Source: a bacterium (GTDB taxonomy: Bacteria; Bacteroidota; Bacteroidia; B-17B0; Aurantibacillaceae). Taken from it: a stretch of 58,304 nt of DNA. The notes beneath the pieces were generated by a model, which saw only the letters and a list, made by a program, of their open reading frames with translations, was not told where the DNA came from and did no database searches. A program made the translations under genes and the position numbers. This document shows positions 1 through 58,304 of this stretch, piece after piece (within the stretch, counting starts at the first letter, position 1; every line of letters begins with the position of its first letter). Location of the stretch: positions 1 to 58,304 of the forward strand of contig JAQSCW010000003.1 in NCBI GenBank assembly GCA_029945625.1. The letters are read 5' to 3'.

Positions 1-2
1 AT

Positions 3-209
3 CCTAATAACGGAACCTTTACCATTAAATCAACGGTGGATCTTAACTTGACATTAGTGAACGAATTAGGACAACTGGTGGAAATCATTAATTTGTCATC
101 TGATAATAATCATCAGCATCAGATCAAAGATCTGGCGAATGGTATTTATTTTATTAACGGACAAAAAAACACGTTTCATCTGCACGAGAAGATTGTTGTG
201 GATAAATGA
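3..209 (+). CDS. C-terminal end of a secreted protein with a type IX secretion sorting domain (partial)
   Basis: The window opens inside a gene. Reading from base 3, about 68 codons run to a TGA. The peptide has the layout of the Bacteroidota type A sorting domain: PNNGTF near the start, a strand ending NELGQLV, then DLANGIYFING, and a final strand ending in KIVVDK. Such tails direct proteins through the type IX secretion system and are removed at the cell surface. The catalytic or structural part of the protein lies before the window, so its function cannot be told. Confidence 0.8.
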   Translation, partial: PNNGTFTIKSTVDLNLTLVNELGQLVEIINLSSDNNHQHQIKDLANGIYFINGQKNTFHLHEKIVVDK

Positions 210-226
210 TCAACCAACTAAATGAA

Positions 227-263
227 GAAAGCCTCATTCCGAACCTGAAATGAGGCTTTTTTA
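227..263. terminator. Intrinsic terminator between the sorting-domain gene and pfkA
   Basis: An 11-bp stem (AAAGCCTCATT pairing with AATGAGGCTTT, about 228-238 with 249-259) is followed by a T run on the plus strand. It lies between two convergent genes. The A-rich left flank could let it also serve the minus-strand pfkA transcript. Confidence 0.75.
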
Positions 264-295
264 TGATGAAACGCGCGGCCCTCCGGTTGACGAAT

Positions 296-1267
296 TCAAT
301 TACTTAAGACTTCTATCAATTCTTCAAGATCTTTTTTAAGACTGAGATGGTGCTTAACAGCTTTCTCAAAAGGTGTGTAAACGATTTGATTATTGACAAT
401 TCCTACTAGTTCATTTTTTCTACCTGCTAACAAGGCTTTAACGGCATGAAAACCCACCATGCTGGCATTCACGCGTTCCATACAACTCGGATTTCCCCCC
501 CGCTGGATATGCCCCAGAACGGTGACCCGCAGCTCGAGTTCAGGAGAGTTTTTCCGAATAAGATCAGCCACTTTGTAAGCGCCCCCGCTTTCGTCTCCTT
601 CCGCTACCACAATGATCTTACTGCATTTTGTGCTCCTCCATTTTTTCATTTTTTCAAGTAAAGCGCTTAGGTCATTCTTTAATTCAGGAACTAGAAGCGC
701 TTCCGCTCCGCCCCCTATAGCTGATCGCAGAGCAATCAAACCTGCATCACGCCCCATTACTTCGATCACAAAAACACGATCATGACTTTCGGCGGTATCA
801 CGTATCTTGTCTATGGCATCAATTACCGTATTAATGGCCGTGTCGTATCCAATCGTAAAGTCGGTACCAACGAGATCATTGTCGATGGTGCCGGCGCATC
901 CCATAATAGGAAGTTTTATTTGTTTGCTTAGATCTATAGCTCCTCTGAAACTGCCATCGCCACCTATGATAACAAGACCATCCAGTTTATTTAGTAGCAG
1001 GTGATCAACGGCCTTTTGTTGTCCCTCCTTGGTTAGAAAGCGAGGACACCTGGCGGTCTTCAGCATTGTACCTCCTTTGTGGATTATGCCTGAAACACTT
1101 TCGCGACTGAGTTCAACAAAGTCATTGTCAATTAAACCCTCATACCCTTTTCTAAATCCAAGTACCTGAATGTTGTGGTAAAGGCCTGTTCGGACCACCG
1201 CCCGGATACAGGCATTCATGCCCGGGGAGTCGCCACCGGAAGTAAGGATGCCAATCTTTTGAATCAT
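296..1267 (-). CDS. pfkA: ATP-dependent 6-phosphofructokinase
   Basis: The 323-residue protein matches the length of bacterial PfkA. It phosphorylates fructose 6-phosphate to fructose 1,6-bisphosphate in glycolysis, in the cytoplasm. Visible motifs: the N-terminal nucleotide loop GGDSPGMN (about 11-18), GGDGSFRGA (about 102-110), the catalytic AGTIDNDLVGTD, and the substrate-binding EVMGRDAGLIA. GGDGS and a Gly rather than Lys before TIDND are the known signs of ATP rather than pyrophosphate dependence. The gene stands alone on the minus strand, divergent from ruvX, with about 140 bp between them. Confidence 0.95.
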   Translation of the reverse strand: MIQKIGILTSGGDSPGMNACIRAVVRTGLYHNIQVLGFRKGYEGLIDNDFVELSRESVSGIIHKGGTMLKTARCPRFLTKEGQQKAVDHLLLNKLDGLVIIGGDGSFRGAIDLSKQIKLPIMGCAGTIDNDLVGTDFTIGYDTAINTVIDAIDKIRDTAESHDRVFVIEVMGRDAGLIALRSAIGGGAEALLVPELKNDLSALLEKMKKWRSTKCSKIIVVAEGDESGGAYKVADLIRKNSPELELRVTVLGHIQRGGNPSCMERVNASMVGFHAVKALLAGRKNELVGIVNNQIVYTPFEKAVKHHLSLKKDLEELIEVLSN

Positions 1268-1409
1268 AAAACTAAATTACACAAAGCCTTCCCGAATTGC
1301 AACGGCAATTCTCAGCTCCGATAAACAAATTCAGTATAGTTTCTATTCTCTGAATTATATGTTGGAATTCGGAAATAATGGCTGAATAAAAAAGAGTAAT
1401 TTTGAACTC

Positions 1410-1826
1410 ATGGGCAGGATCTTGGCAATTGATTATGGCAGTAAACGTGTTGGTTTAGCAGTAACCGATAATCTAAGGATGATTGCCACAGGTCTCACCA
1501 CAGTGCATAGCAAAGATCTCATCGCCTATCTGGAAACCTATTTCAAAAAGGAAACCGTCGATATCATTGTAGTGGGTGAACCCAAGACACTTTCGAATGA
1601 TAAAAGCGACAGCGCTCGTTTCATCGATCCTTTTGTGACTCATCTGCGGAAGAAGTTTCCGGAAAAAAAAATTGAACGCTACGACGAGCGTTTCACCAGT
1701 TCCATCGCACACCAAACCATGCTGGCGGGAGGCTTGAAAAAGAAAGACCGACAAGACAAAGATTTGGTGGATATGATTAGTGCCACCATTATTTTACAGG
1801 GTTACATGCAATCAATTGGAGGATAG
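1410..1826 (+). CDS. ruvX: Putative pre-16S rRNA nuclease / Holliday junction resolvase-like RuvX (YqgF)
   Basis: This 138-residue RNase H-fold protein has the usual RuvX length. The first strand ILAIDYGSKRVGLAVTD carries the catalytic Asp. A middle motif VVGEPKTLSND and a C-terminal block YDERFTSSIAHQTM followed by DLVDMISATIIL supply the other conserved acidic residues. Family members have been implicated in 5' processing of 16S rRNA and were earlier proposed as resolvases. It lies 48 bp before rsmE, another 16S rRNA gene, which fits a shared ribosome-maturation role. ATG start at 1410. Confidence 0.93.
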   Translation: MGRILAIDYGSKRVGLAVTDNLRMIATGLTTVHSKDLIAYLETYFKKETVDIIVVGEPKTLSNDKSDSARFIDPFVTHLRKKFPEKKIERYDERFTSSIAHQTMLAGGLKKKDRQDKDLVDMISATIILQGYMQSIGG

Positions 1827-1874
1827 TACATGTACATTCAGTTGAATTTACAACGCATTTAAAATTTTTGAAAA

Positions 1875-2570
1875 TTGAACATCTTCATCGCTCACATCAA
1901 TGGTTTAAAAGCCGAGCTTACTCCTGAAGAAAGCTGGCATTGTGCAAAGGTTCTCCGCAAAAAAGCAGGCGATGCCGTGCACCTCATCGACGGCAATGGG
2001 AACTTTTACGACGGTGTTCTCGATTTGGTGACTGAGCGGTTATGCAGCGTGAGCATTACCAGAGGCCCGGTGGAACAAACTCCCTCTTCTTATTATTTAC
2101 ACCTGGCCATTGCGCCCACCAAACAGATAGATCGGGTGGAATGGATGCTTGAAAAGGCAGTTGAAATAGGTTTGCATGAGGTTAGTTTTTTTAGTTCTCA
2201 TAATTCCGAACGAAAAGTGGTGAAAATGGAACGCTTACATAAGATCATTGAAAGCGCCGTCAAACAAAGTATTCAGGCGCGAATCCCAAAACTAAATGAG
2301 CTAATAGAATTTAAGGAGATCATCAAGAATCAAACCTCACCTCAAAAACTTATTGCACATTGTTTCGATGATCCTAAAAAAGACATTCGCGCCGTAAACT
2401 TTAGGAACAAATCAACCTTGGTGCTCATCGGACCCGAAGGAGACTTTACAGAAACGGAAGTGAAACTGGCAAAGGCCCAGAATTTCGAAGCCATTAGTCT
2501 GGGGCATAATCGGCTTCGCTCCGAAACAGCCGGTTTATATGTGTGTCAGGCAGCGTCTTTATTAGGGTAA
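1875..2570 (+). CDS. rsmE: 16S rRNA (uracil-1498-N3)-methyltransferase
   Basis: This 231-residue SPOUT-class methyltransferase modifies U1498 of 16S rRNA using S-adenosylmethionine. An N-terminal PUA-like part (about 1-70, with HCAKVLRKKAGD) is followed by the knotted SPOUT domain: QIDRVEWMLEKAVEIG, QSIQARIPK, then the SAM-binding IGPEGDFTETE and the C-terminal SLGHNRLRSETAG. The frame opens with TTG at 1875, placing the family's N-terminal MNIFIAH-like segment correctly; no in-frame ATG lies nearby. Probably co-transcribed with ruvX. Confidence 0.93.
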   Translation: MNIFIAHINGLKAELTPEESWHCAKVLRKKAGDAVHLIDGNGNFYDGVLDLVTERLCSVSITRGPVEQTPSSYYLHLAIAPTKQIDRVEWMLEKAVEIGLHEVSFFSSHNSERKVVKMERLHKIIESAVKQSIQARIPKLNELIEFKEIIKNQTSPQKLIAHCFDDPKKDIRAVNFRNKSTLVLIGPEGDFTETEVKLAKAQNFEAISLGHNRLRSETAGLYVCQAASLLG

Positions 2571-2618
2571 CACGACCAATTTCAACTACTGAGGAATTAA
2601 AAAAGGTCTCACTACAGC

Positions 2619-3188
2619 TTAGAGCAGTGAGGTAATGTCGGTGCTCAACGGATCGACTTTACTGCTAAAAAACTTAATGACGGTTCCTTTTTCATCGATC
2701 AAATACTTACAGAAATTCCAACTCGGAGATTCATCACATACGCCATTTGCTTCTTTGCCGCCTAGCCATTTGTAAAGAGGGTGCTTGTCGTCCCCTTTCA
2801 CGCTTATTTTTTCCATCATGGGAAATGTAACACCGTAGTTCTTGGTACAAAATTCTTTGATCTCAGTGCTCGATCCGGGCTCTTGTCCTCCAAAATTATT
2901 GGCTGGAAACCCAATCACCACCACTTTGTTTCCGAATTTTTCGTGCAGCGCCTGAAGATTTTTATATTGCGGCGTATAGCCACATTCGCTGGCCACGTTT
3001 ACGAGCAACATTTTTTTGCCTTTGTATTTTGCCAGAGTTGTACTCTCGCCCGTGAGGGTCTTTAGCGGAATGTCGTAGATGCTCATTGTTTTCGGTTTTA
3101 CTTGTTTAGGAGAATTACGTGCTGAAATAAAAAAGATGGCCACCAAAGCAGTAAGTGCCCCGATGTAAAGGGATGAATTTAATTTCAT
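2619..3188 (-). CDS. Glutathione peroxidase family thiol peroxidase, membrane-anchored or exported
   Basis: The 189-residue protein reduces peroxides. Its N-terminus (about 1-24) is a hydrophobic segment that fits a signal anchor or signal peptide, so it likely acts in the periplasm. The thioredoxin-fold core has the peroxidatic Cys in NVASECGYTPQY, then GFPANNFGGQEPG with the conserved Gln, a second Cys in EFCTKNYGV and the Trp/Asn motif SWNFCKYLID. Cys in place of selenocysteine and the downstream resolving Cys suggest a thioredoxin-dependent enzyme. Stands alone, convergent with rsmE. Confidence 0.9.
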   Translation of the reverse strand: MKLNSSLYIGALTALVAIFFISARNSPKQVKPKTMSIYDIPLKTLTGESTTLAKYKGKKMLLVNVASECGYTPQYKNLQALHEKFGNKVVVIGFPANNFGGQEPGSSTEIKEFCTKNYGVTFPMMEKISVKGDDKHPLYKWLGGKEANGVCDESPSWNFCKYLIDEKGTVIKFFSSKVDPLSTDITSLL

Positions 3189-3442
3189 AATCGATGAATT
3201 TATAATAAAACAAAGCTAAACCAAAAAAGTTTAAACTTTTTCTAATTTTTTCGCGCCCTTTGAGTAAGCACCTGATTTTGTGGAGCAGTTCGAAATTCCG
3301 GAATTTTTTCAAATAACAAAATGGAACCTCAAAACCATCAACTTATTTGTTTTTAATTCAGCACATGATTGTGGCTAGTATTTACCTATATAGTGATTAA
3401 ACGTCAAAAAATTCGACCGCGAAAAAGCATCGTACGATCACC

Positions 3443-3473
3443 AAAAAAAACCCGTCCAAATTTGAACGGGTTC
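3443..3473 (-). terminator. Intrinsic terminator of the citrate synthase gene
   Basis: Read on the minus strand, GAACCCGTTC and GGACGGGTTT form a stem (one G-T pair) closed by an AAAT-type loop and followed by a run of eight T. It begins just past the gltA stop codon. Confidence 0.8.
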
Positions 3474-3479
3474 TTAAAT

Positions 3480-4808
3480 TTATCCTTTCGCGGCAGCTTC
3501 CTTCGCTGCTTTGATTTTTGCTTTTATGTTTTCTGTGGTTAAGGACCCCGGACGCTCTATGGGAGAATTTGTCGCCCTGTCCCAAATTAAACTGGCCAAT
3601 ACTCCCAAAGCTCTACTTACTCCAAACAACACGGTATAAAAATCGAATTCGTACATACCATAGTGAACTAAAAGTGCACCTGAATGCGCATCTACATTTG
3701 GCCAAGGGTTCTTGATCTTACCTGTACTTTCCAAAATTGGCGGCGCTACTTCGTATACCATTTGTACGATCTCACATATATCGTCGTGTTTGATATACGT
3801 CCTGTAAAAATCTTGTTGTGCGGCAAAACGCGGATCGGTCTTGCGGAGCACGGCGTGTCCGTATCCCGGAACCACTTGACCTTCGGCCAATGTTTTCTTA
3901 ATGTATTCGGCGATTTGTTCTTTGGTTGGCAGTCCTCCTCCTAACGATTCTTTCAAATCCATAATCCACTGAAGCACTTCCTGATTGGCAAGGCCGTGTA
4001 ATGGTCCCGCTAATCCATTCATGCCTGCCGCAAATGCGAGATAAGGATCCGACAAAGCTGAACCAACCAGATGCGTGGTATGAGCAGAAACGTTTCCACC
4101 TTCATGATCCACATGAATGGTAAGATAGAGTCGCATCAAACGTTTCATGTCAAATGCTTCGTACCCTAACATATGGGCAAAGTTGGCTGCCCAATCCAAC
4201 TTATGATCGGGTTCAATATGAATGCCTCCTTTGTATTTTCTTCTGTAAATATAAGCGGCAATGCGGGGCAGACGAGCTATGAGGTTCATGCTGTCTTCAT
4301 ACACAAAATCCCAATAATCCTTTTTATTTAATCCTTTTGCATAGGCTTTTGCAAAAAGCGATTCGGTTTGCATGGCCATAATCCCCACTACAAATTGTGT
4401 CATGGGGTGAGTGTCGGCGGGCAAGGCTTCAATTACGTCGAACACGTGTTTTGGTACGTTGTTTCGTTTTGTCCATTCAGTGGTGATAAAATTCACATCC
4501 TCCTGTGAAGGCAATTCACCCACCAACATAAGATAAAAAATTCCCTCTGGCAGAGGTTCTGTGCCACCCGGTGCGCGCGGTAATTGTTTTCGAAGTTCGG
4601 GAATAGAATACCCGCGGAATCGAATGCCCTCTTCAGGGTCTAACCGCGAAGTTTCTGTTACCATGCCCGGCATACCGCGCATTCCTTGATACACCTGAGC
4701 CACGGTAATATCACCCAATTTAAGTTCCCCGTGATTCTTAATAATGTCCTTTATTTCGGCGGAGAGGACATCCGCCTTTTCTTTAAACTTTTCTTTCAAC
4801 CGATCCAT
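3480..4808 (-). CDS. gltA: Citrate synthase, mitochondrial-type
   Basis: The 442-residue enzyme condenses acetyl-CoA and oxaloacetate to citrate. It carries the three catalytic residues in recognisable settings: His in NGLAGPLHGLANQEVLQW, His in VVPGYGHAVLRKTDPRF and Asp in NPWPNVDAHSG. These segments, and the C-terminal YTVLFGVSRALGVL, resemble the eukaryotic mitochondrial enzyme more than the NADH-inhibited E. coli type; similar enzymes are known in Geobacter. The C-terminus ends in an Ala/Lys-rich helix. Enolase lies 63 bp upstream on the same strand, so the two may be co-transcribed. Confidence 0.93.
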   Translation of the reverse strand: MDRLKEKFKEKADVLSAEIKDIIKNHGELKLGDITVAQVYQGMRGMPGMVTETSRLDPEEGIRFRGYSIPELRKQLPRAPGGTEPLPEGIFYLMLVGELPSQEDVNFITTEWTKRNNVPKHVFDVIEALPADTHPMTQFVVGIMAMQTESLFAKAYAKGLNKKDYWDFVYEDSMNLIARLPRIAAYIYRRKYKGGIHIEPDHKLDWAANFAHMLGYEAFDMKRLMRLYLTIHVDHEGGNVSAHTTHLVGSALSDPYLAFAAGMNGLAGPLHGLANQEVLQWIMDLKESLGGGLPTKEQIAEYIKKTLAEGQVVPGYGHAVLRKTDPRFAAQQDFYRTYIKHDDICEIVQMVYEVAPPILESTGKIKNPWPNVDAHSGALLVHYGMYEFDFYTVLFGVSRALGVLASLIWDRATNSPIERPGSLTTENIKAKIKAAKEAAAKG

Positions 4809-4871
4809 GAATGTAATCTTTAGTGGTTATAAAATTAATATCAAACTAACTAGAAACAAAATAAATAAAAC

Positions 4872-6230
<1,359 letters not shown>

Positions 6231-6423
6231 TCAATACTGGCAAAAGTCATAAAAAATGAATGAAGCACTGTTTGTATAGGATGTAATTTCGAGGAAATAG
6301 GACTTTTCCGGGTCTTTTTTTAAAAATAGGTTTCTCTCATGAATCTGAATACGTTTTAAAAAGCACAACTTGGAAAGAGAATTCACCGGCAATTACATTG
6401 CAATTTAAGAGAAATGAGGCGTT

Positions 6424-7341
6424 CTATTTCAATTTTGATACTTGGGGATTTCTTAATCCTTTGTAGCCCGTTAAACTTACTTTCACCGACCCTACTATAA
6501 TGGAGGTTTCAATATAAAGGGGTACTTTATTCAGGTCGTCAGTTACCCATACATTCATATGTTCTCCTTTCTTAAAAATTGTGCCTTCCACCAAAAGTGG
6601 TCTAAATTTAATGCAGCGGTATGTACCCAGTTCTTCGGAGGTAAAGACCTCTTTGCCCAGATAACGAACGTAAAGAGGAACTAATTTCCCGTCAAGAACA
6701 ATGGATATGCCAATGGTATCGTTCACCCGGCACTGTGAATAATCGAGGTTACGTGCAAAATAAATAGCTGTGAGCACGTCGATGCTGCAGGGGTTAACCG
6801 AAAGGGTATCTACTTTTACGGGTTGAGCGCCGTAATTGATAATGGTATACACCTTGTGATGCGCATTATTAAACAGGTAAAGGTGCTTGTCCTGTTTCGA
6901 CCCTTCGTATATATCGGCTCTGAATTTTAAGGGTCGAAAGGTAAGGGTGTCAACATACGTCTCAAACTCGTCGTTTACTTTAAAGAACCAATCGTATCGG
7001 GGGTAGGTATTGCCCTTGCCGGTAAACACATAACATTTTTTGCCCGAATAGTTGCCTGAGTTCACATTGAACCGGGCCTCTGCCGATTCGAGCCAAATGG
7101 GACCCCAATTGTACACTACTTTGAACCGCAATTCCTCTCCCTCCGAAAAAGCGTGATTGCTGATGGTGCAGCCATTTTGAGCCAATACACTAAAAGAGTT
7201 TAGGTAAAGAAAGAGAAGTAAGACGTACGTCGGTGCCGTTCTGCTTAAGAATGTAGAAGAGATCAGGCCGGAGGTTAAATAATGACAATTAATGGCAAGA
7301 TCAAGGCTTTTGACAACAAAGGTCCTGATGTTTTTAGTCAT
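6424..7341 (-). CDS. DUF3108-family exported protein
   Basis: The protein has 305 residues as read. A hydrophobic segment YVLLLFLYLNSFSVLAQ (about 39-55) ends in a typical Bacteroidota signal-peptidase site, so the first ~30 residues may not be translated; a TTG start just before that segment is possible. The mature part has the DUF3108 beta-rich layout: GEELRFKVVYNWG, YDWFFKVNDEFETYVD, FRADIYEG, and a late VWVTDDLNKVPLYIE block. Related proteins are periplasmic and of unknown role; some resemble lipoprotein-carrier folds. Confidence 0.75.
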   Translation of the reverse strand: MTKNIRTFVVKSLDLAINCHYLTSGLISSTFLSRTAPTYVLLLFLYLNSFSVLAQNGCTISNHAFSEGEELRFKVVYNWGPIWLESAEARFNVNSGNYSGKKCYVFTGKGNTYPRYDWFFKVNDEFETYVDTLTFRPLKFRADIYEGSKQDKHLYLFNNAHHKVYTIINYGAQPVKVDTLSVNPCSIDVLTAIYFARNLDYSQCRVNDTIGISIVLDGKLVPLYVRYLGKEVFTSEELGTYRCIKFRPLLVEGTIFKKGEHMNVWVTDDLNKVPLYIETSIIVGSVKVSLTGYKGLRNPQVSKLK

Positions 7342-7612
7342 AATCCCGAAATTTAGCTTAACTTTACCTAATTAAGCGATAACACCCCCTTAACTTTTAA
7401 ACTTTTTGTTAAGCTCGTTTACTAAACCTTAACAATGATTAAAAGTTTACAATCAAAAGAAAATGATCTAAAACATGAGGTTCAAGTGAATCCTCAACCC
7501 GGTATTTTTCAGGGAATTTCAGCATCATCTGTTTATTGCCTTTGCACAAAAATGAGCTCCGTAACCAAATTGCGAAGCACTTACCGGTAATTTTTTCAAA
7601 AAAAATAAAGAC

Positions 7613-8473
7613 ATGAGACAATTAAAAATAACGAAATCTATCACCAACCGCGAGAGCGCTTCTTTAGACAAATATTTGTCGGAGATCGCCAAGCACGAAC
7701 TAATTACTGCGGAGGAAGAAACCGTACTTGCGAAAAAGATCAGAGATGGAGATCACGCCGCACTTGAGAAATTGACTACGGCCAATCTTAGGTTTGTGGT
7801 GTCGGTGGCCAAACAATATCAAAATCAAGGTTTGAGTCTGCCCGATCTTATTAATGAAGGAAATGTGGGTCTGATCAAAGCAGCTAAACGATTTGATGAA
7901 ACGCGGGGATTTAAATTTATTTCTTACGCCGTGTGGTGGATTCGTCAAGGCATCATTCAAGCGATCTCAGAACAATCGCGGGTGATACGGCTTCCGTTAA
8001 ATAAAATCGGAGCCATCAATAAAATTCGAAAAGCGCAGGGACTTCTTGAACAGAAGCTTGAGCGCTCAGCAACCGTTTCAGAACTGGGAGAAGTGCTTGA
8101 AATTTCGGAACAAGAAATTGGCATTACATTGGCGGCGAGCAGCTGGCATCTTTCAACCGATGCTACATTGGGAAATGAAGAAACGACCTTGAAGGATATC
8201 CTTGCTGATGCCAGTTCACCTAAACCCGATGCGGCATTAATTACTTCTTCCTTAAGTATCGAGATCAAACGTGTATTGGCAACACTCACACCCCGTGAAA
8301 GTGAAGTAATCGTCTTATTTTACGGAATTGGTCAAAACCACTCTCATACCCTTGAAGAGATTGGCGAAAAATTTGATCTTACCCGCGAGCGCGTACGCCA
8401 AATTAAAGAAAAAGGGATCCGCCGTTTACGTCATACCTCCAAAAGCAAAATACTAAAAGGATTTCTGGGATAA
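7613..8473 (+). CDS. rpoD: RNA polymerase sigma factor, RpoD/SigA type
   Basis: The 286-residue sigma-70 protein starts with [17 protein letters not shown], the hallmark of the short Bacteroidota primary sigma factor. Region 1.2 ([15 protein letters not shown]), region 2 ([51 protein letters not shown]), region 3 and region 4 ([16 protein letters not shown] and [18 protein letters not shown]) are all present. It directs core polymerase to the phylum's -33/-7 promoters. Regions 2.4-3 ([20 protein letters not shown]) differ slightly from the commonest form, so a close paralogue of the primary factor cannot be excluded. Confidence 0.88.
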
Positions 8474-8497
8474 CGGAAACGCCATCCCCGCAGCAAT

Positions 8498-8533
8498 TAA
8501 TTCCCTTGCCTTTTTGGTTAGGGAATTTTTTTT
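8498..8533 (+). terminator. Intrinsic terminator after the sigma factor gene
   Basis: The stem AATTCCCT (8499-8506) pairs with AGGGAATT (8520-8527), followed by a run of eight T. It lies 25 bp after the rpoD stop. Confidence 0.85.
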
Positions 8534-8571
8534 CAGGAACGACGTATTTTAACAGCCAATTAGTTGGCGCA

Positions 8572-9123
8572 CTATTTGCCCGAGTATGCCATGCACCATA
8601 GTAATTCCTCAACAAATTTAGCAGCCCGTTTGTTGGTCATTTCTTTGTCGGCAGGAACACCGTTTGCGTCAAACGCTTTTTCTACTTCCGCTACCGGAAA
8701 CATAGCAGGCACAGTCCATGCGCCAATCTTCCACAAACTGAATTGAAGAGAGGTAATTACCTGCGATCCCCCAAAGGAGCCGCTTGAAACTGTGGCGATT
8801 GAAATAGGTTTTCTTTTCCACTCTTCGTAAAAAAGATCGATCACATTTTTTAATGCGGCAGGGTAACCGCCGTTGTATTCGGGAGTTACGATAATAATGC
8901 CCCCCGAGGCTCGTATTTTCTCGCTTAGCTCTACCACACCTTTTGGCAACTCTTTTAAAAACCGAAGGCGTTCCTTAAACAAAGGAAAATCATAGTCTGC
9001 CAGGTCGAGGATCTCAGCTTCTATGTTTTTATATTCCTTTAAATAAAGTTTAAAATAGAGAGCCACTCGTGGGCTGTTTCTTCCTGTTCTAATACTCGAA
9101 CTTATAATGCTGATGGTTGACAT
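8572..9123 (-). CDS. NADPH-dependent FMN reductase-family flavoprotein
   Basis: The 183-residue flavodoxin-fold protein belongs to the NAD(P)H-dependent FMN/quinone reductase family. The phosphate-binding loop ISSSIRTGRNSPRVA (about 8-22) and the flavin-contacting TPEYNGGYPAALKNVIDLFYEEW (read as two pieces around residues 78-100) are the family signatures. SSGSFGGSQV follows. Such proteins reduce flavins, quinones or azo dyes in the cytoplasm. It is monocistronic and convergent with rpoD. Substrate cannot be told. Confidence 0.85.
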   Translation of the reverse strand: MSTISIISSSIRTGRNSPRVALYFKLYLKEYKNIEAEILDLADYDFPLFKERLRFLKELPKGVVELSEKIRASGGIIIVTPEYNGGYPAALKNVIDLFYEEWKRKPISIATVSSGSFGGSQVITSLQFSLWKIGAWTVPAMFPVAEVEKAFDANGVPADKEMTNKRAAKFVEELLWCMAYSGK

Positions 9124-9548
9124 AATAATAATTTGAATTAAATGGTGGGTATTAAAGCTACGGAATTTTAACGGCTTCTAAAACAAATTATCTCCCACTG
9201 ATGGGGGCATGCGGATGTGCCTCCTGTCGGCGATCCTCCTTGAGGCAATTGAGATGGAACAGACCGATATGAAATCTTTGCCCAAACAAGAAAGTTAAAA
9301 GCTTTTTTGTTTTTCACCAAAATCTAGATACATTCGTCAGACTTTCTATATCCATTTTTTGAAAAATGATTAAAATCATGTACAAGCTAAATTCAAATTC
9401 GTACTCTTGATATGGAAATTGGCACGCTAATTAGTTTGTATTTTTTTTGAGAACTCAGAACAGCATCATTGCAATAACACGGCTTGCAGGGAAGATGGGA
9501 AGGGCAACTGCAAATCCGATCTGAATTGAAAAGCAAAAACTATTTCAA
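9124..9548. other. Intergenic region between the FMN reductase and SulP genes
   Basis: 425 bp without a convincing gene. It carries the Crp/Fnr-type palindrome at 9366-9379 and otherwise AT-rich sequence that must hold two divergent promoters. I do not see a clear -33/-7 pair. Confidence 0.6.
9366..9379. promoter_or_regulatory. Crp/Fnr-type operator (ATGAT-N4-ATCAT)
   Basis: The bases ATGATTAAAATCAT form an exact inverted repeat with the TGAT-N4-ATCA core known for Fnr/Crp-family regulators. It lies 169 bp before the SulP start. The same core occurs upstream of the bcr/SDR genes and of the HCR operon. Confidence 0.5.
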
Positions 9549-11765
9549 ATGACAACAACTTCTGTAAAAAAAAAGGCATCGTCTTCAGCTCTGGTGGGTG
9601 ATATTTTCGGGGGTACTGCTGCCATGCTCGTTGCGCTACCCTCGGCAATTGCATTTGGATTATTGATTTACGCCCCTTTGGGTGCTGAGTTTTCGGGTAG
9701 GGCTGCTATTGGTGGCATCATGGGTACAATTGTGATAGGCTTGATCGCTGCTATTTTCGGAGGTACCAAAAGTTTGATTTCAGCGCCCTGCGCGCCGGCC
9801 GCAGCGGTACTTTCGGTGTTTGTTGCAGAAACCGTAAAAAAAGGTACCGTAGCCGTAGAGTTAATACCGGTGTATATCATGATCATCAGTCTTATTGTGG
9901 GAAGTATTCAAATCCTTCTTGGAAAAATAAAAGGTGGCGCATTTATAAAGTACATCCCTTATCCTGTGGTAGCCGGATACTTGAGTGGTGTGGGTTTTTT
10001 GATCTTTATAGGCCAAGTGCCAAAATTGTTGGGTCTGCCTAAAGATATCAAAATGATTCAGGGACTTCAAATGGTGGGAGATTGGAAATGGGAGAGTATC
10101 GCCGTGGGACTTGTAACCATTGCTGTTATGTTCACTGCTCCGCGCATCACCAAAGTAATTCCTGCAGCCATCATTTCGCTCATAATGGGCATCGGGGCTT
10201 ATTTCGGAGTAGCGCTCATAAACCCGGCCCTGCTCAGCATGGAGAATAATCACTTTATCATTGGCCCTATCTCGGCGTCTATTTCAGATTTGGGAGAAGT
10301 GTTTTCAAACCAGTGGCGACTTGCTGCCTCCATCAATCTTTCTGTTATTGGCGCTATTTTTGTGCCGGCCCTTACCTTGTCAATATTGTTATCGATCGAC
10401 ACGCTCAAAACTTGCGTGGTTTTAGATGCACTCACCTTTTCGCGACATAATTCAAACAAAGAACTGGTTGGTCAGGGCATGGGCAATATTGGTGCAGCGT
10501 TGTTTTGCGGCATTCCCGGTGCCGGCACCATGGGCGCTACACTGGTGAATGTGAACAGCGGCGGAACAAGCAAAAAATCAGGAATAGTTTTTGGCATCAC
10601 GGCCCTTCTTGTTTTGCTTTTGTTCGGAAAATTAGTGGCCTGGATTCCCATAGCTGCCCTCGCCGGAATCTTGATCGTGGTAGCGATTCGTATGGTCGAC
10701 TTTTATACTGTTACCTTATTAAAACATAAATCAACAGTATTCGATTTTTTTGTAATGTTTGGGGTGATCGTTTCGGCGGTGGCACTCAATTTAATTGCGG
10801 CGGCCGGAATAGGAATTTTGTTGGCCATTATACTTTTTTTGCGCGAACAAATGCGCAGCTCCGTGATCCGCAGAAAAGCAATGGGGAATCAAATTTATTC
10901 TAAAAAAAGTAGGGTACTGGCTGAGCGTGTGATCCTTGATGAAAAGGGAAAACATACCATTATTGTTGAATTACAAGGCCAGTTGTTTTTTGGAACAGCC
11001 GATCAGCTCTTAAGTAAAATTGAACCTTATTTGAGTGATTGCAAATATGTACTGCTCGACATGCGCCGTGTTCAGTCGGTAGATTATACGGCCGCCAATC
11101 GCATCAAACAAATTCTGGGAAGGATCAAAGACCAAAATGGGTACCTCATTTTCACCTCCGTTCCTATGAGTTTGCCTTCGGGTCAAAATGTAAAGGATTA
11201 CTTGCAACGACTCGGACTCAGTCAAACCGAAAATCTCAAATTTTTCGACAACCTCGATTTTGCCTTGGAATGGGTAGAAGATGAGATCTTACGTGAAGCC
11301 CAGGTGGTGGATGATAAGAGGATCTTGGATTTAAAGGAAATCGAATTATTCTCTGATTTTCCGGATAAAGCTCTGGCAACGTTTGCTACCTGTTTGGTAG
11401 AAAAACGCTATGCCAAAGGGGAAATTATTTTCAAAATCAATGAGGAGGGGGATGAAGTTTATTTTGTAAAAAACGGAAATGTAAAAATAATACTGTCGCT
11501 TGCCGGGGGGGGATCGCATCATTTGGCTACCATTTCGAAGGGTGACTTTTTTGGCGACATGGCTTTTTTAGACAAACGTAAACGCTCCGCAGATGCTTTT
11601 GCCGGAGAAGAGGTGGTGTTGTATGAATTGTCGCGAAAGAAATTTAACGAAGTGAGTCTCCAAGTCCCTGAAATTTCGGGACGATTCTTCGAAAAACTGG
11701 CCTTCGTGATCGCGAACCGACTTCGTTTGGCAAATATCGAAATCAATACGTTACAAGAGAGTTAG
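9549..11765 (+). CDS. SulP-family anion transporter with STAS and cyclic-nucleotide-binding domains
   Basis: The 738-residue protein has three parts. Residues about 12-430 are a SulP/SLC26 membrane domain with repeated hydrophobic segments and the start FGGTAAMLVALPSAIAFGL. Residues about 455-560 are a STAS domain (TIIVELQGQLFFGTADQL, YVLLDMRRVQSVDYTAA). Residues about 595-730 are a Crp-like cyclic-nucleotide-binding domain (YAKGEIIFKINEEGDEVYF, GDFFGDMAFLDKRKRSADA). It would import sulfate, bicarbonate or another anion under ligand control. An adenylate cyclase gene follows after 49 bp, which makes cAMP the obvious ligand. The arginine in DKRKRSADA fits the phosphate-binding cassette only loosely. 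Confidence 0.9.
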   Translation: MTTTSVKKKASSSALVGDIFGGTAAMLVALPSAIAFGLLIYAPLGAEFSGRAAIGGIMGTIVIGLIAAIFGGTKSLISAPCAPAAAVLSVFVAETVKKGTVAVELIPVYIMIISLIVGSIQILLGKIKGGAFIKYIPYPVVAGYLSGVGFLIFIGQVPKLLGLPKDIKMIQGLQMVGDWKWESIAVGLVTIAVMFTAPRITKVIPAAIISLIMGIGAYFGVALINPALLSMENNHFIIGPISASISDLGEVFSNQWRLAASINLSVIGAIFVPALTLSILLSIDTLKTCVVLDALTFSRHNSNKELVGQGMGNIGAALFCGIPGAGTMGATLVNVNSGGTSKKSGIVFGITALLVLLLFGKLVAWIPIAALAGILIVVAIRMVDFYTVTLLKHKSTVFDFFVMFGVIVSAVALNLIAAAGIGILLAIILFLREQMRSSVIRRKAMGNQIYSKKSRVLAERVILDEKGKHTIIVELQGQLFFGTADQLLSKIEPYLSDCKYVLLDMRRVQSVDYTAANRIKQILGRIKDQNGYLIFTSVPMSLPSGQNVKDYLQRLGLSQTENLKFFDNLDFALEWVEDEILREAQVVDDKRILDLKEIELFSDFPDKALATFATCLVEKRYAKGEIIFKINEEGDEVYFVKNGNVKIILSLAGGGSHHLATISKGDFFGDMAFLDKRKRSADAFAGEEVVLYELSRKKFNEVSLQVPEISGRFFEKLAFVIANRLRLANIEINTLQES

Positions 11766-11814
11766 AAGTTTAAAATGAAAAGCATTAAAATAAACCGGCC
11801 ATTGTACATGTTAT

Positions 11815-13644
11815 ATGCTTAAGTCCGTTACCAAAGATATTTCAAAATCGAAAATTGAGCATTTACAGGCTAAAGTGCACATTAAAGAACTGCAGCTCGG
11901 GGCACTTCTCGACATTACGAATTCAATAAACAGCCATTTTTCATCCACTGATCTGCTCGAGAAGTACAAGTCGTTTCTCAAAGAGCAGTTACAGATTGGT
12001 AAATTAGCATTGTACAGTCACCATATTGAGTGGGCATGTATTTTAAATTATGGCTTCAAGAAAAGTGAACTTAACAAAATTAACGTCGACAAAGATCTGC
12101 TCCATATCAGAGAAATTTCTTCAGGCAGCATTCAGGAAAATAAGGTACTCGCGCAATTTGACATTGTAATTCCGGTATATGATGAAGAAAAGCCTCTGGC
12201 TTATTTGCTCCTTGCCGATAATAATAATGAAGAACTCAGTGTGAGCCGACTCATCAAACATCTTAATTTTCTTCAATTACTCACCAACATAACGGTTACC
12301 GCCATTGAAAAAGAGCGACTGGCCGATGAATTGCTGAAACATGAAAAGGAACGCCGCGAGTTGATGGAGAAACAGAACGAAATTCTGGAAGGAATCGTTC
12401 ACGAACGCACCAAGGAACTAAGAGCCGAAAAAGAAGAGTCGGAACGATTATTGTATAACATTCTTCCCGAAGAACTGGCCGAAGAATTGAAACACAAGGG
12501 ATCTACAACACCCATGCGCTACGATGAAGCCACTGTTTTGTTTACCGATTTTAAGAATTTCACACTCACTTCATCCAATGTTTCACCCAAAGAACTGGTA
12601 AATGAGCTCAATGAGATTTTTCAAGCCTTTGATTTTATTACCGAAAAGCACAGCATTGAAAAGATAAAAACAATTGGAGATGCCTACATGGCGGTATGTG
12701 GCCTGCCAAGACAATCCGATTTTCACGCGGTGCAAGCTGTTAGGGCGGCACTTGACATGGTGCGATTTATTGAGAAACGAAAAGTCAAAAAGAATTTCTC
12801 ATGGGAAATGCGGGTGGGCATTCATTCGGGACCACTTGTGGCGGGAGTAGTTGGTACTAAAAAATTTGTATACGATGTATGGGGCGATACGGTGAATATA
12901 GCTTCTCGTATGGAAAGTGGCGGTATGATCGGAAAAGTAAATGTATCACAGAAAACATTTCAGAAAATAAAAAAGTACTTTGAGTGCGATTACCGGGGAA
13001 AGAAGGAAGCGAAAGGAAAGGGAAAAATGAAGATGTATTTTGTTGAACAGGAGAAAGAGTCGGAACGGTTTCAGAAGGTAAAGCGGTTTATGATCAAGAA
13101 ATTAAAGAAGGAATTGCCAAATGATCTTTTTTATCACGGATTGCATCATACCAAAGATGTATGTGATGTGGCGGCGGGAATTGCACTTAAAGAAAAGATA
13201 AGTGAAAAAGAGATTGAGTTAATTAAGGTGGCGGCCTTGTTTCATGATTCGGGGTTTATTAAGCGGTACGAAGAGAATGAAATAGCAGGAAATAAACTGG
13301 CAAGGGAGATCCTGCCAAAATTTAAATATACACGAGAAGAGATCAGGAAGATTACCAGAATGATCATTGCCACACACACCCCCCAAAGGCCTCAGAATAA
13401 ATTAGAGGAAATTTTGGCGGATGCTGATCTCGACTACTTGGGCAGGGCCGATTTTTCGATCATTGCCAAATCGTTATATGAGGAACTAAAAGCAAATGGA
13501 AAATTACTGACCGAAAAAGACTGGAATACGATGCAAATTGGGTTTTTGAAACAGCACAACTATTTCACAAAAACTTCGCAAGAACTTAGAAACAGGGGCA
13601 AACAAAAACAGCTCGAAAAACTGATCGCTGAAACATCAACTTAA
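11815..13644 (+). CDS. Class III adenylate cyclase with N-terminal GAF-like region and C-terminal HD domain
   Basis: 609 residues. An N-terminal sensor-like region (about 20-165, GAF-like) leads through a coiled coil (about 170-210) to a class III cyclase domain (about 215-400). Metal Asp245 (FTDFKNF) and Asp289 (IKTIGDAYM), adenine-selecting Lys285 and Asp354 (VYDVWGD), and transition-state Asn361 and Arg365 (NIASR) are all present, so ATP is the expected substrate. The C-terminal part (about 435-600) is an HD domain with HHTKDV, His477-Asp478 in LFHDSG and a later DADLDYLGR, as in metal-dependent phosphohydrolases. One chain may thus make and degrade a nucleotide. It follows the cyclic-nucleotide-binding SulP gene by 49 bp. 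It starts ATG at 11815. Confidence 0.9.
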   Translation: MLKSVTKDISKSKIEHLQAKVHIKELQLGALLDITNSINSHFSSTDLLEKYKSFLKEQLQIGKLALYSHHIEWACILNYGFKKSELNKINVDKDLLHIREISSGSIQENKVLAQFDIVIPVYDEEKPLAYLLLADNNNEELSVSRLIKHLNFLQLLTNITVTAIEKERLADELLKHEKERRELMEKQNEILEGIVHERTKELRAEKEESERLLYNILPEELAEELKHKGSTTPMRYDEATVLFTDFKNFTLTSSNVSPKELVNELNEIFQAFDFITEKHSIEKIKTIGDAYMAVCGLPRQSDFHAVQAVRAALDMVRFIEKRKVKKNFSWEMRVGIHSGPLVAGVVGTKKFVYDVWGDTVNIASRMESGGMIGKVNVSQKTFQKIKKYFECDYRGKKEAKGKGKMKMYFVEQEKESERFQKVKRFMIKKLKKELPNDLFYHGLHHTKDVCDVAAGIALKEKISEKEIELIKVAALFHDSGFIKRYEENEIAGNKLAREILPKFKYTREEIRKITRMIIATHTPQRPQNKLEEILADADLDYLGRADFSIIAKSLYEELKANGKLLTEKDWNTMQIGFLKQHNYFTKTSQELRNRGKQKQLEKLIAETST

Positions 13645-13695
13645 AAAGAAGCAATGAAATAAAAAAACAAATTCACTAATTTAATACATCAAATT

Positions 13696-14559
13696 ATGAA
13701 GAAGACAAAGAATGACTCAAAAGCAAAACCTGCCAAAGCGGGTAAAATGTCAAGTCAGGGTGATATTGAAGTGACTTATAATGAAAAGTTGCCAAATTCT
13801 GAATATGAGAAACACCTGAACAGATTAGGAATTGAATTGGTGAAGCTACAAGAATGGATCAAATTAAAAAAACTGAAGGTGGTTGTTATTTTTGAAGGAC
13901 GTGATGCCGCCGGCAAGGGAGGGGTGATCAAGGTCATTGAACAATTCCTGAATCCACGTATTTGTAAAGTAGTTGCTCTTGGCGTGCCTACCGAAAAGGA
14001 AAAGGAACAATGGTATTTTCAACGTTATGTTTCAGAATTGCCCACGGGCGGTGAGATGATGTTGTTCGACAGAAGCTGGTATAACCGCGCGGGAGTTGAG
14101 CATGTTATGGGATTTTGCACTAAAGATGAATATGAAGAGTTTTTGCGCGCTTGCCCTGAATATGAGAAAATGCTGATCCGTTCGGGAATCATATTGGTGA
14201 AATACTGGTTCTCGGTGAGTAATAAGGAACAAGAGAAACGATTTTTGGGAAGAATTGAAAATCCCATTAAACGCTGGAAAATCAGTCCTATGGACATTGA
14301 GTCGCGCAACAAATGGGTGGAGTTTTCGCTGGCAAAAGACAATATGTTTGCCTATACCGATACCAAACAATCACCCTGGTATGTGGTGGAAGCAGATGAT
14401 AAGCGTAGAGCGCGGCTTAATTGCATCAGTCACTTATTATCGCTTGTTCCGTATGAAGAACTGCCTGAAAAAACCTTTAAGTTGCCTCCCAGAAAGGCAG
14501 ATAAGCACTATGTTCGGCCTCCGAAGCAGGAACAGAATATTATCCCTCAAAAATATTAG
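13696..14559 (+). CDS. ppk2: Polyphosphate kinase 2
   Basis: This 287-residue single-domain PPK2 transfers phosphate between polyphosphate and nucleotides. Walker A FEGRDAAGKGG, the lid-side WYFQRYVSELPTGGEM, Walker B LFDRSWYNRAGVEHVMGF, and the basic lid RIENPIKRWKISPMD are all visible. Length and motifs fit the class that interconverts NDP and NTP, but the exact class is not certain. A Lys-rich N-terminal 25 residues precede the fold. It is 51 bp after the cyclase gene, so it may supply ATP or GTP in the same transcript. Confidence 0.93.
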   Translation: MKKTKNDSKAKPAKAGKMSSQGDIEVTYNEKLPNSEYEKHLNRLGIELVKLQEWIKLKKLKVVVIFEGRDAAGKGGVIKVIEQFLNPRICKVVALGVPTEKEKEQWYFQRYVSELPTGGEMMLFDRSWYNRAGVEHVMGFCTKDEYEEFLRACPEYEKMLIRSGIILVKYWFSVSNKEQEKRFLGRIENPIKRWKISPMDIESRNKWVEFSLAKDNMFAYTDTKQSPWYVVEADDKRRARLNCISHLLSLVPYEELPEKTFKLPPRKADKHYVRPPKQEQNIIPQKY

Positions 14560-14634
14560 TGATAAATTCTGTTAAGCTGAGGTCTGACATCAGAAAAATA
14601 AATAAATTTACATTTCAATCAAAAAAAATTAATT

Positions 14635-15036
14635 ATGAAATCACTTAAAAAAATTGCTTTTGCAGTAATAGCACTGCTGCTCTTTCAACACGCAAACGCC
14701 CAAAAGAAAGCTCAATGGAAAGAACTTTCAGATTTTCACAATGTGATGAGCAAGACCTTTCATCCCGCTGAAGAGGGAAATTTACAACCTTTGAAAGACA
14801 ATTCAGCGGATCTTCTTGCCAAAGCCAGGATCTGGCAGATTTCTGTTTATCCGGCCGGGTACAAGGTAGACGAAACTAAGATTGTACTTGCTGAATTAAC
14901 TTCTAAATGTGATGAAGTAAATAGAGCTGTTATCGCAAAAAAGAGCGATGCCGAACTTAAAAAACTGATTACCGAAGCACACGATGTATTCCATCAGGTG
15001 GCCGAAAAATGCCGTCAGCCGGAGGGCACAAAATAA
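14635..15036 (+). CDS. Small exported helical protein of unknown function
   Basis: 133 residues with a clear signal peptide (MKSLKKIAFAVIALLLFQHANAQ, cut after about residue 22). The mature part is predicted helical with regular heptads, reminiscent of cytochrome c'-like four-helix bundles, but no CxxCH heme motif is present. Two Cys remain (near residues 83 and 125) and could form a disulfide. A strong terminator follows. I do not recognise a named family. Confidence 0.7.
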   Translation: MKSLKKIAFAVIALLLFQHANAQKKAQWKELSDFHNVMSKTFHPAEEGNLQPLKDNSADLLAKARIWQISVYPAGYKVDETKIVLAELTSKCDEVNRAVIAKKSDAELKKLITEAHDVFHQVAEKCRQPEGTK

Positions 15037-15051
15037 TTTGACTTGCGACAC

Positions 15052-15086
15052 AAAAAGGGGAGACGAAGGTTTCCCCTTTTTTTTTA
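15052..15086 (+). terminator. Intrinsic terminator after the small exported protein
   Basis: AAAAAGGGGA (15052-15061) pairs with TCCCCTTTTT after a short loop, followed by more T. It separates this gene from the convergent SDR gene and could act in both directions. Confidence 0.8.
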
Positions 15087-15093
15087 AGAAAGT

Positions 15094-15840
15094 TCAGGAA
15101 CTCAAATTGCTTCCTATACTTTTTCCACCGTCAACATACAAGGTTTGTCCTGTAATGAATCCTGTACTGTAGGAACCCAAAAATGCTACCGCGTTTGCAA
15201 TATCCGAGGGTTGCCCAATGCTTTTTGTGGGTTGGGCAGCTATAAGTCCTTCCAAAACATCCTTTCTTAAACCCCTGGTGAGGGGAGTATCAATTAAGCC
15301 GGGAGCAATGGCGTTTACACACACATTGTACTTTCCAAGTTCAAGAGCTAGAACTCGGGTTAAACCAATAATGCCTGCCTTCGATGCCGAATAGTTGGAT
15401 TGCCCTTTATTTCCCAGCCAAGCCCGTGAGGCAATGTTTACAATTCTACCTTTTTGTTGATTCTTCATCAATCCTGCTGCTTCCTTGCACATAAGCCAGG
15501 TGCCTTTCAAATTGATATCCACCACACTGTCAAAGTCTTCGGCCGCCATGTTCCAAATCAAATTGTCTTTGATGATTCCTGCATTATTTACGAGTAAATC
15601 GAGGTTGCCATAAGTACCGGCAATGAAAGAAAATACTTCTTTTACTTCGGCCTCTTTTGAAATATTACAGGATCTGAAGACACAAAGACCTTTATTTTCA
15701 CTTTCTAATTCGAGTCCCGCTGCTTTGTCAACATCCACCATAATCACAAAGTAACCTTCGTGTATCAATTTATAAGTAATGGCTTTGCCAATCCCCTTAA
15801 CTGCTCCTGTAACCAATGCGGTAAGTTGCGTATTTTTCAT
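15094..15840 (-). CDS. SDR-family (FabG-like) dehydrogenase, possibly part of aromatic acid degradation
   Basis: The 248-residue short-chain dehydrogenase has the NAD(P) loop TGAVKGIGKA (about 10-19), an Asp after the second strand (MVDVD) that favours NAD, NNAG, the catalytic Ser in VNIASRAW, the YxxxK pair in NYSASKAG and the C-terminal FITGQTLYVDGG. Candidate substrates are 3-hydroxyacyl-CoA or alicyclic hydroxyacyl-CoA esters (BadH of Rhodopseudomonas is an SDR). The gene is divergent from bcrC and shares its 252-bp control region, including a Crp/Fnr-type palindrome 36 bp before its start. The link to aromatics is inference from position. Confidence 0.85.
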   Translation of the reverse strand: MKNTQLTALVTGAVKGIGKAITYKLIHEGYFVIMVDVDKAAGLELESENKGLCVFRSCNISKEAEVKEVFSFIAGTYGNLDLLVNNAGIIKDNLIWNMAAEDFDSVVDINLKGTWLMCKEAAGLMKNQQKGRIVNIASRAWLGNKGQSNYSASKAGIIGLTRVLALELGKYNVCVNAIAPGLIDTPLTRGLRKDVLEGLIAAQPTKSIGQPSDIANAVAFLGSYSTGFITGQTLYVDGGKSIGSNLSS

Positions 15841-15875
15841 TTTTGTGAATTTAAAAACGAATTTCCATCCTTCTT

Positions 15876-15889
15876 ATGATCTGGATCAG
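15876..15889. promoter_or_regulatory. Crp/Fnr-type operator (ATGAT-N4-ATCAG) between SDR and bcr genes
   Basis: ATGATCTGGATCAG contains the exact TGAT-N4-ATCA core. It lies 36 bp upstream of the SDR start and about 204 bp upstream of bcrC. Fnr-like proteins AadR and AcpR control anaerobic benzoate genes in Rhodopseudomonas and Azoarcus, so a similar role here is plausible. Confidence 0.55.
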
Positions 15890-16033
15890 AAATCCGGTTT
15901 ACCCTGTGCCCTGAGAGCACATTTACACAAAGTTAAAATATCTAAGAGCAATTAAATGAAAAAAATCAGTTTATACCGCAAACATGACAAGCATCATTTT
16001 TTATACGGCCTGAGTATTCTAATTTGGTAGTAG

Positions 16034-16047
16034 GGATTAATTAATCC
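16034..16047. promoter_or_regulatory. 14-bp perfect palindrome upstream of bcrC
   Basis: GGATTAATTAATCC is an exact palindrome 45 bp before the bcrC start codon. The position suits an operator for a dedicated regulator, none of which is encoded in the window. It could be a chance AT-rich palindrome. Confidence 0.35.
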
Positions 16048-16092
16048 ACAAAAAAAAATGAATGAATTACACTGAGTTTAACCTTATGTAGC

Positions 16093-17283
16093 GTGAAAAC
16101 ATTAAGAGAAATAGTAGAGTATTGTAAACTACAGTCGTTTGACCTCAAGTTCACAAGAGCTCAAGAATGGAAATCGGAAAAAAGTGGGCGTGTATTAGTA
16201 GGATACATGCCCATTTATTTTCCAAGAGAAATTATTCATGCAGCCGGTGCTATGCCGGTTGGAATTTTTGGCGGCGGAGACCGTAAGCAGATCATCAAAG
16301 GAGATGCGTATTACCAAAGTTATATTTGCCACATTCCACGGAGCATCATCGAAATGGCACTTGATAAACACATGGATCATATTGATGGATTTATATTCCC
16401 TTCTATATGTGATGTGATTAGAAATCTGTCGGGTATTTTTAAACAACAGAAGATAGGGAAATTCGTGAAGTACATGGATTTTCCACAAAACTTTTTACCC
16501 GAAATCGGCGGTGTGTTTTATCAGCAAGAAATGCAGCATGTTTTAAAGTACATTAAAGAACTTAATAATGTTGACGTCACAACTGAAGCCCTCAATCACT
16601 CCATCGCTTTATACAATTTGAACCGAAACTTGATCTCTGAGATTTATGACATCCGGCAGGATTTTCCATGGAGGTTAACAATTGAGGAGGTATACTATAT
16701 AGTAAGAGCGGGTACCGTAATTCCGGTAGAGGAGCATAATGAGTTGCTTGAAAAGGTGTGCGAATTAATTAAGAAAGACATTGGTGTGCCACAAGATAAA
16801 ATTAAAGTGGTTATTTCGGGCGCCTTTTGCGAACAGCCGGCAATTGGTTTGATAAAAGCAATTGAGGAGGCAGGGTGTTATGTGGTGGATGATGATTATA
16901 TGCTTGGCTCGCGTATGATTTTGGGGGACATTGATACAACGAGTAAAAATCCGCTGGAGGCCATTTCCAATTCCTACATCAAACAAAGTCAATATTCGTC
17001 CTCTATCTACGATATTGATAATCCGAAGGAGTACCGTTTAGCAAAAATTGTTGAACGCCGCGGGGCCAATGGCGTCATTTTCGCGTCGGCAAGTTTCTGT
17101 GATCCCAGTTTACTGGACGCGCCCATCTTTCAAAACGCGTTTAATAAAATGGGAATCCGTTACATCTCGTTCCAATTCAGCGAAAATATCAATCAATACA
17201 AAGTAATTAAAGAACAAGTAGGGGCATTTTCAGATTCGATTAAATTATGGGAAGACGAACCCCTGGTATCAGCTCATAATTAG
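16093..17283 (+). CDS. bcrC: Benzoyl-CoA reductase (class I, ATP-dependent), gamma subunit BcrC
   Basis: The 396-residue protein is of the HgdB/2-hydroxyacyl-CoA dehydratase fold. The stretch VGYMPIYFPREIIHAAGA, then IFGGGDRKQIIKGDAYYQS, is the BcrC signature seen in Thauera. Three Cys in ligand positions for a [4Fe-4S] cluster are visible: Cys79 (SYICHIP), Cys106 (PSICDVI) and Cys336 (SFCDPS). With BcrB it forms the ring-reducing module that converts benzoyl-CoA to cyclohexa-1,5-diene-1-carbonyl-CoA. The start is GTG at 16093; an ATG seven bases earlier is followed at once by a stop in its own frame. First gene of a long operon; bcrB follows after 30 bp. Confidence 0.93.
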   Translation: MKTLREIVEYCKLQSFDLKFTRAQEWKSEKSGRVLVGYMPIYFPREIIHAAGAMPVGIFGGGDRKQIIKGDAYYQSYICHIPRSIIEMALDKHMDHIDGFIFPSICDVIRNLSGIFKQQKIGKFVKYMDFPQNFLPEIGGVFYQQEMQHVLKYIKELNNVDVTTEALNHSIALYNLNRNLISEIYDIRQDFPWRLTIEEVYYIVRAGTVIPVEEHNELLEKVCELIKKDIGVPQDKIKVVISGAFCEQPAIGLIKAIEEAGCYVVDDDYMLGSRMILGDIDTTSKNPLEAISNSYIKQSQYSSSIYDIDNPKEYRLAKIVERRGANGVIFASASFCDPSLLDAPIFQNAFNKMGIRYISFQFSENINQYKVIKEQVGAFSDSIKLWEDEPLVSAHN

Positions 17284-17313
17284 TAGATGAAACAACATAT
17301 AAAATTTTAAGAG

Positions 17314-18603
17314 ATGGCACAGGAAGCACAAAAAGAAAGAAGTATGGTCCTCCAAAAGGAGATGATTGATGGGCTTTTTAACGATCTGGCAAAGGCTAAA
17401 GAAACTGGAAAGAAAGTGTGTTACACGTTCATACCGGGCAATCTTTCAGAGTTAATTCGAACATTTGACCTGCTGCCTGTTTACCCCGAAATAAATGCTC
17501 TTCAAAGCGCCATGCGAAAAAAATCGGCCGCCTATATTAAAGAAGCGGAACGCAACGCGCACTCAGAAGATGTGTGTACTTACGTAAAATGTGATGTGGG
17601 CATGATGATGAAAGGAAACATAGGTCCCACCGGCTTGAAGATTCCGGAACCGGATATTTTATTATTGAGTTATACCGGATGTTTTACTTTTTTAAAATGG
17701 TTCGAAACATTAAAAAGAGAATATCCGAATGCAAAGGTGATTATGGTGCACACTCCTTATCAAGAGAACGCTGAAATGACTCCCGAAATGACCCAATACA
17801 TGGTGAAACAGTTCAAAGAGGAAGTGATCCCTCAAATGGAAGCTGTAACAGGGATAAAGTATGATGAAGAAAAACTGAAACGGCATTTGGTATTGGCGAA
17901 AGAAGCGCAGGACTGGATCACTAAAATTTTTGATACCACCAAACATGTGCCTTCGCCTATTGATGCCTATTTTGCGGGTGTATATTATATTGGCCCAATT
18001 AATATTGGATTCAGAGGTACACAAGAAGCAGTTGATTATTATAAAGAGCTTTACAACGAAATTCAGGAACGCATCAAATTGGGATTAGGACCTATTACTC
18101 CCGAAGGGGAGATGAAAGAAGAAAAATACCGCCTGGTTGTAGAGGGCCCACCTAATTGGACCAGTTTCCGCGAATTCTGGAAATTATTTTACGACATGGG
18201 AGCCGTTATTGTGGCTTCTTCCTATACCAAAGTAGGCGGTGTGTATGACATGGGCTGGCGCCACGATGCCAGTCGGCCTCTCGAATCTTTGGCCGAGTAT
18301 TGTATGAATTGTTATACGAATTTGAATATCCCGCAGCGCATCGATCTTTTGGCAAAATGTATCACCGATTACAAAGCCGACGGCTACATTACCAATTCTA
18401 TTAAAAGCTGTAATTCATTTTCGGCAGGCCAATTGCCCATGATGAGGGCCATTGAAGACAGATTAGAAGTGCCGGTAGGATTTATTGAATCCGATTTGGT
18501 TGATCCTCGCTACTTCTCTTATTCAAATATTAAGAATCGGTTGGAGTCGTATTTTCAAATGTTAGAACAAACCAAAGCACTCAAAGAAACGGAAAGTGTT
18601 TAG
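17314..18603 (+). CDS. bcrB: Benzoyl-CoA reductase (class I), beta subunit BcrB
   Basis: 429 residues, HgdB fold. Cluster-ligand Cys88 (SEDVCTYVK), Cys123 (SYTGCFTFLKW) and Cys366 (SIKSCNSFS) match the family pattern. It partners BcrC in the catalytic half, binding the CoA ester and receiving electrons from the BcrAD activase at low potential. The motif GVYDMGWRHDASRPLESLAEYC and the late GFIESDLVDPRYFS (read separately) are as in known BcrB. Placed in the bcrC-bcrB-bcrA-bcrD order of the Thauera type. 48 bp to bcrA. Confidence 0.93.
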   Translation: MAQEAQKERSMVLQKEMIDGLFNDLAKAKETGKKVCYTFIPGNLSELIRTFDLLPVYPEINALQSAMRKKSAAYIKEAERNAHSEDVCTYVKCDVGMMMKGNIGPTGLKIPEPDILLLSYTGCFTFLKWFETLKREYPNAKVIMVHTPYQENAEMTPEMTQYMVKQFKEEVIPQMEAVTGIKYDEEKLKRHLVLAKEAQDWITKIFDTTKHVPSPIDAYFAGVYYIGPINIGFRGTQEAVDYYKELYNEIQERIKLGLGPITPEGEMKEEKYRLVVEGPPNWTSFREFWKLFYDMGAVIVASSYTKVGGVYDMGWRHDASRPLESLAEYCMNCYTNLNIPQRIDLLAKCITDYKADGYITNSIKSCNSFSAGQLPMMRAIEDRLEVPVGFIESDLVDPRYFSYSNIKNRLESYFQMLEQTKALKETESV

Positions 18604-18651
18604 AAAAAAGAGGTGTAATAATCGTCATTCATCATTCAATTAAATAGAGAC

Positions 18652-20070
18652 ATGAAAAAATATTATTTAGGAGTTGATCTGGGTTCCACTACTTCCAAAG
18701 CAGTCATCATCAATGAAAAAGATGAAATTGTGGGGAGGGGAATCACCAATACCAGAGCCAATTATAAAGTGGCTGCCGATATAGCCCGCGAAGAAGCAAT
18801 TTACGATGCGCGATTCACTTTGCTTTCTAATAAGATTAAACAGGACATGGAATCCAAACCTGAATTCAAGAAATACATGGAGGACATACGCACGGTATTT
18901 CAATACCAGCAATTCAAGCGACGAATGGAAAGTTTGGAGACCACCCTCAAAAAAACAGTGTCTGCGTTTTCATACGCCAATAAAGAGGCGATAGCGCATC
19001 GTATCAGCGTGATCATCGAGAACATTCGTCCCCAAATAAAAAATGAATTTATTCACGGCAATATAGGATCTAAAAATCAGTTCTTCCGCGATATTGTGAG
19101 TGAAAAATACAACGCGGAAGTGGCCATCGTGGGTCGCGAATTTTATGAACCGTTAATGTTGGCTTTTGACAAGAGTATAACCCCGGTTGAGAATGAAATG
19201 GTGCAATACAATTTTAAAGAATTGGTGTTGGAATCCATGGCGCTGTTGGAGGAAAAGTACAAAGGATTAGCGGAGCAGCAGGAAGATGGGAGCAAAGAAG
19301 ATTGGTACTATGCTGAATTAAACGCTGTAAAAAATAATTATAAGAATGTGGAGATTACCCTTCGCGAGCACATTGAAGCCATTGCGAGCGAAGACATCCA
19401 TATTGCCAAAATGGTTGGCACCGGCTATGGTCGTGCCTTATTACCGTTTCCTGAAGATTGTATCAAATCAGAAATTTTATGTCATGCCTTTGGAGCGCAT
19501 GCTATTTTTCCAAATACACGAACTGTATTAGATATTGGCGGGCAAGACACAAAGGCGATTCAAGTGGATAGTCATGGTTTAGTAACGAGCTTTCATATGA
19601 ACGATCGCTGCGCCGCAGGCTGTGGTCGTTATTTGGGCTACATCGCCGATGAGTTTGGTTTGTCGTTGAATGAACTTGGACCTGAAGCCATGAGCTCCAC
19701 CAAAGAAACCGTGATCTGTTCCACCTGCACAGTATTTGCCGGTGCAGAGGTAAAAGAATTATTGCACAATGGGGAGGAACGTCCAAATATTTTAGCAGGA
19801 CTGCATAAAGCCATTGTACAAAGGGCCATGTCGCTGATTGCCCGGTCAGGCGGTGTAAAAAATGAATTCACATTTACAGGTGGTGTGGCACGAAATCAGG
19901 CAGTTCTAAAATATGTAAAACAAATGGTGAAAGATTCTTATGGCGATCTTACCATGAACATTCACACGGACTCTATTTTTATGGGAGCTCTGGGTGGTGC
20001 CATGTTCGCACGAAGAAATATCAGTGCCGACTTGCCGGTGGCCAGAAAAGCAAACGTAATGGAAGAATAA
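18652..20070 (+). CDS. bcrA: Benzoyl-CoA reductase (class I), ATPase subunit BcrA
   Basis: 472 residues. This ASKHA-fold ATPase couples ATP hydrolysis to electron transfer. The phosphate-1 loop GVDLGSTTSKAVI (about 7-19) is followed by a long insert (about 60-245) that distinguishes BcrA from the shorter HgdC activators. Phosphate-2 motif VLDIGGQDTKAIQ, Cys320 in NDRCAAGCGRY and Cys359 in CSTCTVFAGAE supply the half of the bridging [4Fe-4S] cluster. The adenosine motif TFTGGVARN lies near the end. It pairs with BcrD, 30 bp downstream. Confidence 0.94.
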   Translation: MKKYYLGVDLGSTTSKAVIINEKDEIVGRGITNTRANYKVAADIAREEAIYDARFTLLSNKIKQDMESKPEFKKYMEDIRTVFQYQQFKRRMESLETTLKKTVSAFSYANKEAIAHRISVIIENIRPQIKNEFIHGNIGSKNQFFRDIVSEKYNAEVAIVGREFYEPLMLAFDKSITPVENEMVQYNFKELVLESMALLEEKYKGLAEQQEDGSKEDWYYAELNAVKNNYKNVEITLREHIEAIASEDIHIAKMVGTGYGRALLPFPEDCIKSEILCHAFGAHAIFPNTRTVLDIGGQDTKAIQVDSHGLVTSFHMNDRCAAGCGRYLGYIADEFGLSLNELGPEAMSSTKETVICSTCTVFAGAEVKELLHNGEERPNILAGLHKAIVQRAMSLIARSGGVKNEFTFTGGVARNQAVLKYVKQMVKDSYGDLTMNIHTDSIFMGALGGAMFARRNISADLPVARKANVMEE

Positions 20071-20100
20071 AACAAATTCAAAATACTAAAAGTAAAAGTC

Positions 20101-20961
20101 ATGGGAAACAGAATTTACACAATGGGCGTAGATGTTGGAGGAAGTTATGTGAAGGCGGTGCTAATGTCGTACGACCATCAGGGAGGCGATCACCAGTTGG
20201 TGGATAAACAAACTGAGAAGATCAGGAAACGTAATCCGAAAGACGTGGTGGTGGAAGCCGTAGATACAATCCTGGAACGTAACAAACTCGATTACTTAAA
20301 AAATATATCGTATCTGGCATCCACCGGTGAAGGAGAAATGGTTGAAAAAAAGACCGGACATTTTTACAGCATGACTTCTCATGCCAGAGGAGGAATATTT
20401 TTTGCGCCGAAAGCTAAAACGATAGTGGATATGGGTGGCTTATATGTGAGGGCCATCAAAGTAGATAGCAGAGGAAAAGTATTGGATTATAAAATGACCG
20501 GGCAGTGTGCTTCCGGCTCAGGACAATTCATCGAAAACATTTCACGTTATTTAGGATTGGCCATCGAAGAAGTAGGCGCCATCTCTTTAAAAGCTGATAA
20601 TCCCGAAGTGCCATCCGGAATATGCGCTGTATTGGCTGAAACCGACGTGATCAATTTGGTATCAAAAGGACTTTCAACTCCCAACATTGTAAAAGGTATC
20701 AATATTTCTATTTCGCAGCGCGTGGTAAAATTATTGGGATCCTTACGCACCGAATCTCCCATTGCGTTGGTGGGAGGCATGGGAATGAATGCCGGAATGA
20801 TTCAGGCCATTGAAGAACTGGCTACTGAAAACAAAAAGGGCGAACTGGAATTTTTAACGCACAAAGATGCCATCTACTCAGGAGCTGTTGGCGCGGCTTT
20901 GTGGGGAGGGTATCGTTTTTATAAATTAAAAGAAAAACAAACGGTACTGGCTGCTCATTAA
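20101..20961 (+). CDS. bcrD: Benzoyl-CoA reductase (class I), ATPase subunit BcrD
   Basis: 286 residues, the second ASKHA ATPase of the BcrAD activase. GVDVGGSYVKAVLMS opens the fold, IVDMGGLYVRAIKV is the second phosphate motif, Cys136 (TGQCASGSGQF) and Cys175 (SGICAVLAETDV) bind the shared cluster, and ALVGGMGMN is the adenosine motif. The length and the TGQCASGSGQF/ICAVLAETD pair identify it as BcrD rather than a generic activator. The operon continues with the synthetase gene after 59 bp. Confidence 0.94.
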   Translation: MGNRIYTMGVDVGGSYVKAVLMSYDHQGGDHQLVDKQTEKIRKRNPKDVVVEAVDTILERNKLDYLKNISYLASTGEGEMVEKKTGHFYSMTSHARGGIFFAPKAKTIVDMGGLYVRAIKVDSRGKVLDYKMTGQCASGSGQFIENISRYLGLAIEEVGAISLKADNPEVPSGICAVLAETDVINLVSKGLSTPNIVKGINISISQRVVKLLGSLRTESPIALVGGMGMNAGMIQAIEELATENKKGELEFLTHKDAIYSGAVGAALWGGYRFYKLKEKQTVLAAH

Positions 20962-21020
20962 CAAAGTATGTAAAGAGATTATTTTACAATAAGAATGGTT
21001 TCATAAAAACGTTTACAAAG

Positions 21021-23165
21021 ATGGATGCACACACGTTAACTGCAGAATTGAAACGTCCCACCAAAGGACATGAACTGGATTCTTTGTTTAAACCCAGATC
21101 CATCGCTATTATCGGTGCCTCCTCCAAAGAATTATCTATTGGCAATGTGATCATTAAAAACCTGGTGCAGTATAATTTTAAAGGGAAGATCTATCCCATT
21201 AATCCTAAAGAGCCCGAAATCAGAGGCATTAAAGCCTATGCCAGTATTTTTGATGTGCCCGATCACATTGACCTCGCGCATGTCATCATTCCCGGAAAAT
21301 TTGTTCCTCAGATTATTGAAGATTGTGGGAAGAAAGGCATTAAGTCGGTGATTATTAATTCGGCGGGATTTAGTGAAATGGGTGAAGAGGGTATTGCTCT
21401 TCAAAAAGCATTTCTGGCAAAAGCCAAAGAATACGGTGTGCGCATTTTTGGCCCTAATTGTCAGGGAATCATAAATGCCGATTCTGAATTTAATGCCTAT
21501 TGTAATTTCACCTTCACCTATCCCAAGCCCGGCGCAATTAGTATTGTGGCCTTAAGTGGGGGTGTTGGAGCATTTATTATGCAGAGTTTGTTTGATCTTG
21601 ATATTGGTATGCGTTATTATGCATCTAATGGGAACGCCTGCGATATTTCTATTTCAGAAGTGCTGAAATATTATGGGGAAGATGAGGGAACAAAAGCCAT
21701 TATCTTATACACCGAAGGGTTTCGTGAGCCAAACGAATTTATTGAAGCGGCGAAATTAGTTGCTCGAAAAAAACCAATCTTAGCCATGAAGTCCGGTCGC
21801 ACCGAGGAAGGTGCCAAGGCCGCTGCTTCACACACCGGTTCACTGGCAGGCGTAGATATTGCCACGGAGCTGATCTTTGAAAAAACAGGTATTCTTTCCT
21901 TCACTAACGAAGAAGAAATGTGTCAGGCTGCCATGGCATTTTCAACGCAGCCCATTCCTAAAGGCAATCGTGTGGGCATCATTACCAATACAGGCGGACC
22001 GGCAGTGATTGCCGCCGACGAGTTGGTGAGTGCGGGTTTAAAATTATCGCCGCTCTCAGAAACTGCCGTAGCAAGATTAAAGGAAACTCTGTTGCCGGAG
22101 GCTACTATTGGCAATCCCATTGATGTGGTTGCTACAGGGGGAGGTCAGCATTTTAGAAGTGCTCTGGATGTGCTCATGAATGAAGAAACGATTGACAGTA
22201 TTTTCATCAATTTTGTAACTGCCCCTTTTACCGATACGGATGAGGTGGCGCGACAAATTGTGGAAGTGAGTCAAATGAAACGGAAACCGATTGTTTGCAA
22301 TTTTATGAGCAACTTAAGCATGGAACGTTTTCAAGTAACCGCAAAAATTTTGAAAGACGGGGGCGTTCCTTGTTACAGTTTTCCAACTACAGCCGCTAAA
22401 GCATTGGGGGCCTTGTACAAGTTTCATAAGATTCAATCGCGCAACATTGGTGAAACAAAGATGTTTGATGATGTTCAAAAAACAAAAGCGGCAGAGATTG
22501 TTCATTCTATTACTTCAACAGCTAAAGAAGGAACTCATTTTCTTCCTTCTTCCGAGGTGTATCAACTTCTTTCGGCTTACGGTATTCCCGTGGCTGATTG
22601 GCGCGTTGCAAATACCTTACACGATGCCGTTGTGGCCGCTCAGGAAATTGGATTTCCGGTAGTGATTAAAGCAGAGGCCGAATCGTTAGTTCATAAAAGC
22701 GATATGGGAGGTGTTGCTGTCAATATAAAAACCGCTGCGGAGGTAAAGGTGACGGTTGAAGGAATGAAAAAGAAGTTTGATAAAACATGTTTGAAATTCT
22801 TTATTCAAAAATTTGTACCGGGAGGAAAAGAACTGATTATTGGTGTCACTGCTCAGCGTGATTGGGGACACTTACTCATGTTCGGCATGGGTGGCATTTA
22901 TGTGGAAGTACTAAAAGACGTGGTGTTTAAATTGGCGCCTGTTACGGAAGTAGAAGCCAAAGAAATGCTTTCCTCCATCAAAGCAGCAAAGTTATTAGAT
23001 GGGGTGAGGGGGCAAAGCGGAATTAATAGGGCCGCTGTGATTGAGATTATTCAGCGTATTTCGCAATTGGTAACCGATTTTCCACACATCAAAGAAATGG
23101 ATCTGAATCCACTAATGGCATTTGAAGACAAAACGATTGTAGTTGATGCAAGAATAAAAATTTAA
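21021..23165 (+). CDS. ADP-forming acyl-CoA synthetase (acetate-CoA ligase type, fused alpha-beta)
   Basis: 714 residues. CoA-binding Rossmann domain at about 22-115 (RSIAIIGASSKELSIGNVI), succinyl-CoA-ligase-like domains with the phospho-His in AASHTGSLAG (about 272-281), and an ATP-grasp domain from about residue 490 (GFPVVIKAEAESLVHKSDMG, KELIIGVTAQRDWGHLLMFG). The enzyme links a CoA thioester to ATP or GTP synthesis reversibly. Inside the benzoate operon it could conserve energy from acyl-CoA products or activate an aromatic acid; the sequence alone cannot choose. Ten bases separate it from the next gene. Confidence 0.9.
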   Translation: MDAHTLTAELKRPTKGHELDSLFKPRSIAIIGASSKELSIGNVIIKNLVQYNFKGKIYPINPKEPEIRGIKAYASIFDVPDHIDLAHVIIPGKFVPQIIEDCGKKGIKSVIINSAGFSEMGEEGIALQKAFLAKAKEYGVRIFGPNCQGIINADSEFNAYCNFTFTYPKPGAISIVALSGGVGAFIMQSLFDLDIGMRYYASNGNACDISISEVLKYYGEDEGTKAIILYTEGFREPNEFIEAAKLVARKKPILAMKSGRTEEGAKAAASHTGSLAGVDIATELIFEKTGILSFTNEEEMCQAAMAFSTQPIPKGNRVGIITNTGGPAVIAADELVSAGLKLSPLSETAVARLKETLLPEATIGNPIDVVATGGGQHFRSALDVLMNEETIDSIFINFVTAPFTDTDEVARQIVEVSQMKRKPIVCNFMSNLSMERFQVTAKILKDGGVPCYSFPTTAAKALGALYKFHKIQSRNIGETKMFDDVQKTKAAEIVHSITSTAKEGTHFLPSSEVYQLLSAYGIPVADWRVANTLHDAVVAAQEIGFPVVIKAEAESLVHKSDMGGVAVNIKTAAEVKVTVEGMKKKFDKTCLKFFIQKFVPGGKELIIGVTAQRDWGHLLMFGMGGIYVEVLKDVVFKLAPVTEVEAKEMLSSIKAAKLLDGVRGQSGINRAAVIEIIQRISQLVTDFPHIKEMDLNPLMAFEDKTIVVDARIKI

Positions 23166-23175
23166 TACCGACGGT

Positions 23176-24390
23176 ATGTATAAGATACAAAGCACAAAAT
23201 TGATGAAGGAAGTAATGGGAAATTATTTTCTGGGCATGAAAGATCCTTCCAAGAAAATTGCCTGGTGCACCAGCGTGGGGCCTGCCGAATTATTGCGGTC
23301 TTTTGGTTTTGAAGTACATTTTCCTGAGAATCACGGAGCCTTGTTGGGAGCCACCCGTACTGCCGGTGATCTTATTCCCGAGGCCGGCAAGCTGGGGTAT
23401 TCAAATGATATTTGCTCGTATTTAACGGCAGATATTGGTTCGTATTTAAAAAAGGAAACACCTTTAAAAGAACACTATGGACTCAATGGTCCTCCGAAAC
23501 CCGATCTCATCGTTTACAATACCAATCAATGCCGTGAAGTACAGGATTGGTTCAGCTATTTTTCACGTGAACTCAATTGTCCTATTTTCGGAATTAATCC
23601 CCCGCGGCATGTTGATGAAGTAACGCGGGAGGAAATAGACGATGTGGCTTCTCAATTCAAACAGCTTATTCCTTTATGTGAAAAAGTAACCGGCACTAAA
23701 TTTGACATCGATCGTTTTAAGGAAACGCTCAAATTGAGCGCCGAAGCAACAGAGCTATGGAAAAAAGTATTATATACCGCCACCAAAACTCCTGCTCCTA
23801 TTAGTTTTTTTGATGCCACCATTCATATGGGTCCAATTGTGGTGCTTCGCGGAACCACAGTGGCCAAAGACTATTATTCAGTTCTTTTAAAAGAACTGGA
23901 GGAGAATGTAAAGAGTGGAATAGGATTTTTGGAAAAGGAACAATGCCGTTTGTATTGGGATGGTATGCCTATTTGGGGAAAACTGCGACCGCTTTCAGAA
24001 TTATTTTCGCAAAATAATGCCGCCGTAGTGGCGTCCACCTATTGTAACAGTTGGATCTTTGATGCGTTTGATGAACGTCATCCCTTTGAGTCTTCTGCTC
24101 AGGCCTATACCGAAATATTTATTAATAGAAGTGAAGAAGCAAAACAGCGTTTGTTAAGTGATCTTATTCATCTGTTTAGGATTGATGGAATTATTTTCCA
24201 CGATGCCAAAACCTGTGCCAATAATTCAAATTCGAGATTCGGCTTACCCCAGCGCATTACCGAGTCTTTAGGAATTCCACACATGGTCATCGAAGGAGAT
24301 CTCTGCGACCTGAGGTTCTACTCCGAAGGCCAAAGCATCACAAAAATTGAAACATTTATCGAACAATTAGAAATCGCCAAAGTGAGCTAA
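23176..24390 (+). CDS. Second HgdB/BcrB-like subunit (2-hydroxyacyl-CoA dehydratase / benzoyl-CoA reductase family)
   Basis: 404 residues, clearly homologous to BcrB but distant from it. All three expected cluster Cys are kept: Cys80 (SNDICSYLTADIG), Cys119 (NTNQCREVQDW) and Cys347 (DAKTCANNS). HMGPIVVLRG and VIEGDLCDLRFYS match the family's late motifs. Enzymes of this type normally need a second, related subunit; none is adjacent, so it may be a homodimer, pair with BcrC, or use the next small protein. Position between the synthetase and an activase fusion suggests an independent reductive module. Substrate unknown. Confidence 0.85.
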   Translation: MYKIQSTKLMKEVMGNYFLGMKDPSKKIAWCTSVGPAELLRSFGFEVHFPENHGALLGATRTAGDLIPEAGKLGYSNDICSYLTADIGSYLKKETPLKEHYGLNGPPKPDLIVYNTNQCREVQDWFSYFSRELNCPIFGINPPRHVDEVTREEIDDVASQFKQLIPLCEKVTGTKFDIDRFKETLKLSAEATELWKKVLYTATKTPAPISFFDATIHMGPIVVLRGTTVAKDYYSVLLKELEENVKSGIGFLEKEQCRLYWDGMPIWGKLRPLSELFSQNNAAVVASTYCNSWIFDAFDERHPFESSAQAYTEIFINRSEEAKQRLLSDLIHLFRIDGIIFHDAKTCANNSNSRFGLPQRITESLGIPHMVIEGDLCDLRFYSEGQSITKIETFIEQLEIAKVS

Positions 24391-24409
24391 CAATTCAAAA
24401 ATAGGAGTC

Positions 24410-24877
24410 ATGAATGCAAATTCCCCTTTCGACAATAAGATCTACAAACTCTCTACCGGTGAAGAGGTTCTCGCCGATGTGGTGGAGAATTTGATTGAGA
24501 AAACTTGCCACTATGTGAAATATGCTCTGGTGCGTCAAAATGATAAAAACGAAACCGTCGCATTTTTATTTCCAAATTCAAGTTTGTACGCTCACCCCGA
24601 TTATGTGCTCACCACCAATGAAGGCTGTTTTTGTCCGCGAAGTTTGGCCGAATTGGGAAAATGCATGACCGGTTGTTTGAAACTCATCAATTTTAAATTG
24701 GCAGAAGGGGATGATAAATTAAAGGCGGCTGTGCTGGCTAACAGTGATTCATCGTTGGCAGAAACAGGAGGGATGTCGTACCATGAGTTGGTGGACACTT
24801 ATAAAGCCTTACTCACCAAACGGCACGGCCCCAATGTGTCGGAAGAAGATGAAATCTATTTTATAAAAAATATTTAG
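24410..24877 (+). CDS. Small Cys-containing protein, distantly like the C-terminal domain of acyl-CoA ligases
   Basis: 155 residues. The first 50 (YKLSTGEEVLADVVENLIE, then KYALVRQ and VAFLFPNS) resemble the start of the C-terminal lid domain of AMP-forming acyl-CoA synthetases, where KLSNGK-like and EN-L motifs occur. No adenylation core is present. A Cys cluster CFCPRSLAELGKCMTGC (about 74-90) is unlike that domain and could bind metal or Fe-S. It sits 19 bp after the HgdB-like gene and 34 bp before the activase fusion, which implies a shared function. The family link is a weak resemblance only. Confidence 0.55.
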   Translation: MNANSPFDNKIYKLSTGEEVLADVVENLIEKTCHYVKYALVRQNDKNETVAFLFPNSSLYAHPDYVLTTNEGCFCPRSLAELGKCMTGCLKLINFKLAEGDDKLKAAVLANSDSSLAETGGMSYHELVDTYKALLTKRHGPNVSEEDEIYFIKNI

Positions 24878-24911
24878 GAAGCAATCCACCACACCGCAAA
24901 TCGATAGACAC

Positions 24912-26768
24912 ATGAAAAAAACAGAAAAAGTTAAGATTGGAGTTGTCGGAATGGGGCCGGTGGGTATGATTCTGGCCGTAAAACTAAAAGAAGCAGGTTG
25001 TGTGGTTGCTATTTGCGACAAAGATGATTTTAAACTTAAAAAAATCCGTGAAGAAGGAATTGTTCTGGAGAACATGTTTGAATCGGTAACGAGGTTTGAA
25101 CATATTTTTGATTCCATCGCCGATATGCGCGAACTTGAATTGGATTATCTGGTGCTCTCTCTCAAAACTTACCAAACGCCCGGCGCACTGAAAGAGGCAG
25201 AGCGCATCAATTCCGATAAACTCATCTTTATTTCAGCGCAAAACGGAATTGATACAGAGGGGATCATAGCTTCTGTATTCGGGGAATCGAAAACTCTGCG
25301 TATGGTGATCAATTATGCAGGAAATATGTCTTCACCCAATACAGCCAAGGTCTCTTTTTTCACTCCTCCCAATTATATTGGTTCTATTGATGACAGCAGA
25401 AGTACAGAAGCCAAACGTTTTGCCGATATATTGAACAGTGTTGATTTCACTACCAAGGAACTTAATTCGTTTGAATTGCTAAAAAGTACATGGCAAAAAA
25501 CAATTCTCAACGCATCACTTAGCGCTTTGTGCGGCGTGGGTCGACTCACCATGGCCGAAGCGATGGCGGATGAAGATACCATTGAACTTATAGAACAAAT
25601 CATCAACGAAGGAGTTGAAGTGGCCAAGAAGGAGAAGATTAGGTTTCCGGATGATTTTATTAGAAAGTGCATGCAATACCTGAAAAAGGGAGGCGACCAC
25701 TTTCCTTCTCTTGCCATTGACCTCATGAATAACCGGCAAACCGAGATCGATTATTTTAACGGGAAAATTGTGGAGTACGGAAAAAAACATTACGTAAAAA
25801 CTTCTTTAAATCTGTCGTTTACCAACATGGTAAAAGCCATGACGAATAAAAGTATTTTGAACAGGATTCCGGGTCCGGAAGGAGAGCTCACCAAACGCAT
25901 TGTAAATAAGGGCTTGGTAGATAAACATCGGTCCTCCATCATTTACAAGGAGAATGATTTTTTTCTTGGAATAGATTTGGGCTCGGCCTTTACAAAATTT
26001 ACAATCATAGATGACAAAGGTATTCCGGTATTCAGATACGTGTTGCAAACCATGAATAAGGATCGGCATGCCATGAAGAACGTGATGCAGGCAATCAATT
26101 CGGCGTTCAACATTAAGTACAGTTGTGCTACCGGCTATGGACGAAAACATTTTACAGATACCGACATCATAAAAACGGAGATCAACTGCGCGGCGGCCGG
26201 TGTTGCCGAATTTCACCCCGGCGAAAAAAACATCATTGATATTGGTGGCGAAGACATTAAAATCATCCATGCCAACCACGATAATCAGGTTGCCAATTTT
26301 TACATGAACGACAAGTGCGCGGCGGGAACAGGCGCTTTTTTGGAAGAGATTTCAGAACGCGCCGAAATAAATATCTCCGATATGAGTAGCCTAGCTGCCC
26401 ATTCGAGTTACGACAAAGAACTCAATAGCTTTTGTACTGTGTTTGCAAAAACCGAGATCATGAGCTGGGTATTCGATGGGATGCCGAAACCCGATATTGC
26501 CAGAGGAATCTACATTTCAATTGCCAATAAGGTGACTAAAATGCGTTTGTTTCCCAATATTCCAACGCTCATGATTGGCGGCGTTATCGAGCATCATCCT
26601 TATTTAAGTATCATCCTAAGCAAGAAATTCAACATCGAAATTAAAACCATCGACCATCCTCAATTTATTGTATCGTTTGGCGCGGCAAGCATCGCCAAAC
26701 ACCAATGGGAGGTTCTTAACAAAAGCGGCTCACCAAAAAAGGAACTAATTAATTCTGATAATATATGA
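24912..26768 (+). CDS. Fusion: ketopantoate-reductase-like dehydrogenase plus BcrA/HgdC-type ATPase activator
   Basis: 618 residues, two unrelated domains in one uninterrupted frame. Residues about 5-320 are an ApbA/PanE fold: NAD(P) loop IGVVGMGPVGMILAVKL, SAQNGID, the catalytic-type Lys in STWQKTILNASLSALCG, and HFPSLAIDLMNNRQTEIDYF. Residues about 349-610 are an ASKHA activase: GIDLGSAFTKF, IIDIGGEDIKII, Cys469 in NDKCAAGTGAFLEE, Cys508 in SFCTVFAKTEI, and MIGGVIEHH. Both Cys of the interdomain [4Fe-4S] are kept, so the activator half could work as a homodimer like HgdC. The gene overlaps the thiolase start by 4 bp (ATGA). The domain pair suggests 2-oxoacid reduction coupled to a 2-hydroxyacyl-CoA dehydratase. 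Confidence 0.88.
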   Translation: MKKTEKVKIGVVGMGPVGMILAVKLKEAGCVVAICDKDDFKLKKIREEGIVLENMFESVTRFEHIFDSIADMRELELDYLVLSLKTYQTPGALKEAERINSDKLIFISAQNGIDTEGIIASVFGESKTLRMVINYAGNMSSPNTAKVSFFTPPNYIGSIDDSRSTEAKRFADILNSVDFTTKELNSFELLKSTWQKTILNASLSALCGVGRLTMAEAMADEDTIELIEQIINEGVEVAKKEKIRFPDDFIRKCMQYLKKGGDHFPSLAIDLMNNRQTEIDYFNGKIVEYGKKHYVKTSLNLSFTNMVKAMTNKSILNRIPGPEGELTKRIVNKGLVDKHRSSIIYKENDFFLGIDLGSAFTKFTIIDDKGIPVFRYVLQTMNKDRHAMKNVMQAINSAFNIKYSCATGYGRKHFTDTDIIKTEINCAAAGVAEFHPGEKNIIDIGGEDIKIIHANHDNQVANFYMNDKCAAGTGAFLEEISERAEINISDMSSLAAHSSYDKELNSFCTVFAKTEIMSWVFDGMPKPDIARGIYISIANKVTKMRLFPNIPTLMIGGVIEHHPYLSIILSKKFNIEIKTIDHPQFIVSFGAASIAKHQWEVLNKSGSPKKELINSDNI

Positions 26769-28027
26769 AGGCCTACCACTCTAAAGAAAAAGGAATTGGA
26801 ATACTGTTTGATGAGATCTATGTGGTGAATGGGGCCCGAACGCCATTTGGTAAATATTGCGGCACACTGGCCAATGTGTCTCCCACTGATCTGGGGATTT
26901 TCGCCAGTCGTGCCGCATTAATTAAATCAAGTGTCTCAGCAACCGACATCGATCAGGCCATTATGGCCAATATTGGTCAGGCTTCGGGAGATGCTTATTT
27001 TCTTCCCCGTCACATTGCATTATTTGCGGGACTACCGATTACTGTGCCTTCACTCATGGTGCAACGTATTTGCGCTTCCGGATTTGAGACGCTCATTACT
27101 GCGTCAGAACAAATTACGTTGGGAAAAGCGGGAACAGTATTATGTTGCGGAACAGAAAACATGTCGCTTGCTCCAACTGTAAGTTTTGGAAACAGGATGG
27201 GCTACATGCTGGGTCGCCCTGTATTTAAGGATATGTTATGGGAAGCCTTCGACGATACCGCGGCCGGTTACCCCATGGGATTTACTGCCGAAAATGTGGC
27301 AAAGAAACACCAGCTCACTCGTGCACAATGCGATGAATACGCACTTCTTTCTTTTAGCCGTGCCGTGCACGCTAAAAAAAACGAAGTGTTCAAAGAAGAG
27401 ATCACTCCCATCAATAGCACCGTATTTGAAGCCGATGGATTGAAACCCCGAAAAGTGCGCTTGGCCGGTGGTGTAAAAGATTTTGTGACCGACGAACATA
27501 TTCGCGAAACCAACATCGAATCTTTAACTAAACTTCCCACTGTATTTTCGGAAGTAGGCGTGCTCACCGCCGGAAACTGCAGTGGCATTGTCGACGGTTC
27601 AGCTGCAGCGGTGGTGGCCGACAAAAATTCCATCGCGGCAAAAGGATTAAAACCCATCGCCAAAATTGTGGGAGGAGCTACCTGCGGTGTCGATCCTAAA
27701 TTAATGGGATTAGGTCCTGTTCCTGCAATAAAACTTTTGCTCGAAATGAGCGGATTAAAAATTGAAGACATTGGTTTGTTTGAGATCAACGAAGCATTTT
27801 CTTCGCAGGTACTTGGTTGTGAAATTGAACTGGGACTCGACCGAAATAAACTGAATGTGAACGGGGGCGCTATTGCCATGGGTCATCCACTCGCAGCAAG
27901 CGGACTGAGGTTGTCGCTCACCTTGATTCGCGAAATGAATCTTCGGAAAGTGAAATACGGAATCGCTTCGGCATGTATTGGAGGCGGACAGGGTACAGCA
28001 ATTTTATTTGAAAACACCTCTCTTTAG
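26765..28027 (+). CDS. Acetyl-CoA acyltransferase (thiolase)
   Basis: 420 residues. Active-site Cys in QRICASGFE, His in INEAFSSQ (Asn-Glu-Ala-Phe), His in MGHPLAASG and Cys in ASACIGGGQG are all present, so the enzyme should be active. In the benzoyl-CoA pathway a thiolase cleaves 3-oxopimelyl-CoA to glutaryl-CoA and acetyl-CoA; this is the likely role. The start overlaps the previous gene; the ~17 residues before DEIYVVNGARTPFG are longer than usual but no better start is seen. Confidence 0.92.
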   Translation: MKAYHSKEKGIGILFDEIYVVNGARTPFGKYCGTLANVSPTDLGIFASRAALIKSSVSATDIDQAIMANIGQASGDAYFLPRHIALFAGLPITVPSLMVQRICASGFETLITASEQITLGKAGTVLCCGTENMSLAPTVSFGNRMGYMLGRPVFKDMLWEAFDDTAAGYPMGFTAENVAKKHQLTRAQCDEYALLSFSRAVHAKKNEVFKEEITPINSTVFEADGLKPRKVRLAGGVKDFVTDEHIRETNIESLTKLPTVFSEVGVLTAGNCSGIVDGSAAAVVADKNSIAAKGLKPIAKIVGGATCGVDPKLMGLGPVPAIKLLLEMSGLKIEDIGLFEINEAFSSQVLGCEIELGLDRNKLNVNGGAIAMGHPLAASGLRLSLTLIREMNLRKVKYGIASACIGGGQGTAILFENTSL

Positions 28028-28037
28028 AAATTTTACT

Positions 28038-29096
28038 ATGAGCAAGATCCAACAGTGGCAGATGACAGAATTGAAATCCAATTTTAAATTGGTGGAGACA
28101 GATTTGCCAAGAATAAATGAAAACGAAGCCTTGGTAAAAATTGCCGGCTGCGGTGTATGTCATACCGATTTGAGTTTTTGGCACGACGGGGTGAAGACCA
28201 AAAAAGAAATGCCCTTAACCTTGGGACATGAAATAAGTGGAACAGTTATTGAGGGTCCTCTTCACCTCAAAGGAAAGAATGTGATCATTCCTGCTGTATT
28301 GCCATGTGGGGAATGTGAGTTGTGTAAAAAAGGACGAAGCAATATGTGCCAGAATCAACTCATGCCGGGAAATGATTTTCATGGCGGATTTGCCTCGCAT
28401 ATTGTGGTGCCACATCGTTATTTATGTCCGGTACCCGATTCCTTATTAAAAAAATATTCCCTTGAACAATTGTCGGTGATTGCCGATGCCATTTCAACGC
28501 CGTATCAGGTGATGAAAAAATCGGAACTGGAAAAAGGGGATTTGGCTATTGTGATCGGGGTGGGGGGCGTTGGTGTTTACGGCGCCCTGATCGCCAAAAT
28601 AATGGGAGCAAAAGTATTGGCTATTGATATTAATGACGAGAAGCTAAATCAGGCAAAACAGCATGGTGTAGATGCCACTCTTAATTCAAAGGGACTAGAC
28701 ACGAAAGAGATAAAAAACAAAGTAAGGGAAATAGCAAAAGAATTGGGTGTCTCCAAATACGGTTGGAAATTATTTGAATTTTCGGGAAGCACCGCTGGTC
28801 AAGACCTTGCGTTTAATCTCATCACCTATACATCAACCCTCAGCATTGTTGGGTTTACGATGAATAAACTCGAAGTTCGTTTAAGTAATCTTATGGCTTT
28901 CGATGCCAAATTGATTGGCACCTGGGGATGTAAACCCGAATTATATCCCGAAGTAGTGGGATTGATCGCCGATGGGAAATTGGAGATAAAGGATTTTGTT
29001 CAAACGTTTCCTATGTCGAAAATTAATGAAGTATTTAAGAATACACTTGATCACAAATATGATAAACGCTCAGTGTTAGTGCCAGATTTCAATTAA
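28038..29096 (+). CDS. had: 6-hydroxycyclohex-1-ene-1-carbonyl-CoA dehydrogenase
   Basis: The medium-chain, zinc-dependent alcohol dehydrogenase oxidises 6-hydroxycyclohex-1-ene-1-carbonyl-CoA to the 6-oxo compound with NAD. Motifs: catalytic-zinc GCGVCHTDLSFWHDGVK, GHEISG, structural-zinc CGECELCKKGRSNMC, and nucleotide loop GVGGVGVYG. The residues HDGVKTKKEMPLTLGHE are close to Thauera Had. The frame is open from 27978, but that start would overlap thiolase by 50 bp; the ATG at 28038 gives 352 residues, near the usual ~360, and is chosen here. Confidence 0.9.
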   Translation: MSKIQQWQMTELKSNFKLVETDLPRINENEALVKIAGCGVCHTDLSFWHDGVKTKKEMPLTLGHEISGTVIEGPLHLKGKNVIIPAVLPCGECELCKKGRSNMCQNQLMPGNDFHGGFASHIVVPHRYLCPVPDSLLKKYSLEQLSVIADAISTPYQVMKKSELEKGDLAIVIGVGGVGVYGALIAKIMGAKVLAIDINDEKLNQAKQHGVDATLNSKGLDTKEIKNKVREIAKELGVSKYGWKLFEFSGSTAGQDLAFNLITYTSTLSIVGFTMNKLEVRLSNLMAFDAKLIGTWGCKPELYPEVVGLIADGKLEIKDFVQTFPMSKINEVFKNTLDHKYDKRSVLVPDFN

Positions 29097-29116
29097 TAGT
29101 TAAAAACTAGAATACC

Positions 29117-29962
29117 ATGAAAAAATTATTACTAAGTGTCGCTCTTCTAACAGCATTTAATGTGGCTGTTTTTTCCCAAGATGATGAAGCGGGCTGTAAG
29201 GACCACGCCATGCTCACACGTATGCCCTCCTATTATATTTCGGCATGCTCAAAATCTTTTAATCAATTGGAAATTCCCGTCGGCATGTCCTCGGGAGAGC
29301 AGAACAGGAAGACACTAGAAGGGAATGTTTCGTCAATCGAATACAACCGCAAGGAAGATCAAGAAGGGAAACTTCCCAGCTGGTTCCAGATTATAAAGAA
29401 CTATGAAAATGCCCTGGCAAAAATAGGAGGTAAAAAAGTGTACAGCGATGTACAATCTGCTACATTTCAGATTGTAGGGGCAAGCAAAGATGCCTGGATT
29501 TCGCTCGACTTAAATAGCAGTGATGCCGACGGCGTAAATGTATATTCATTTGTCGCTAAAATAATTGAAATGGAAGCGATGACGCAGGATATTCAGTCGA
29601 CCGAAATATTTCAAAAACTGAGCGCCGAAGGTCATATTGCCTTGTATATCAATTTTGAAACAGGGAAATCGGACATTAAACCTGAATCGCAAAAAGTAAT
29701 TGATGAAATGGCAGAAATGCTTAATAATAATGCCACGCTAAAGGTGAGCATTGAAGGGCATACGGATAATGTGGGGACAACGGCGAATAATAAAACATTA
29801 TCCGAATCGCGGGCAAGGGCGGTGATGAATGCTTTGATCGCAAAGGGTATCGACAAAGGCAGACTCAGTTCAAAAGGCTGGGGACAAGAGAAGCCGGTGG
29901 CAGACAATATAACAGATGAAGGAAAAGCAAAAAATCGTCGCGTTGAAATTGTAAAAATGTAA
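29117..29962 (+). CDS. OmpA-family outer-membrane/peptidoglycan-binding protein
   Basis: 281 residues with signal peptide (MKKLLLSVALLTAFNVAVFS, cut near residue 20). After a region of unknown fold (about 25-165) comes an OmpA C-terminal domain: INFETGKSDIKPESQKVID, IEGHTDNVG, LSESRARAVMNALI and KGWGQEKPVADN ending NRRVEIVKM. That domain binds peptidoglycan. Its place between had and oah, on the same strand with short gaps, is odd for a soluble CoA pathway. It may be a passenger or may assist uptake of aromatic acids. Confidence 0.9.
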   Translation: MKKLLLSVALLTAFNVAVFSQDDEAGCKDHAMLTRMPSYYISACSKSFNQLEIPVGMSSGEQNRKTLEGNVSSIEYNRKEDQEGKLPSWFQIIKNYENALAKIGGKKVYSDVQSATFQIVGASKDAWISLDLNSSDADGVNVYSFVAKIIEMEAMTQDIQSTEIFQKLSAEGHIALYINFETGKSDIKPESQKVIDEMAEMLNNNATLKVSIEGHTDNVGTTANNKTLSESRARAVMNALIAKGIDKGRLSSKGWGQEKPVADNITDEGKAKNRRVEIVKM

Positions 29963-30010
29963 GGATTAATTGAGGGCAAAAAAAAATTAGAAATAAACAA
30001 AACTCCGAAT

Positions 30011-31117
30011 ATGAAAGAACTAAAAGATCACAATCTCACACAACACACGTATACCGACATTCTTTTTGAAAAGCGTCCCTGTTTAAATACAAATGGCGAA
30101 GTGGTAAAAGACCTCTTCAATGCATGGATTATCCTCAACAATCCGAAGCAATACAATTCTTATACCACTACCGCGGTGAAAGAAATCATCATGGCCTTTG
30201 GCGAGGCTTCCAATGACCGTAGCGTGGTAGCAGTTGTTTTCACGGGCGCTGAAGATAAAGCGTTTTGCACCGGTGGAAACACCAAAGAATACGCCGAATA
30301 TTATTCGGGAAATCCTCAAGAGTATTCTCAATACATGCGTTTGTTTAACGACATGGTGAGCGCCATTTTAAAATGTGAAAAACCTGTTATTTGTCGGGTT
30401 AATGGCATGCGTATTGGAGGCGGACAAGAAATTGGAATGGCCTGTGATTTCACAATTGCATCTGATCTTGCACGCTTTGGGCAAGCCGGACCAAAACATG
30501 GAAGTGCGGCCATTGGCGGATCAACCGATTTTCTGCATTTGTTTGTGGGAATTGAACGAGCCATGAATTCACTTACCCTGTGTGAGCCATGGACAGCCCA
30601 TCAGGCACTACAGGTGGGTTTAATCACCGACATTGCGCCCGCATTAAAAGTGGACGGAAAATACGTTGCAAATCCATTAGTAAATATTACACATTATGCC
30701 GACGACTATGGCAGAATCATTTACGGGTCGATGAAGACTGGAACTGAGCTGGCCAGAGGAAAGGAACTCATGGCGAAAGGAGAAGTGGATCTGTCGAAAT
30801 TGGATGAGTTGACGAATAAATTGATTGCAAAATTAGTATACACGTTCCCAAATTGTTTGTCGAAGACGCTTACTGAAGTACGGAAGAAAAAGTTGGAGCA
30901 TTGGGATAAGAATAAAGAAAGTAACCGTGAATGGCTGGCATTAAACATGATGTCGGAGGGAAAAGCCGGATTCAGAGCCTTTAACGATGGACCAAAAAAC
31001 GACAGAGAGATTAACTTTATTAAACTCCGTCAATTGTTGGCGGAAGGAAAAGAATGGAACGAAGATTTGCACAAAGCAATTTCACCTCAATTTCAAAACA
31101 CTGAAACTTTACACTAA
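30011..31117 (+). CDS. oah: 6-oxocyclohex-1-ene-1-carbonyl-CoA hydrolase (ring opening)
   Basis: 368 residues, crotonase superfamily. This is the BamA/Oah enzyme that opens the ring to 3-hydroxypimelyl-CoA, widely used as a marker of anaerobic aromatic degradation. Signatures: NNPKQYNSYTTTAVKEI, FTGAEDKAFCTGGNTKEYAEYY, RIGGGQEIGMACDFTIASD, and GPKHGSAAIGGSTDFL. The length fits the ~377-residue Thauera protein. Its stop overlaps the dch start by one base (TAATG), indicating translational coupling. Confidence 0.96.
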   Translation: MKELKDHNLTQHTYTDILFEKRPCLNTNGEVVKDLFNAWIILNNPKQYNSYTTTAVKEIIMAFGEASNDRSVVAVVFTGAEDKAFCTGGNTKEYAEYYSGNPQEYSQYMRLFNDMVSAILKCEKPVICRVNGMRIGGGQEIGMACDFTIASDLARFGQAGPKHGSAAIGGSTDFLHLFVGIERAMNSLTLCEPWTAHQALQVGLITDIAPALKVDGKYVANPLVNITHYADDYGRIIYGSMKTGTELARGKELMAKGEVDLSKLDELTNKLIAKLVYTFPNCLSKTLTEVRKKKLEHWDKNKESNREWLALNMMSEGKAGFRAFNDGPKNDREINFIKLRQLLAEGKEWNEDLHKAISPQFQNTETLH

Positions 31118-31890
31118 TGGAAAAGATAAAGATAGAATACCAGCACGATGCCACAGTGGCTCGCATTATTTTGGATGATGGAAAAGGAAATGTACTAAAT
31201 AGCCAAATGATGGAAGAACTTCAAAGTCTTCTTGATTCGTTTAAACTGCAAAATAAATTGAAGCTGATCACCTTTGAAGGCGAAGGAAAACATTTTTCTT
31301 TTGGAGCAAGTGTAGAAGAACATCAGCGCGATATGGCAGCCGTGATGTTGCGCGATTTTCATAAATTATTTTTCACCATTCGCGACCTCGCCATTCCCAC
31401 TCTCGCAAAAATATCGGGACAATGTTTGGGAGGAGGTTTGGAATTGGCGCTGATCTGCAATTTTTTGTTTGCCGATAAAACCGCCAAACTGGGACAGCCC
31501 GAAATTTGTTTAGGAGTGTTTCCTCCGCCGGCGTCCATTATTCTTCCTTTAAAGATTGGGTTTGCCCGAGCTGAAGAACTTTTGATTACAGGCAGTTCCA
31601 TCACTGCGGAAGTGGCATTTGAAATAGGTTTAGTAAACAAGATCTTTGACGATAAACATGTATTGGCTTGCGAAACTGATATTTGGATTGAACAGAATAT
31701 TCTGCCCAAAAGTGCTTCTTCACTAAGATACAGCGTAAAGGCAGCGAGGGTGCAATTTAATCACATTCTCACTAACTTTTTACCGCAGCTTGAAAATCTC
31801 TATGTGAATCAGTTAATGGCCACAAAAGATGCAAACGAAGGGATTCATTCCTTTCTTGAAAAAAGGTTGCCTGTTTGGGAAAATTGTTAA
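31117..31890 (+). CDS. dch: Cyclohexa-1,5-diene-1-carbonyl-CoA hydratase
   Basis: 257 residues, crotonase fold, the length of Thauera Dch (258). It hydrates the dienoyl-CoA made by BcrCBAD to 6-hydroxycyclohex-1-ene-1-carbonyl-CoA. Visible: LDDGKGNVLNSQMMEEL, the oxyanion-hole FGASVEEHQ (in place of the G-A-D of common hydratases) and GQCLGGGLELALICNFLFAD, then KLGQPEICLGVFPPPAS. FSFGASVEEH and FPPPAS are features I associate with Dch. One-base overlap with oah. Confidence 0.92.
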   Translation: MEKIKIEYQHDATVARIILDDGKGNVLNSQMMEELQSLLDSFKLQNKLKLITFEGEGKHFSFGASVEEHQRDMAAVMLRDFHKLFFTIRDLAIPTLAKISGQCLGGGLELALICNFLFADKTAKLGQPEICLGVFPPPASIILPLKIGFARAEELLITGSSITAEVAFEIGLVNKIFDDKHVLACETDIWIEQNILPKSASSLRYSVKAARVQFNHILTNFLPQLENLYVNQLMATKDANEGIHSFLEKRLPVWENC

Positions 31891-31911
31891 ACATAAAAAA
31901 TTGGAAGGCAT

Positions 31912-33909
31912 ATGAAAAAGATAAGCACAGTAGGAGTAGTTGGAGCCGGCACCATGGGCTCCGGTTTGGCACAAAAATTCTCACAGGAAGGATTTGAGGT
32001 AATTTTGGCGGACCGTTCGATTGAATTTGTGAACAAGGGTTTGGCGGGCATTAAAAAAGTTTTGAACGAAGGTCTTGAGAAAAAAGTATTTACACAGGGG
32101 CAAGTGGAAGAATATCTGCTAAACATAAAGGGAACTGATAGCTTGGAGGATCTTGCCGATTGTGATATTGTTATAGAAGCCATCTTCGAAGATTTTAAAG
32201 CGAAAGAAGATCTGTTCAAACAATTGTGTGAGATTGTTCCCGACGATACAATTTTGGCCACCAATACTTCTTCTTTTTCAGTGTCGGAATTGGCGTCGGC
32301 CATTACTAATCCGGCCAGGTTTATTGGAGTACATTATTTTTATCACGCTGCAAAAAACCGTTTGGTAGAAATTATTCCCGGTTCAAAAACCTCTTCCGAA
32401 ACCACACGCGCGGTGTATCGTTTCGCAATTCAGTCGGGTAAAGACCCAATCTTCACAGAAGATGCTTACGGATTCGCCATCAATCGCTTTTTTGTACCCT
32501 GGTTAAATGAGGCTTGTCGTTTGTTGCATGAAGAAAAAGGAAGTATAGGAATGATTGATGCCGTTTGTATGAAAACCTTTGGTATTGGTATGGGGCCCTT
32601 TGCCTTAATGAATGCCACCGGCGTGCCAATTGCCATGCATTCTCAAAAGACGCTTGAAATTTATGGTCCCGCTTATAAAGTTTCCTCTTTGCTTGAGCAC
32701 AAGGCCGAAAGTAAAACCAACTGGGAAATTAATGGTAGCGAAACTGTCCCAACAGAACAAGATGTAAAAGAAATAAACGAACGAATGCTGGGCTGTACAT
32801 TTTTTGTATGTTCTCAAATTTTGGAAGAAGATGTGTGCAGCGCCACCGATCTTAATAAAGGTGCAAAAATTGGTTTAAAATGGCGCAAGGGTCCTGTTGA
32901 CCTAATGCTTCAGTATGGGGAAACAGAAGTTAAGCGTTTAGTGGCCAATTATGTGGACTTGTATCAGGAATCCCTTCCCGATGGAATTCAAAAAAAATAT
33001 TGGGAACTTGAATTTGTGAGTTATTCTAAAATGAAGAACAGGGCCACCATTACCATGAACCGTCCTGAAGATCTGAATGCTTTGAATGAAGATGTGATGA
33101 AACAATTGGATCTGCAATTCTCCAAAGCAGAAGAAGATCCCGATATCGATACCATTTTTATTACCGGATCAGGAAAGGCATTTATTGCCGGCGCAGATAT
33201 TCGCTTTTTTGTGAAGAACATGAAGAGCCATACGATTTCCAACATCGTTAATTTCACAAAATACGGACAAACCGTATTTGAGAAGATTGATAAATCGCAG
33301 AAAAAAGTTATTGCTTTATTAAACGGCTTAGCGCTGGGAGGAGGACTGGAGTTGGCTTTGTGTGCGGACCATATTTTTGCTTTGTCCAAAGTAAATTTGG
33401 CTTTTCCTGAAACAGGTATTGGTATTTATCCAGGTTTGGGAGGTACTCAAAGAACTTCGTTACGTATAGGAAAAGGATTGGCAAAGTACCTTGTTCTCAC
33501 AGGAAAATCACTTAGCGCAAAAGAAGCCGAAGAAATTGGTCTGCTTGACAAAGTGATTAGCAGCGATGAATATTTTGAAATTCTGGAAGGCGGAAAATTG
33601 CCGGAGCTCAGTAAAAAAACCTGTTCGGGTAAATGGTTGGCCTATGCCGACTTTTATCAAAAGAACAAACTCGATTCTATTTTTGAAGGCAATTATGAAC
33701 TAGCAGGTTTGGAAAAGGAAGAACTCGAAAAGTTAAGGAAGAGCATGAGTTTTAAAGCGCCTGTTGCGATGCATTTTGCCGAAGAGCTGATCGACAATGC
33801 CAGGGGTCCGGCTTCAGAGCTTGAGAAGTTAACGGCGGTCTTCAGCACCGAAGATGCTATGGCAGGATTAAGTTCAATAGGGCAGAAAGTGACGTATCAG
33901 GGTAAATGA
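31912..33909 (+). CDS. 3-hydroxyacyl-CoA dehydrogenase / enoyl-CoA hydratase fusion
   Basis: 665 residues. The dehydrogenase comes first (VGVVGAGTMGSGLAQKF, ATNTSSFSVSEL, GVHYFYHA, NRFFVPWLNEA, about 5-385) and a crotonase domain second (about 385-655: RATITMNRPEDLNALN, GKAFIAGADIRFFVKN, ALGGGLELALCADHIFAL, GIYPGLGGTQR). This order is the reverse of FadB and matches archaeal and some anaerobe enzymes. The catalytic Glu in PGLGGTQR/ETGIG context appears kept. It would process 3-hydroxypimelyl-CoA and shorter intermediates. Last gene of the operon. Confidence 0.92.
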   Translation: MKKISTVGVVGAGTMGSGLAQKFSQEGFEVILADRSIEFVNKGLAGIKKVLNEGLEKKVFTQGQVEEYLLNIKGTDSLEDLADCDIVIEAIFEDFKAKEDLFKQLCEIVPDDTILATNTSSFSVSELASAITNPARFIGVHYFYHAAKNRLVEIIPGSKTSSETTRAVYRFAIQSGKDPIFTEDAYGFAINRFFVPWLNEACRLLHEEKGSIGMIDAVCMKTFGIGMGPFALMNATGVPIAMHSQKTLEIYGPAYKVSSLLEHKAESKTNWEINGSETVPTEQDVKEINERMLGCTFFVCSQILEEDVCSATDLNKGAKIGLKWRKGPVDLMLQYGETEVKRLVANYVDLYQESLPDGIQKKYWELEFVSYSKMKNRATITMNRPEDLNALNEDVMKQLDLQFSKAEEDPDIDTIFITGSGKAFIAGADIRFFVKNMKSHTISNIVNFTKYGQTVFEKIDKSQKKVIALLNGLALGGGLELALCADHIFALSKVNLAFPETGIGIYPGLGGTQRTSLRIGKGLAKYLVLTGKSLSAKEAEEIGLLDKVISSDEYFEILEGGKLPELSKKTCSGKWLAYADFYQKNKLDSIFEGNYELAGLEKEELEKLRKSMSFKAPVAMHFAEELIDNARGPASELEKLTAVFSTEDAMAGLSSIGQKVTYQGK

Positions 33910-34055
33910 GGTTTCGGAATTTACATCGATAGATTTTTTCACCACATTTGTTTTGATAAGTACGTTTAGCGAAACAACTTATTTTTTTGAATTCCATGAG
34001 AAAAATCTAGTGCAAACATTCTGATTAAAGAGGCGGCACAGATTTCACAAAGTGA

Positions 34056-34102
34056 TTTTGTTCTTCTTCGTGCCCTTTGTGTAAACCTTTGTGTCCTTTG
34101 TG
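34056..34102 (+). repeat. Direct repeat copy A (CTTTGTG-rich)
   Basis: About 47 bp (TTTTGTTCTTCTTCG... to ...GTCCTTTGTG), nearly identical to copy B 184 bp downstream. A diverged copy in the opposite orientation lies at about 34176-34230 (GGGCACAAAGGACACAGAG...). The CACAAAGG-type units look like a dispersed intergenic repeat. Confidence 0.8.
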
Positions 34103-34175
34103 GTTAAAGGGGCAGAAACCAAAGAGGCAGAAAACCCGCCCGGCCAGAACAAAAATCATTTTATGCCGTTCGGAC

Positions 34176-34230
34176 GGGCACAAAGGACACAGAGGAAGGC
34201 ACGGAGACCACAAAGAGAAACAAAATGATC
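34176..34230 (-). repeat. Inverted, diverged copy of the CTTTGTG repeat
   Basis: GGGCACAAAGGACACAGAGG followed by CACGGAGACCACAAAGAG reads, on the minus strand, as a degenerate version of copies A and B. With copy A it could form a large hairpin between the two convergent operons. Confidence 0.65.
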
Positions 34231-34239
34231 ATGGATGGT

Positions 34240-34286
34240 TTTTGTTCTTCTTCGTGCCCTTTGTGTAAACCTTTGTGTCCTTAGTG
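34240..34286 (+). repeat. Direct repeat copy B (CTTTGTG-rich)
   Basis: Same sequence as copy A except for one or two changes near the end (TCCTTAGTG for TCCTTTGTG). Confidence 0.8.
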
Positions 34287-34367
34287 CCCGCCTGAACGAC
34301 TAAATGTATTCAATAGGTCGGGCAGGCCCGCCCTGAACCACCAAATTTACTCAATAGGTCGGGCAGG
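34287..34367 (+). repeat. Imperfect 40-41 bp tandem duplication
   Basis: Two adjacent units, 34287-34326 and 34327-34367, both begin CCCGCC, contain CTGAAC and end TCAATAGGTCGGGCAGG. GC-rich ends flank an AT-rich core in each. Confidence 0.75.
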
Positions 34368-34402
34368 GTTAAAGAAGTGGTAGTAACTTATTCGAACCTC
34401 TA

Positions 34403-34957
34403 TTATGTTGTCATCATCTGCAAGGCTCTTTGCAATTCTCCGGGAATTTTCTCAAGTTCCTTTTTTGCTTCTTCTCCCAAAGCACGGTCAACGTCTTTAA
34501 ATCTAAAGTAGAGTTTTTCTAATTCAACGTCGCTGAACAAGGTATCGGCCATGATAAAAAATTCATCATCCTCCACCGCAATGTGATCTAATAATTGATG
34601 AATATATTTTTCAATTAAGAGTTGTGATTTTTTAAACTCCTTTTCCTCCAAGCGCTCAGCAATCTCGCGGGCATATTCCCTGAAGGCTACATGGTGATCT
34701 TCCAGTTCGTCGATGATCTCGCTCAACATAAAATCAGGATGATTGCGCATTTCCTGAAATAAAATACTCTCTTCCTTAAAATGGTGGTAACGATCGCTGT
34801 ATTCTCTAAAAAAGTGAAGAAGTTGTTTCACCATTCCTGCATATTTCTCCGCATCTTTTTCCCATAAACCATCCATGGCCAATATGATACTTTCCGTTTG
34901 AACAATAATCTTATGTTCGTTTTTGAGTAATTGGGAGGGGTCGTTTTCCTGGATCAT
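34403..34957 (-). CDS. Hemerythrin HHE-domain protein
   Basis: 184 residues, predicted all-helical. His and acidic residues typical of a di-iron hemerythrin site appear in KNEHKII (about 12-18), RYHHFKEESILF (about 56-67), DELEDHHVAFREYA (about 83-96) and LLDHIAVEDDEFF (about 120-132). Such proteins bind oxygen or nitric oxide or store iron. The start overlaps the hcrB stop by 4 bp, so it is the last gene of the HCR operon. A role in protecting or sensing oxygen for these oxygen-sensitive enzymes is inferred. Confidence 0.85.
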   Translation of the reverse strand: MIQENDPSQLLKNEHKIIVQTESIILAMDGLWEKDAEKYAGMVKQLLHFFREYSDRYHHFKEESILFQEMRNHPDFMLSEIIDELEDHHVAFREYAREIAERLEEKEFKKSQLLIEKYIHQLLDHIAVEDDEFFIMADTLFSDVELEKLYFRFKDVDRALGEEAKKELEKIPGELQRALQMMTT

Positions 34958-35886
34958 GTTTCTATGTGTTTAAAACAATTGGTTAAAAATACGCGGATCA
35001 TTTCGCGCCGGTAGGACCTTGAGAACATATCATTTTCAACCGCTCTGCCTTTTTTTAGCGCGGTTTTTATTAGTTCTTCTTTGTCATCGTCTCGCTTTGC
35101 ATCAATAACAATGGGTTTGGGATCGATGCCACCCAACACAATTCGCAACCGGTCATGATCGTTCAAACAAACAGCTGTGGTGAGAGAAGTGAATTCCAGT
35201 GATTCTCTCAGCCGCAATTTCTTAAAGGCATATTTAAAATTCTGGTAAAGAGGCAAACGAATTTCAGCTAATATTGTAGAATTATCAATCGTCTTTGGTT
35301 TCACACCATCACCTGAGTAAAGATCCTCCAGCGGAATGAGGCGCTCTCCTTCAGTTGATAACAATTTTACCTGCGCATGCATGCTGATGAGCGCCGGAGC
35401 AGTATCAGATGCAAATTCCGAAAAACAGGCTTTTTTTCCACCAGTGGCTATACAAACGTTTCCGCTGCATTTGAGGCAATATCCCACTGCTTCGCGCCAC
35501 CATTCACTTTGGTTAAAATAGATGCATCGGTTCTCACACAAGATGTTACCACCCAGTGTAGCTGTTCTTCTAATCAGGGGTGATCCCACCGAATGAGCAG
35601 CCTCCAACAAAAGTGGAAATTCCTTTTGAATCACCTCCGAATGTTTCAGTTCATCAAGTGTGCTGAGTGCTCCAATGCGGAGGTAATTGTTTTCCACGTA
35701 AATGCCCTTCAATTCTTTGATTCGGGTGATGTCGATAAAATGAAGGGTGGTATCATTCCCCTGAAATTTATTTACCATCATATCAGTACCTCCTGCAATA
35801 AAACGGCACTTTGTGGAATGTCCCGATGCCTGATGCATTGCTTCTTCGAGGGTAAATACACGGGTATATGTTTGTTCTTGAACCAT
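34954..35886 (-). CDS. hcrB: 4-hydroxybenzoyl-CoA reductase, beta (FAD and [4Fe-4S]) subunit
   Basis: 310 residues, FAD-binding subunit of the xanthine-oxidase family. FIAGGTDMMVNK and TATLGGNILCENR are FAD contacts. A ~40-residue insertion holds Cys121, Cys137, Cys145 and Cys154 (CIYFNQSEWW, GYCLKCSGNVC, GGKKACF). The spacing 16-8-9 is the one I recall for the extra [4Fe-4S] ligands of Thauera HcrB; ordinary xanthine dehydrogenases lack this loop. It therefore identifies the operon as 4-hydroxybenzoyl-CoA reductase, which removes the para hydroxyl to give benzoyl-CoA. One base separates it from the fused catalytic gene. Confidence 0.93.
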   Translation of the reverse strand: MVQEQTYTRVFTLEEAMHQASGHSTKCRFIAGGTDMMVNKFQGNDTTLHFIDITRIKELKGIYVENNYLRIGALSTLDELKHSEVIQKEFPLLLEAAHSVGSPLIRRTATLGGNILCENRCIYFNQSEWWREAVGYCLKCSGNVCIATGGKKACFSEFASDTAPALISMHAQVKLLSTEGERLIPLEDLYSGDGVKPKTIDNSTILAEIRLPLYQNFKYAFKKLRLRESLEFTSLTTAVCLNDHDRLRIVLGGIDPKPIVIDAKRDDDKEELIKTALKKGRAVENDMFSRSYRREMIRVFLTNCFKHIET

Positions 35887-35887
35887 G

Positions 35888-38677
35888 TTATGAAAGCGCT
35901 TTTTCTTTTTGTTTCTCTTTTAATTTTGACAAAACATCTTCGGGTCTAATGGGCAAAGAAGTAATGCGAATTCCAATAGCATCATACACCGCATTGGCGA
36001 TGGACGGAATGGAGGGATGTAATGCGCCTTCTCCGGTTTCCTTGGCACCAAAGGGTCCTTCGGGATCAATGGTTTCGATAATGTTTGAATGAATATGCGG
36101 CGTATCAAGCGAAGTCGGAATTTTATAATTAAGTAAATTGGCATTTAAAAGCAGACCATTCTCGTAGCGCATTTCTTCGCTGAGTGCCTGACCCAATCCC
36201 ATATGCCAGGAACCTTCGAGCTGACCTTCTACGGCCATTGGATTAAGAGCCTTGCCGCAATCGTGAGCGCCCCACATATTGAGTACTTTCACAATGCCTG
36301 TATGGATGTCCACTTTTACTTCTGCTACCAACGCACCAAAAGTGTAGGAAGGACTAAGTCCTGCGCCTGAGCCTTTAAAATCACCGCCTAACTTTGGTGA
36401 ATTGTAATGACCCGAAGAATTCAATGCACCTACAAATCGGGTTCCCATTTCTACTGCCTGCACCCAGGTGAGATTTACATTCATATCGTTAGAAAATACT
36501 CGCTCATCTGCAATATTCAATTCTGAAATTTCTGTGCCTGTATATTTTGCCACGCCTTTTAAAATCTTTTCGCGAAGTTGTTCAGCCGCCATTTTCGCTG
36601 CATTGCCCGCCATAAAAGTAACCCTGCTCGAATAGCTTCCTAAATCGATTGGAGTTAATAATGTATCTGCGGCTACCACAAATAAATTATCCATACTTAA
36701 ACCAAGAACTTCGCCAACCACAATGGCCAGCATGGTATCGCTGCCCTGCCCAATATCGCTGGCGCCCGAGGTGATGAGTACTCTGCCGTCCAAATCCACT
36801 TTCAAATGCACCACTGATTGCGGGTATTCGTTCCAGTGAATAGGCAAAGCACTGCCGCTGATAAAAAAGCCGCAGGCTACACCGTACCCGTGCCCGAATG
36901 GAAGTTTTCCGAAATTCTTTTTCCACTGTGATTTCTCCATCACTTTCTTAAGACTCTCTTCGCTGCCGTTTGAAGTAATGCGATAATGGCCGACAGTTAA
37001 GGTATCTGAATCGAGAAAATTTTTGAGACGTAATTCGCAGGGATCCATTTTTAGTTTCCGCGACATCACATCCAACATCGTTTCCACGGCAAAACGTGAA
37101 TTCACCGCGCCATGTCCACGCATGGCCCCACACTGCGGTTTGTTGGTATACACCCGCAGCGTTTTGAAACCGAAATTATTTATTTTATAAGGTGCCTGCA
37201 GAAGCACCCCGTTGTAATAAGAAGTCACCACGCCAAAACTTCCATAAGCACCACCGTCAATAACAATGTCGGCATCCAAAACTTGTATTTCTCCTTTTTC
37301 ACTCATGCCCATCTCCACTTTCATTTTTGAAGGATGACGGCCATGATTATTTAGAAACACTTCTTCGCGATTGAACCGCACTTTTACCGGACGCCCGGTT
37401 ATTTTTGCGAGGTATGAAATAATCATTTCATGTGGAAAGGGATCACTCTTGCCTCCAAATCCTCCGCCCACAAAAGGTTTTATTACACGAATACGATTCA
37501 TGGGTGTTTCCAATACTTTTGCCAGGAATCGGTGCAGGTAATGCGGCACCTGTGTAGCCGTAATAATGGTGAGTCCGTTCTCGTCCCAATAGGCAGTACC
37601 CGCATGCGGCTCTGTGAAACCGTGATTGATGCCTTGAAAACTGAATTCCATCTCTAAGCGATGATCTGCTTCATCAAGTCCTTTTCGCTGATCGCCAAAA
37701 CGTAATTCCGCTTTTTTATGAATATTATTATTGAATTTGGTATGATGATGGATCTTTTCATGGTGTCCCACATCTGAAACAGATTCATCCATTTCAAAAA
37801 ATGCTTTGTAAGGACTGTAGTCAATTTTTACCAAGCGACAAGCTGCTTCTGCAATCTCTTCCGTTTCAGCGGCAATGGCCACAACAATTTCACCAACATA
37901 ACGTGTTTTTTCAACAGCCAATGCGGTTTCGTCTTGTGAAATGGGCAAGACTCCGAAAGAGATAGGCAGATCTTTGCCGGTTAAAACGGCCTTTACACCT
38001 TCCAGTTGTTTTGCTTTCTCGGTATGGATGGCATTGATCTTTGCATGCGGATGAATGCTTCTTACAAACTTGCAATGCAGGGTGTTTTTTATCCGAATGT
38101 CATCGGCGTATTCCGCCGAGCCGTTTGCTTTTCTTTCTGCCTCAATATAAGGTCGGCCATGGCCCACCATTTTATATTTTGAATGTTCGTCGGTTTTGTC
38201 TTTTTCACTATTTATGGTGGTATCTTTCACATACGATTCCACGGCATCAATTATTTTTTTGTACCCTGTACATCGGCAAAGGTTGCCCGACAAAGCTTCT
38301 TTTATTTCTTCACGCGAAGGTCTTGGATTCTCTTCGAGGAAAGCGAGAGAACTCATGATCATGCCCGGTGTACAATAACCACATTGAATGGCGCCGTGTT
38401 CAACAAATTTCTCCTGAAGTTTATGTGGTTTATCAGCGGGAGCGATCCCTTCAATCGTGGTGATCTTGCAGCCATCTACTTTAAGTGCGGGGGTAATACA
38501 ACTTTGAACAGCTTGTCCGTCTACCAACACAGTGCAGGCGCCGCAGCTTCCCTGTTCGCAGCCTATTTTGGTGCCCGTTAAATTAATTTTTTCTCGAATC
38601 ACTTTAGCAAGGGTATCGTGCTCGTTGATGAGAACCTGATGTTTGGTGCCGTTGACGTATAGACTGAGGATCTTCAT
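35888..38677 (-). CDS. hcrCA: 4-hydroxybenzoyl-CoA reductase, fused gamma ([2Fe-2S]) and alpha (Mo) subunits
   Basis: 929 residues. Residues 1-155 are the two-cluster small subunit: CEQGSCGACTVLVDGQ (plant-type [2Fe-2S]) and GYCTPGMIMSSLAF with NLCRCTGYKKI (helical [2Fe-2S]). From about 165 the molybdopterin subunit follows: FGVLPISQDE, ATQVPHYLHRFL, RVIKPFVGGGFGGK, CGAMRGHGAVNSR, SDIGQGSDTM, GSYSSRVTFMAGNAAK and GPFGAKETGEG with the presumed catalytic Glu. These match HcrA of Thauera. HcrC and HcrA are usually separate chains; their summed length equals this protein. Stop of xdhC overlaps its ATG by 4 bp. Confidence 0.93.
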   Translation of the reverse strand: MKILSLYVNGTKHQVLINEHDTLAKVIREKINLTGTKIGCEQGSCGACTVLVDGQAVQSCITPALKVDGCKITTIEGIAPADKPHKLQEKFVEHGAIQCGYCTPGMIMSSLAFLEENPRPSREEIKEALSGNLCRCTGYKKIIDAVESYVKDTTINSEKDKTDEHSKYKMVGHGRPYIEAERKANGSAEYADDIRIKNTLHCKFVRSIHPHAKINAIHTEKAKQLEGVKAVLTGKDLPISFGVLPISQDETALAVEKTRYVGEIVVAIAAETEEIAEAACRLVKIDYSPYKAFFEMDESVSDVGHHEKIHHHTKFNNNIHKKAELRFGDQRKGLDEADHRLEMEFSFQGINHGFTEPHAGTAYWDENGLTIITATQVPHYLHRFLAKVLETPMNRIRVIKPFVGGGFGGKSDPFPHEMIISYLAKITGRPVKVRFNREEVFLNNHGRHPSKMKVEMGMSEKGEIQVLDADIVIDGGAYGSFGVVTSYYNGVLLQAPYKINNFGFKTLRVYTNKPQCGAMRGHGAVNSRFAVETMLDVMSRKLKMDPCELRLKNFLDSDTLTVGHYRITSNGSEESLKKVMEKSQWKKNFGKLPFGHGYGVACGFFISGSALPIHWNEYPQSVVHLKVDLDGRVLITSGASDIGQGSDTMLAIVVGEVLGLSMDNLFVVAADTLLTPIDLGSYSSRVTFMAGNAAKMAAEQLREKILKGVAKYTGTEISELNIADERVFSNDMNVNLTWVQAVEMGTRFVGALNSSGHYNSPKLGGDFKGSGAGLSPSYTFGALVAEVKVDIHTGIVKVLNMWGAHDCGKALNPMAVEGQLEGSWHMGLGQALSEEMRYENGLLLNANLLNYKIPTSLDTPHIHSNIIETIDPEGPFGAKETGEGALHPSIPSIANAVYDAIGIRITSLPIRPEDVLSKLKEKQKEKALS

Positions 38678-39546
38678 TGCGCGCTAACTAAAGGTGAGGG
38701 ATGTTGGAGGACTTCTTTTTCCTGAAAAGTTTTCTGTTTGTTTTTTTCTTCAATAATCTTTGCAAGGATGCTGATGGCGATTTCTTCAGGGCCTGTGGCT
38801 CCGGTATTGTATCCCATGGGCATATCTACCCTTGAAAGTTCTTCAATGGAATACAGTTGAGTTGAAAGAAACTTTTTTCGCGTTACTTCCACCTTTCGTT
38901 TGCTGCCAATCATACCCAAATAGGCAAATGGTTTTTTGAGGCAATAGGCCAGAATTTCGCGATCGATCTGATGATCGTAGGTCATAATGGCAATATAACT
39001 TCGTTGATCAAAGGGCAAGCTCGGTAGCAAGCGGTCGTAGGTCAAAGGGAGTTTATTGATAACGTTATTTTGAATACGATTTAACTCCTCGGCTCTGCTG
39101 TCGATCACATATACTTGAAATGATAGGTCAGCGGCATAATTGGCCAGAGCACGTCCAACGTGGCCGGCCCCAAAGATGTATAGTTTTTCCGGTGGCATCA
39201 TACATTCAATAAAAACATCCACGGTTCCCCCGCAGCACATTCCATGTTGTTGCAGCAGGTTATGTCTGAATAATTTTGATTCTTTTGCGGCGATCATTTC
39301 CATGGAATTTTCGATCACTTTTTTTTCGAGATTGCCGCCGCCAATGGTTCCGAATAACTTTCCCTGTTCGGTCACAAGCATTCTGGCGCCGGTTTTGAGT
39401 GGTGTAGATCCTTGCGTGGACACGATCACACACATGGCGCAGGAGATTCCTCTTGCACTTTCTTCTTCCAGTATTTTAAATAGGTTGAGCAAGGTGTTGT
39501 TGAATGTAGGTTTTATAGTCTTCAGGAGTGTCAATATCCACCGCAA
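38674..39546 (-). CDS. XdhC/CoxI-family molybdenum cofactor insertion protein
   Basis: The protein delivers sulfurated molybdenum cofactor to xanthine-oxidase-type enzymes. N-terminal XdhC part: VIVSTQGSTPLKTGARMLV, GTIGGGNLE with GMCCGGTVDVFIE. C-terminal Rossmann part: LYIFGAGHVGRALANYA, YVIDSRAEE, YIAIMTYDHQIDREIL, LGMIGSKRKVE and MGYNTGATGPEEIAISILA. The frame opens at 39546, overlapping mocA by 71 bp; a TTG at 39492 would place the start at the family's usual NLFKILEEE helix and cut the overlap to 17 bp, and is the likelier start. Confidence 0.88.
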   Translation of the reverse strand: MRWILTLLKTIKPTFNNTLLNLFKILEEESARGISCAMCVIVSTQGSTPLKTGARMLVTEQGKLFGTIGGGNLEKKVIENSMEMIAAKESKLFRHNLLQQHGMCCGGTVDVFIECMMPPEKLYIFGAGHVGRALANYAADLSFQVYVIDSRAEELNRIQNNVINKLPLTYDRLLPSLPFDQRSYIAIMTYDHQIDREILAYCLKKPFAYLGMIGSKRKVEVTRKKFLSTQLYSIEELSRVDMPMGYNTGATGPEEIAISILAKIIEEKNKQKTFQEKEVLQHPSPLVSAQ

Positions 39547-40093
39547 TAAATGGATTGCTCACTTGCACCGATAAGCGGGTTTTGGTGGCCAGTTCATCAC
39601 GCAATACAGCGGTCATGGGACTATTTAACATGTGTTTCATTGTTTTTTTATTGATCAAAATGGGATGCCCTCCCTTGTGATTGAAAACCGGACATACATA
39701 ATCTGCCTTCTGTTTATTGAGTTCTAAAAGATCAAGAGAGGCCAGATCTACGAAAGGACTATCGGCGTTATGCACAAAACTGTAATCCGCATTTCCAAGA
39801 GCTTTTATGCCAAGTTGCAGGGAATAGAAGCGTTCGTATTCCGGATACTTATTTACCACGAACTTGGGTTGCGTTTCGAATTGTAATGACAGATCTTCCA
39901 ACACCATGAGATACCGGGCTTGGGTAACCACCACCAAATTTTTGATTCCATGATCCAAAAAAGTTCGCACCAGGTTTTCATAAAAGGATTTGCCGTTCGA
40001 CATGGGCAATAGAAATTTGCACTGACCCATTCGTTTTGAATTGCCTGCTGCCAGTATGATGGCCCCTGTAGTTGTATCCATTTTATTTTTCAT
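39476..40093 (-). CDS. mocA: MobA-like molybdenum cofactor nucleotidyltransferase (MocA family)
   Basis: 205 residues. LAAGNSKRMGQCKFLLP (about 14-30) is the nucleotide-binding signature. HNADSPFVDLASLDLL (about 107-122) holds the metal Asp, followed by NHKGGHPILINK, then VDIDTPEDY. The family transfers CMP (or GMP) to molybdopterin; xanthine-oxidase enzymes use the CMP form. First gene of the operon serving 4-hydroxybenzoyl-CoA reductase. A Crp/Fnr-type palindrome lies 92 bp before its start. Confidence 0.87.
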   Translation of the reverse strand: MKNKMDTTTGAIILAAGNSKRMGQCKFLLPMSNGKSFYENLVRTFLDHGIKNLVVVTQARYLMVLEDLSLQFETQPKFVVNKYPEYERFYSLQLGIKALGNADYSFVHNADSPFVDLASLDLLELNKQKADYVCPVFNHKGGHPILINKKTMKHMLNSPMTAVLRDELATKTRLSVQVSNPFIAVDIDTPEDYKTYIQQHLAQPI

Positions 40094-40185
40094 TTAATCA
40101 AATTGATTTTTTGAAAAAATAGAACTATGACAATCGATTAGTCATTTCGTTTACATAAAAGTCTGAAATTTTGTTTCTAAAAGAT

Positions 40186-40199
40186 ATGATCTGTATCAT
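40186..40199. promoter_or_regulatory. Crp/Fnr-type operator (ATGAT-N4-ATCAT) upstream of the HCR operon
   Basis: ATGATCTGTATCAT is an exact inverted repeat around CTGT. It shares ATGATCTG and ATCA with the site at 15876 and lies about 92 bp upstream of mocA, a position suited to activation. Confidence 0.6.
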
Positions 40200-40214
40200 G
40201 TTCTGAATAAATTT

Positions 40215-40778
40215 CGGGTCATCACCACAAAGCCCCCCTGGCCAGCTAACGGGCTTTCACAGGTTTTGAGTAGAGAAATATGATTAATGTTAGGATTATA
40301 AAAGCGCAGATAATGGGGTAGGCTATCGCTCTCTCAAAAACAGATTGATCGAGTACCGGCAGGGCAAGTCTTTTGAAATTGGAGTGAAAAACATCAAGTA
40401 GCTGATTGGTTGTTCGCTTTGAGGTACCGGGTAAAAATGGTGCACGTATCGGTTTGCCAACCGGCACCCGCCGATATACGGAAAGCCAGCCATATATTAA
40501 AGGTAGAAAATTTGTCCTGATGCTAAAACACCGAACGCAGGCCCGCCCAAAATGTCCGCGCGGTAGCTGAGGCTCTCGAAGCCACCGCACCGCTTTAATA
40601 AACAGGGCCTGCTTGCGGCAAAAACCCGGTGGACTTTTGAGCGGGCTTGTGATCAAGCAGCGGAGCCCGATTGGCCCTCCCGGGCGCCCACGCGTGCCGC
40701 CGAAGCTTCAGCGTAGGAGCCAAAAAATAAAAAAATAACTTTTTGAGGTGCGACTAAATAATCCTCGAGAGAAACCGA
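40215..40778. other. GC-rich non-coding patch of unlike composition
   Basis: About 560 bp upstream of the HCR operon with higher GC than its surroundings and many short inverted pieces (GGTTTGCCAACC, GAGGCTCTCGAAGCC, GGGCTCCGCTGC on the minus strand). One 136-codon open frame (minus, 40246-40656) crosses it but is low in protein-like character. It looks like a mobile or repeated intergenic element, but no transposase is seen. Confidence 0.4.
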
Positions 40779-40988
40779 CTAAAAGTTTTTTAACTTGCAA
40801 TATACCTCGTCTCGTCCGGTGTAACCAAATTCGGATGGAGTGCACTTTTCACGTGCCCCGCTTTTTGTGTCCTTTATTTTATGACTAGAAAGCAAAACGC
40901 CCGTTTCTCCATAACATTCACACGTCCGTACTCTTTTACAACTTGTCAGAAGTACAAAGAGAAAAATAGATAGAATTATTTTTGTCAT
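40779..40988 (-). CDS. Small putative lipoprotein
   Basis: 69 residues. MTKIILSIFLFVLLTSCKRV is a lipoprotein signal with Cys at residue 17 in LLTSC. The mature part has three or four further Cys (CECYGETG, EKCTP, VYCKL), which could pair in the periplasm or outer membrane. No known family is recognised. Confidence 0.6.
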   Translation of the reverse strand: MTKIILSIFLFVLLTSCKRVRTCECYGETGVLLSSHKIKDTKSGAREKCTPSEFGYTGRDEVYCKLKNF

Positions 40989-41074
40989 TGTTTTAGAATT
41001 GATGTTAATTCCTCACTTTTTAATTGTTAATCTATAAGTGTCGACGTCTATGTCTGCCTACCGCTTGCAGCTAA

Positions 41075-41419
41075 CTAGAATGTCACAGTGTACACATCGG
41101 AGTTATTGCGCGGTATCGTTAACACTTCAAAGCCGCCCGGTTCAGGAATAATTTCTTTCAAGTCAAAAACAGAGCATTCTTTGCTCAGGCCTTCAAAAAT
41201 AAGCGTGAATCCTTTCCCGTCATTTAGGGTCCATTGTGGGGCCAATGAAATATTAAATGCCGTAATCAGTCCGGCCCGTTTCCCGGTGCCATGTTCAATT
41301 AAAAAGGTACTGGGCCAAATGCGGTACGCGTAATCATGGCCGCAGGAACAGTGCACAATTGTTTGCCGTTCCTCGCTTTGCAAGATCTTTACTTCGGTAA
41401 CTTCTTCTGTTTCTGTCAT
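41075..41419 (-). CDS. Hypothetical protein
   Basis: 114 residues without signal peptide. A HCSCGHDYAYR segment (about 23-33) carries a CxC and two His, possibly a metal site, and the rest is predicted beta-rich. It sits 23 bp after the SiaC-like gene on the same strand, suggesting co-transcription. Function unknown. Confidence 0.6.
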   Translation of the reverse strand: MTETEEVTEVKILQSEERQTIVHCSCGHDYAYRIWPSTFLIEHGTGKRAGLITAFNISLAPQWTLNDGKGFTLIFEGLSKECSVFDLKEIIPEPGGFEVLTIPRNNSDVYTVTF

Positions 41420-41442
41420 GAATTATGAGTCATCCGGCGTAT

Positions 41443-41823
41443 TTATCTGCCCAGAGGCAGCATGTTAAACGGGATGTCCAGGATTGCCCCAAAATCCTCA
41501 CCCACCTCCAACATTTCGTCATCTCCCTCTTCAAAAATCCAGTTCACCTCTACAGCTGATCCCACCTTTCGCATCGTCTCTAATTTTTTAAAGATCGAAT
41601 AAATGCATCGTGACGAGCTGGTATTGAAGTATTCAAGTTGAATAGTAACAAGGAATTTGGGTGGTAAAGAGATGGCATAGGTAGTAAGCGTATCAATTAA
41701 TGGCCGGTAAAATTCGATGGGATCTTCGGGAATGGAGCGCCCGCCAATTTCTAAAATACCAACATGTGGATCAAACTTAATTGTTGGAGTTTTGTTAGTT
41801 CCCGTGTTTATGTATCCTTGCAT
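41443..41823 (-). CDS. SiaC-family (DUF1987) regulatory phosphoprotein, copy 1
   Basis: 126 residues, whole-length DUF1987. Conserved start TGTNKTPTIKFD, then ILEIGGRSIPEDPIEFYRPL, the phospho-acceptor strand LEYFNTSSSRCIYSIFKKL and FEEGDDEMLEVGEDF. SiaC proteins are phosphorylated on a Thr in the TSSS region by a partner kinase and control other enzymes, including diguanylate cyclases in Pseudomonas. No SiaA/SiaB partner is seen in the window. A paralogue lies 1.6 kb away. Confidence 0.85.
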   Translation of the reverse strand: MQGYINTGTNKTPTIKFDPHVGILEIGGRSIPEDPIEFYRPLIDTLTTYAISLPPKFLVTIQLEYFNTSSSRCIYSIFKKLETMRKVGSAVEVNWIFEEGDDEMLEVGEDFGAILDIPFNMLPLGR

Positions 41824-42285
41824 AGTGGCGATTTATCCGGACACTAAAAGTACTTCGAACGGTGATCTTTTCCTAATTCAATTCGCGGCAATTTAATGGC
41901 CTTTAGAGAGATCAATTCCAAATAAAAATAGCAATGTTTTGGCTTCGAAACCACCCAATAACACACAATTTCTTAAGGAAGGGCCTTCAACCCGGGTTAT
42001 TTCCAGATCAATAGCCATAACCGTACAGGATGGTAGGCCTCCCTTCAAGGGATTGATACACAAGGAAGGCAGAATAGTGACATCATCAAAAAAAGGAAAT
42101 TATTCTAAAATCCGGTCCCAACTGCTTTTTTAACACGTGCTGAAAAAAATAGGGCGGCAAAAATAATTCAATTTGTTTCTTCAGTGGTATCCAGTTGCGA
42201 CCTAACTACTGAGAATTATCAGGTTGGGTGCCGCCCGGGAGTTTTATGATTTTAATTTCTTTTCAAGATTGCGTGAAAAAATAGA
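41824..42285. other. Intergenic region before the DUF4833 gene
   Basis: 462 bp between divergent genes. A 64-codon open frame (plus, 41939-42133, no ATG) is the only reading and is not convincing. No repeats or clear regulatory motif seen. Confidence 0.5.
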
Positions 42286-42912
42286 ATGTTGACGCTGAAT
42301 AGCGTAAATTTATCGAATTTATTTTCTATGAATCCTATTTTTCCCGCAGCGAAACTAATTAGGAAGATCGGCACTCTTTGTTTTTTGGCTCTGATCATTT
42401 TTTTTGGTCAAAGTTTTACCCCTGTCTTAACCGATAAGATGCCAATTCCCACCGGAATAACTAATATGCTTTTCTATGTTCAACGCAGCTTGAACAAGAA
42501 TACGATTATTTATCAACTCAATACAAATGAGAAAAATGAGGTAGATGCACAAGAGCCCATCCGGATTTTTTGGATCAACTATGAAGGTGAATCAGACCAG
42601 GAACCTCTTAACACAATTCAGAAGAAGTTTGCCTACGGACTGAGTTTCACGGGTGTTGATGCAGAAAGCAAGACTTTTTGTTTCAATTTTGTGTCCTATA
42701 AATCTCAGAAGTTGTATGTAATCCAATCTCCTATAGATAAAGTATACAGAACCTATTCCATTTTTAACAACAAACTCTTAACAGTAAAAAAGATCTTTAT
42801 TGACATTGAAGGAGGAACATTTTGGTACCCCAGAGTAAAATACATTGAGGTGAGTGGACGAGACGTGAAGACAAATGTAGAAGTGGTGGAGAGGATCATA
42901 ATTTCAAATTAA
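42286..42912 (+). CDS. DUF4833-family exported or membrane-anchored protein
   Basis: 208 residues. A hydrophobic segment (about 28-47, LCFLALIIFFGQSFTPVL) is a signal peptide or anchor; a start at the second Met (42328) would give a more usual signal peptide. The conserved NMLFYVQRSLNKNTIIYQLN and IRIFWINYEGE blocks, and EVSGRDVKTNVEVVERI near the end, fit DUF4833. Function unknown. Confidence 0.7.
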   Translation: MLTLNSVNLSNLFSMNPIFPAAKLIRKIGTLCFLALIIFFGQSFTPVLTDKMPIPTGITNMLFYVQRSLNKNTIIYQLNTNEKNEVDAQEPIRIFWINYEGESDQEPLNTIQKKFAYGLSFTGVDAESKTFCFNFVSYKSQKLYVIQSPIDKVYRTYSIFNNKLLTVKKIFIDIEGGTFWYPRVKYIEVSGRDVKTNVEVVERIIISN

Positions 42913-42991
42913 TGTTTCAGGTGATTCAGGTCTGCCAGCTCACTAGGATGCTGCGACCCCTCACGTTGGAAGCAGGGATCAAAAAAAAACG

Positions 42992-43360
42992 ATGACCACA
43001 TCTGCACATATTCATGCGTCTGCTAGCTTTTACCAAAGGATGATGGGGTATGCCGATGAATACGGTGCGCACGTATTGCTTCACAAGTCGGATGGATCGG
43101 CTATTGCACAAAGCATGATCATTCGTCAGTTTCTAAAATTTTTATGGCAACAACATGCCATCACTAATTTACAGCAGGTAACCGTGAGTATGGCGAATTC
43201 ACAATTTTATGCCAAATACAAACAAATGAATGACAGCATAATTTCCAGCACCGAGATGAAGAACATTTTAAAAAGTTTTTTCACATTCGTTCATCTGAAC
43301 CATGCTGTAAGGAGTGCAAAATTGATGAAAGGCTTTGAGCAACGGGCAAAAAGCGATTAA
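42992..43360 (+). CDS. Hypothetical protein
   Basis: 122 residues, predicted mostly helical, no signal peptide, no recognisable family. Composition is protein-like and it is not overlapped by a better frame on either strand. The start at ATG 42992 is uncertain. Confidence 0.45.
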   Translation: MTTSAHIHASASFYQRMMGYADEYGAHVLLHKSDGSAIAQSMIIRQFLKFLWQQHAITNLQQVTVSMANSQFYAKYKQMNDSIISSTEMKNILKSFFTFVHLNHAVRSAKLMKGFEQRAKSD

Positions 43361-43443
43361 GTCTTGTTTTTAGAGATCTATTGGAAAGGGCTTGGCTGTT
43401 TAGGACCGGTACTGCAGAAAGAAATTAAGGTGTAAGAGGTGAT

Positions 43444-43827
43444 TTACTGTCTTTTTGTTTGAATGAGTTCAAAAGGAATCTCGAGCAGTTCGTGAAACTC
43501 TTCTCCCGATTCACGCATCTCATCGTCCCCTTCTTCATACAACCACTTCACCTTTACCGAGGCACCGGCCCCGTTTATTTCTCGCAGTTTTTTAAGAATC
43601 ATAAAGAGGCAGCGTGAAGAACTGGTGCTGAAGTACTCCAGATTGATGGTGACCTCGCACGTTGGCAAGGTGGCTACTGAATGTTTACTCAAAAAATCAA
43701 CCAAGGGTTGGTAAAATTCGTAGGGATTCTCATGAATGGAACGACCCTGGATCTCGAGGATCCCTGCCACCGCATCAAAGTGGATGGAAGGGGTTTTATG
43801 TGTTCCTTTTATGATGTACGTTTCCAT
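43444..43827 (-). CDS. SiaC-family (DUF1987) regulatory phosphoprotein, copy 2
   Basis: 127 residues, colinear with the copy at 41443: GTHKTPSIHFD, ILEIQGRSIHENPYEFYQPL, LEYFSTSSSRCLFMILKKL, YEEGDDEMRESGEEF. The phospho-acceptor STSSS segment is kept. The two copies differ at many positions, so the duplication is old and they may serve different kinases. Confidence 0.85.
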   Translation of the reverse strand: METYIIKGTHKTPSIHFDAVAGILEIQGRSIHENPYEFYQPLVDFLSKHSVATLPTCEVTINLEYFSTSSSRCLFMILKKLREINGAGASVKVKWLYEEGDDEMRESGEEFHELLEIPFELIQTKRQ

Positions 43828-44075
43828 TATTTGGGCTCTGTACCTAATTAAAATTAGACTAGTATCTGTAAAAGTACAAATTAAATCTCAAATTGATAGG
43901 TTCAGGGGTTCTATCCTTTTATTTAACCAATATGCTGTCCCGAACAGTGATGCCGCTTCTTTCCCGATCTTTTTCAACCTTTGCGGCGTTTTAGGCTTTG
44001 CTGCCCTATGTAGAAGCAGTCTATGTTAAGGTTTCTATCGAAATGAAGCCAACTCATTCTGTGGTGATACGGCGC
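43828..44075. other. Intergenic region between the SiaC copy and the SWIB gene
   Basis: About 250 bp, no gene seen. It holds the 5' region of the SiaC copy 2 gene and the terminator of the SWIB gene at its right end. Confidence 0.5.
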
Positions 44076-44119
44076 AAAAAAAAGGGACAACCTTTTTGAA
44101 AAAGCTGTCCCCCTTAAAA
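44076..44119 (-). terminator. Intrinsic terminator of the SWIB-domain gene
   Basis: On the minus strand GGGACAGC (with preceding G) and GTTGTCCC pair around a TTTTTC-AAAAAG loop that can itself pair, followed by eight T. It starts 11 bp past the stop. Confidence 0.8.
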
Positions 44120-44130
44120 AATTTATTCTA

Positions 44131-44538
44131 CTACTTAAGGTGCTTCGAAAGCAGTGAAGACATTTCAAACATCGACACTTGCTTTTTGCCGCTGAATACA
44201 GGTAGAAGTTTATCATCAGCATTAATCATGCGACGATTCTTTGTGTCCTGTAATTTGTTGGCTTTGATGTACACCCATAATTTTTTTACCACCTGACTGC
44301 GTGGAATGGCGGCGCCGCCAACGATTTTCGCCAAATCAGCACTTGGTGTGTAAGGTTTTAATAACGCAGGATTTAATTTGCGTTTGGTTTTTTTTGCTGC
44401 CGGTTTTTTAACCGCTTTTTTTACTACTTTTTTTGTAGCTTTTTTAGCCGCTTTCTTAGTGGCCTTTTTTGCAGGAGCTTTTTTGGTTGCTTTCTTGGTT
44501 GCTTTTTTTGCAACTTTCTTTGCTGGTTTCTTTGCCAT
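44131..44538 (-). CDS. Histone H1-like SWIB/MDM2-domain protein
   Basis: 135 residues. The first ~55 are Lys/Ala-rich repeats (KKATKKA, KKAPAKK) like the tail of histone H1 or chlamydial Hc proteins; they should bind DNA. Residues about 60-134 are a SWIB domain (LLKPYTPSADLAKIVG, VVKKLWVYIKANKLQD, INADDKLLPVF, MFEMSSLLSKHL). Likely a nucleoid-associated protein. Has its own terminator, and is monocistronic. Confidence 0.9.
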   Translation of the reverse strand: MAKKPAKKVAKKATKKATKKAPAKKATKKAAKKATKKVVKKAVKKPAAKKTKRKLNPALLKPYTPSADLAKIVGGAAIPRSQVVKKLWVYIKANKLQDTKNRRMINADDKLLPVFSGKKQVSMFEMSSLLSKHLK

Positions 44539-44890
44539 TTTGATTTGAGATTAATGTTTGGCTCAAATATATAGTATTTCTTGAATAAACAAATTAAAAT
44601 TAATTGCCGGTTATGAAGAGGTTATTGTGCGATTAGATGGGAAATTGTTCCGTTAAAACGATTTTACGCAGGGGAATTGTCGGTTACACCTATTCGTATG
44701 CCCGGGAAAACCCATGGGCGGGTAGTGGCTAAGATAAGAAAAGAGAGTAGAGGCGTCTCACCACCAATAGTAAGAAACCTTGGCCGAGTGGGGTAGCGGG
44801 CTATCCCCGCGCACTGAATCTACAGATGTATGCAGCATCAAATTCAGCTTTATTCAGTATGTTTATTCTTAATTTGAAGAACGTATTTGC
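44539..44890. other. Intergenic region before the TPR gene
   Basis: 352 bp between divergent genes. A GGGGTAGC/GCTATCCCC hairpin with a bulge lies near 44791-44809. The nearby GGCCGAGTGGGG looks like a tRNA D-arm, but no T-arm or acceptor stem follows. No gene. Confidence 0.5.
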
Positions 44891-45751
44891 ATGAAACCAG
44901 GTAGTAAAATTATGACAGACCTCAATCGCCTGCTAAAAACACAGGATTTTAAAAATGAGGCAGAACTCCGGGCATTTCTCGACTCAATGATCGGTCAAAC
45001 CGTTCCTGAGTTTGAACCCGAAGCACTTTCTGTAGAGGAAAAAGCTGAAGATTTGGTTTTCGCAGCGTATGAACTAAGCGATGACGAAGCCTTTTCGAAT
45101 GTACTGGATGCGCTCAACATAGATCCTGATTGTATAGCCGCTTATGAGTACTTGGGATCGATGCAACCTGTGCCGCAGCTTGCTTTGCCTTATTATGCGT
45201 ATGCAATTCAACTGGGCCGGGAAAAATTTGCGAAAGAACTACGTGAAGATCGGGGACATTTTTGGGGCATTACCGAAACGCGCCCATTTATGCGATGCCT
45301 TAACAATTATGCATCCTGCTTCGCTAGCATTGGCCAAGCAGAGCGATCACTGGACATCTACAAAGAAATTATTGAGCTCAACGAACAGGATAGCATGGGG
45401 GTGCGCTTTCCTTACGGCTTATTTCTACTCAGGGCCGGGATGTTTGATGAATTCACTCAACTTGATAGTGAATTTGGGATGGAATCAACGAGCATGTCGG
45501 TTTTTAACAGGGTCTTGTATAATTTCCTTACAAAAGGTGTGGTCCCTGAAACGTTGAACCTGCTGAAGAAAGCCAAAACACTGAATAAGTATATTATTCC
45601 CGTTCTTACTGCAAAAACCGCTTCCGATCACTTGCCCGATTCTTACGCCTTGGGAAGTAAAGATGAAGCTCTCATATACTCTGACTTCGCCTTCGACGTT
45701 TGGCATGAACTTGATGGCGCGAGAGCGTTTTTGATCAAGAACAAAAAATAA
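44891..45751 (+). CDS. TPR-like protein
   Basis: 286 residues, helical, no signal peptide. The middle (about 115-185) contains GHFWGITETRPFMRCLNNY followed by a TPR-like pair (ASIGQAERSLDIYKEIIELN, MGVRFPYGLFLLRAGMFDEF). The GHFW-ETRP-MR motif is a known signature of a family of bacterial TPR proteins of unknown role. The final residues are basic. ATG at 44891; a second Met at residue 8 is possible. Confidence 0.75.
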   Translation: MKPGSKIMTDLNRLLKTQDFKNEAELRAFLDSMIGQTVPEFEPEALSVEEKAEDLVFAAYELSDDEAFSNVLDALNIDPDCIAAYEYLGSMQPVPQLALPYYAYAIQLGREKFAKELREDRGHFWGITETRPFMRCLNNYASCFASIGQAERSLDIYKEIIELNEQDSMGVRFPYGLFLLRAGMFDEFTQLDSEFGMESTSMSVFNRVLYNFLTKGVVPETLNLLKKAKTLNKYIIPVLTAKTASDHLPDSYALGSKDEALIYSDFAFDVWHELDGARAFLIKNKK

Positions 45752-46451
45752 AGTCGGTAGCCAATTCTTCTGAGAGTCTCAGTTTTATGTAAGTAGGAAA
45801 CGAAAAAGAAGCAACGCTCAGTACGCCACATTTGTTTGCCCGGTAAATTCTCCCTATTTCGCGCACCGGGGGTGTTGGGGTGCATTTTGTTCCGACACGT
45901 TTTTGTGGACGTGGAGTGTATAGTTGCTTCTTATAACTAAAATTTTGGTCAATCGTCATTTACCCTCAACAGTTTGGGTGCAACAGACCCTCTAATTTTG
46001 TGGCCGGTCTTCAACATAATTAAAATCGGCTACATGAACATGCTGCGCATCAACACACCTGTTAAATAAATGAAGAAAACGCAGATCACGTTCTTAAAAT
46101 AGATAAACCAGCACATTTTTCTTCATGTGCTTGCACACCTCTCTTGCAATCCCCTCCCCCTAAATCTTTTTTGTAGTTATAAGGTAATGGTGTGCCGACG
46201 TTGAAACTAGAGTTTCTAAACTCACAATTTTCGCCAAAAAGTTTTTGCTTTTTTTCAGGATGATTCTTTCACGTGTTTTGTTTTGTGACTCATCTTGTGC
46301 GTGTTGGATAAATTTTTGGGGTGTTGGCGCCTCCACCACTTCAAGATTTTCAGGCAAAGAAAGTGTGAATACTATAACATATGTATTTAGAAGTGTAACG
46401 GACGAAACCTCTTTGTTTTCAATCTTTGCGACGTAAAATAAAACAAATCAA
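45752..46451. other. Long intergenic region before the adhesin gene
   Basis: 700 bp with no convincing gene; minus-strand open frames here have no protein-like features. The last 150 bp are AT-rich and should hold the promoter of the large adhesin. A few short GC-rich stretches resemble the patch at 40215-40778 in composition. Confidence 0.5.
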
Positions 46452-49400
46452 ATGAAACTTAAATTACGCCAAATGAAAGCAAACAGCAATGATGTGCCGT
46501 GCAGTGCTATATCGCCGCACGAATTTCTCAAACATGAAAAGATGTTTGAACACATCGCCAACATGAAAAACAAATTATTTCTCTTTTTAGCAACCGTAGT
46601 ACTTCTTATGGTGCCTAAGGCGATCTTCGCACAAAGCCCAGTAATGGGGAGCACTTCTAATTTTGTACTTTTTTCCACAAACGGCCCTCTGGCAAACACC
46701 GGAACATCGAGTTTGACGGGCGACGTTGGTACCAATAATGGTACCTGCTCCAATTTTTTGGGTGTAGTAGGCGTAGTGCATACAATGGATGTTGCAACAG
46801 CATTATGCGCCGCCGATTTAGGAACGCTCTATAATCAGTTGAATACAACATCTGCCACGTTGATTGCTTCTCCAACTTTGGGAAACAATCAGGTGATTAC
46901 CGCCGGTGCTTATTCTATAACTACTGCGGCTACTCTTAATGGCACACTTGTTTTAGACGGACAAGGAAATGCCAATGCCGTCTTTATCATTCAAATTCAA
47001 GGTGCCTTCGCCAGTAATACCGGAGCAGTTGTTACTCTTACAAATAACGCTCAAGCATGTAATGTGTTTTGGAAAGTAGAAGGTTCAATTACCTTAGGTT
47101 CTGGTTCTGTGATGAAAGGTACTTTTGTGGCGAACAACGCGGCAATCAACATTAATGCCGGTGCTCAAGTAGAAGGCCGTGCGCTTTCTACTGCAGGGGC
47201 AGTTTCCGTTTATGGTGTTTCGATGAATATTCCTACAGGCTGTTCAAGCGGTGCTTCTGTAAGTATTACTACTCAACCTACCAACCAAGCGGTGTGTGAT
47301 GGAAATGCTATTGCATTTTCGGTGGTGGCGAGCGGTTCAGGACTTACCTATCAATGGCGAAAAGGAACTGTAAATTTAGTGAACGGAGGAAATATTTCCG
47401 GAGTCACCACAGCTACTTTAGTGATTAATCCTGCAAGTGTAGGAGATGTAGCATCCAACTACAATGTAGTGGTAACGGGAAGTGCTTCACCAAGTCAAAC
47501 CTCTACCAGCGTTTTTTTAGTGGTTAACTCTTCGCCCACTATTACAACTCAAGCTATCAACCAAACAAATTGTGTGGGAGGTAGTGCCTCTTTCTCAGTA
47601 GCTGCAACCGGCACCGGACTCACTTATCAGTGGCGAATAGGTACAGTAAATTTAAGTAATGGCGGATCCATTTCGGGAGCAACTTCAGCAATTCTTACCA
47701 TTAATCCTATCGCTTTAACAGATGCCGCTACTAATTACAATGTAGTGGTGAGTGGTGTTTGTACACCTTCTGTAGTTTCTTCAGATGTAACTTTAGTTGT
47801 AAATTCACCCATTGTAGTTGCCACTGCACCTGTTGGTCAAACAGTTTGCCCAGGAGGTTCGGCCTCTTTTCCTGTAACCGCTTCCGGAACAGGAATTACT
47901 TATCAATGGCGGATTGGCACAGTAAACTTGGTGAATGGCGGAAATATTTCAGGAGCAACTTCTGCTAATCTGCTCGTAAATCCGGTTTCATTAGCTGATG
48001 CGAGTACCTTATATAACGTAGTTATTTCAGGTACGTGTGCGCCGGCATATACTTCGGCAAATGTGGCCTTGCTAATCAGTACCAGTCCTACTATTACTGC
48101 CGCGCTTGCCAATCAAACAATTTGTGCAGGAAGTTCAGTAACCTTTCCGGTTTCTGCTTCAGGAACAGGTTTAACTTACCAGTGGAGACTTGGAACAGTT
48201 AATATTAGCAACGGCGGAACTATTTCCGGTGCTACGTCAGCAAATTTGGTTATTAATCCTGCTGCGGCCATTAATGCTGCAGCGAACTACAATGTGGTAA
48301 TTACAGGAGCTTGTGCCCCTGCAGTTACTTCTGCCAATGTATCTTTGGTTGTAAATGCGGTGCCACTTATTAGCACAGCGCCGGTGAGTGTAACACTTTG
48401 TTCGGGAAGTTCAGCAGGTTTTGCTGTTACTGCTTCAGGAACAGGAATTACTTACCAATGGAGAAATGGCACAGTTAACTTAGTTAACGCCGGTACAATA
48501 TCCGGTGCAACTTCGGCTAACCTGGTTATTAATCCTATTACATCTGCTGATGCAAGCGCAAATTACAATGTGGTCATCTCAGGTGTTTGTGCTCCCTCAC
48601 TTACTACTGCAAATGTTGCGCTTGTTGTAACAACCAGTCCCAGCATAACTGCTGCCATTGCCAATGTAACTTTATGTTCAGGTGGTTCAGCTGTTTTTCC
48701 GGTAACAACTACAGGTTCAGGCCTGACGTACCAATGGAGACTCGGAACAGTTAATTTAGTAAATGGAGGAAGCATTTCAGGTGCCACCTCATCTATACTT
48801 AATATCAATCCTGCCACTGTTGCCAATGCAGCAACTAATTATAATGTAATTGTAAGTGGTGTTTGTGCACCATCCGCTACTTCTGCAAATGTTACTTTAG
48901 TAGTAAATGCGCTTCCTGCAATTAGTACGGCTCCTGTGAGTCAAACTGCTTGTTCAGGAAGTTCCGTAAGTTTTCCGGTGACTGCTTCCGGATCAGGACT
49001 TACCTATCAATGGAGAATTGGTACCGTAAACCTAGTAAATGCCGGAAACATTTCAGGAGCAACTTCTGCTGTTCTGGTAATTAATCCGGTGTCGTTAGCC
49101 GATGCAAACGTCAATTATAATGTAGTAGTGTCGGGACTTTGCTTGCCCGCTATTACTTCTGCAAACGTAGCGTTAGCTGTAAATAGCACGCCTACTATTA
49201 CTGCAGTCATTGCTAGTCAAACTGTTTGTGCAGGCGGTTCTGTTACCTTTCCGGTAGTGGCCGCAGGTACAGGTATTTCTTACCAATGGAGAATCGGTAC
49301 TGTTAATTTAGTGAATGGAGGAAACATTTCAGGTGCCACTTCTGCCAACTTAACAATTAACCCCACCAGCATCACCGATGCAGCTCCAAACTATAATGTG

Positions 49401-51410
49401 GTAATCACCGGTGTTTGTGCACCTTCGTTTACTTCTGCGAATGTGGCCTTGGTGGTGAATGCCCTGCCTTTAGTAAGCACCGCACCAGTAAGTCAAACAG
49501 TATGTGAAGGCACGTCGGTTAGTTTTCCGGTTACCGCTTCAGGAACTGGACTTACCTACCAATGGAGAATTGGAACAGTAAACTTGGTGAATGGCGGAAC
49601 TATTTCGGGAGCAACTTCTGCGATCCTTGTGATCAATCCGGTAGCTCTTGCCGATGCAAATGCACTGTATAATGTTATTATATCGGGCGTATGTGCTCCA
49701 TCTTTTACTTCTGCAAATGTAACGCTTGGTGTGAATTCAATTCCTACCATCACGGCGCCCCTTGCAAGTCAAACAATTTGTGCAGGAAGCTCCGTTACCT
49801 TTCCGGTAGCTGCTTCAGGAACAGGTTTAACTTACCAATGGAGAATCGGTACTGTTAATTTAGTGAATGGAGGAAACATTTCAGGTGCTACTTCTGCAAA
49901 CTTGGTTATTAGTGCAGTAAACACTACCAACACGGCTACCAATTATAATGTGGTAATCACCGGTGTGTGCTCGCCATCAATTGTTTCAGCGAATGTTGCC
50001 CTAACGGTTAATTCTTTGCCGGGAGCAGTAACAGTGGCCCCTAATCAAACCGTTTGCGCAGGTAGTTCTGTGAGTTTTCCTGTTTCTACAGTTGGCACCG
50101 GTCTTACCTACCAATGGCGAAATGGAGCGGTTAATTTGAGTAATGGTGGAAACATTTCAGGTGCTACTACTGCCACGTTGACCATTAATCCTGCAACAGC
50201 AGTAAATGCCTCAGCCGTTTATAATCTGGTAATAACAGGCGCTTGTTCACCTACAATTACCACTACAAATATATCTCTGGTGGTAAATGCACTTCCTGTC
50301 ATTATTACGGCTCCTGTGAGTCAAACAGTATGTGCAGGCAGCGGAGTAAGTTTCCCGGTAACAGCTAACGGAACCGGACTTACCTACCAATGGCGAGTGG
50401 GCACTGTGAATCTTACGAATGGTGGAACCATTACAGGAGCAACTTCTTCTGTACTCACTATTAATCCGGCTAACAGTTTAAATTCATCACTCCTTTACAA
50501 TGTCGTTATTTCAGGAGTTTGCGCTCCTTCGGTAACTTCAGCAAACGTTTCATTGTTGGTGAATACCTCCCCATCAATTACCACCGCAGCGGTTAATCAA
50601 ACAGTTTGCCTTGGAAATTCAGTGACCTTACCGGTGGTTGTCACAGGAAGTGGTTTGGTGTATCAATGGCGAATTGGTACCGTGAATTTAGTGAATGGCG
50701 GAAATAAATCAGGAGTAAATACCCCAACGCTTACTATTAATCCGGTGGCATTAACAGATGCCAATGCCAATTACAATTTGGTAATTACCGGCTTGTGCAC
50801 GCCGAGTGTCGTATCTGCAAATATTTCCTTAGTAGTGGCTACCAAGGCTGTGATCAAAACACAACCGGGTAATCAAATGGCATATATGAACGGAACAGCA
50901 AGTTTCTCGGTATTAGCAACGGGTACAGCCTTAACCTATCAATGGAGAAGAGGAAGCGTGAATTTGGTGAATGGAGGAAACATCTCAGGTGCTACCTCAC
51001 CTATTCTCAAATTCAATCCGGTAACCTATGCAGATACTGCAGGAAATTACAATGTGATTGTAACAGGATTGTGTCTGCCCGGTGATACGTCAATCAACGC
51101 TATCCTTTGGGTGTGTTATTGCCCTAATACAACAGGCATCGCAAAACTAGAGAAAGAAAATGTTGAGAACGCGGTTACGATTTATCCGAATCCGTTTGAT
51201 CATAGCTTGAATTTCATGATCAACACTACTTCTAAACTTAGTAATTGTGAAGTGAAGATCTTTAACCTGTACGGCACTGAATTACTCAGTATAACTGCTA
51301 CAAAAGAAGTGACCACTATCGATACCACCATGCTTCCAATTGGAACGTACGTTTACAAAATTGTAAGCGAAGACAGAATCATCCAGTCAGGAAAACTGAT
51401 CGCACAATAA
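46452..51410 (+). CDS. Giant secreted ice-binding-domain (DUF3494) protein with 14 Ig-like repeats and a T9SS sorting domain
   Basis: 1652 residues. A signal peptide MKNKLFLFLATVVLLMV... begins at internal Met38 (46563), so the true start may be there. Residues about 60-270 are a DUF3494 ice-binding-like beta-solenoid (FVLFSTNGPLANTGTSSLTG, GDVGTNNGTC, VFIIQIQGAF, FWKVEGSITLGSGSVMKGT). Then 14 Ig-like repeats of about 91 residues, each with a TYQWR-type strand and a GGNISGATS-type turn. The end (about 1560-1652: TIYPNPFDHS ... LPIGTYVYKI) is a type A sorting domain. It should be displayed on the cell surface as an adhesin or ice-interaction protein. Confidence 0.92.
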   Translation: MKLKLRQMKANSNDVPCSAISPHEFLKHEKMFEHIANMKNKLFLFLATVVLLMVPKAIFAQSPVMGSTSNFVLFSTNGPLANTGTSSLTGDVGTNNGTCSNFLGVVGVVHTMDVATALCAADLGTLYNQLNTTSATLIASPTLGNNQVITAGAYSITTAATLNGTLVLDGQGNANAVFIIQIQGAFASNTGAVVTLTNNAQACNVFWKVEGSITLGSGSVMKGTFVANNAAININAGAQVEGRALSTAGAVSVYGVSMNIPTGCSSGASVSITTQPTNQAVCDGNAIAFSVVASGSGLTYQWRKGTVNLVNGGNISGVTTATLVINPASVGDVASNYNVVVTGSASPSQTSTSVFLVVNSSPTITTQAINQTNCVGGSASFSVAATGTGLTYQWRIGTVNLSNGGSISGATSAILTINPIALTDAATNYNVVVSGVCTPSVVSSDVTLVVNSPIVVATAPVGQTVCPGGSASFPVTASGTGITYQWRIGTVNLVNGGNISGATSANLLVNPVSLADASTLYNVVISGTCAPAYTSANVALLISTSPTITAALANQTICAGSSVTFPVSASGTGLTYQWRLGTVNISNGGTISGATSANLVINPAAAINAAANYNVVITGACAPAVTSANVSLVVNAVPLISTAPVSVTLCSGSSAGFAVTASGTGITYQWRNGTVNLVNAGTISGATSANLVINPITSADASANYNVVISGVCAPSLTTANVALVVTTSPSITAAIANVTLCSGGSAVFPVTTTGSGLTYQWRLGTVNLVNGGSISGATSSILNINPATVANAATNYNVIVSGVCAPSATSANVTLVVNALPAISTAPVSQTACSGSSVSFPVTASGSGLTYQWRIGTVNLVNAGNISGATSAVLVINPVSLADANVNYNVVVSGLCLPAITSANVALAVNSTPTITAVIASQTVCAGGSVTFPVVAAGTGISYQWRIGTVNLVNGGNISGATSANLTINPTSITDAAPNYNVVITGVCAPSFTSANVALVVNALPLVSTAPVSQTVCEGTSVSFPVTASGTGLTYQWRIGTVNLVNGGTISGATSAILVINPVALADANALYNVIISGVCAPSFTSANVTLGVNSIPTITAPLASQTICAGSSVTFPVAASGTGLTYQWRIGTVNLVNGGNISGATSANLVISAVNTTNTATNYNVVITGVCSPSIVSANVALTVNSLPGAVTVAPNQTVCAGSSVSFPVSTVGTGLTYQWRNGAVNLSNGGNISGATTATLTINPATAVNASAVYNLVITGACSPTITTTNISLVVNALPVIITAPVSQTVCAGSGVSFPVTANGTGLTYQWRVGTVNLTNGGTITGATSSVLTINPANSLNSSLLYNVVISGVCAPSVTSANVSLLVNTSPSITTAAVNQTVCLGNSVTLPVVVTGSGLVYQWRIGTVNLVNGGNKSGVNTPTLTINPVALTDANANYNLVITGLCTPSVVSANISLVVATKAVIKTQPGNQMAYMNGTASFSVLATGTALTYQWRRGSVNLVNGGNISGATSPILKFNPVTYADTAGNYNVIVTGLCLPGDTSINAILWVCYCPNTTGIAKLEKENVENAVTIYPNPFDHSLNFMINTTSKLSNCEVKIFNLYGTELLSITATKEVTTIDTTMLPIGTYVYKIVSEDRIIQSGKLIAQ
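47260..51110 (+). repeat. 14 tandem repeats of about 273 bp encoding Ig-like domains
   Basis: I counted 14 units by the recurring YQWR codons (first near 47350, last near 50940). DNA identity between units is high in the TATCAATGG...GGAAATTTC part, so the array could gain or lose units by recombination. Confidence 0.85.
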
Positions 51411-51426
51411 TAATCTTTCACTTTAA

Positions 51427-51461
51427 AGATCCCTTGCCCGAAAGAGCAGGGGATTTTTTTT
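51427..51461 (+). terminator. Intrinsic terminator of the adhesin gene
   Basis: GATCCCTTGC and GCAGGGGAT pair (one mismatch) around CCGAAAGA, followed by eight T. It begins 17 bp after the stop. Confidence 0.8.
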
Positions 51462-51522
51462 GTAATTCGGATGAGTGCGCCCAAAATAGAATGATACAGC
51501 GAAAGTCAAACTAGACATCGTG

Positions 51523-51678
51523 ATGAATTGCTTCACGAGGGAGCTTGAGAAAAACTCTCTCAGGGATTGTATTAGGTCCCTAAGTGACCCTGATGATAAA
51601 ATGGGCTTACTGTTGACTTGTTGCAAAGATGGTGTAGGAGCAGTGCACGTTTACCCCATGGAAAAAGAAACGAATTAA
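51523..51678 (+). CDS. Possible small open reading frame (51 codons)
   Basis: Reads MNCFTRELEKNSLRDCIRSL, then about 30 more residues to ...YPMEKETN, ending two bases before the first hip operator copy. No recognised family. It may be the decayed end of an earlier gene rather than a functional one. Confidence 0.2.
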   Translation: MNCFTRELEKNSLRDCIRSLSDPDDKMGLLLTCCKDGVGAVHVYPMEKETN

Positions 51679-51679
51679 A

Positions 51680-51821
51680 ATGTGCAGTATATTACATAGA
51701 GTACAATAAAATGATTGGAAATCAGTATATTAGATATAATATATGTAATAAAGTACACATTTAATATGATAACATAATAATAAGTCTTATATTTACATAA
51801 AATATGTAATATAATACACAT
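51680..51821. promoter_or_regulatory. Three 18-bp operator repeats upstream of the HipBST-like operon
   Basis: ATGTAATAAAGTACACAT at 51743-51760 and ATGTAATATAATACACAT at 51804-51821 are direct copies; 51680-51697 is a third copy in the opposite orientation (ATGTAATATACTGCACAT on the minus strand). Each has TGTA-N6-TACA-like symmetry. The last copy covers the hipB start codon, which suits autorepression by the HTH protein. TTACATA-AAA-TATGTAA at 51793-51809 adds another palindrome. Confidence 0.65.
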
Positions 51822-52029
51822 GAATTCAGTTGCAATAGGTGATTTTATTAAAGAAAGGCGTAATAACCTTAAGATTCAACAGCAAGATCTTGCTGAACTG
51901 GCGGGTCTAAGCCTACGAACAATTATTATTGCAGAAAGTGGAAAAGGTAATCCATCTCTTACCACCTTAGAAAAAATTGCAGATGTGCTTGGATTAGAAG
52001 TGAAATTACAGGTGAAGTATAGACCATGA
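51820..52029 (+). CDS. hipB: HTH (Xre/HipB-type) antitoxin or repressor
   Basis: 69 residues, a single helix-turn-helix: IGDFIKERRNNLKIQQQDLA, LAGLSLRTIIIAESGKGNPS, LEKIADVLGLEVKLQVK. It should bind the operators at 51680-51821. The stop overlaps the next ATG by 4 bp (ATGA). The length fits the short HipB of three-gene HipBST systems. Confidence 0.85.
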   Translation: MNSVAIGDFIKERRNNLKIQQQDLAELAGLSLRTIIIAESGKGNPSLTTLEKIADVLGLEVKLQVKYRP

Positions 52030-52349
52030 AGAAAGCAATCGTCTATAACAATGATGAAGTTGCAGGGACATTAGAAAAAAATAGTGGCGGGTATGTTTTT
52101 CAGTATACTGACGCATACTTCACAAATACCACTAAAAAATCAATCAGTATAACTTTATCAAAGACAAAGCAAGAACACAGATCTAAAATACTATTCCCCT
52201 TCTTTTTTAACATGCTGAGCGAAGGCGTAAACAAACAATTACAATGTCGCCATTTGAAAATTGACGAAAATGATTATTTCAGTTTATTATTAGCTATTGG
52301 CAACAGAGAAACGATTGGAGCAGTTTATGTAAAACCGGAACAAGAATGA
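52026..52349 (+). CDS. hipS: HipS-like protein (HipA N-terminal subdomain)
   Basis: 107 residues equal to the N-terminal subdomain of HipA: KKAIVYNNDEVAGTLEKN, YVFQYTDAYF, and the motif ILFPFFFNMLSEG. In HipBST of E. coli O127 this separate piece (HipS) is the antitoxin for the kinase HipT. The 4-bp overlaps on both sides mean tight coupling. Confidence 0.8.
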   Translation: MKKAIVYNNDEVAGTLEKNSGGYVFQYTDAYFTNTTKKSISITLSKTKQEHRSKILFPFFFNMLSEGVNKQLQCRHLKIDENDYFSLLLAIGNRETIGAVYVKPEQE

Positions 52350-53365
52350 GTAGAGAAATAAAATATTGCCCGGGCTCTTTAAAAGCAGGTTATGGCACCT
52401 ATAGCAGTGCCATAATTCGTCGTGTATTTAACGGACATAAAGTTTCTCATCTCTTACCATTTCCATCACCTGAGAAAGAAGGGCCACAACAAGATAAATT
52501 TTTTGATAACCGAAAACGTATTTCCATATCAGGAGTACAAGAAAAACTATCGTTCATCCTCGACAGAAATAAATTGCGCTTAACAGAGGCGGGCGAACAA
52601 GGGCAATACATTCTTAAACCTATCCCAAGGGATATTTTTAGAGTAAGTCAGGTGCCGGCTAATGAACATGTAACAATGCAAATTGCGAAACAAGTTTACG
52701 GAATAGATGTAGCTGAAAATTGTTTAATATTTTTTGAAGACGGCAAGCCGGCCTACTTAGTTAAACGATTTGACATAAAAAGCGATGGCTCTAAATATCG
52801 TCAAGAAGATCTGGCTTCAGTTGCTCAGAAAACAAAAGAGAATGCAGGCGAAGATTTTAAATACGAGTATGATTATTTACAATTAGGTTCCGTACTTAAA
52901 AAAAGTGTGACTGCTCCCGAAGTTGAAATGGAAAAGTTTTTTAAACTGGTAGTGTTTAATTATCTAATCTCCAATGGCGACGCACACCTAAAGAATTTTT
53001 CATTAGTAGAATCTGATAATGGAGATTACGTATTAAGTCCGGCATACGATTTAGTTTGCACAAGACTTCACGCAACTGATTCGGATCTTGCACTTAAAGG
53101 TGGATTGGGAGAAGCAAGCTTCGATCACCCTTCATTTTCCACCTTAGGGTATTACGCGTATGATGATTTTTTTGATTTTGCGATAATGCTGGGCATCATG
53201 AAATCCAGAATTCATAACATAATGGAAATGATGCGTAAAGATCACCGCGAAACAAATCAATTAATAGCACATTCATTTTTAAGTGAAGAAACTAAGAAAT
53301 TGTATAGGAAAGAATATAAAAACAAATTATCACGACTTAATACTTCCTTCAGCAAAAGAATTTAG
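52346..53365 (+). CDS. hipT: HipT-like serine/threonine kinase toxin
   Basis: 339 residues, the kinase part of HipA without the N-terminal subdomain. Ser60-Ile61-Ser62 in KRISISGVQEKLSF matches the SIS autophosphorylation motif described for HipT. YILKPI holds the ATP-binding Lys, NYLISNGDAHLKNFSL the catalytic Asp, and SPAYDLVCT the metal Asp. HipT of E. coli phosphorylates TrpS; the target here is unknown. The gene order HTH, N-subdomain, kinase equals HipBST. Confidence 0.85.
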   Translation: MSREIKYCPGSLKAGYGTYSSAIIRRVFNGHKVSHLLPFPSPEKEGPQQDKFFDNRKRISISGVQEKLSFILDRNKLRLTEAGEQGQYILKPIPRDIFRVSQVPANEHVTMQIAKQVYGIDVAENCLIFFEDGKPAYLVKRFDIKSDGSKYRQEDLASVAQKTKENAGEDFKYEYDYLQLGSVLKKSVTAPEVEMEKFFKLVVFNYLISNGDAHLKNFSLVESDNGDYVLSPAYDLVCTRLHATDSDLALKGGLGEASFDHPSFSTLGYYAYDDFFDFAIMLGIMKSRIHNIMEMMRKDHRETNQLIAHSFLSEETKKLYRKEYKNKLSRLNTSFSKRI

Positions 53366-53618
53366 CGGTAAGGCAGACGGGGGAAATGTTTTACATCCAA
53401 TAGGCCGGTGATTATCAGAAAATGAAAATATTTACAGAAAATTAAAATGTTCACTGACTACTACCGTTAACACGCAAAAAATGGAGCGAATTTGCTGTTA
53501 TGCGGCGTTTTAAATGTCCAATTTTTATGTTTTTTGTTTGAGTGCGTCCGTAGACCAACTATAGCAATTGTTGGAAGCTTTGCAAAGAAAAGCTCAATAC
53601 CATAAATTGGGAAAGGTT

Positions 53619-53900
53619 TTATTTAATTCTTCTAGCAGCATTGTGAATTCTAAGAATGATAATCTTTTCTTTCCGAAGTCGGTAAAAGATTCGGTAATTC
53701 CCTTCTATTAATTCTCGTATTTCTGGGTCATTTTTTTCCGGCACCATACGCCCAGATTCAGGAAATTCAAACAGTTGGTCAACTCTTCCGATAAGTTTAT
53801 TAATGAAACGCGCGGCATAGAAAACTGAGTCAAGCGAAATATAATCATTAATAGATCGCAAGTCTTTTAATGATTTTTTAGTCCAATTTATTTGTGCCAT
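53619..53900 (-). CDS. RelE/ParE-family toxin
   Basis: 93 residues: INWTKKSLKDLRSINDYIS, AARFINKLIGRVDQLFEFP, SGRMVPEKNDPEIRELIEG, YRIFYRLRKEKIIILRIHNAARRI. This is the ParE/RelE fold with the usual late Arg and His residues. It overlaps its antitoxin by 13 bp. ParE-like members act on gyrase and RelE-like on mRNA; the sequence alone leans to ParE. Confidence 0.88.
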   Translation of the reverse strand: MAQINWTKKSLKDLRSINDYISLDSVFYAARFINKLIGRVDQLFEFPESGRMVPEKNDPEIRELIEGNYRIFYRLRKEKIIILRIHNAARRIK

Positions 53901-54067
53901 TTAGCAACCATTTTTTTCACTTTGTCATGGCTTATTGTCTTGCCGCTTTTGGCTTCTTTCAGTCCTTCGTCAATTTTCTCAATTACAATAAGACGTTCAA
54001 GAAATTCGTCAAGATTAAATTTATTTGGAAGTTCGTTTAGAGTATGTAGAATTGTCGATTTTTGCAT
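53888..54067 (-). CDS. Antitoxin of the ParE/RelE-family toxin
   Basis: The frame opens at 54100, but the internal Met at 54067 (MQKSTILHTLNELPNKFNLD) gives a typical 59-residue antitoxin. The rest (EFLERLIVIEKIDEGLKEAK, SGKTISHDKVKKMVAKW) matches small antitoxins with a C-terminal toxin-binding helix. Upstream of and overlapping the toxin gene, as usual. Confidence 0.8.
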   Translation of the reverse strand: MQKSTILHTLNELPNKFNLDEFLERLIVIEKIDEGLKEAKSGKTISHDKVKKMVAKWHK

Positions 54068-54378
54068 AGCTAAATTTACGAAAAGGATTGTTTTCATCAA
54101 AATGTCCCGACTCTATGGCTGTCGCGACTATTTACTACACAAAATCTAATAAAACGTCCCCAAATTTGTCGTCCGAATAAAACTTGTCTGAAGGAAGTTT
54201 TGTCGAGGAAAAGTTTGATTGTCTGAGGGAATTATTTTGTCCGAGAAATTATTAATTAGAGAACCAGTGATATGTCCGAATACAATGCTGTATAACGGTT
54301 TGCTCACTGGCGCAGTAGCGGTTTTCGAAGTTTCCTGTGTCTATGAGGATTAAAAAAGTGAAAGAGATTGATCAATGA

Positions 54379-54963
54379 ATTATTACTTTAACGAGCGAAG
54401 AATTAAATGCCTACTATCATTTTGACTTTGGAGTTAAAACAAATTGGGAAAAGGCAAGAGATGTTTTTTGTTTTGCATCCTTTCTTGGTTTGCGTTACAA
54501 TGATTTAGTTCAGGTGAATGATCAAACCGTTAAGAAGGGATATATACATATTAATACACAAAAGAATGACAAGGAATTGCGAATTAAATTAATTCCTCAA
54601 GCTCTATTAATATTAAAAAAGTACAACAACACCTAACCATTAGATATATCCAATCAAAAATTAAATGTAAATATTAAAGCTGGTGTAAAAAAGGCAGGTA
54701 TTGATCGGAAAGAAACAGTTATCGTTCAGCATTTAAATATCTCAACAAAACAACAACGATTTGTACATGAATTAATTTCGATACACGATGCGCGTAAAAC
54801 ATTTATCACTCTTTGTTTAGAAAATGGTTTAACTACTACCGAGGTAATGCAAATGAGTACGCATAATTCATATCGAAGTTTCAGTAGGTATGTAAACCTT
54901 GAACAAAGCAAAGTAGATGAGAAGTTGACTGATGTTTTTGGCTATTTAAAGGTGGTTAAATAG
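54379..54963 (+). pseudogene. Decayed tyrosine recombinase (integrase) C-terminal part
   Basis: One frame of 195 codons with an internal TAA at 54634-54636 and no start. It reads as the catalytic domain of a tyrosine recombinase: FLGLRYNDLV with the first Arg, HDARKTFITLCLENGL with His-x-x-Arg, then MQMSTHNSYRSFSRYV with His and the Tyr nucleophile region. The N-terminal arm-binding part is missing. Presumably the remnant of an element that brought some of the flanking toxin-antitoxin genes. Confidence 0.75.
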
Positions 54964-54985
54964 TCTGTTTAAATTAAACTCTCAA

Positions 54986-56281
54986 TTACAAATCATATAA
55001 AAGAGTTTTATTTATTGCAGTTATTTGCTTTGGAGTAACTCCTGTTTTTTTGGCATATACTACCCAGTTTTTTACTACAAGTTTTGTATTTTCTATAATG
55101 ACCTTTGCTTTTTTTACATTCATTTCTTTTCCAACTTTTAAAAGATCCTCTTTCGTAATGTTTTTTGTTTTACCATTTATAGATAAATTATGTTGACTTA
55201 CCCACTGACTATTCGGATCGTAAGAATAGGTTAAATCATAAGCAGGTGCGAGTTGCCATTTACCTGCTTTGTCCATGCTAAAAGAAATGTTTTTTGTGTG
55301 GTCGTCCAAATTTCTTGCAATAACATTAAATACCATTCGTTTGTAAAGCTGTTCAGTATCTTTAGCGGATAATCTTAGTGCACGTATTGTTTGAAAGGCT
55401 TGTTCATAAGCAAAAGTGCCTACTAGCGAAAAATCAAAATGTTGCATGCCGCATAAAGTTTGAACATGTAGTTTTTCTTTTCCTTTGATTCGGTCAAAAC
55501 GTTTAGTCATAAAATGAGCTCGGCCATTCTCTTCTAATAAACGTGATTCACTTATTTCAATTTCACAATCCAAAGCCATATAGTAATAGGCTAATTCAAT
55601 TCTTCCATATCCTGCTGGGTCACCAAGTGCTTTATTAGTAACCCCATCAAATTTTAGTAGCCAATGGGTAAAACCTTTTGGTGCTGCCACTTGTCCTGAA
55701 AGCACCTCTCCTGTTTTTTCATTGTACGCTATAATTGCTTTTGCTCTCGCTCCTCCGGCAGAAGAGCCTACTCTAATAATATCTTCTAATCCTCTTTTTA
55801 CATCTGCTTTTAAATTTGCAGCGAACGCTTTTCTTTGTCCTAGAATTTGTTGAGCCATTTCCACCAAACTTTTTAATTCAACAGTAACTGCAACTTCTTT
55901 GTCGTTACGCAATGATGGTTCAAATTCCAATGCGCCCATACCTCGCTTTCCCATATAGCATAAACGCTCGACAGGATTCATACTTCCGGGAGTTCTTCCG
56001 TTTGATGCTAACCATGCATTTAGTAAAGTTGTTCCGTATTTATCTGGTAAGGCATCTGATAGTAAACCTGGCAATCCATAAAACGTTTCTTTGTTCAATC
56101 GCGGAAATTCATACACCCGTCTTCCTCTTTTGATTTCTTGCAATGGCATCATCACCGCTGCTACATCCCAATTATTTTTTACAAATGCAGGTTCAAATTC
56201 AAAAATACCTATCTCTCTCTTCTCATCCCAAAGGACAGCTCCAACAAGTTGGTTCCACAGTTTTACTTTTGCCGTTAACAT
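54986..56281 (-). CDS. hipA: HipA-family serine/threonine kinase toxin (full-length)
   Basis: 431 residues with both HipA subdomains: N-terminal VGAVLWDEKREIGIFEFEP and FYGLPGLLSDALPDKYG, P-loop-like VGSSAGGARAKAI, HWLLKFDG, catalytic NVIARNLDDHTKNISF, and metal-binding LAPAYDLTYS. The kinase phosphorylates aminoacyl-tRNA synthetases in known cases. Its start overlaps the stop of the upstream HTH gene by one base. This is a second, unrelated hip locus of the classical two-gene kind. Confidence 0.9.
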   Translation of the reverse strand: MLTAKVKLWNQLVGAVLWDEKREIGIFEFEPAFVKNNWDVAAVMMPLQEIKRGRRVYEFPRLNKETFYGLPGLLSDALPDKYGTTLLNAWLASNGRTPGSMNPVERLCYMGKRGMGALEFEPSLRNDKEVAVTVELKSLVEMAQQILGQRKAFAANLKADVKRGLEDIIRVGSSAGGARAKAIIAYNEKTGEVLSGQVAAPKGFTHWLLKFDGVTNKALGDPAGYGRIELAYYYMALDCEIEISESRLLEENGRAHFMTKRFDRIKGKEKLHVQTLCGMQHFDFSLVGTFAYEQAFQTIRALRLSAKDTEQLYKRMVFNVIARNLDDHTKNISFSMDKAGKWQLAPAYDLTYSYDPNSQWVSQHNLSINGKTKNITKEDLLKVGKEMNVKKAKVIIENTKLVVKNWVVYAKKTGVTPKQITAINKTLLYDL

Positions 56282-56646
56282 TATTTCTTGCTTTTAGATT
56301 TTTTATTAATTACTGGATTATCGTTTAGTGATGGCGAAGCTCTTTTGCGTTTTTTTGCTTCCAGCTTAGCCATTTGTAATGGACTTATAGTGTTATCAAT
56401 TTTAAATACATTTAACGCATCTAATTCATCTAGTGCTCGCAAAAGCTGTATTAATGTGGTTAGAGATCCACGCATGCCATTTTCAAATTCACTTAAAGTC
56501 ACACGATGTACCCCTGCTTTAAGAGCTAAATCACTTTGCGTATAATTTTTCTTTAGGCGCAATTCTCTTACAAAAGCACCAAGCTCTCTTAAAATCGCAC
56601 CATCACTCATGCTGTACCAGTCTTTTATGTTGTAATTATCTGACAT
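56281..56646 (-). CDS. hipB: HTH (HipB-type) antitoxin
   Basis: 121 residues. Helix-turn-helix at about 22-75: ELGAFVRELRLKKNYTQSDL, LKAGVHRVTLSEFENGMRGS, LTTLIQLLRALDELDAL. The Lys-rich C-terminus (KKRKRASPS, KKSKSKK) is unusual and could contact DNA or HipA. Directly precedes hipA with a one-base overlap. The long AT-rich inverted repeat upstream at 56717-56779 is its probable operator. Confidence 0.87.
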   Translation of the reverse strand: MSDNYNIKDWYSMSDGAILRELGAFVRELRLKKNYTQSDLALKAGVHRVTLSEFENGMRGSLTTLIQLLRALDELDALNVFKIDNTISPLQMAKLEAKKRKRASPSLNDNPVINKKSKSKK

Positions 56647-56716
56647 TATAAAGTATTTATGCTATTAATGTAATGATTATATGACAAATATAGTTAATAT
56701 TTTGATATGATTTATT

Positions 56717-56779
56717 ATGATGTAGTATAATTACTGCATTAAATCAATAATTTAACTTAATGTAGTAATTATACATCAT
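56717..56779. promoter_or_regulatory. Large inverted repeat between the hipBA and AbiEi-like genes
   Basis: Arm one, ATGATGTAGTATAATTACTG and on (56717-56742), matches the reverse complement of arm two, TTAATGTAGTAATTATACAT and on (56757-56779), with a 3-bp length difference. Further TGTA/TACA-like pieces lie to the left (56668-56694). It lies between divergent genes and could repress both. Confidence 0.55.
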
Positions 56780-56874
56780 TATTGCAATAATAAAGTTATT
56801 ATTTTAACTTGTTTTTGAGTGTTATTTTGTTTAACTTGCTAAAAGCAAGCATACATGCTTGCGGTTAGGCTATA

Positions 56875-57771
56875 ATGAGCAAAAAGAATCAATTTGGTAT
56901 AGCATTTCCACTCATTGAAAATTACTTCGATACGAATGAAATTAAAGCCTTTTCAGAAAAAAAACTCATGGATATCTATGCTTCTAATAATATGAATTGG
57001 AAAATCTCATCATCAAAAAGCGCAACTAGTTTTATTTCTTTTCTTGAAAAAAAGGGAGTGCTATTTTCAAATTCGTTTACTGATGAATCTAATAGTAACA
57101 AAATTATATATTCATGGAAAACAAAGGATGATTACACAGTCATTTCCGGCTTGAAAAATGGAGCATACTATTCACATTACTCAGCTCTTTTTCTTCACCA
57201 ACTTACGTTACAAATTCCTAAGACCTTATACTTAAATCAAGAGCATTCTTCGGATACGGCATCGGGAATGGAAAAAGAAAATTTAACTCAGGAAAAAATA
57301 GATAAAGCATTTTTAGGCTCGCAACGAAAAACAAAGTCGATGTATTTATATCTTGACAAAAAAATTTTTATTCTGAACGGCAAGAAAACAGATAGACTTG
57401 GAGTGCTTAAAAAAGCAAATGAAGAACAGCGCTACCAGTATACCGACCTAGAGAGAACTTTGATTGATATATCGATTAGGCCGGTATATGCGGGAGGCGT
57501 TTTCGAAGTATTAGAGGCGTATAAAAAATCGAAGGGTAAATTGAACGTGAATAAATTGGCAAATTACTTAAAGAAATTAGATTTTATCTACCCCTACCAT
57601 CAGGTAATAGGATTTTATCTTGAGAACGCAGGGTATTCTGAACTGGAGGTAGATCTTTTCGAAAAGAATATAGACTTAAAATTTTATCTTACGTATGATA
57701 TACGGAATAAAGATTTTTCAGAGAGGTGGCGGTTATATTTTCCGAAAGGAATGAAGACCACTAAATATTAA
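56875..57771 (+). CDS. AbiEi-like antitoxin/regulator (type IV-like)
   Basis: 298 residues. The C-terminal half reads YTDLERTLIDISIRPVYAGG, then FEVLEAYKKSKGKLNVNKLA, LKKLDFIYPYHQVIGFYLENAG, the signature arrangement of AbiEi antitoxins. The N-terminal part has a winged-helix-like region (about 20-70). AbiEi partners a nucleotidyltransferase toxin (AbiEii); none is present. The next gene, 5 bp downstream, is a different small protein. ATG at 56875 follows an in-phase intergenic region. Confidence 0.75.
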   Translation: MSKKNQFGIAFPLIENYFDTNEIKAFSEKKLMDIYASNNMNWKISSSKSATSFISFLEKKGVLFSNSFTDESNSNKIIYSWKTKDDYTVISGLKNGAYYSHYSALFLHQLTLQIPKTLYLNQEHSSDTASGMEKENLTQEKIDKAFLGSQRKTKSMYLYLDKKIFILNGKKTDRLGVLKKANEEQRYQYTDLERTLIDISIRPVYAGGVFEVLEAYKKSKGKLNVNKLANYLKKLDFIYPYHQVIGFYLENAGYSELEVDLFEKNIDLKFYLTYDIRNKDFSERWRLYFPKGMKTTKY

Positions 57772-57776
57772 GTATA

Positions 57777-58175
57777 ATGGCAACAACCGGAAAACTATTT
57801 TATAATGCAGTTCGCGGAATGAGCAGAGATCAAATGCTTTCATATATTGTAATGTTTACAGAAGATCTTGAATTAAAAGTAATATTGAATTCGTTTGATA
57901 TAGTGAGGAAGGCGGCAATCTTAGATTTAGAAATGACTTCAACTTTAGATGAGGCTGAAAACATAATAAAAGAAAGAGAGGAATACGATCTCTTTTTAAA
58001 AAAGTTAGAAGCAAGAATTATGATACTGATTTTGCATCAACACTTAGCAAAAGATTTAAAAAATCAAAAACTACTTTTCTCCATTGATCAACAAATAAAT
58101 GGTTTGTTTATTGAATACAGATTAGAAGGTGGCACGAATATGTTCTATTGCCCTAATCATAATGGATTTGAATAA
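57777..58175 (+). CDS. Unknown small protein coupled to the AbiEi-like gene
   Basis: 132 residues, mostly helical, no signal peptide. No nucleotidyltransferase motif (Gly-Ser followed by acidic pair) is present, so it is not AbiEii. Segments: MSRDQMLSYIVMFTEDLELK, TLDEAENIIKEREEYDLFLK, then NMFYCPNHNGFE at the end. The 5-bp gap means co-transcription and perhaps functional partnership. Function unknown. Confidence 0.55.
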   Translation: MATTGKLFYNAVRGMSRDQMLSYIVMFTEDLELKVILNSFDIVRKAAILDLEMTSTLDEAENIIKEREEYDLFLKKLEARIMILILHQHLAKDLKNQKLLFSIDQQINGLFIEYRLEGGTNMFYCPNHNGFE

Positions 58176-58189
58176 TTAAACTAAGTACA

Positions 58190-58270
58190 ATGAGAATAGA
58201 AAGAGGAATAATAGGATTTAATAACGGAGAAATGATTGTTCAATCTCCGGTGGAAATTCCGCTTAAATAG
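58190..58270 (+). CDS. Possible very small open reading frame, or a gene cut by insertion
   Basis: Reads MRIERGIIGFNNGEMIVQ, ending SPVEIPLK before TAG. It abuts the possible insertion-sequence end at 58271, so it may be the truncated beginning of a longer gene rather than a complete one. Confidence 0.25.
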   Translation: MRIERGIIGFNNGEMIVQSPVEIPLK

Positions 58271-58304
58271 GCCCCACTTCATCACTTCAAACTGACCCCA
58301 CTTG
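58271..58304. mobile_element. Possible terminus of an insertion sequence at the window edge
   Basis: GCCCCACTT and GACCCCACTT recur 23 bp apart at the very end of the window. Repeated CCCCACTT blocks next to a GACCCCACTTG edge are typical of IS21-like element ends. Only the outermost bases are in view, so this is a suggestion. Confidence 0.3.

Follow-up and report, generated by a model that had tools for sequence, protein, structure and literature searches.

What does a solitary HgdB-like radical-enzyme subunit do inside a benzoyl-CoA gene cluster, next to a gene that joins a ketopantoate reductase (KPR)-type dehydrogenase to an activase? In the window (the whole stretch of DNA analysed, 58,304 nucleotides) three tightly spaced open reading frames, placed as an earlier note on this DNA had described them, encode the HgdB-like protein, a 155-residue protein (P155) and the KPR/activase fusion, and sit between bcrCBAD and had-oah-dch (Table 1). 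The module begins 10 nt behind the gene for an ADP-forming acyl-CoA ligase (ACD), has internal gaps of 19 nt and 34 nt, and overlaps the thiolase gene by 4 nt. Our tentative answer is a HAD-type (2-hydroxyacyl-CoA dehydratase-type) unit that feeds the benzoyl-CoA pathway, with an aryl compound as the most likely substrate. The HAD-type chemistry is the firmer part of this reading and is considered likely; an aryl substrate is, if that chemistry is granted, moderately favoured.

Table 1. Features of the module and its surroundings in the window
Feature	Position	Strand	Basis
bcrC	16093-17283	+	class I benzoyl-CoA reductase
bcrB	17314-18603	+	class I benzoyl-CoA reductase
bcrA	18652-20070	+	class I benzoyl-CoA reductase
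bcrD	20101-20961	+	class I benzoyl-CoA reductase
ACD, ADP-forming acyl-CoA ligase, 714 aa	21021-23165	+	PF13549, PF13607, PF13380
HgdB-like/HadB-like subunit, 404 aa	23176-24390	+	PF06050 213 bits; HadB top match by sequence and fold; conserved residues
P155, C-terminal domain remnant of an AMP-forming acyl-CoA ligase, 155 aa	24410-24877	+	homology to full-length ligases
KPR/activase fusion ORF, 618 aa	24912-26768	+	PF02558 + PF08546 + PF01869
KPR (ApbA/PanE-family) dehydrogenase half of fusion	24930-25847	+	PF02558, PF08546, TIGR00745
Activase half (BcrA/HgdC/HadI-type ATPase) of fusion	25965-26699	+	PF01869, TIGR00241; C469, C508
Thiolase	26765-28027	+	TIGR01930 387 bits, above cut-off
had, 6-hydroxycyclohex-1-ene-1-carbonyl-CoA dehydrogenase	27978-29096	+	TIGR03201 452 bits, above cut-off; true start probably downstream of 27978
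oah, 6-oxocyclohex-1-ene-1-carbonyl-CoA hydratase	30011-31117	+	TIGR03200 591 bits, above cut-off
dch, cyclohexa-1,5-dienecarbonyl-CoA hydratase	31117-31890	+	TIGR03189 227 bits, under cut-off 292.5
3-Hydroxyacyl-CoA dehydrogenase/enoyl-CoA hydratase fusion	31912-33909	+	FadB/FadJ-like domains, order swapped; under equivalog cut-offs
4-Hydroxybenzoyl-CoA-reductase-like Mo enzyme	34954-38677	-	FAD subunit 34954-35886; fused gamma+alpha 35888-38677

The bcrCBAD products score above cut-off with TIGR02263 (426 bits) and TIGR02260 (634 bits), and under cut-off with TIGR02259 (423 bits) and TIGR02261 (297 bits). Also under cut-off are the ACD (NF045493, 568 bits against 1300) and the Mo enzyme, whose subunits match best to TIGR03195 (209 bits) and TIGR03194 (790 bits) and whose gamma part reaches 171 bits with TIGR03193 versus 178 with XdhC_XDHase.

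The joining of an ApbA/PanE-type dehydrogenase to a complete activase, as first read from the single sequence, is borne out. The fusion exceeds the cut-offs of both TIGR00745 (156.9 bits, cut-off 141.35) and TIGR00241 (173.4 bits, cut-off 125.4), and among the public loci that match it (here and in every locus count below the best 80 of 113, with L001-L003 of the window's own genome excluded) the frame runs uninterrupted across the match in 79 of 80, so that an assembly artefact is ruled out; the frame of L072 is interrupted, and those of L069 and L071 are uninterrupted until ended by a contig end. Dehydrogenase and activase are separate genes in four genomes. In L126 and L132 the KPR gene proved to be a distant paralogue, and L133 has no match to the module. 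A plasmid collection gave matches in 9 records, none spanning 80% of the fusion, and three inspected records had two dehydratase-family genes beside an activase, with no KPR gene annotated in the stretch.

In the KPR half GxGxxG, N111, K196, N200, S266 and E278 are kept with zero exceptions in 79-80 rows; cofactor motif and catalytic residues being in place, the loss of NAD(P) binding that the earlier note counted among its grounds for refutation is rejected. The catalytic-site assignment (Asn/Lys/Ser/Glu) follows E. coli numbering and residue roles; the equivalent of N184 is Ser in 80/80 rows, and the cofactor-selecting position is Asp or Glu in 64/79. The top solved relatives across the whole length of this half are 2ew2 and 3wfi, the latter an NAD-dependent D-mandelate dehydrogenase. 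The fusion is the sole TIGR00745-type match of its own genome and 16 of 18 congeners lack any such match (E 1e-10), so the KPR half is hardly a housekeeping pantoate enzyme (PanE). The activase half has two cysteines per subunit, C469 (80/80 rows) and C508 (79/79 rows with letters), and its top solved relative is HadI (4eht).

The HgdB-like protein does carry the full set of three cluster-ligand cysteines claimed for it: C80, C119 and C347 are present in 78/78 aligned rows, and C31 and C290 are likewise invariant. The three ligands align to the cluster cysteines of HadB and of BzdO. Ser33 (76/76 rows with letters) and Glu51 (77/77) align to HadB Ser37/Glu55 and to BzdO Ser44/Glu65. In BzdO the cluster cysteines are C95/C128/C380, and Ser44/Glu65 are positioned at the cluster-bound water (PMC11971306). 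PF06050 membership, three cluster cysteines and the Ser/Glu pair are thus all found together, as in a HAD active site. HadB is the top solved relative by sequence (182 bits, versus 130 for MbdO and 75 for BzdO), by profile comparison (203/160/104 for HadB/MbdO/BzdO) and by fold (TM 0.85-0.88, versus 0.76-0.82), and the motif TSVxPxEL/PEN is shared with HadB, whereas a 'GN' occupies this site in MbdO and in the BcrB of the window. The protein falls under the cut-offs for BcrB (TIGR02260, 166 vs 486.55 bits) and BzdO (TIGR03191, 86 vs 448.6). Its nearest relative is therefore not BcrB but HadB, the subunit that carries the active site of 2-hydroxyacyl-CoA dehydratase. At E 0.001 PF06050 matches only bcrB, bcrC and the HgdB-like protein in the genome, so a second subunit of the HadC/HgdB/FldC type is absent.

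P155 had been taken for an independent small Cys-rich protein, a view that has to be given up along with that of an unrelated one, given its ligase homology, its conserved rows and its fold matches. It is homologous to the C-terminus of full-length AMP-forming ligases that take its place in 40 of the best 80 loci, and its top fold matches, though weak and based on a middling model (pLDDT 68.7), are ANL enzymes. By homology, P155 is what remains of the C-terminal domain of such a ligase. In 33 short rows, which include the window and L028 (ended by the contig start, and possibly a ligase end) and leave the contig-cut L083 (357 aa) to the other conservation rows, R, K, D and R of A8 are kept in 0, 5, 1 and 6 and the A10 Lys in 4; the RKDR hinge and A10 Lys are present in 40/40 full-length ligases. 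Judged from these residues, the domain has lost ligase catalysis; it has retained five cysteines (C33, C73, C75, C85, C89), a signature of which we know no description. ACD and a full-length AMP-ligase occur together in 0 of the best 80 loci, and the window's ACD replaces the AMP-ligase of other loci. A ligase of either kind, counting L083, is present in 70 of the 80, with a 2-hydroxy acid as its putative substrate; its solved relatives gave no decisive pointer to the substrate, and ligase or ACD could simply be a benzoate-CoA ligase, the ACD of G160 being located among bzd genes on a different contig from the dehydratase. The Cys domain is not in view in seven of the best 80 loci (L027, L043, L044, L045, L048, L054, L069), the majority being short or truncated on the upstream side, and the genomes of L054, L043 and L027 hold it elsewhere.

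How constant is the module, and what does it accompany? The HgdB-like gene lies directly upstream of the fusion in 75 of the 77 loci with enough flank among the best 80 of 113 (missing in L043 and L044), the neighbourhood that the earlier note proposed to check; for the 155-residue gene it holds in part, the Cys domain being common and a full-length ligase standing in for it in half of the loci. Synonymous differences between the window and L004, L005 and L065 have reached or almost reached saturation, with 0.69-0.84 per site, and non-synonymous ones amount to 0.07-0.11 for the HgdB-like protein and the fusion and 0.28-0.31 for P155. The three genes are real and conserved beyond chance. Among the best 80 loci, bcr genes are found in 66 counting bcrD (63 without it) and had/oah/dch in 60; nine have neither (L027, L028, L034, L043, L044, L046, L054, L069, L077), of which L027, L043, L054 and L077 (the last via an identical contig of G422) have benzoyl-CoA reductase elsewhere in the genome. 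Since loci were chosen by their match to the fusion, the reverse test of co-occurrence rests on genome samples, in which reductases were scored with bcr- and bzd-type models and no Mbd-type model. The HgdB-like gene occurs in 4 of 395 genomes of the phylum, the same four that have a bcr- or bzd-type benzoyl-CoA reductase, and in two genome samples the co-occurrence of module and class I reductase is exact and spans both types, which upholds the proposed tie to benzoate breakdown. Such a constant link would also fit a core function instead of a feeder.

The module probably supplies the ring-breaking pathway with an unsaturated CoA ester made from a 2-oxo acid, for which phenylalanine or tyrosine may be the source. 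The KPR half would use a nicotinamide cofactor, probably NADH, to reduce the 2-oxo acid to a 2-hydroxy acid, whose CoA ester would be made by the acyl-CoA ligase of the operon, an ADP-forming enzyme in the window and an AMP-forming one at other loci. An ATP-dependent dimer of the activase half, its two subunits bridged by one [4Fe-4S] cluster, would inject one electron into the HgdB-like subunit, presumably a homodimer, which would remove water to give a 2-enoyl-CoA for shortening by the neighbouring hydratase/dehydrogenase and thiolase. The likeliest substrate would be an arylpyruvate, with phenylpyruvate passing through (R)-phenyllactyl-CoA and cinnamoyl-CoA to benzoyl-CoA, and a tyrosine branch running from coumaroyl-CoA through 4-hydroxybenzoyl-CoA to benzoyl-CoA via the adjacent Mo reductase.

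We infer this substrate from sparse neighbours. A HisC-family aminotransferase gene lies beside the fusion or KPR part in L025 and G160 (4-nt overlap in the latter), and in L028 and L069 the fusion shares 4 nt with a gene of the tryptophanase/tyrosine-phenol-lyase family; these are the only four cases of amino-acid genes at the module, and both HisC-like proteins exceed the histidinol-phosphate transaminase cut-off, so an aromatic role for them is a guess. Hydroxybenzoyl-CoA-reductase-like (hcr-like Mo-hydroxylase) genes occur in 17 of the best 80 loci and within the module in G294 (L086).

The same chemistry might instead act on another substrate, by interconverting 2-oxoglutarate, (R)-2-hydroxyglutaryl-CoA and glutaconyl-CoA off glutaryl-CoA and so linking the pathway to 2-oxoglutarate:ferredoxin oxidoreductase as the reductase's electron source, or on another aliphatic 2-oxo acid. 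HgdAB is a precedent for 2-hydroxyglutaryl-CoA chemistry, and 2-oxoacid:ferredoxin oxidoreductase genes are present in 14 of the best 80 loci. However, the genome encodes a decarboxylating-type glutaryl-CoA dehydrogenase, which scores 438 bits with the best solved enzymes of this name and 249 bits with 3mpi, a non-decarboxylating one, so that a glutaconyl-CoA bypass is not needed, and none of the top solved relatives of the KPR half is a 2-hydroxyglutarate dehydrogenase; we regard this as unlikely.

Slightly less probable still is a second aryl- or alicyclic-CoA reductase, such as the HgdB-like protein paired with BcrC and powered by the fusion's activase, although benzoyl-CoA reductase is constantly alongside, BcrB belongs to PF06050 and BcrC is the sole remaining PF06050 partner in the genome. 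Module parts also occur with reductases that are bzd-type or divergent, the homologue of the C-subunit being only 26% (G160) or 32-34% (L081, L082) identical, which led us to reject the HgdB-BcrC hybrid as first choice, and an electron-only reductase offers a hydride dehydrogenase no evident place. Of the two routes that the earlier note offered, the reductive 2-oxo-acid logic of dehydrogenase, activase and HAD-type subunit thus stands, whereas the aryl-CoA reductase is less supported because the signature of the HgdB-like protein is that of HadB and not of BcrB/MbdO, and HadB is also its best-scoring match in both sequence and fold. Just as improbable is an accessory or repair role (activation, reductase maintenance, dead-end rescue), with a benzoate-CoA ligase and the Cys domain as Fe-S electron carrier for activases: the exact co-occurrence would suit it, as would a Cys remnant directly behind bcrD in G536 and one gene further in G395, both on contigs other than the fusion's, but under it a KPR half with every catalytic residue in place would have nothing to do, and G160 has reductase and module parts with no Cys domain beyond a 21-bit match within a generic ligase.

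Returning to the feeder reading, its boldest form would take Phe/Tyr through aryllactyl-CoA and (hydroxy)cinnamoyl-CoA to benzoyl-CoA with a HAD of one subunit, in which the activase and the 2-hydroxyacid dehydrogenase are a single protein, the ligase-derived Cys domain replacing the second subunit as an Fe-S electron-transfer or docking part; all these elements together make a doubtful proposition. In any case, many Bacteroidota, Ignavibacteria and Marinimicrobia, groups whose benzoyl-CoA chemistry is little studied, have a conserved, undescribed radical-enzyme module next to their genes for anaerobic aromatic breakdown. For an orphan activase the fusion hints at the class of substrate, and the erosion of the ligase poses a testable question on a cysteine (perhaps Fe-S) domain. 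If the substrate is indeed aryl, the module would add one more anaerobic route by which phenylalanine and tyrosine from protein reach benzoyl-CoA, uniting clostridial reductive amino-acid fermentation with benzoyl-CoA aromatic degradation, so far known apart.

No paper on such a system was found in the open-licence literature, in agreement with the earlier note, and comparison is thus with partial likenesses. The (R)-2-hydroxyisocaproyl-CoA dehydratase system of Clostridioides difficile, with the operon ldhA-hadAIBC, shares a 2-hydroxyacid dehydrogenase, CoA activation, an activase and a HadB-type active-site subunit that agrees in its cluster Cys, its Ser and its Glu; in the module, however, activase and dehydrogenase form one chain, the dehydrogenase belongs to the KPR family, a ligase replaces the CoA-transferase, HadC is missing, the setting is benzoyl-CoA genes, and NF052455 gives 218 bits against a cut-off of 750. 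The FldABC/FldI phenyllactyl-CoA dehydratase of Clostridium sporogenes has the proposed aryllactyl-CoA to cinnamoyl-CoA chemistry, whereas the module has a single PF06050 subunit and a fused activase. BcrCBAD, BzdNOPQ and MbdONPQ share the superfamily and the gene run, their BcrB, BzdO and MbdO being homologous to the HgdB-like protein, but class I reductases need a C-subunit and an activase pair, and the HgdB-like protein lies far under their profile cut-offs. The KPR-family 2-hydroxyacid dehydrogenases 3wfi and 2ew2 stand alone with no activase, and ANL ligases have the N-terminal domain and catalytic Lys that P155 lacks, P155 having its five-Cys signature. A report on a benzene degrader proposes an aryllactyl-CoA to cinnamoyl-CoA step toward benzoyl-CoA, with weak homologues (PMC13416013). 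The anaerobic phenylalanine route of Aromatoleum also ends in benzoyl-CoA, by way of phenylacetyl-CoA and phenylglyoxylate; it proceeds by decarboxylation and alpha-oxidation, whereas the module would proceed by aryllactyl-CoA dehydration (PMC9765128).

The ketopantoate reductase (KPR; ApbA/PanE family)/activase fusion, whose second half is of the BcrA/HgdC/HadI type, exists and is widespread. Scanning GTDB r220 with one genome per species gave 113 relatives, of which the best 80 were kept; the frame over the fusion match is uninterrupted in 79 of these 80 loci, two of the 79 being cut by contig ends. Carriers among these best 80 of 113 are mostly Bacteroidetes, together with Ignavibacteria, one Chlorobiota, one Calditrichota, one KSB1 and three Marinimicrobia; relatives also lie on one contig each labelled Competibacteraceae and Thermoanaerobaculia, which may be misbinned. 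KPR and activase are separate genes in four genomes. They are neighbours in G472 and G484; G294 has both in a single gene run with Mo-hydroxylase (hcr-like) genes between them; in G160, where KPR is present in two copies, they are scattered. In per-half trees (38 and 37 rows), which do not fix how often fusion took place, the separate forms lie basal to or among the fused ones. The earlier note knew of no described system with this architecture, and we likewise found no paper on it in the open-licence literature, mostly judged from listings, which is not proof of absence; all reactions of the module are predicted from its genes.

In the window the three module genes, whose previously noted positions are exact, form part of an operon-like run (Table), and the fusion and thiolase genes overlap by 4 nt. 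The XdhC-like/MobA-like pair also adjoins bcrC in many loci, and one of the KPR copies of G160. Elsewhere in the window, the C-terminus of the SulP/BicA-type transporter weakly matches residues 72-193 of a family 2B encapsulin model (42 bits), and the next genes encode a cyclase-like protein (named by eye) and a PPK2 kinase.

Table. Genes of the window and of two related loci.
Feature	Location	Positions	Strand
SulP/BicA-type transporter	window	9549-11765	
Run: bcrCBAD (benzoyl-CoA reductase), then ADP-forming acyl-CoA ligase (ACD)	window		+
Run: HgdB-like gene	window	23176-24390	+
Run: P155 gene	window	24410-24877	+
Run: KPR/activase fusion	window	24912-26768	+
Run: thiolase, had	window		+
Run: OmpA-like protein (by eye), inserted between had and oah	window	29117-29962	+
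Run: oah, dch	window		+
Run, last gene: 3-hydroxyacyl-CoA dehydrogenase/enoyl-CoA hydratase fusion	window, after dch		+
4-hydroxybenzoyl-CoA-reductase-like Mo enzyme	window, after plus-strand run		-
XdhC-like and MobA-like genes adjoining the Mo reductase (named by eye and from clustering)	window	38674-40093	-
bcr-type beside bzd-type-like benzoyl-CoA reductase set, opposite orientations, one contig	L146 (G422)	8002-17834	
Saccharopine-dehydrogenase-like gene of cluster c23, flanked by bcrA and bcrD	L042	5014-6153	

An HgdB-like gene stands directly 5' of the fusion in 75 of the 77 loci (of the best 80 of 113) having at least 1500 nt upstream. In the reverse test the HgdB-like profile (E 1e-60) matched 4 of 395 genomes of the phylum; bcr-type subunit B is over cut-off in three of these, the fourth has bzd-type subunit O over cut-off, and neither is over cut-off in any other of the 395. 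The odds of the same four overlapping by chance are about 1 in 1e9 (about 1 in 1e7 with the window's genome left out), figures that assume independent genomes and that relatedness makes too optimistic. Among 31 relatives, the window's own genome included, KPR matches lie in fusion-size frames (615-656 aa) in six, and bcrB is over cut-off in exactly those six. Of 197 genomes from the class of G160, 13 have the fusion or its halves, with benzoyl-CoA reductase genes in 12 of them; the contig of the thirteenth is too short to show the reductase and carries had and oah. Within the genus, module and reductase set are present in 2 of 19 genomes and are therefore accessory, either gained or often lost. 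For Krumholzibacteriota, all four bcrABCD subunits are reported in 12 of 40 MAGs, in a paper whose main text contains neither 'dehydratase' nor 'activase' (PMC10936416). The gene between bcrA and bcrD in L042 recurs there in six further loci, including L085.

P155 (155 aa) is the remnant of a ligase C-domain. Among the best 80 of 113 loci, 40 have an AMP-forming ligase of 570-614 aa with a C-terminus homologous to P155 (PF00501 and PF23562 in both ligases scanned, L026 and L081), 28 have ACD plus a short P155 in its place, and none has full-length ligase and ACD together. Intermediates of 173-185 aa that retain a piece of the ligase N-domain (L041, G395, G536) come right behind bcrD or one gene further on. 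Of the 33 short rows, 0, 5, 1 and 6 retain the respective residues of the RKDR hinge and 4 the catalytic Lys, compared with 40/40 in full ligases for both, while C73, C85 and C89 are kept in all 33, C75 in 32, and C33 in 32 (L028, the exception, is cut before it). With hinge and Lys lost and Cys kept, the cysteines would therefore serve something other than adenylation. G160 is without a P155-type Cys domain, which is thus not strictly required.

Across 28 aligned rows of the HgdB-like protein, the HadB pattern TSVxPxEL ... PEN is nearly invariant, and the three cluster Cys, Ser33, Glu51 and Trp293 are invariant. Ser33 and Glu51 align to Ser44 and Glu65 of BzdO, the latter of which bonds a cluster-bound water (PMC11971306). 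For its fold model (pLDDT 81.9) HadB ranks first, followed by MbdO, BzdO and DCCP; second subunits rank towards the bottom. The window's genome contains no second dehydratase subunit, and so a homodimer, as in the homodimeric DCCP, or an unrelated partner has to be assumed.

Clues to the substrate are few, and we prefer arylpyruvates, which would pass through cinnamoyl-CoA or coumaroyl-CoA to benzoyl-CoA, because of amino-acid neighbours, hcr-like genes and a decarboxylating-type glutaryl-CoA dehydrogenase. In L025 fusion and thiolase are separated by a gene for a HisC-family aminotransferase, and in G160 a gene of this family shares 4 nt with a KPR gene. L028 and L069 have a tryptophanase/tyrosine-phenol-lyase-family gene that shares 4 nt with the fusion (over cut-off for the tryptophanase subfamily model, below it for the tyrosine phenol-lyase and tryptophanase equivalogs). 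Among the best 80 of 113 loci, hcr-like genes occur in 17 and 2-oxoacid:ferredoxin oxidoreductase genes in 14, and the glutaryl-CoA dehydrogenase of the window's genome is closest to decarboxylating enzymes. The module's exact coupling to the reductase is as compatible with a core role in the benzoyl-CoA pathway as with this feeder role. With regard to arylpyruvates, a phenyllactyl-CoA dehydratase step toward benzoyl-CoA has been proposed for a benzene-degrading sulfate reducer (PMC13416013), and a phenylacetyl-CoA route is reported for Aromatoleum (PMC9765128). Separately, acetophenone-carboxylase/caprolactamase-like genes (cluster c22, in most cases together with c24) lie 3' of the fusion region in L007, L022, L023, L024, L030, L047 and L062, L022 also having an HMG-CoA-synthase-like protein whose end is BbsA-like; together these hint at another aromatic feeder.

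In the KPR half both GxGxxG and the Asn/Lys/Ser/Glu set are conserved. Its strand 2 ends in Asp or Glu in 64 of 79 rows, like that of the aligned 2ew2 and 3wfi (Asp), which suggests use of NAD(H). KPR, HgdB-like protein, ligase and activase would together make up the part list for a route from a 2-oxo acid to a 2-enoyl-CoA. Such a route is run by the clostridial had/fld systems.
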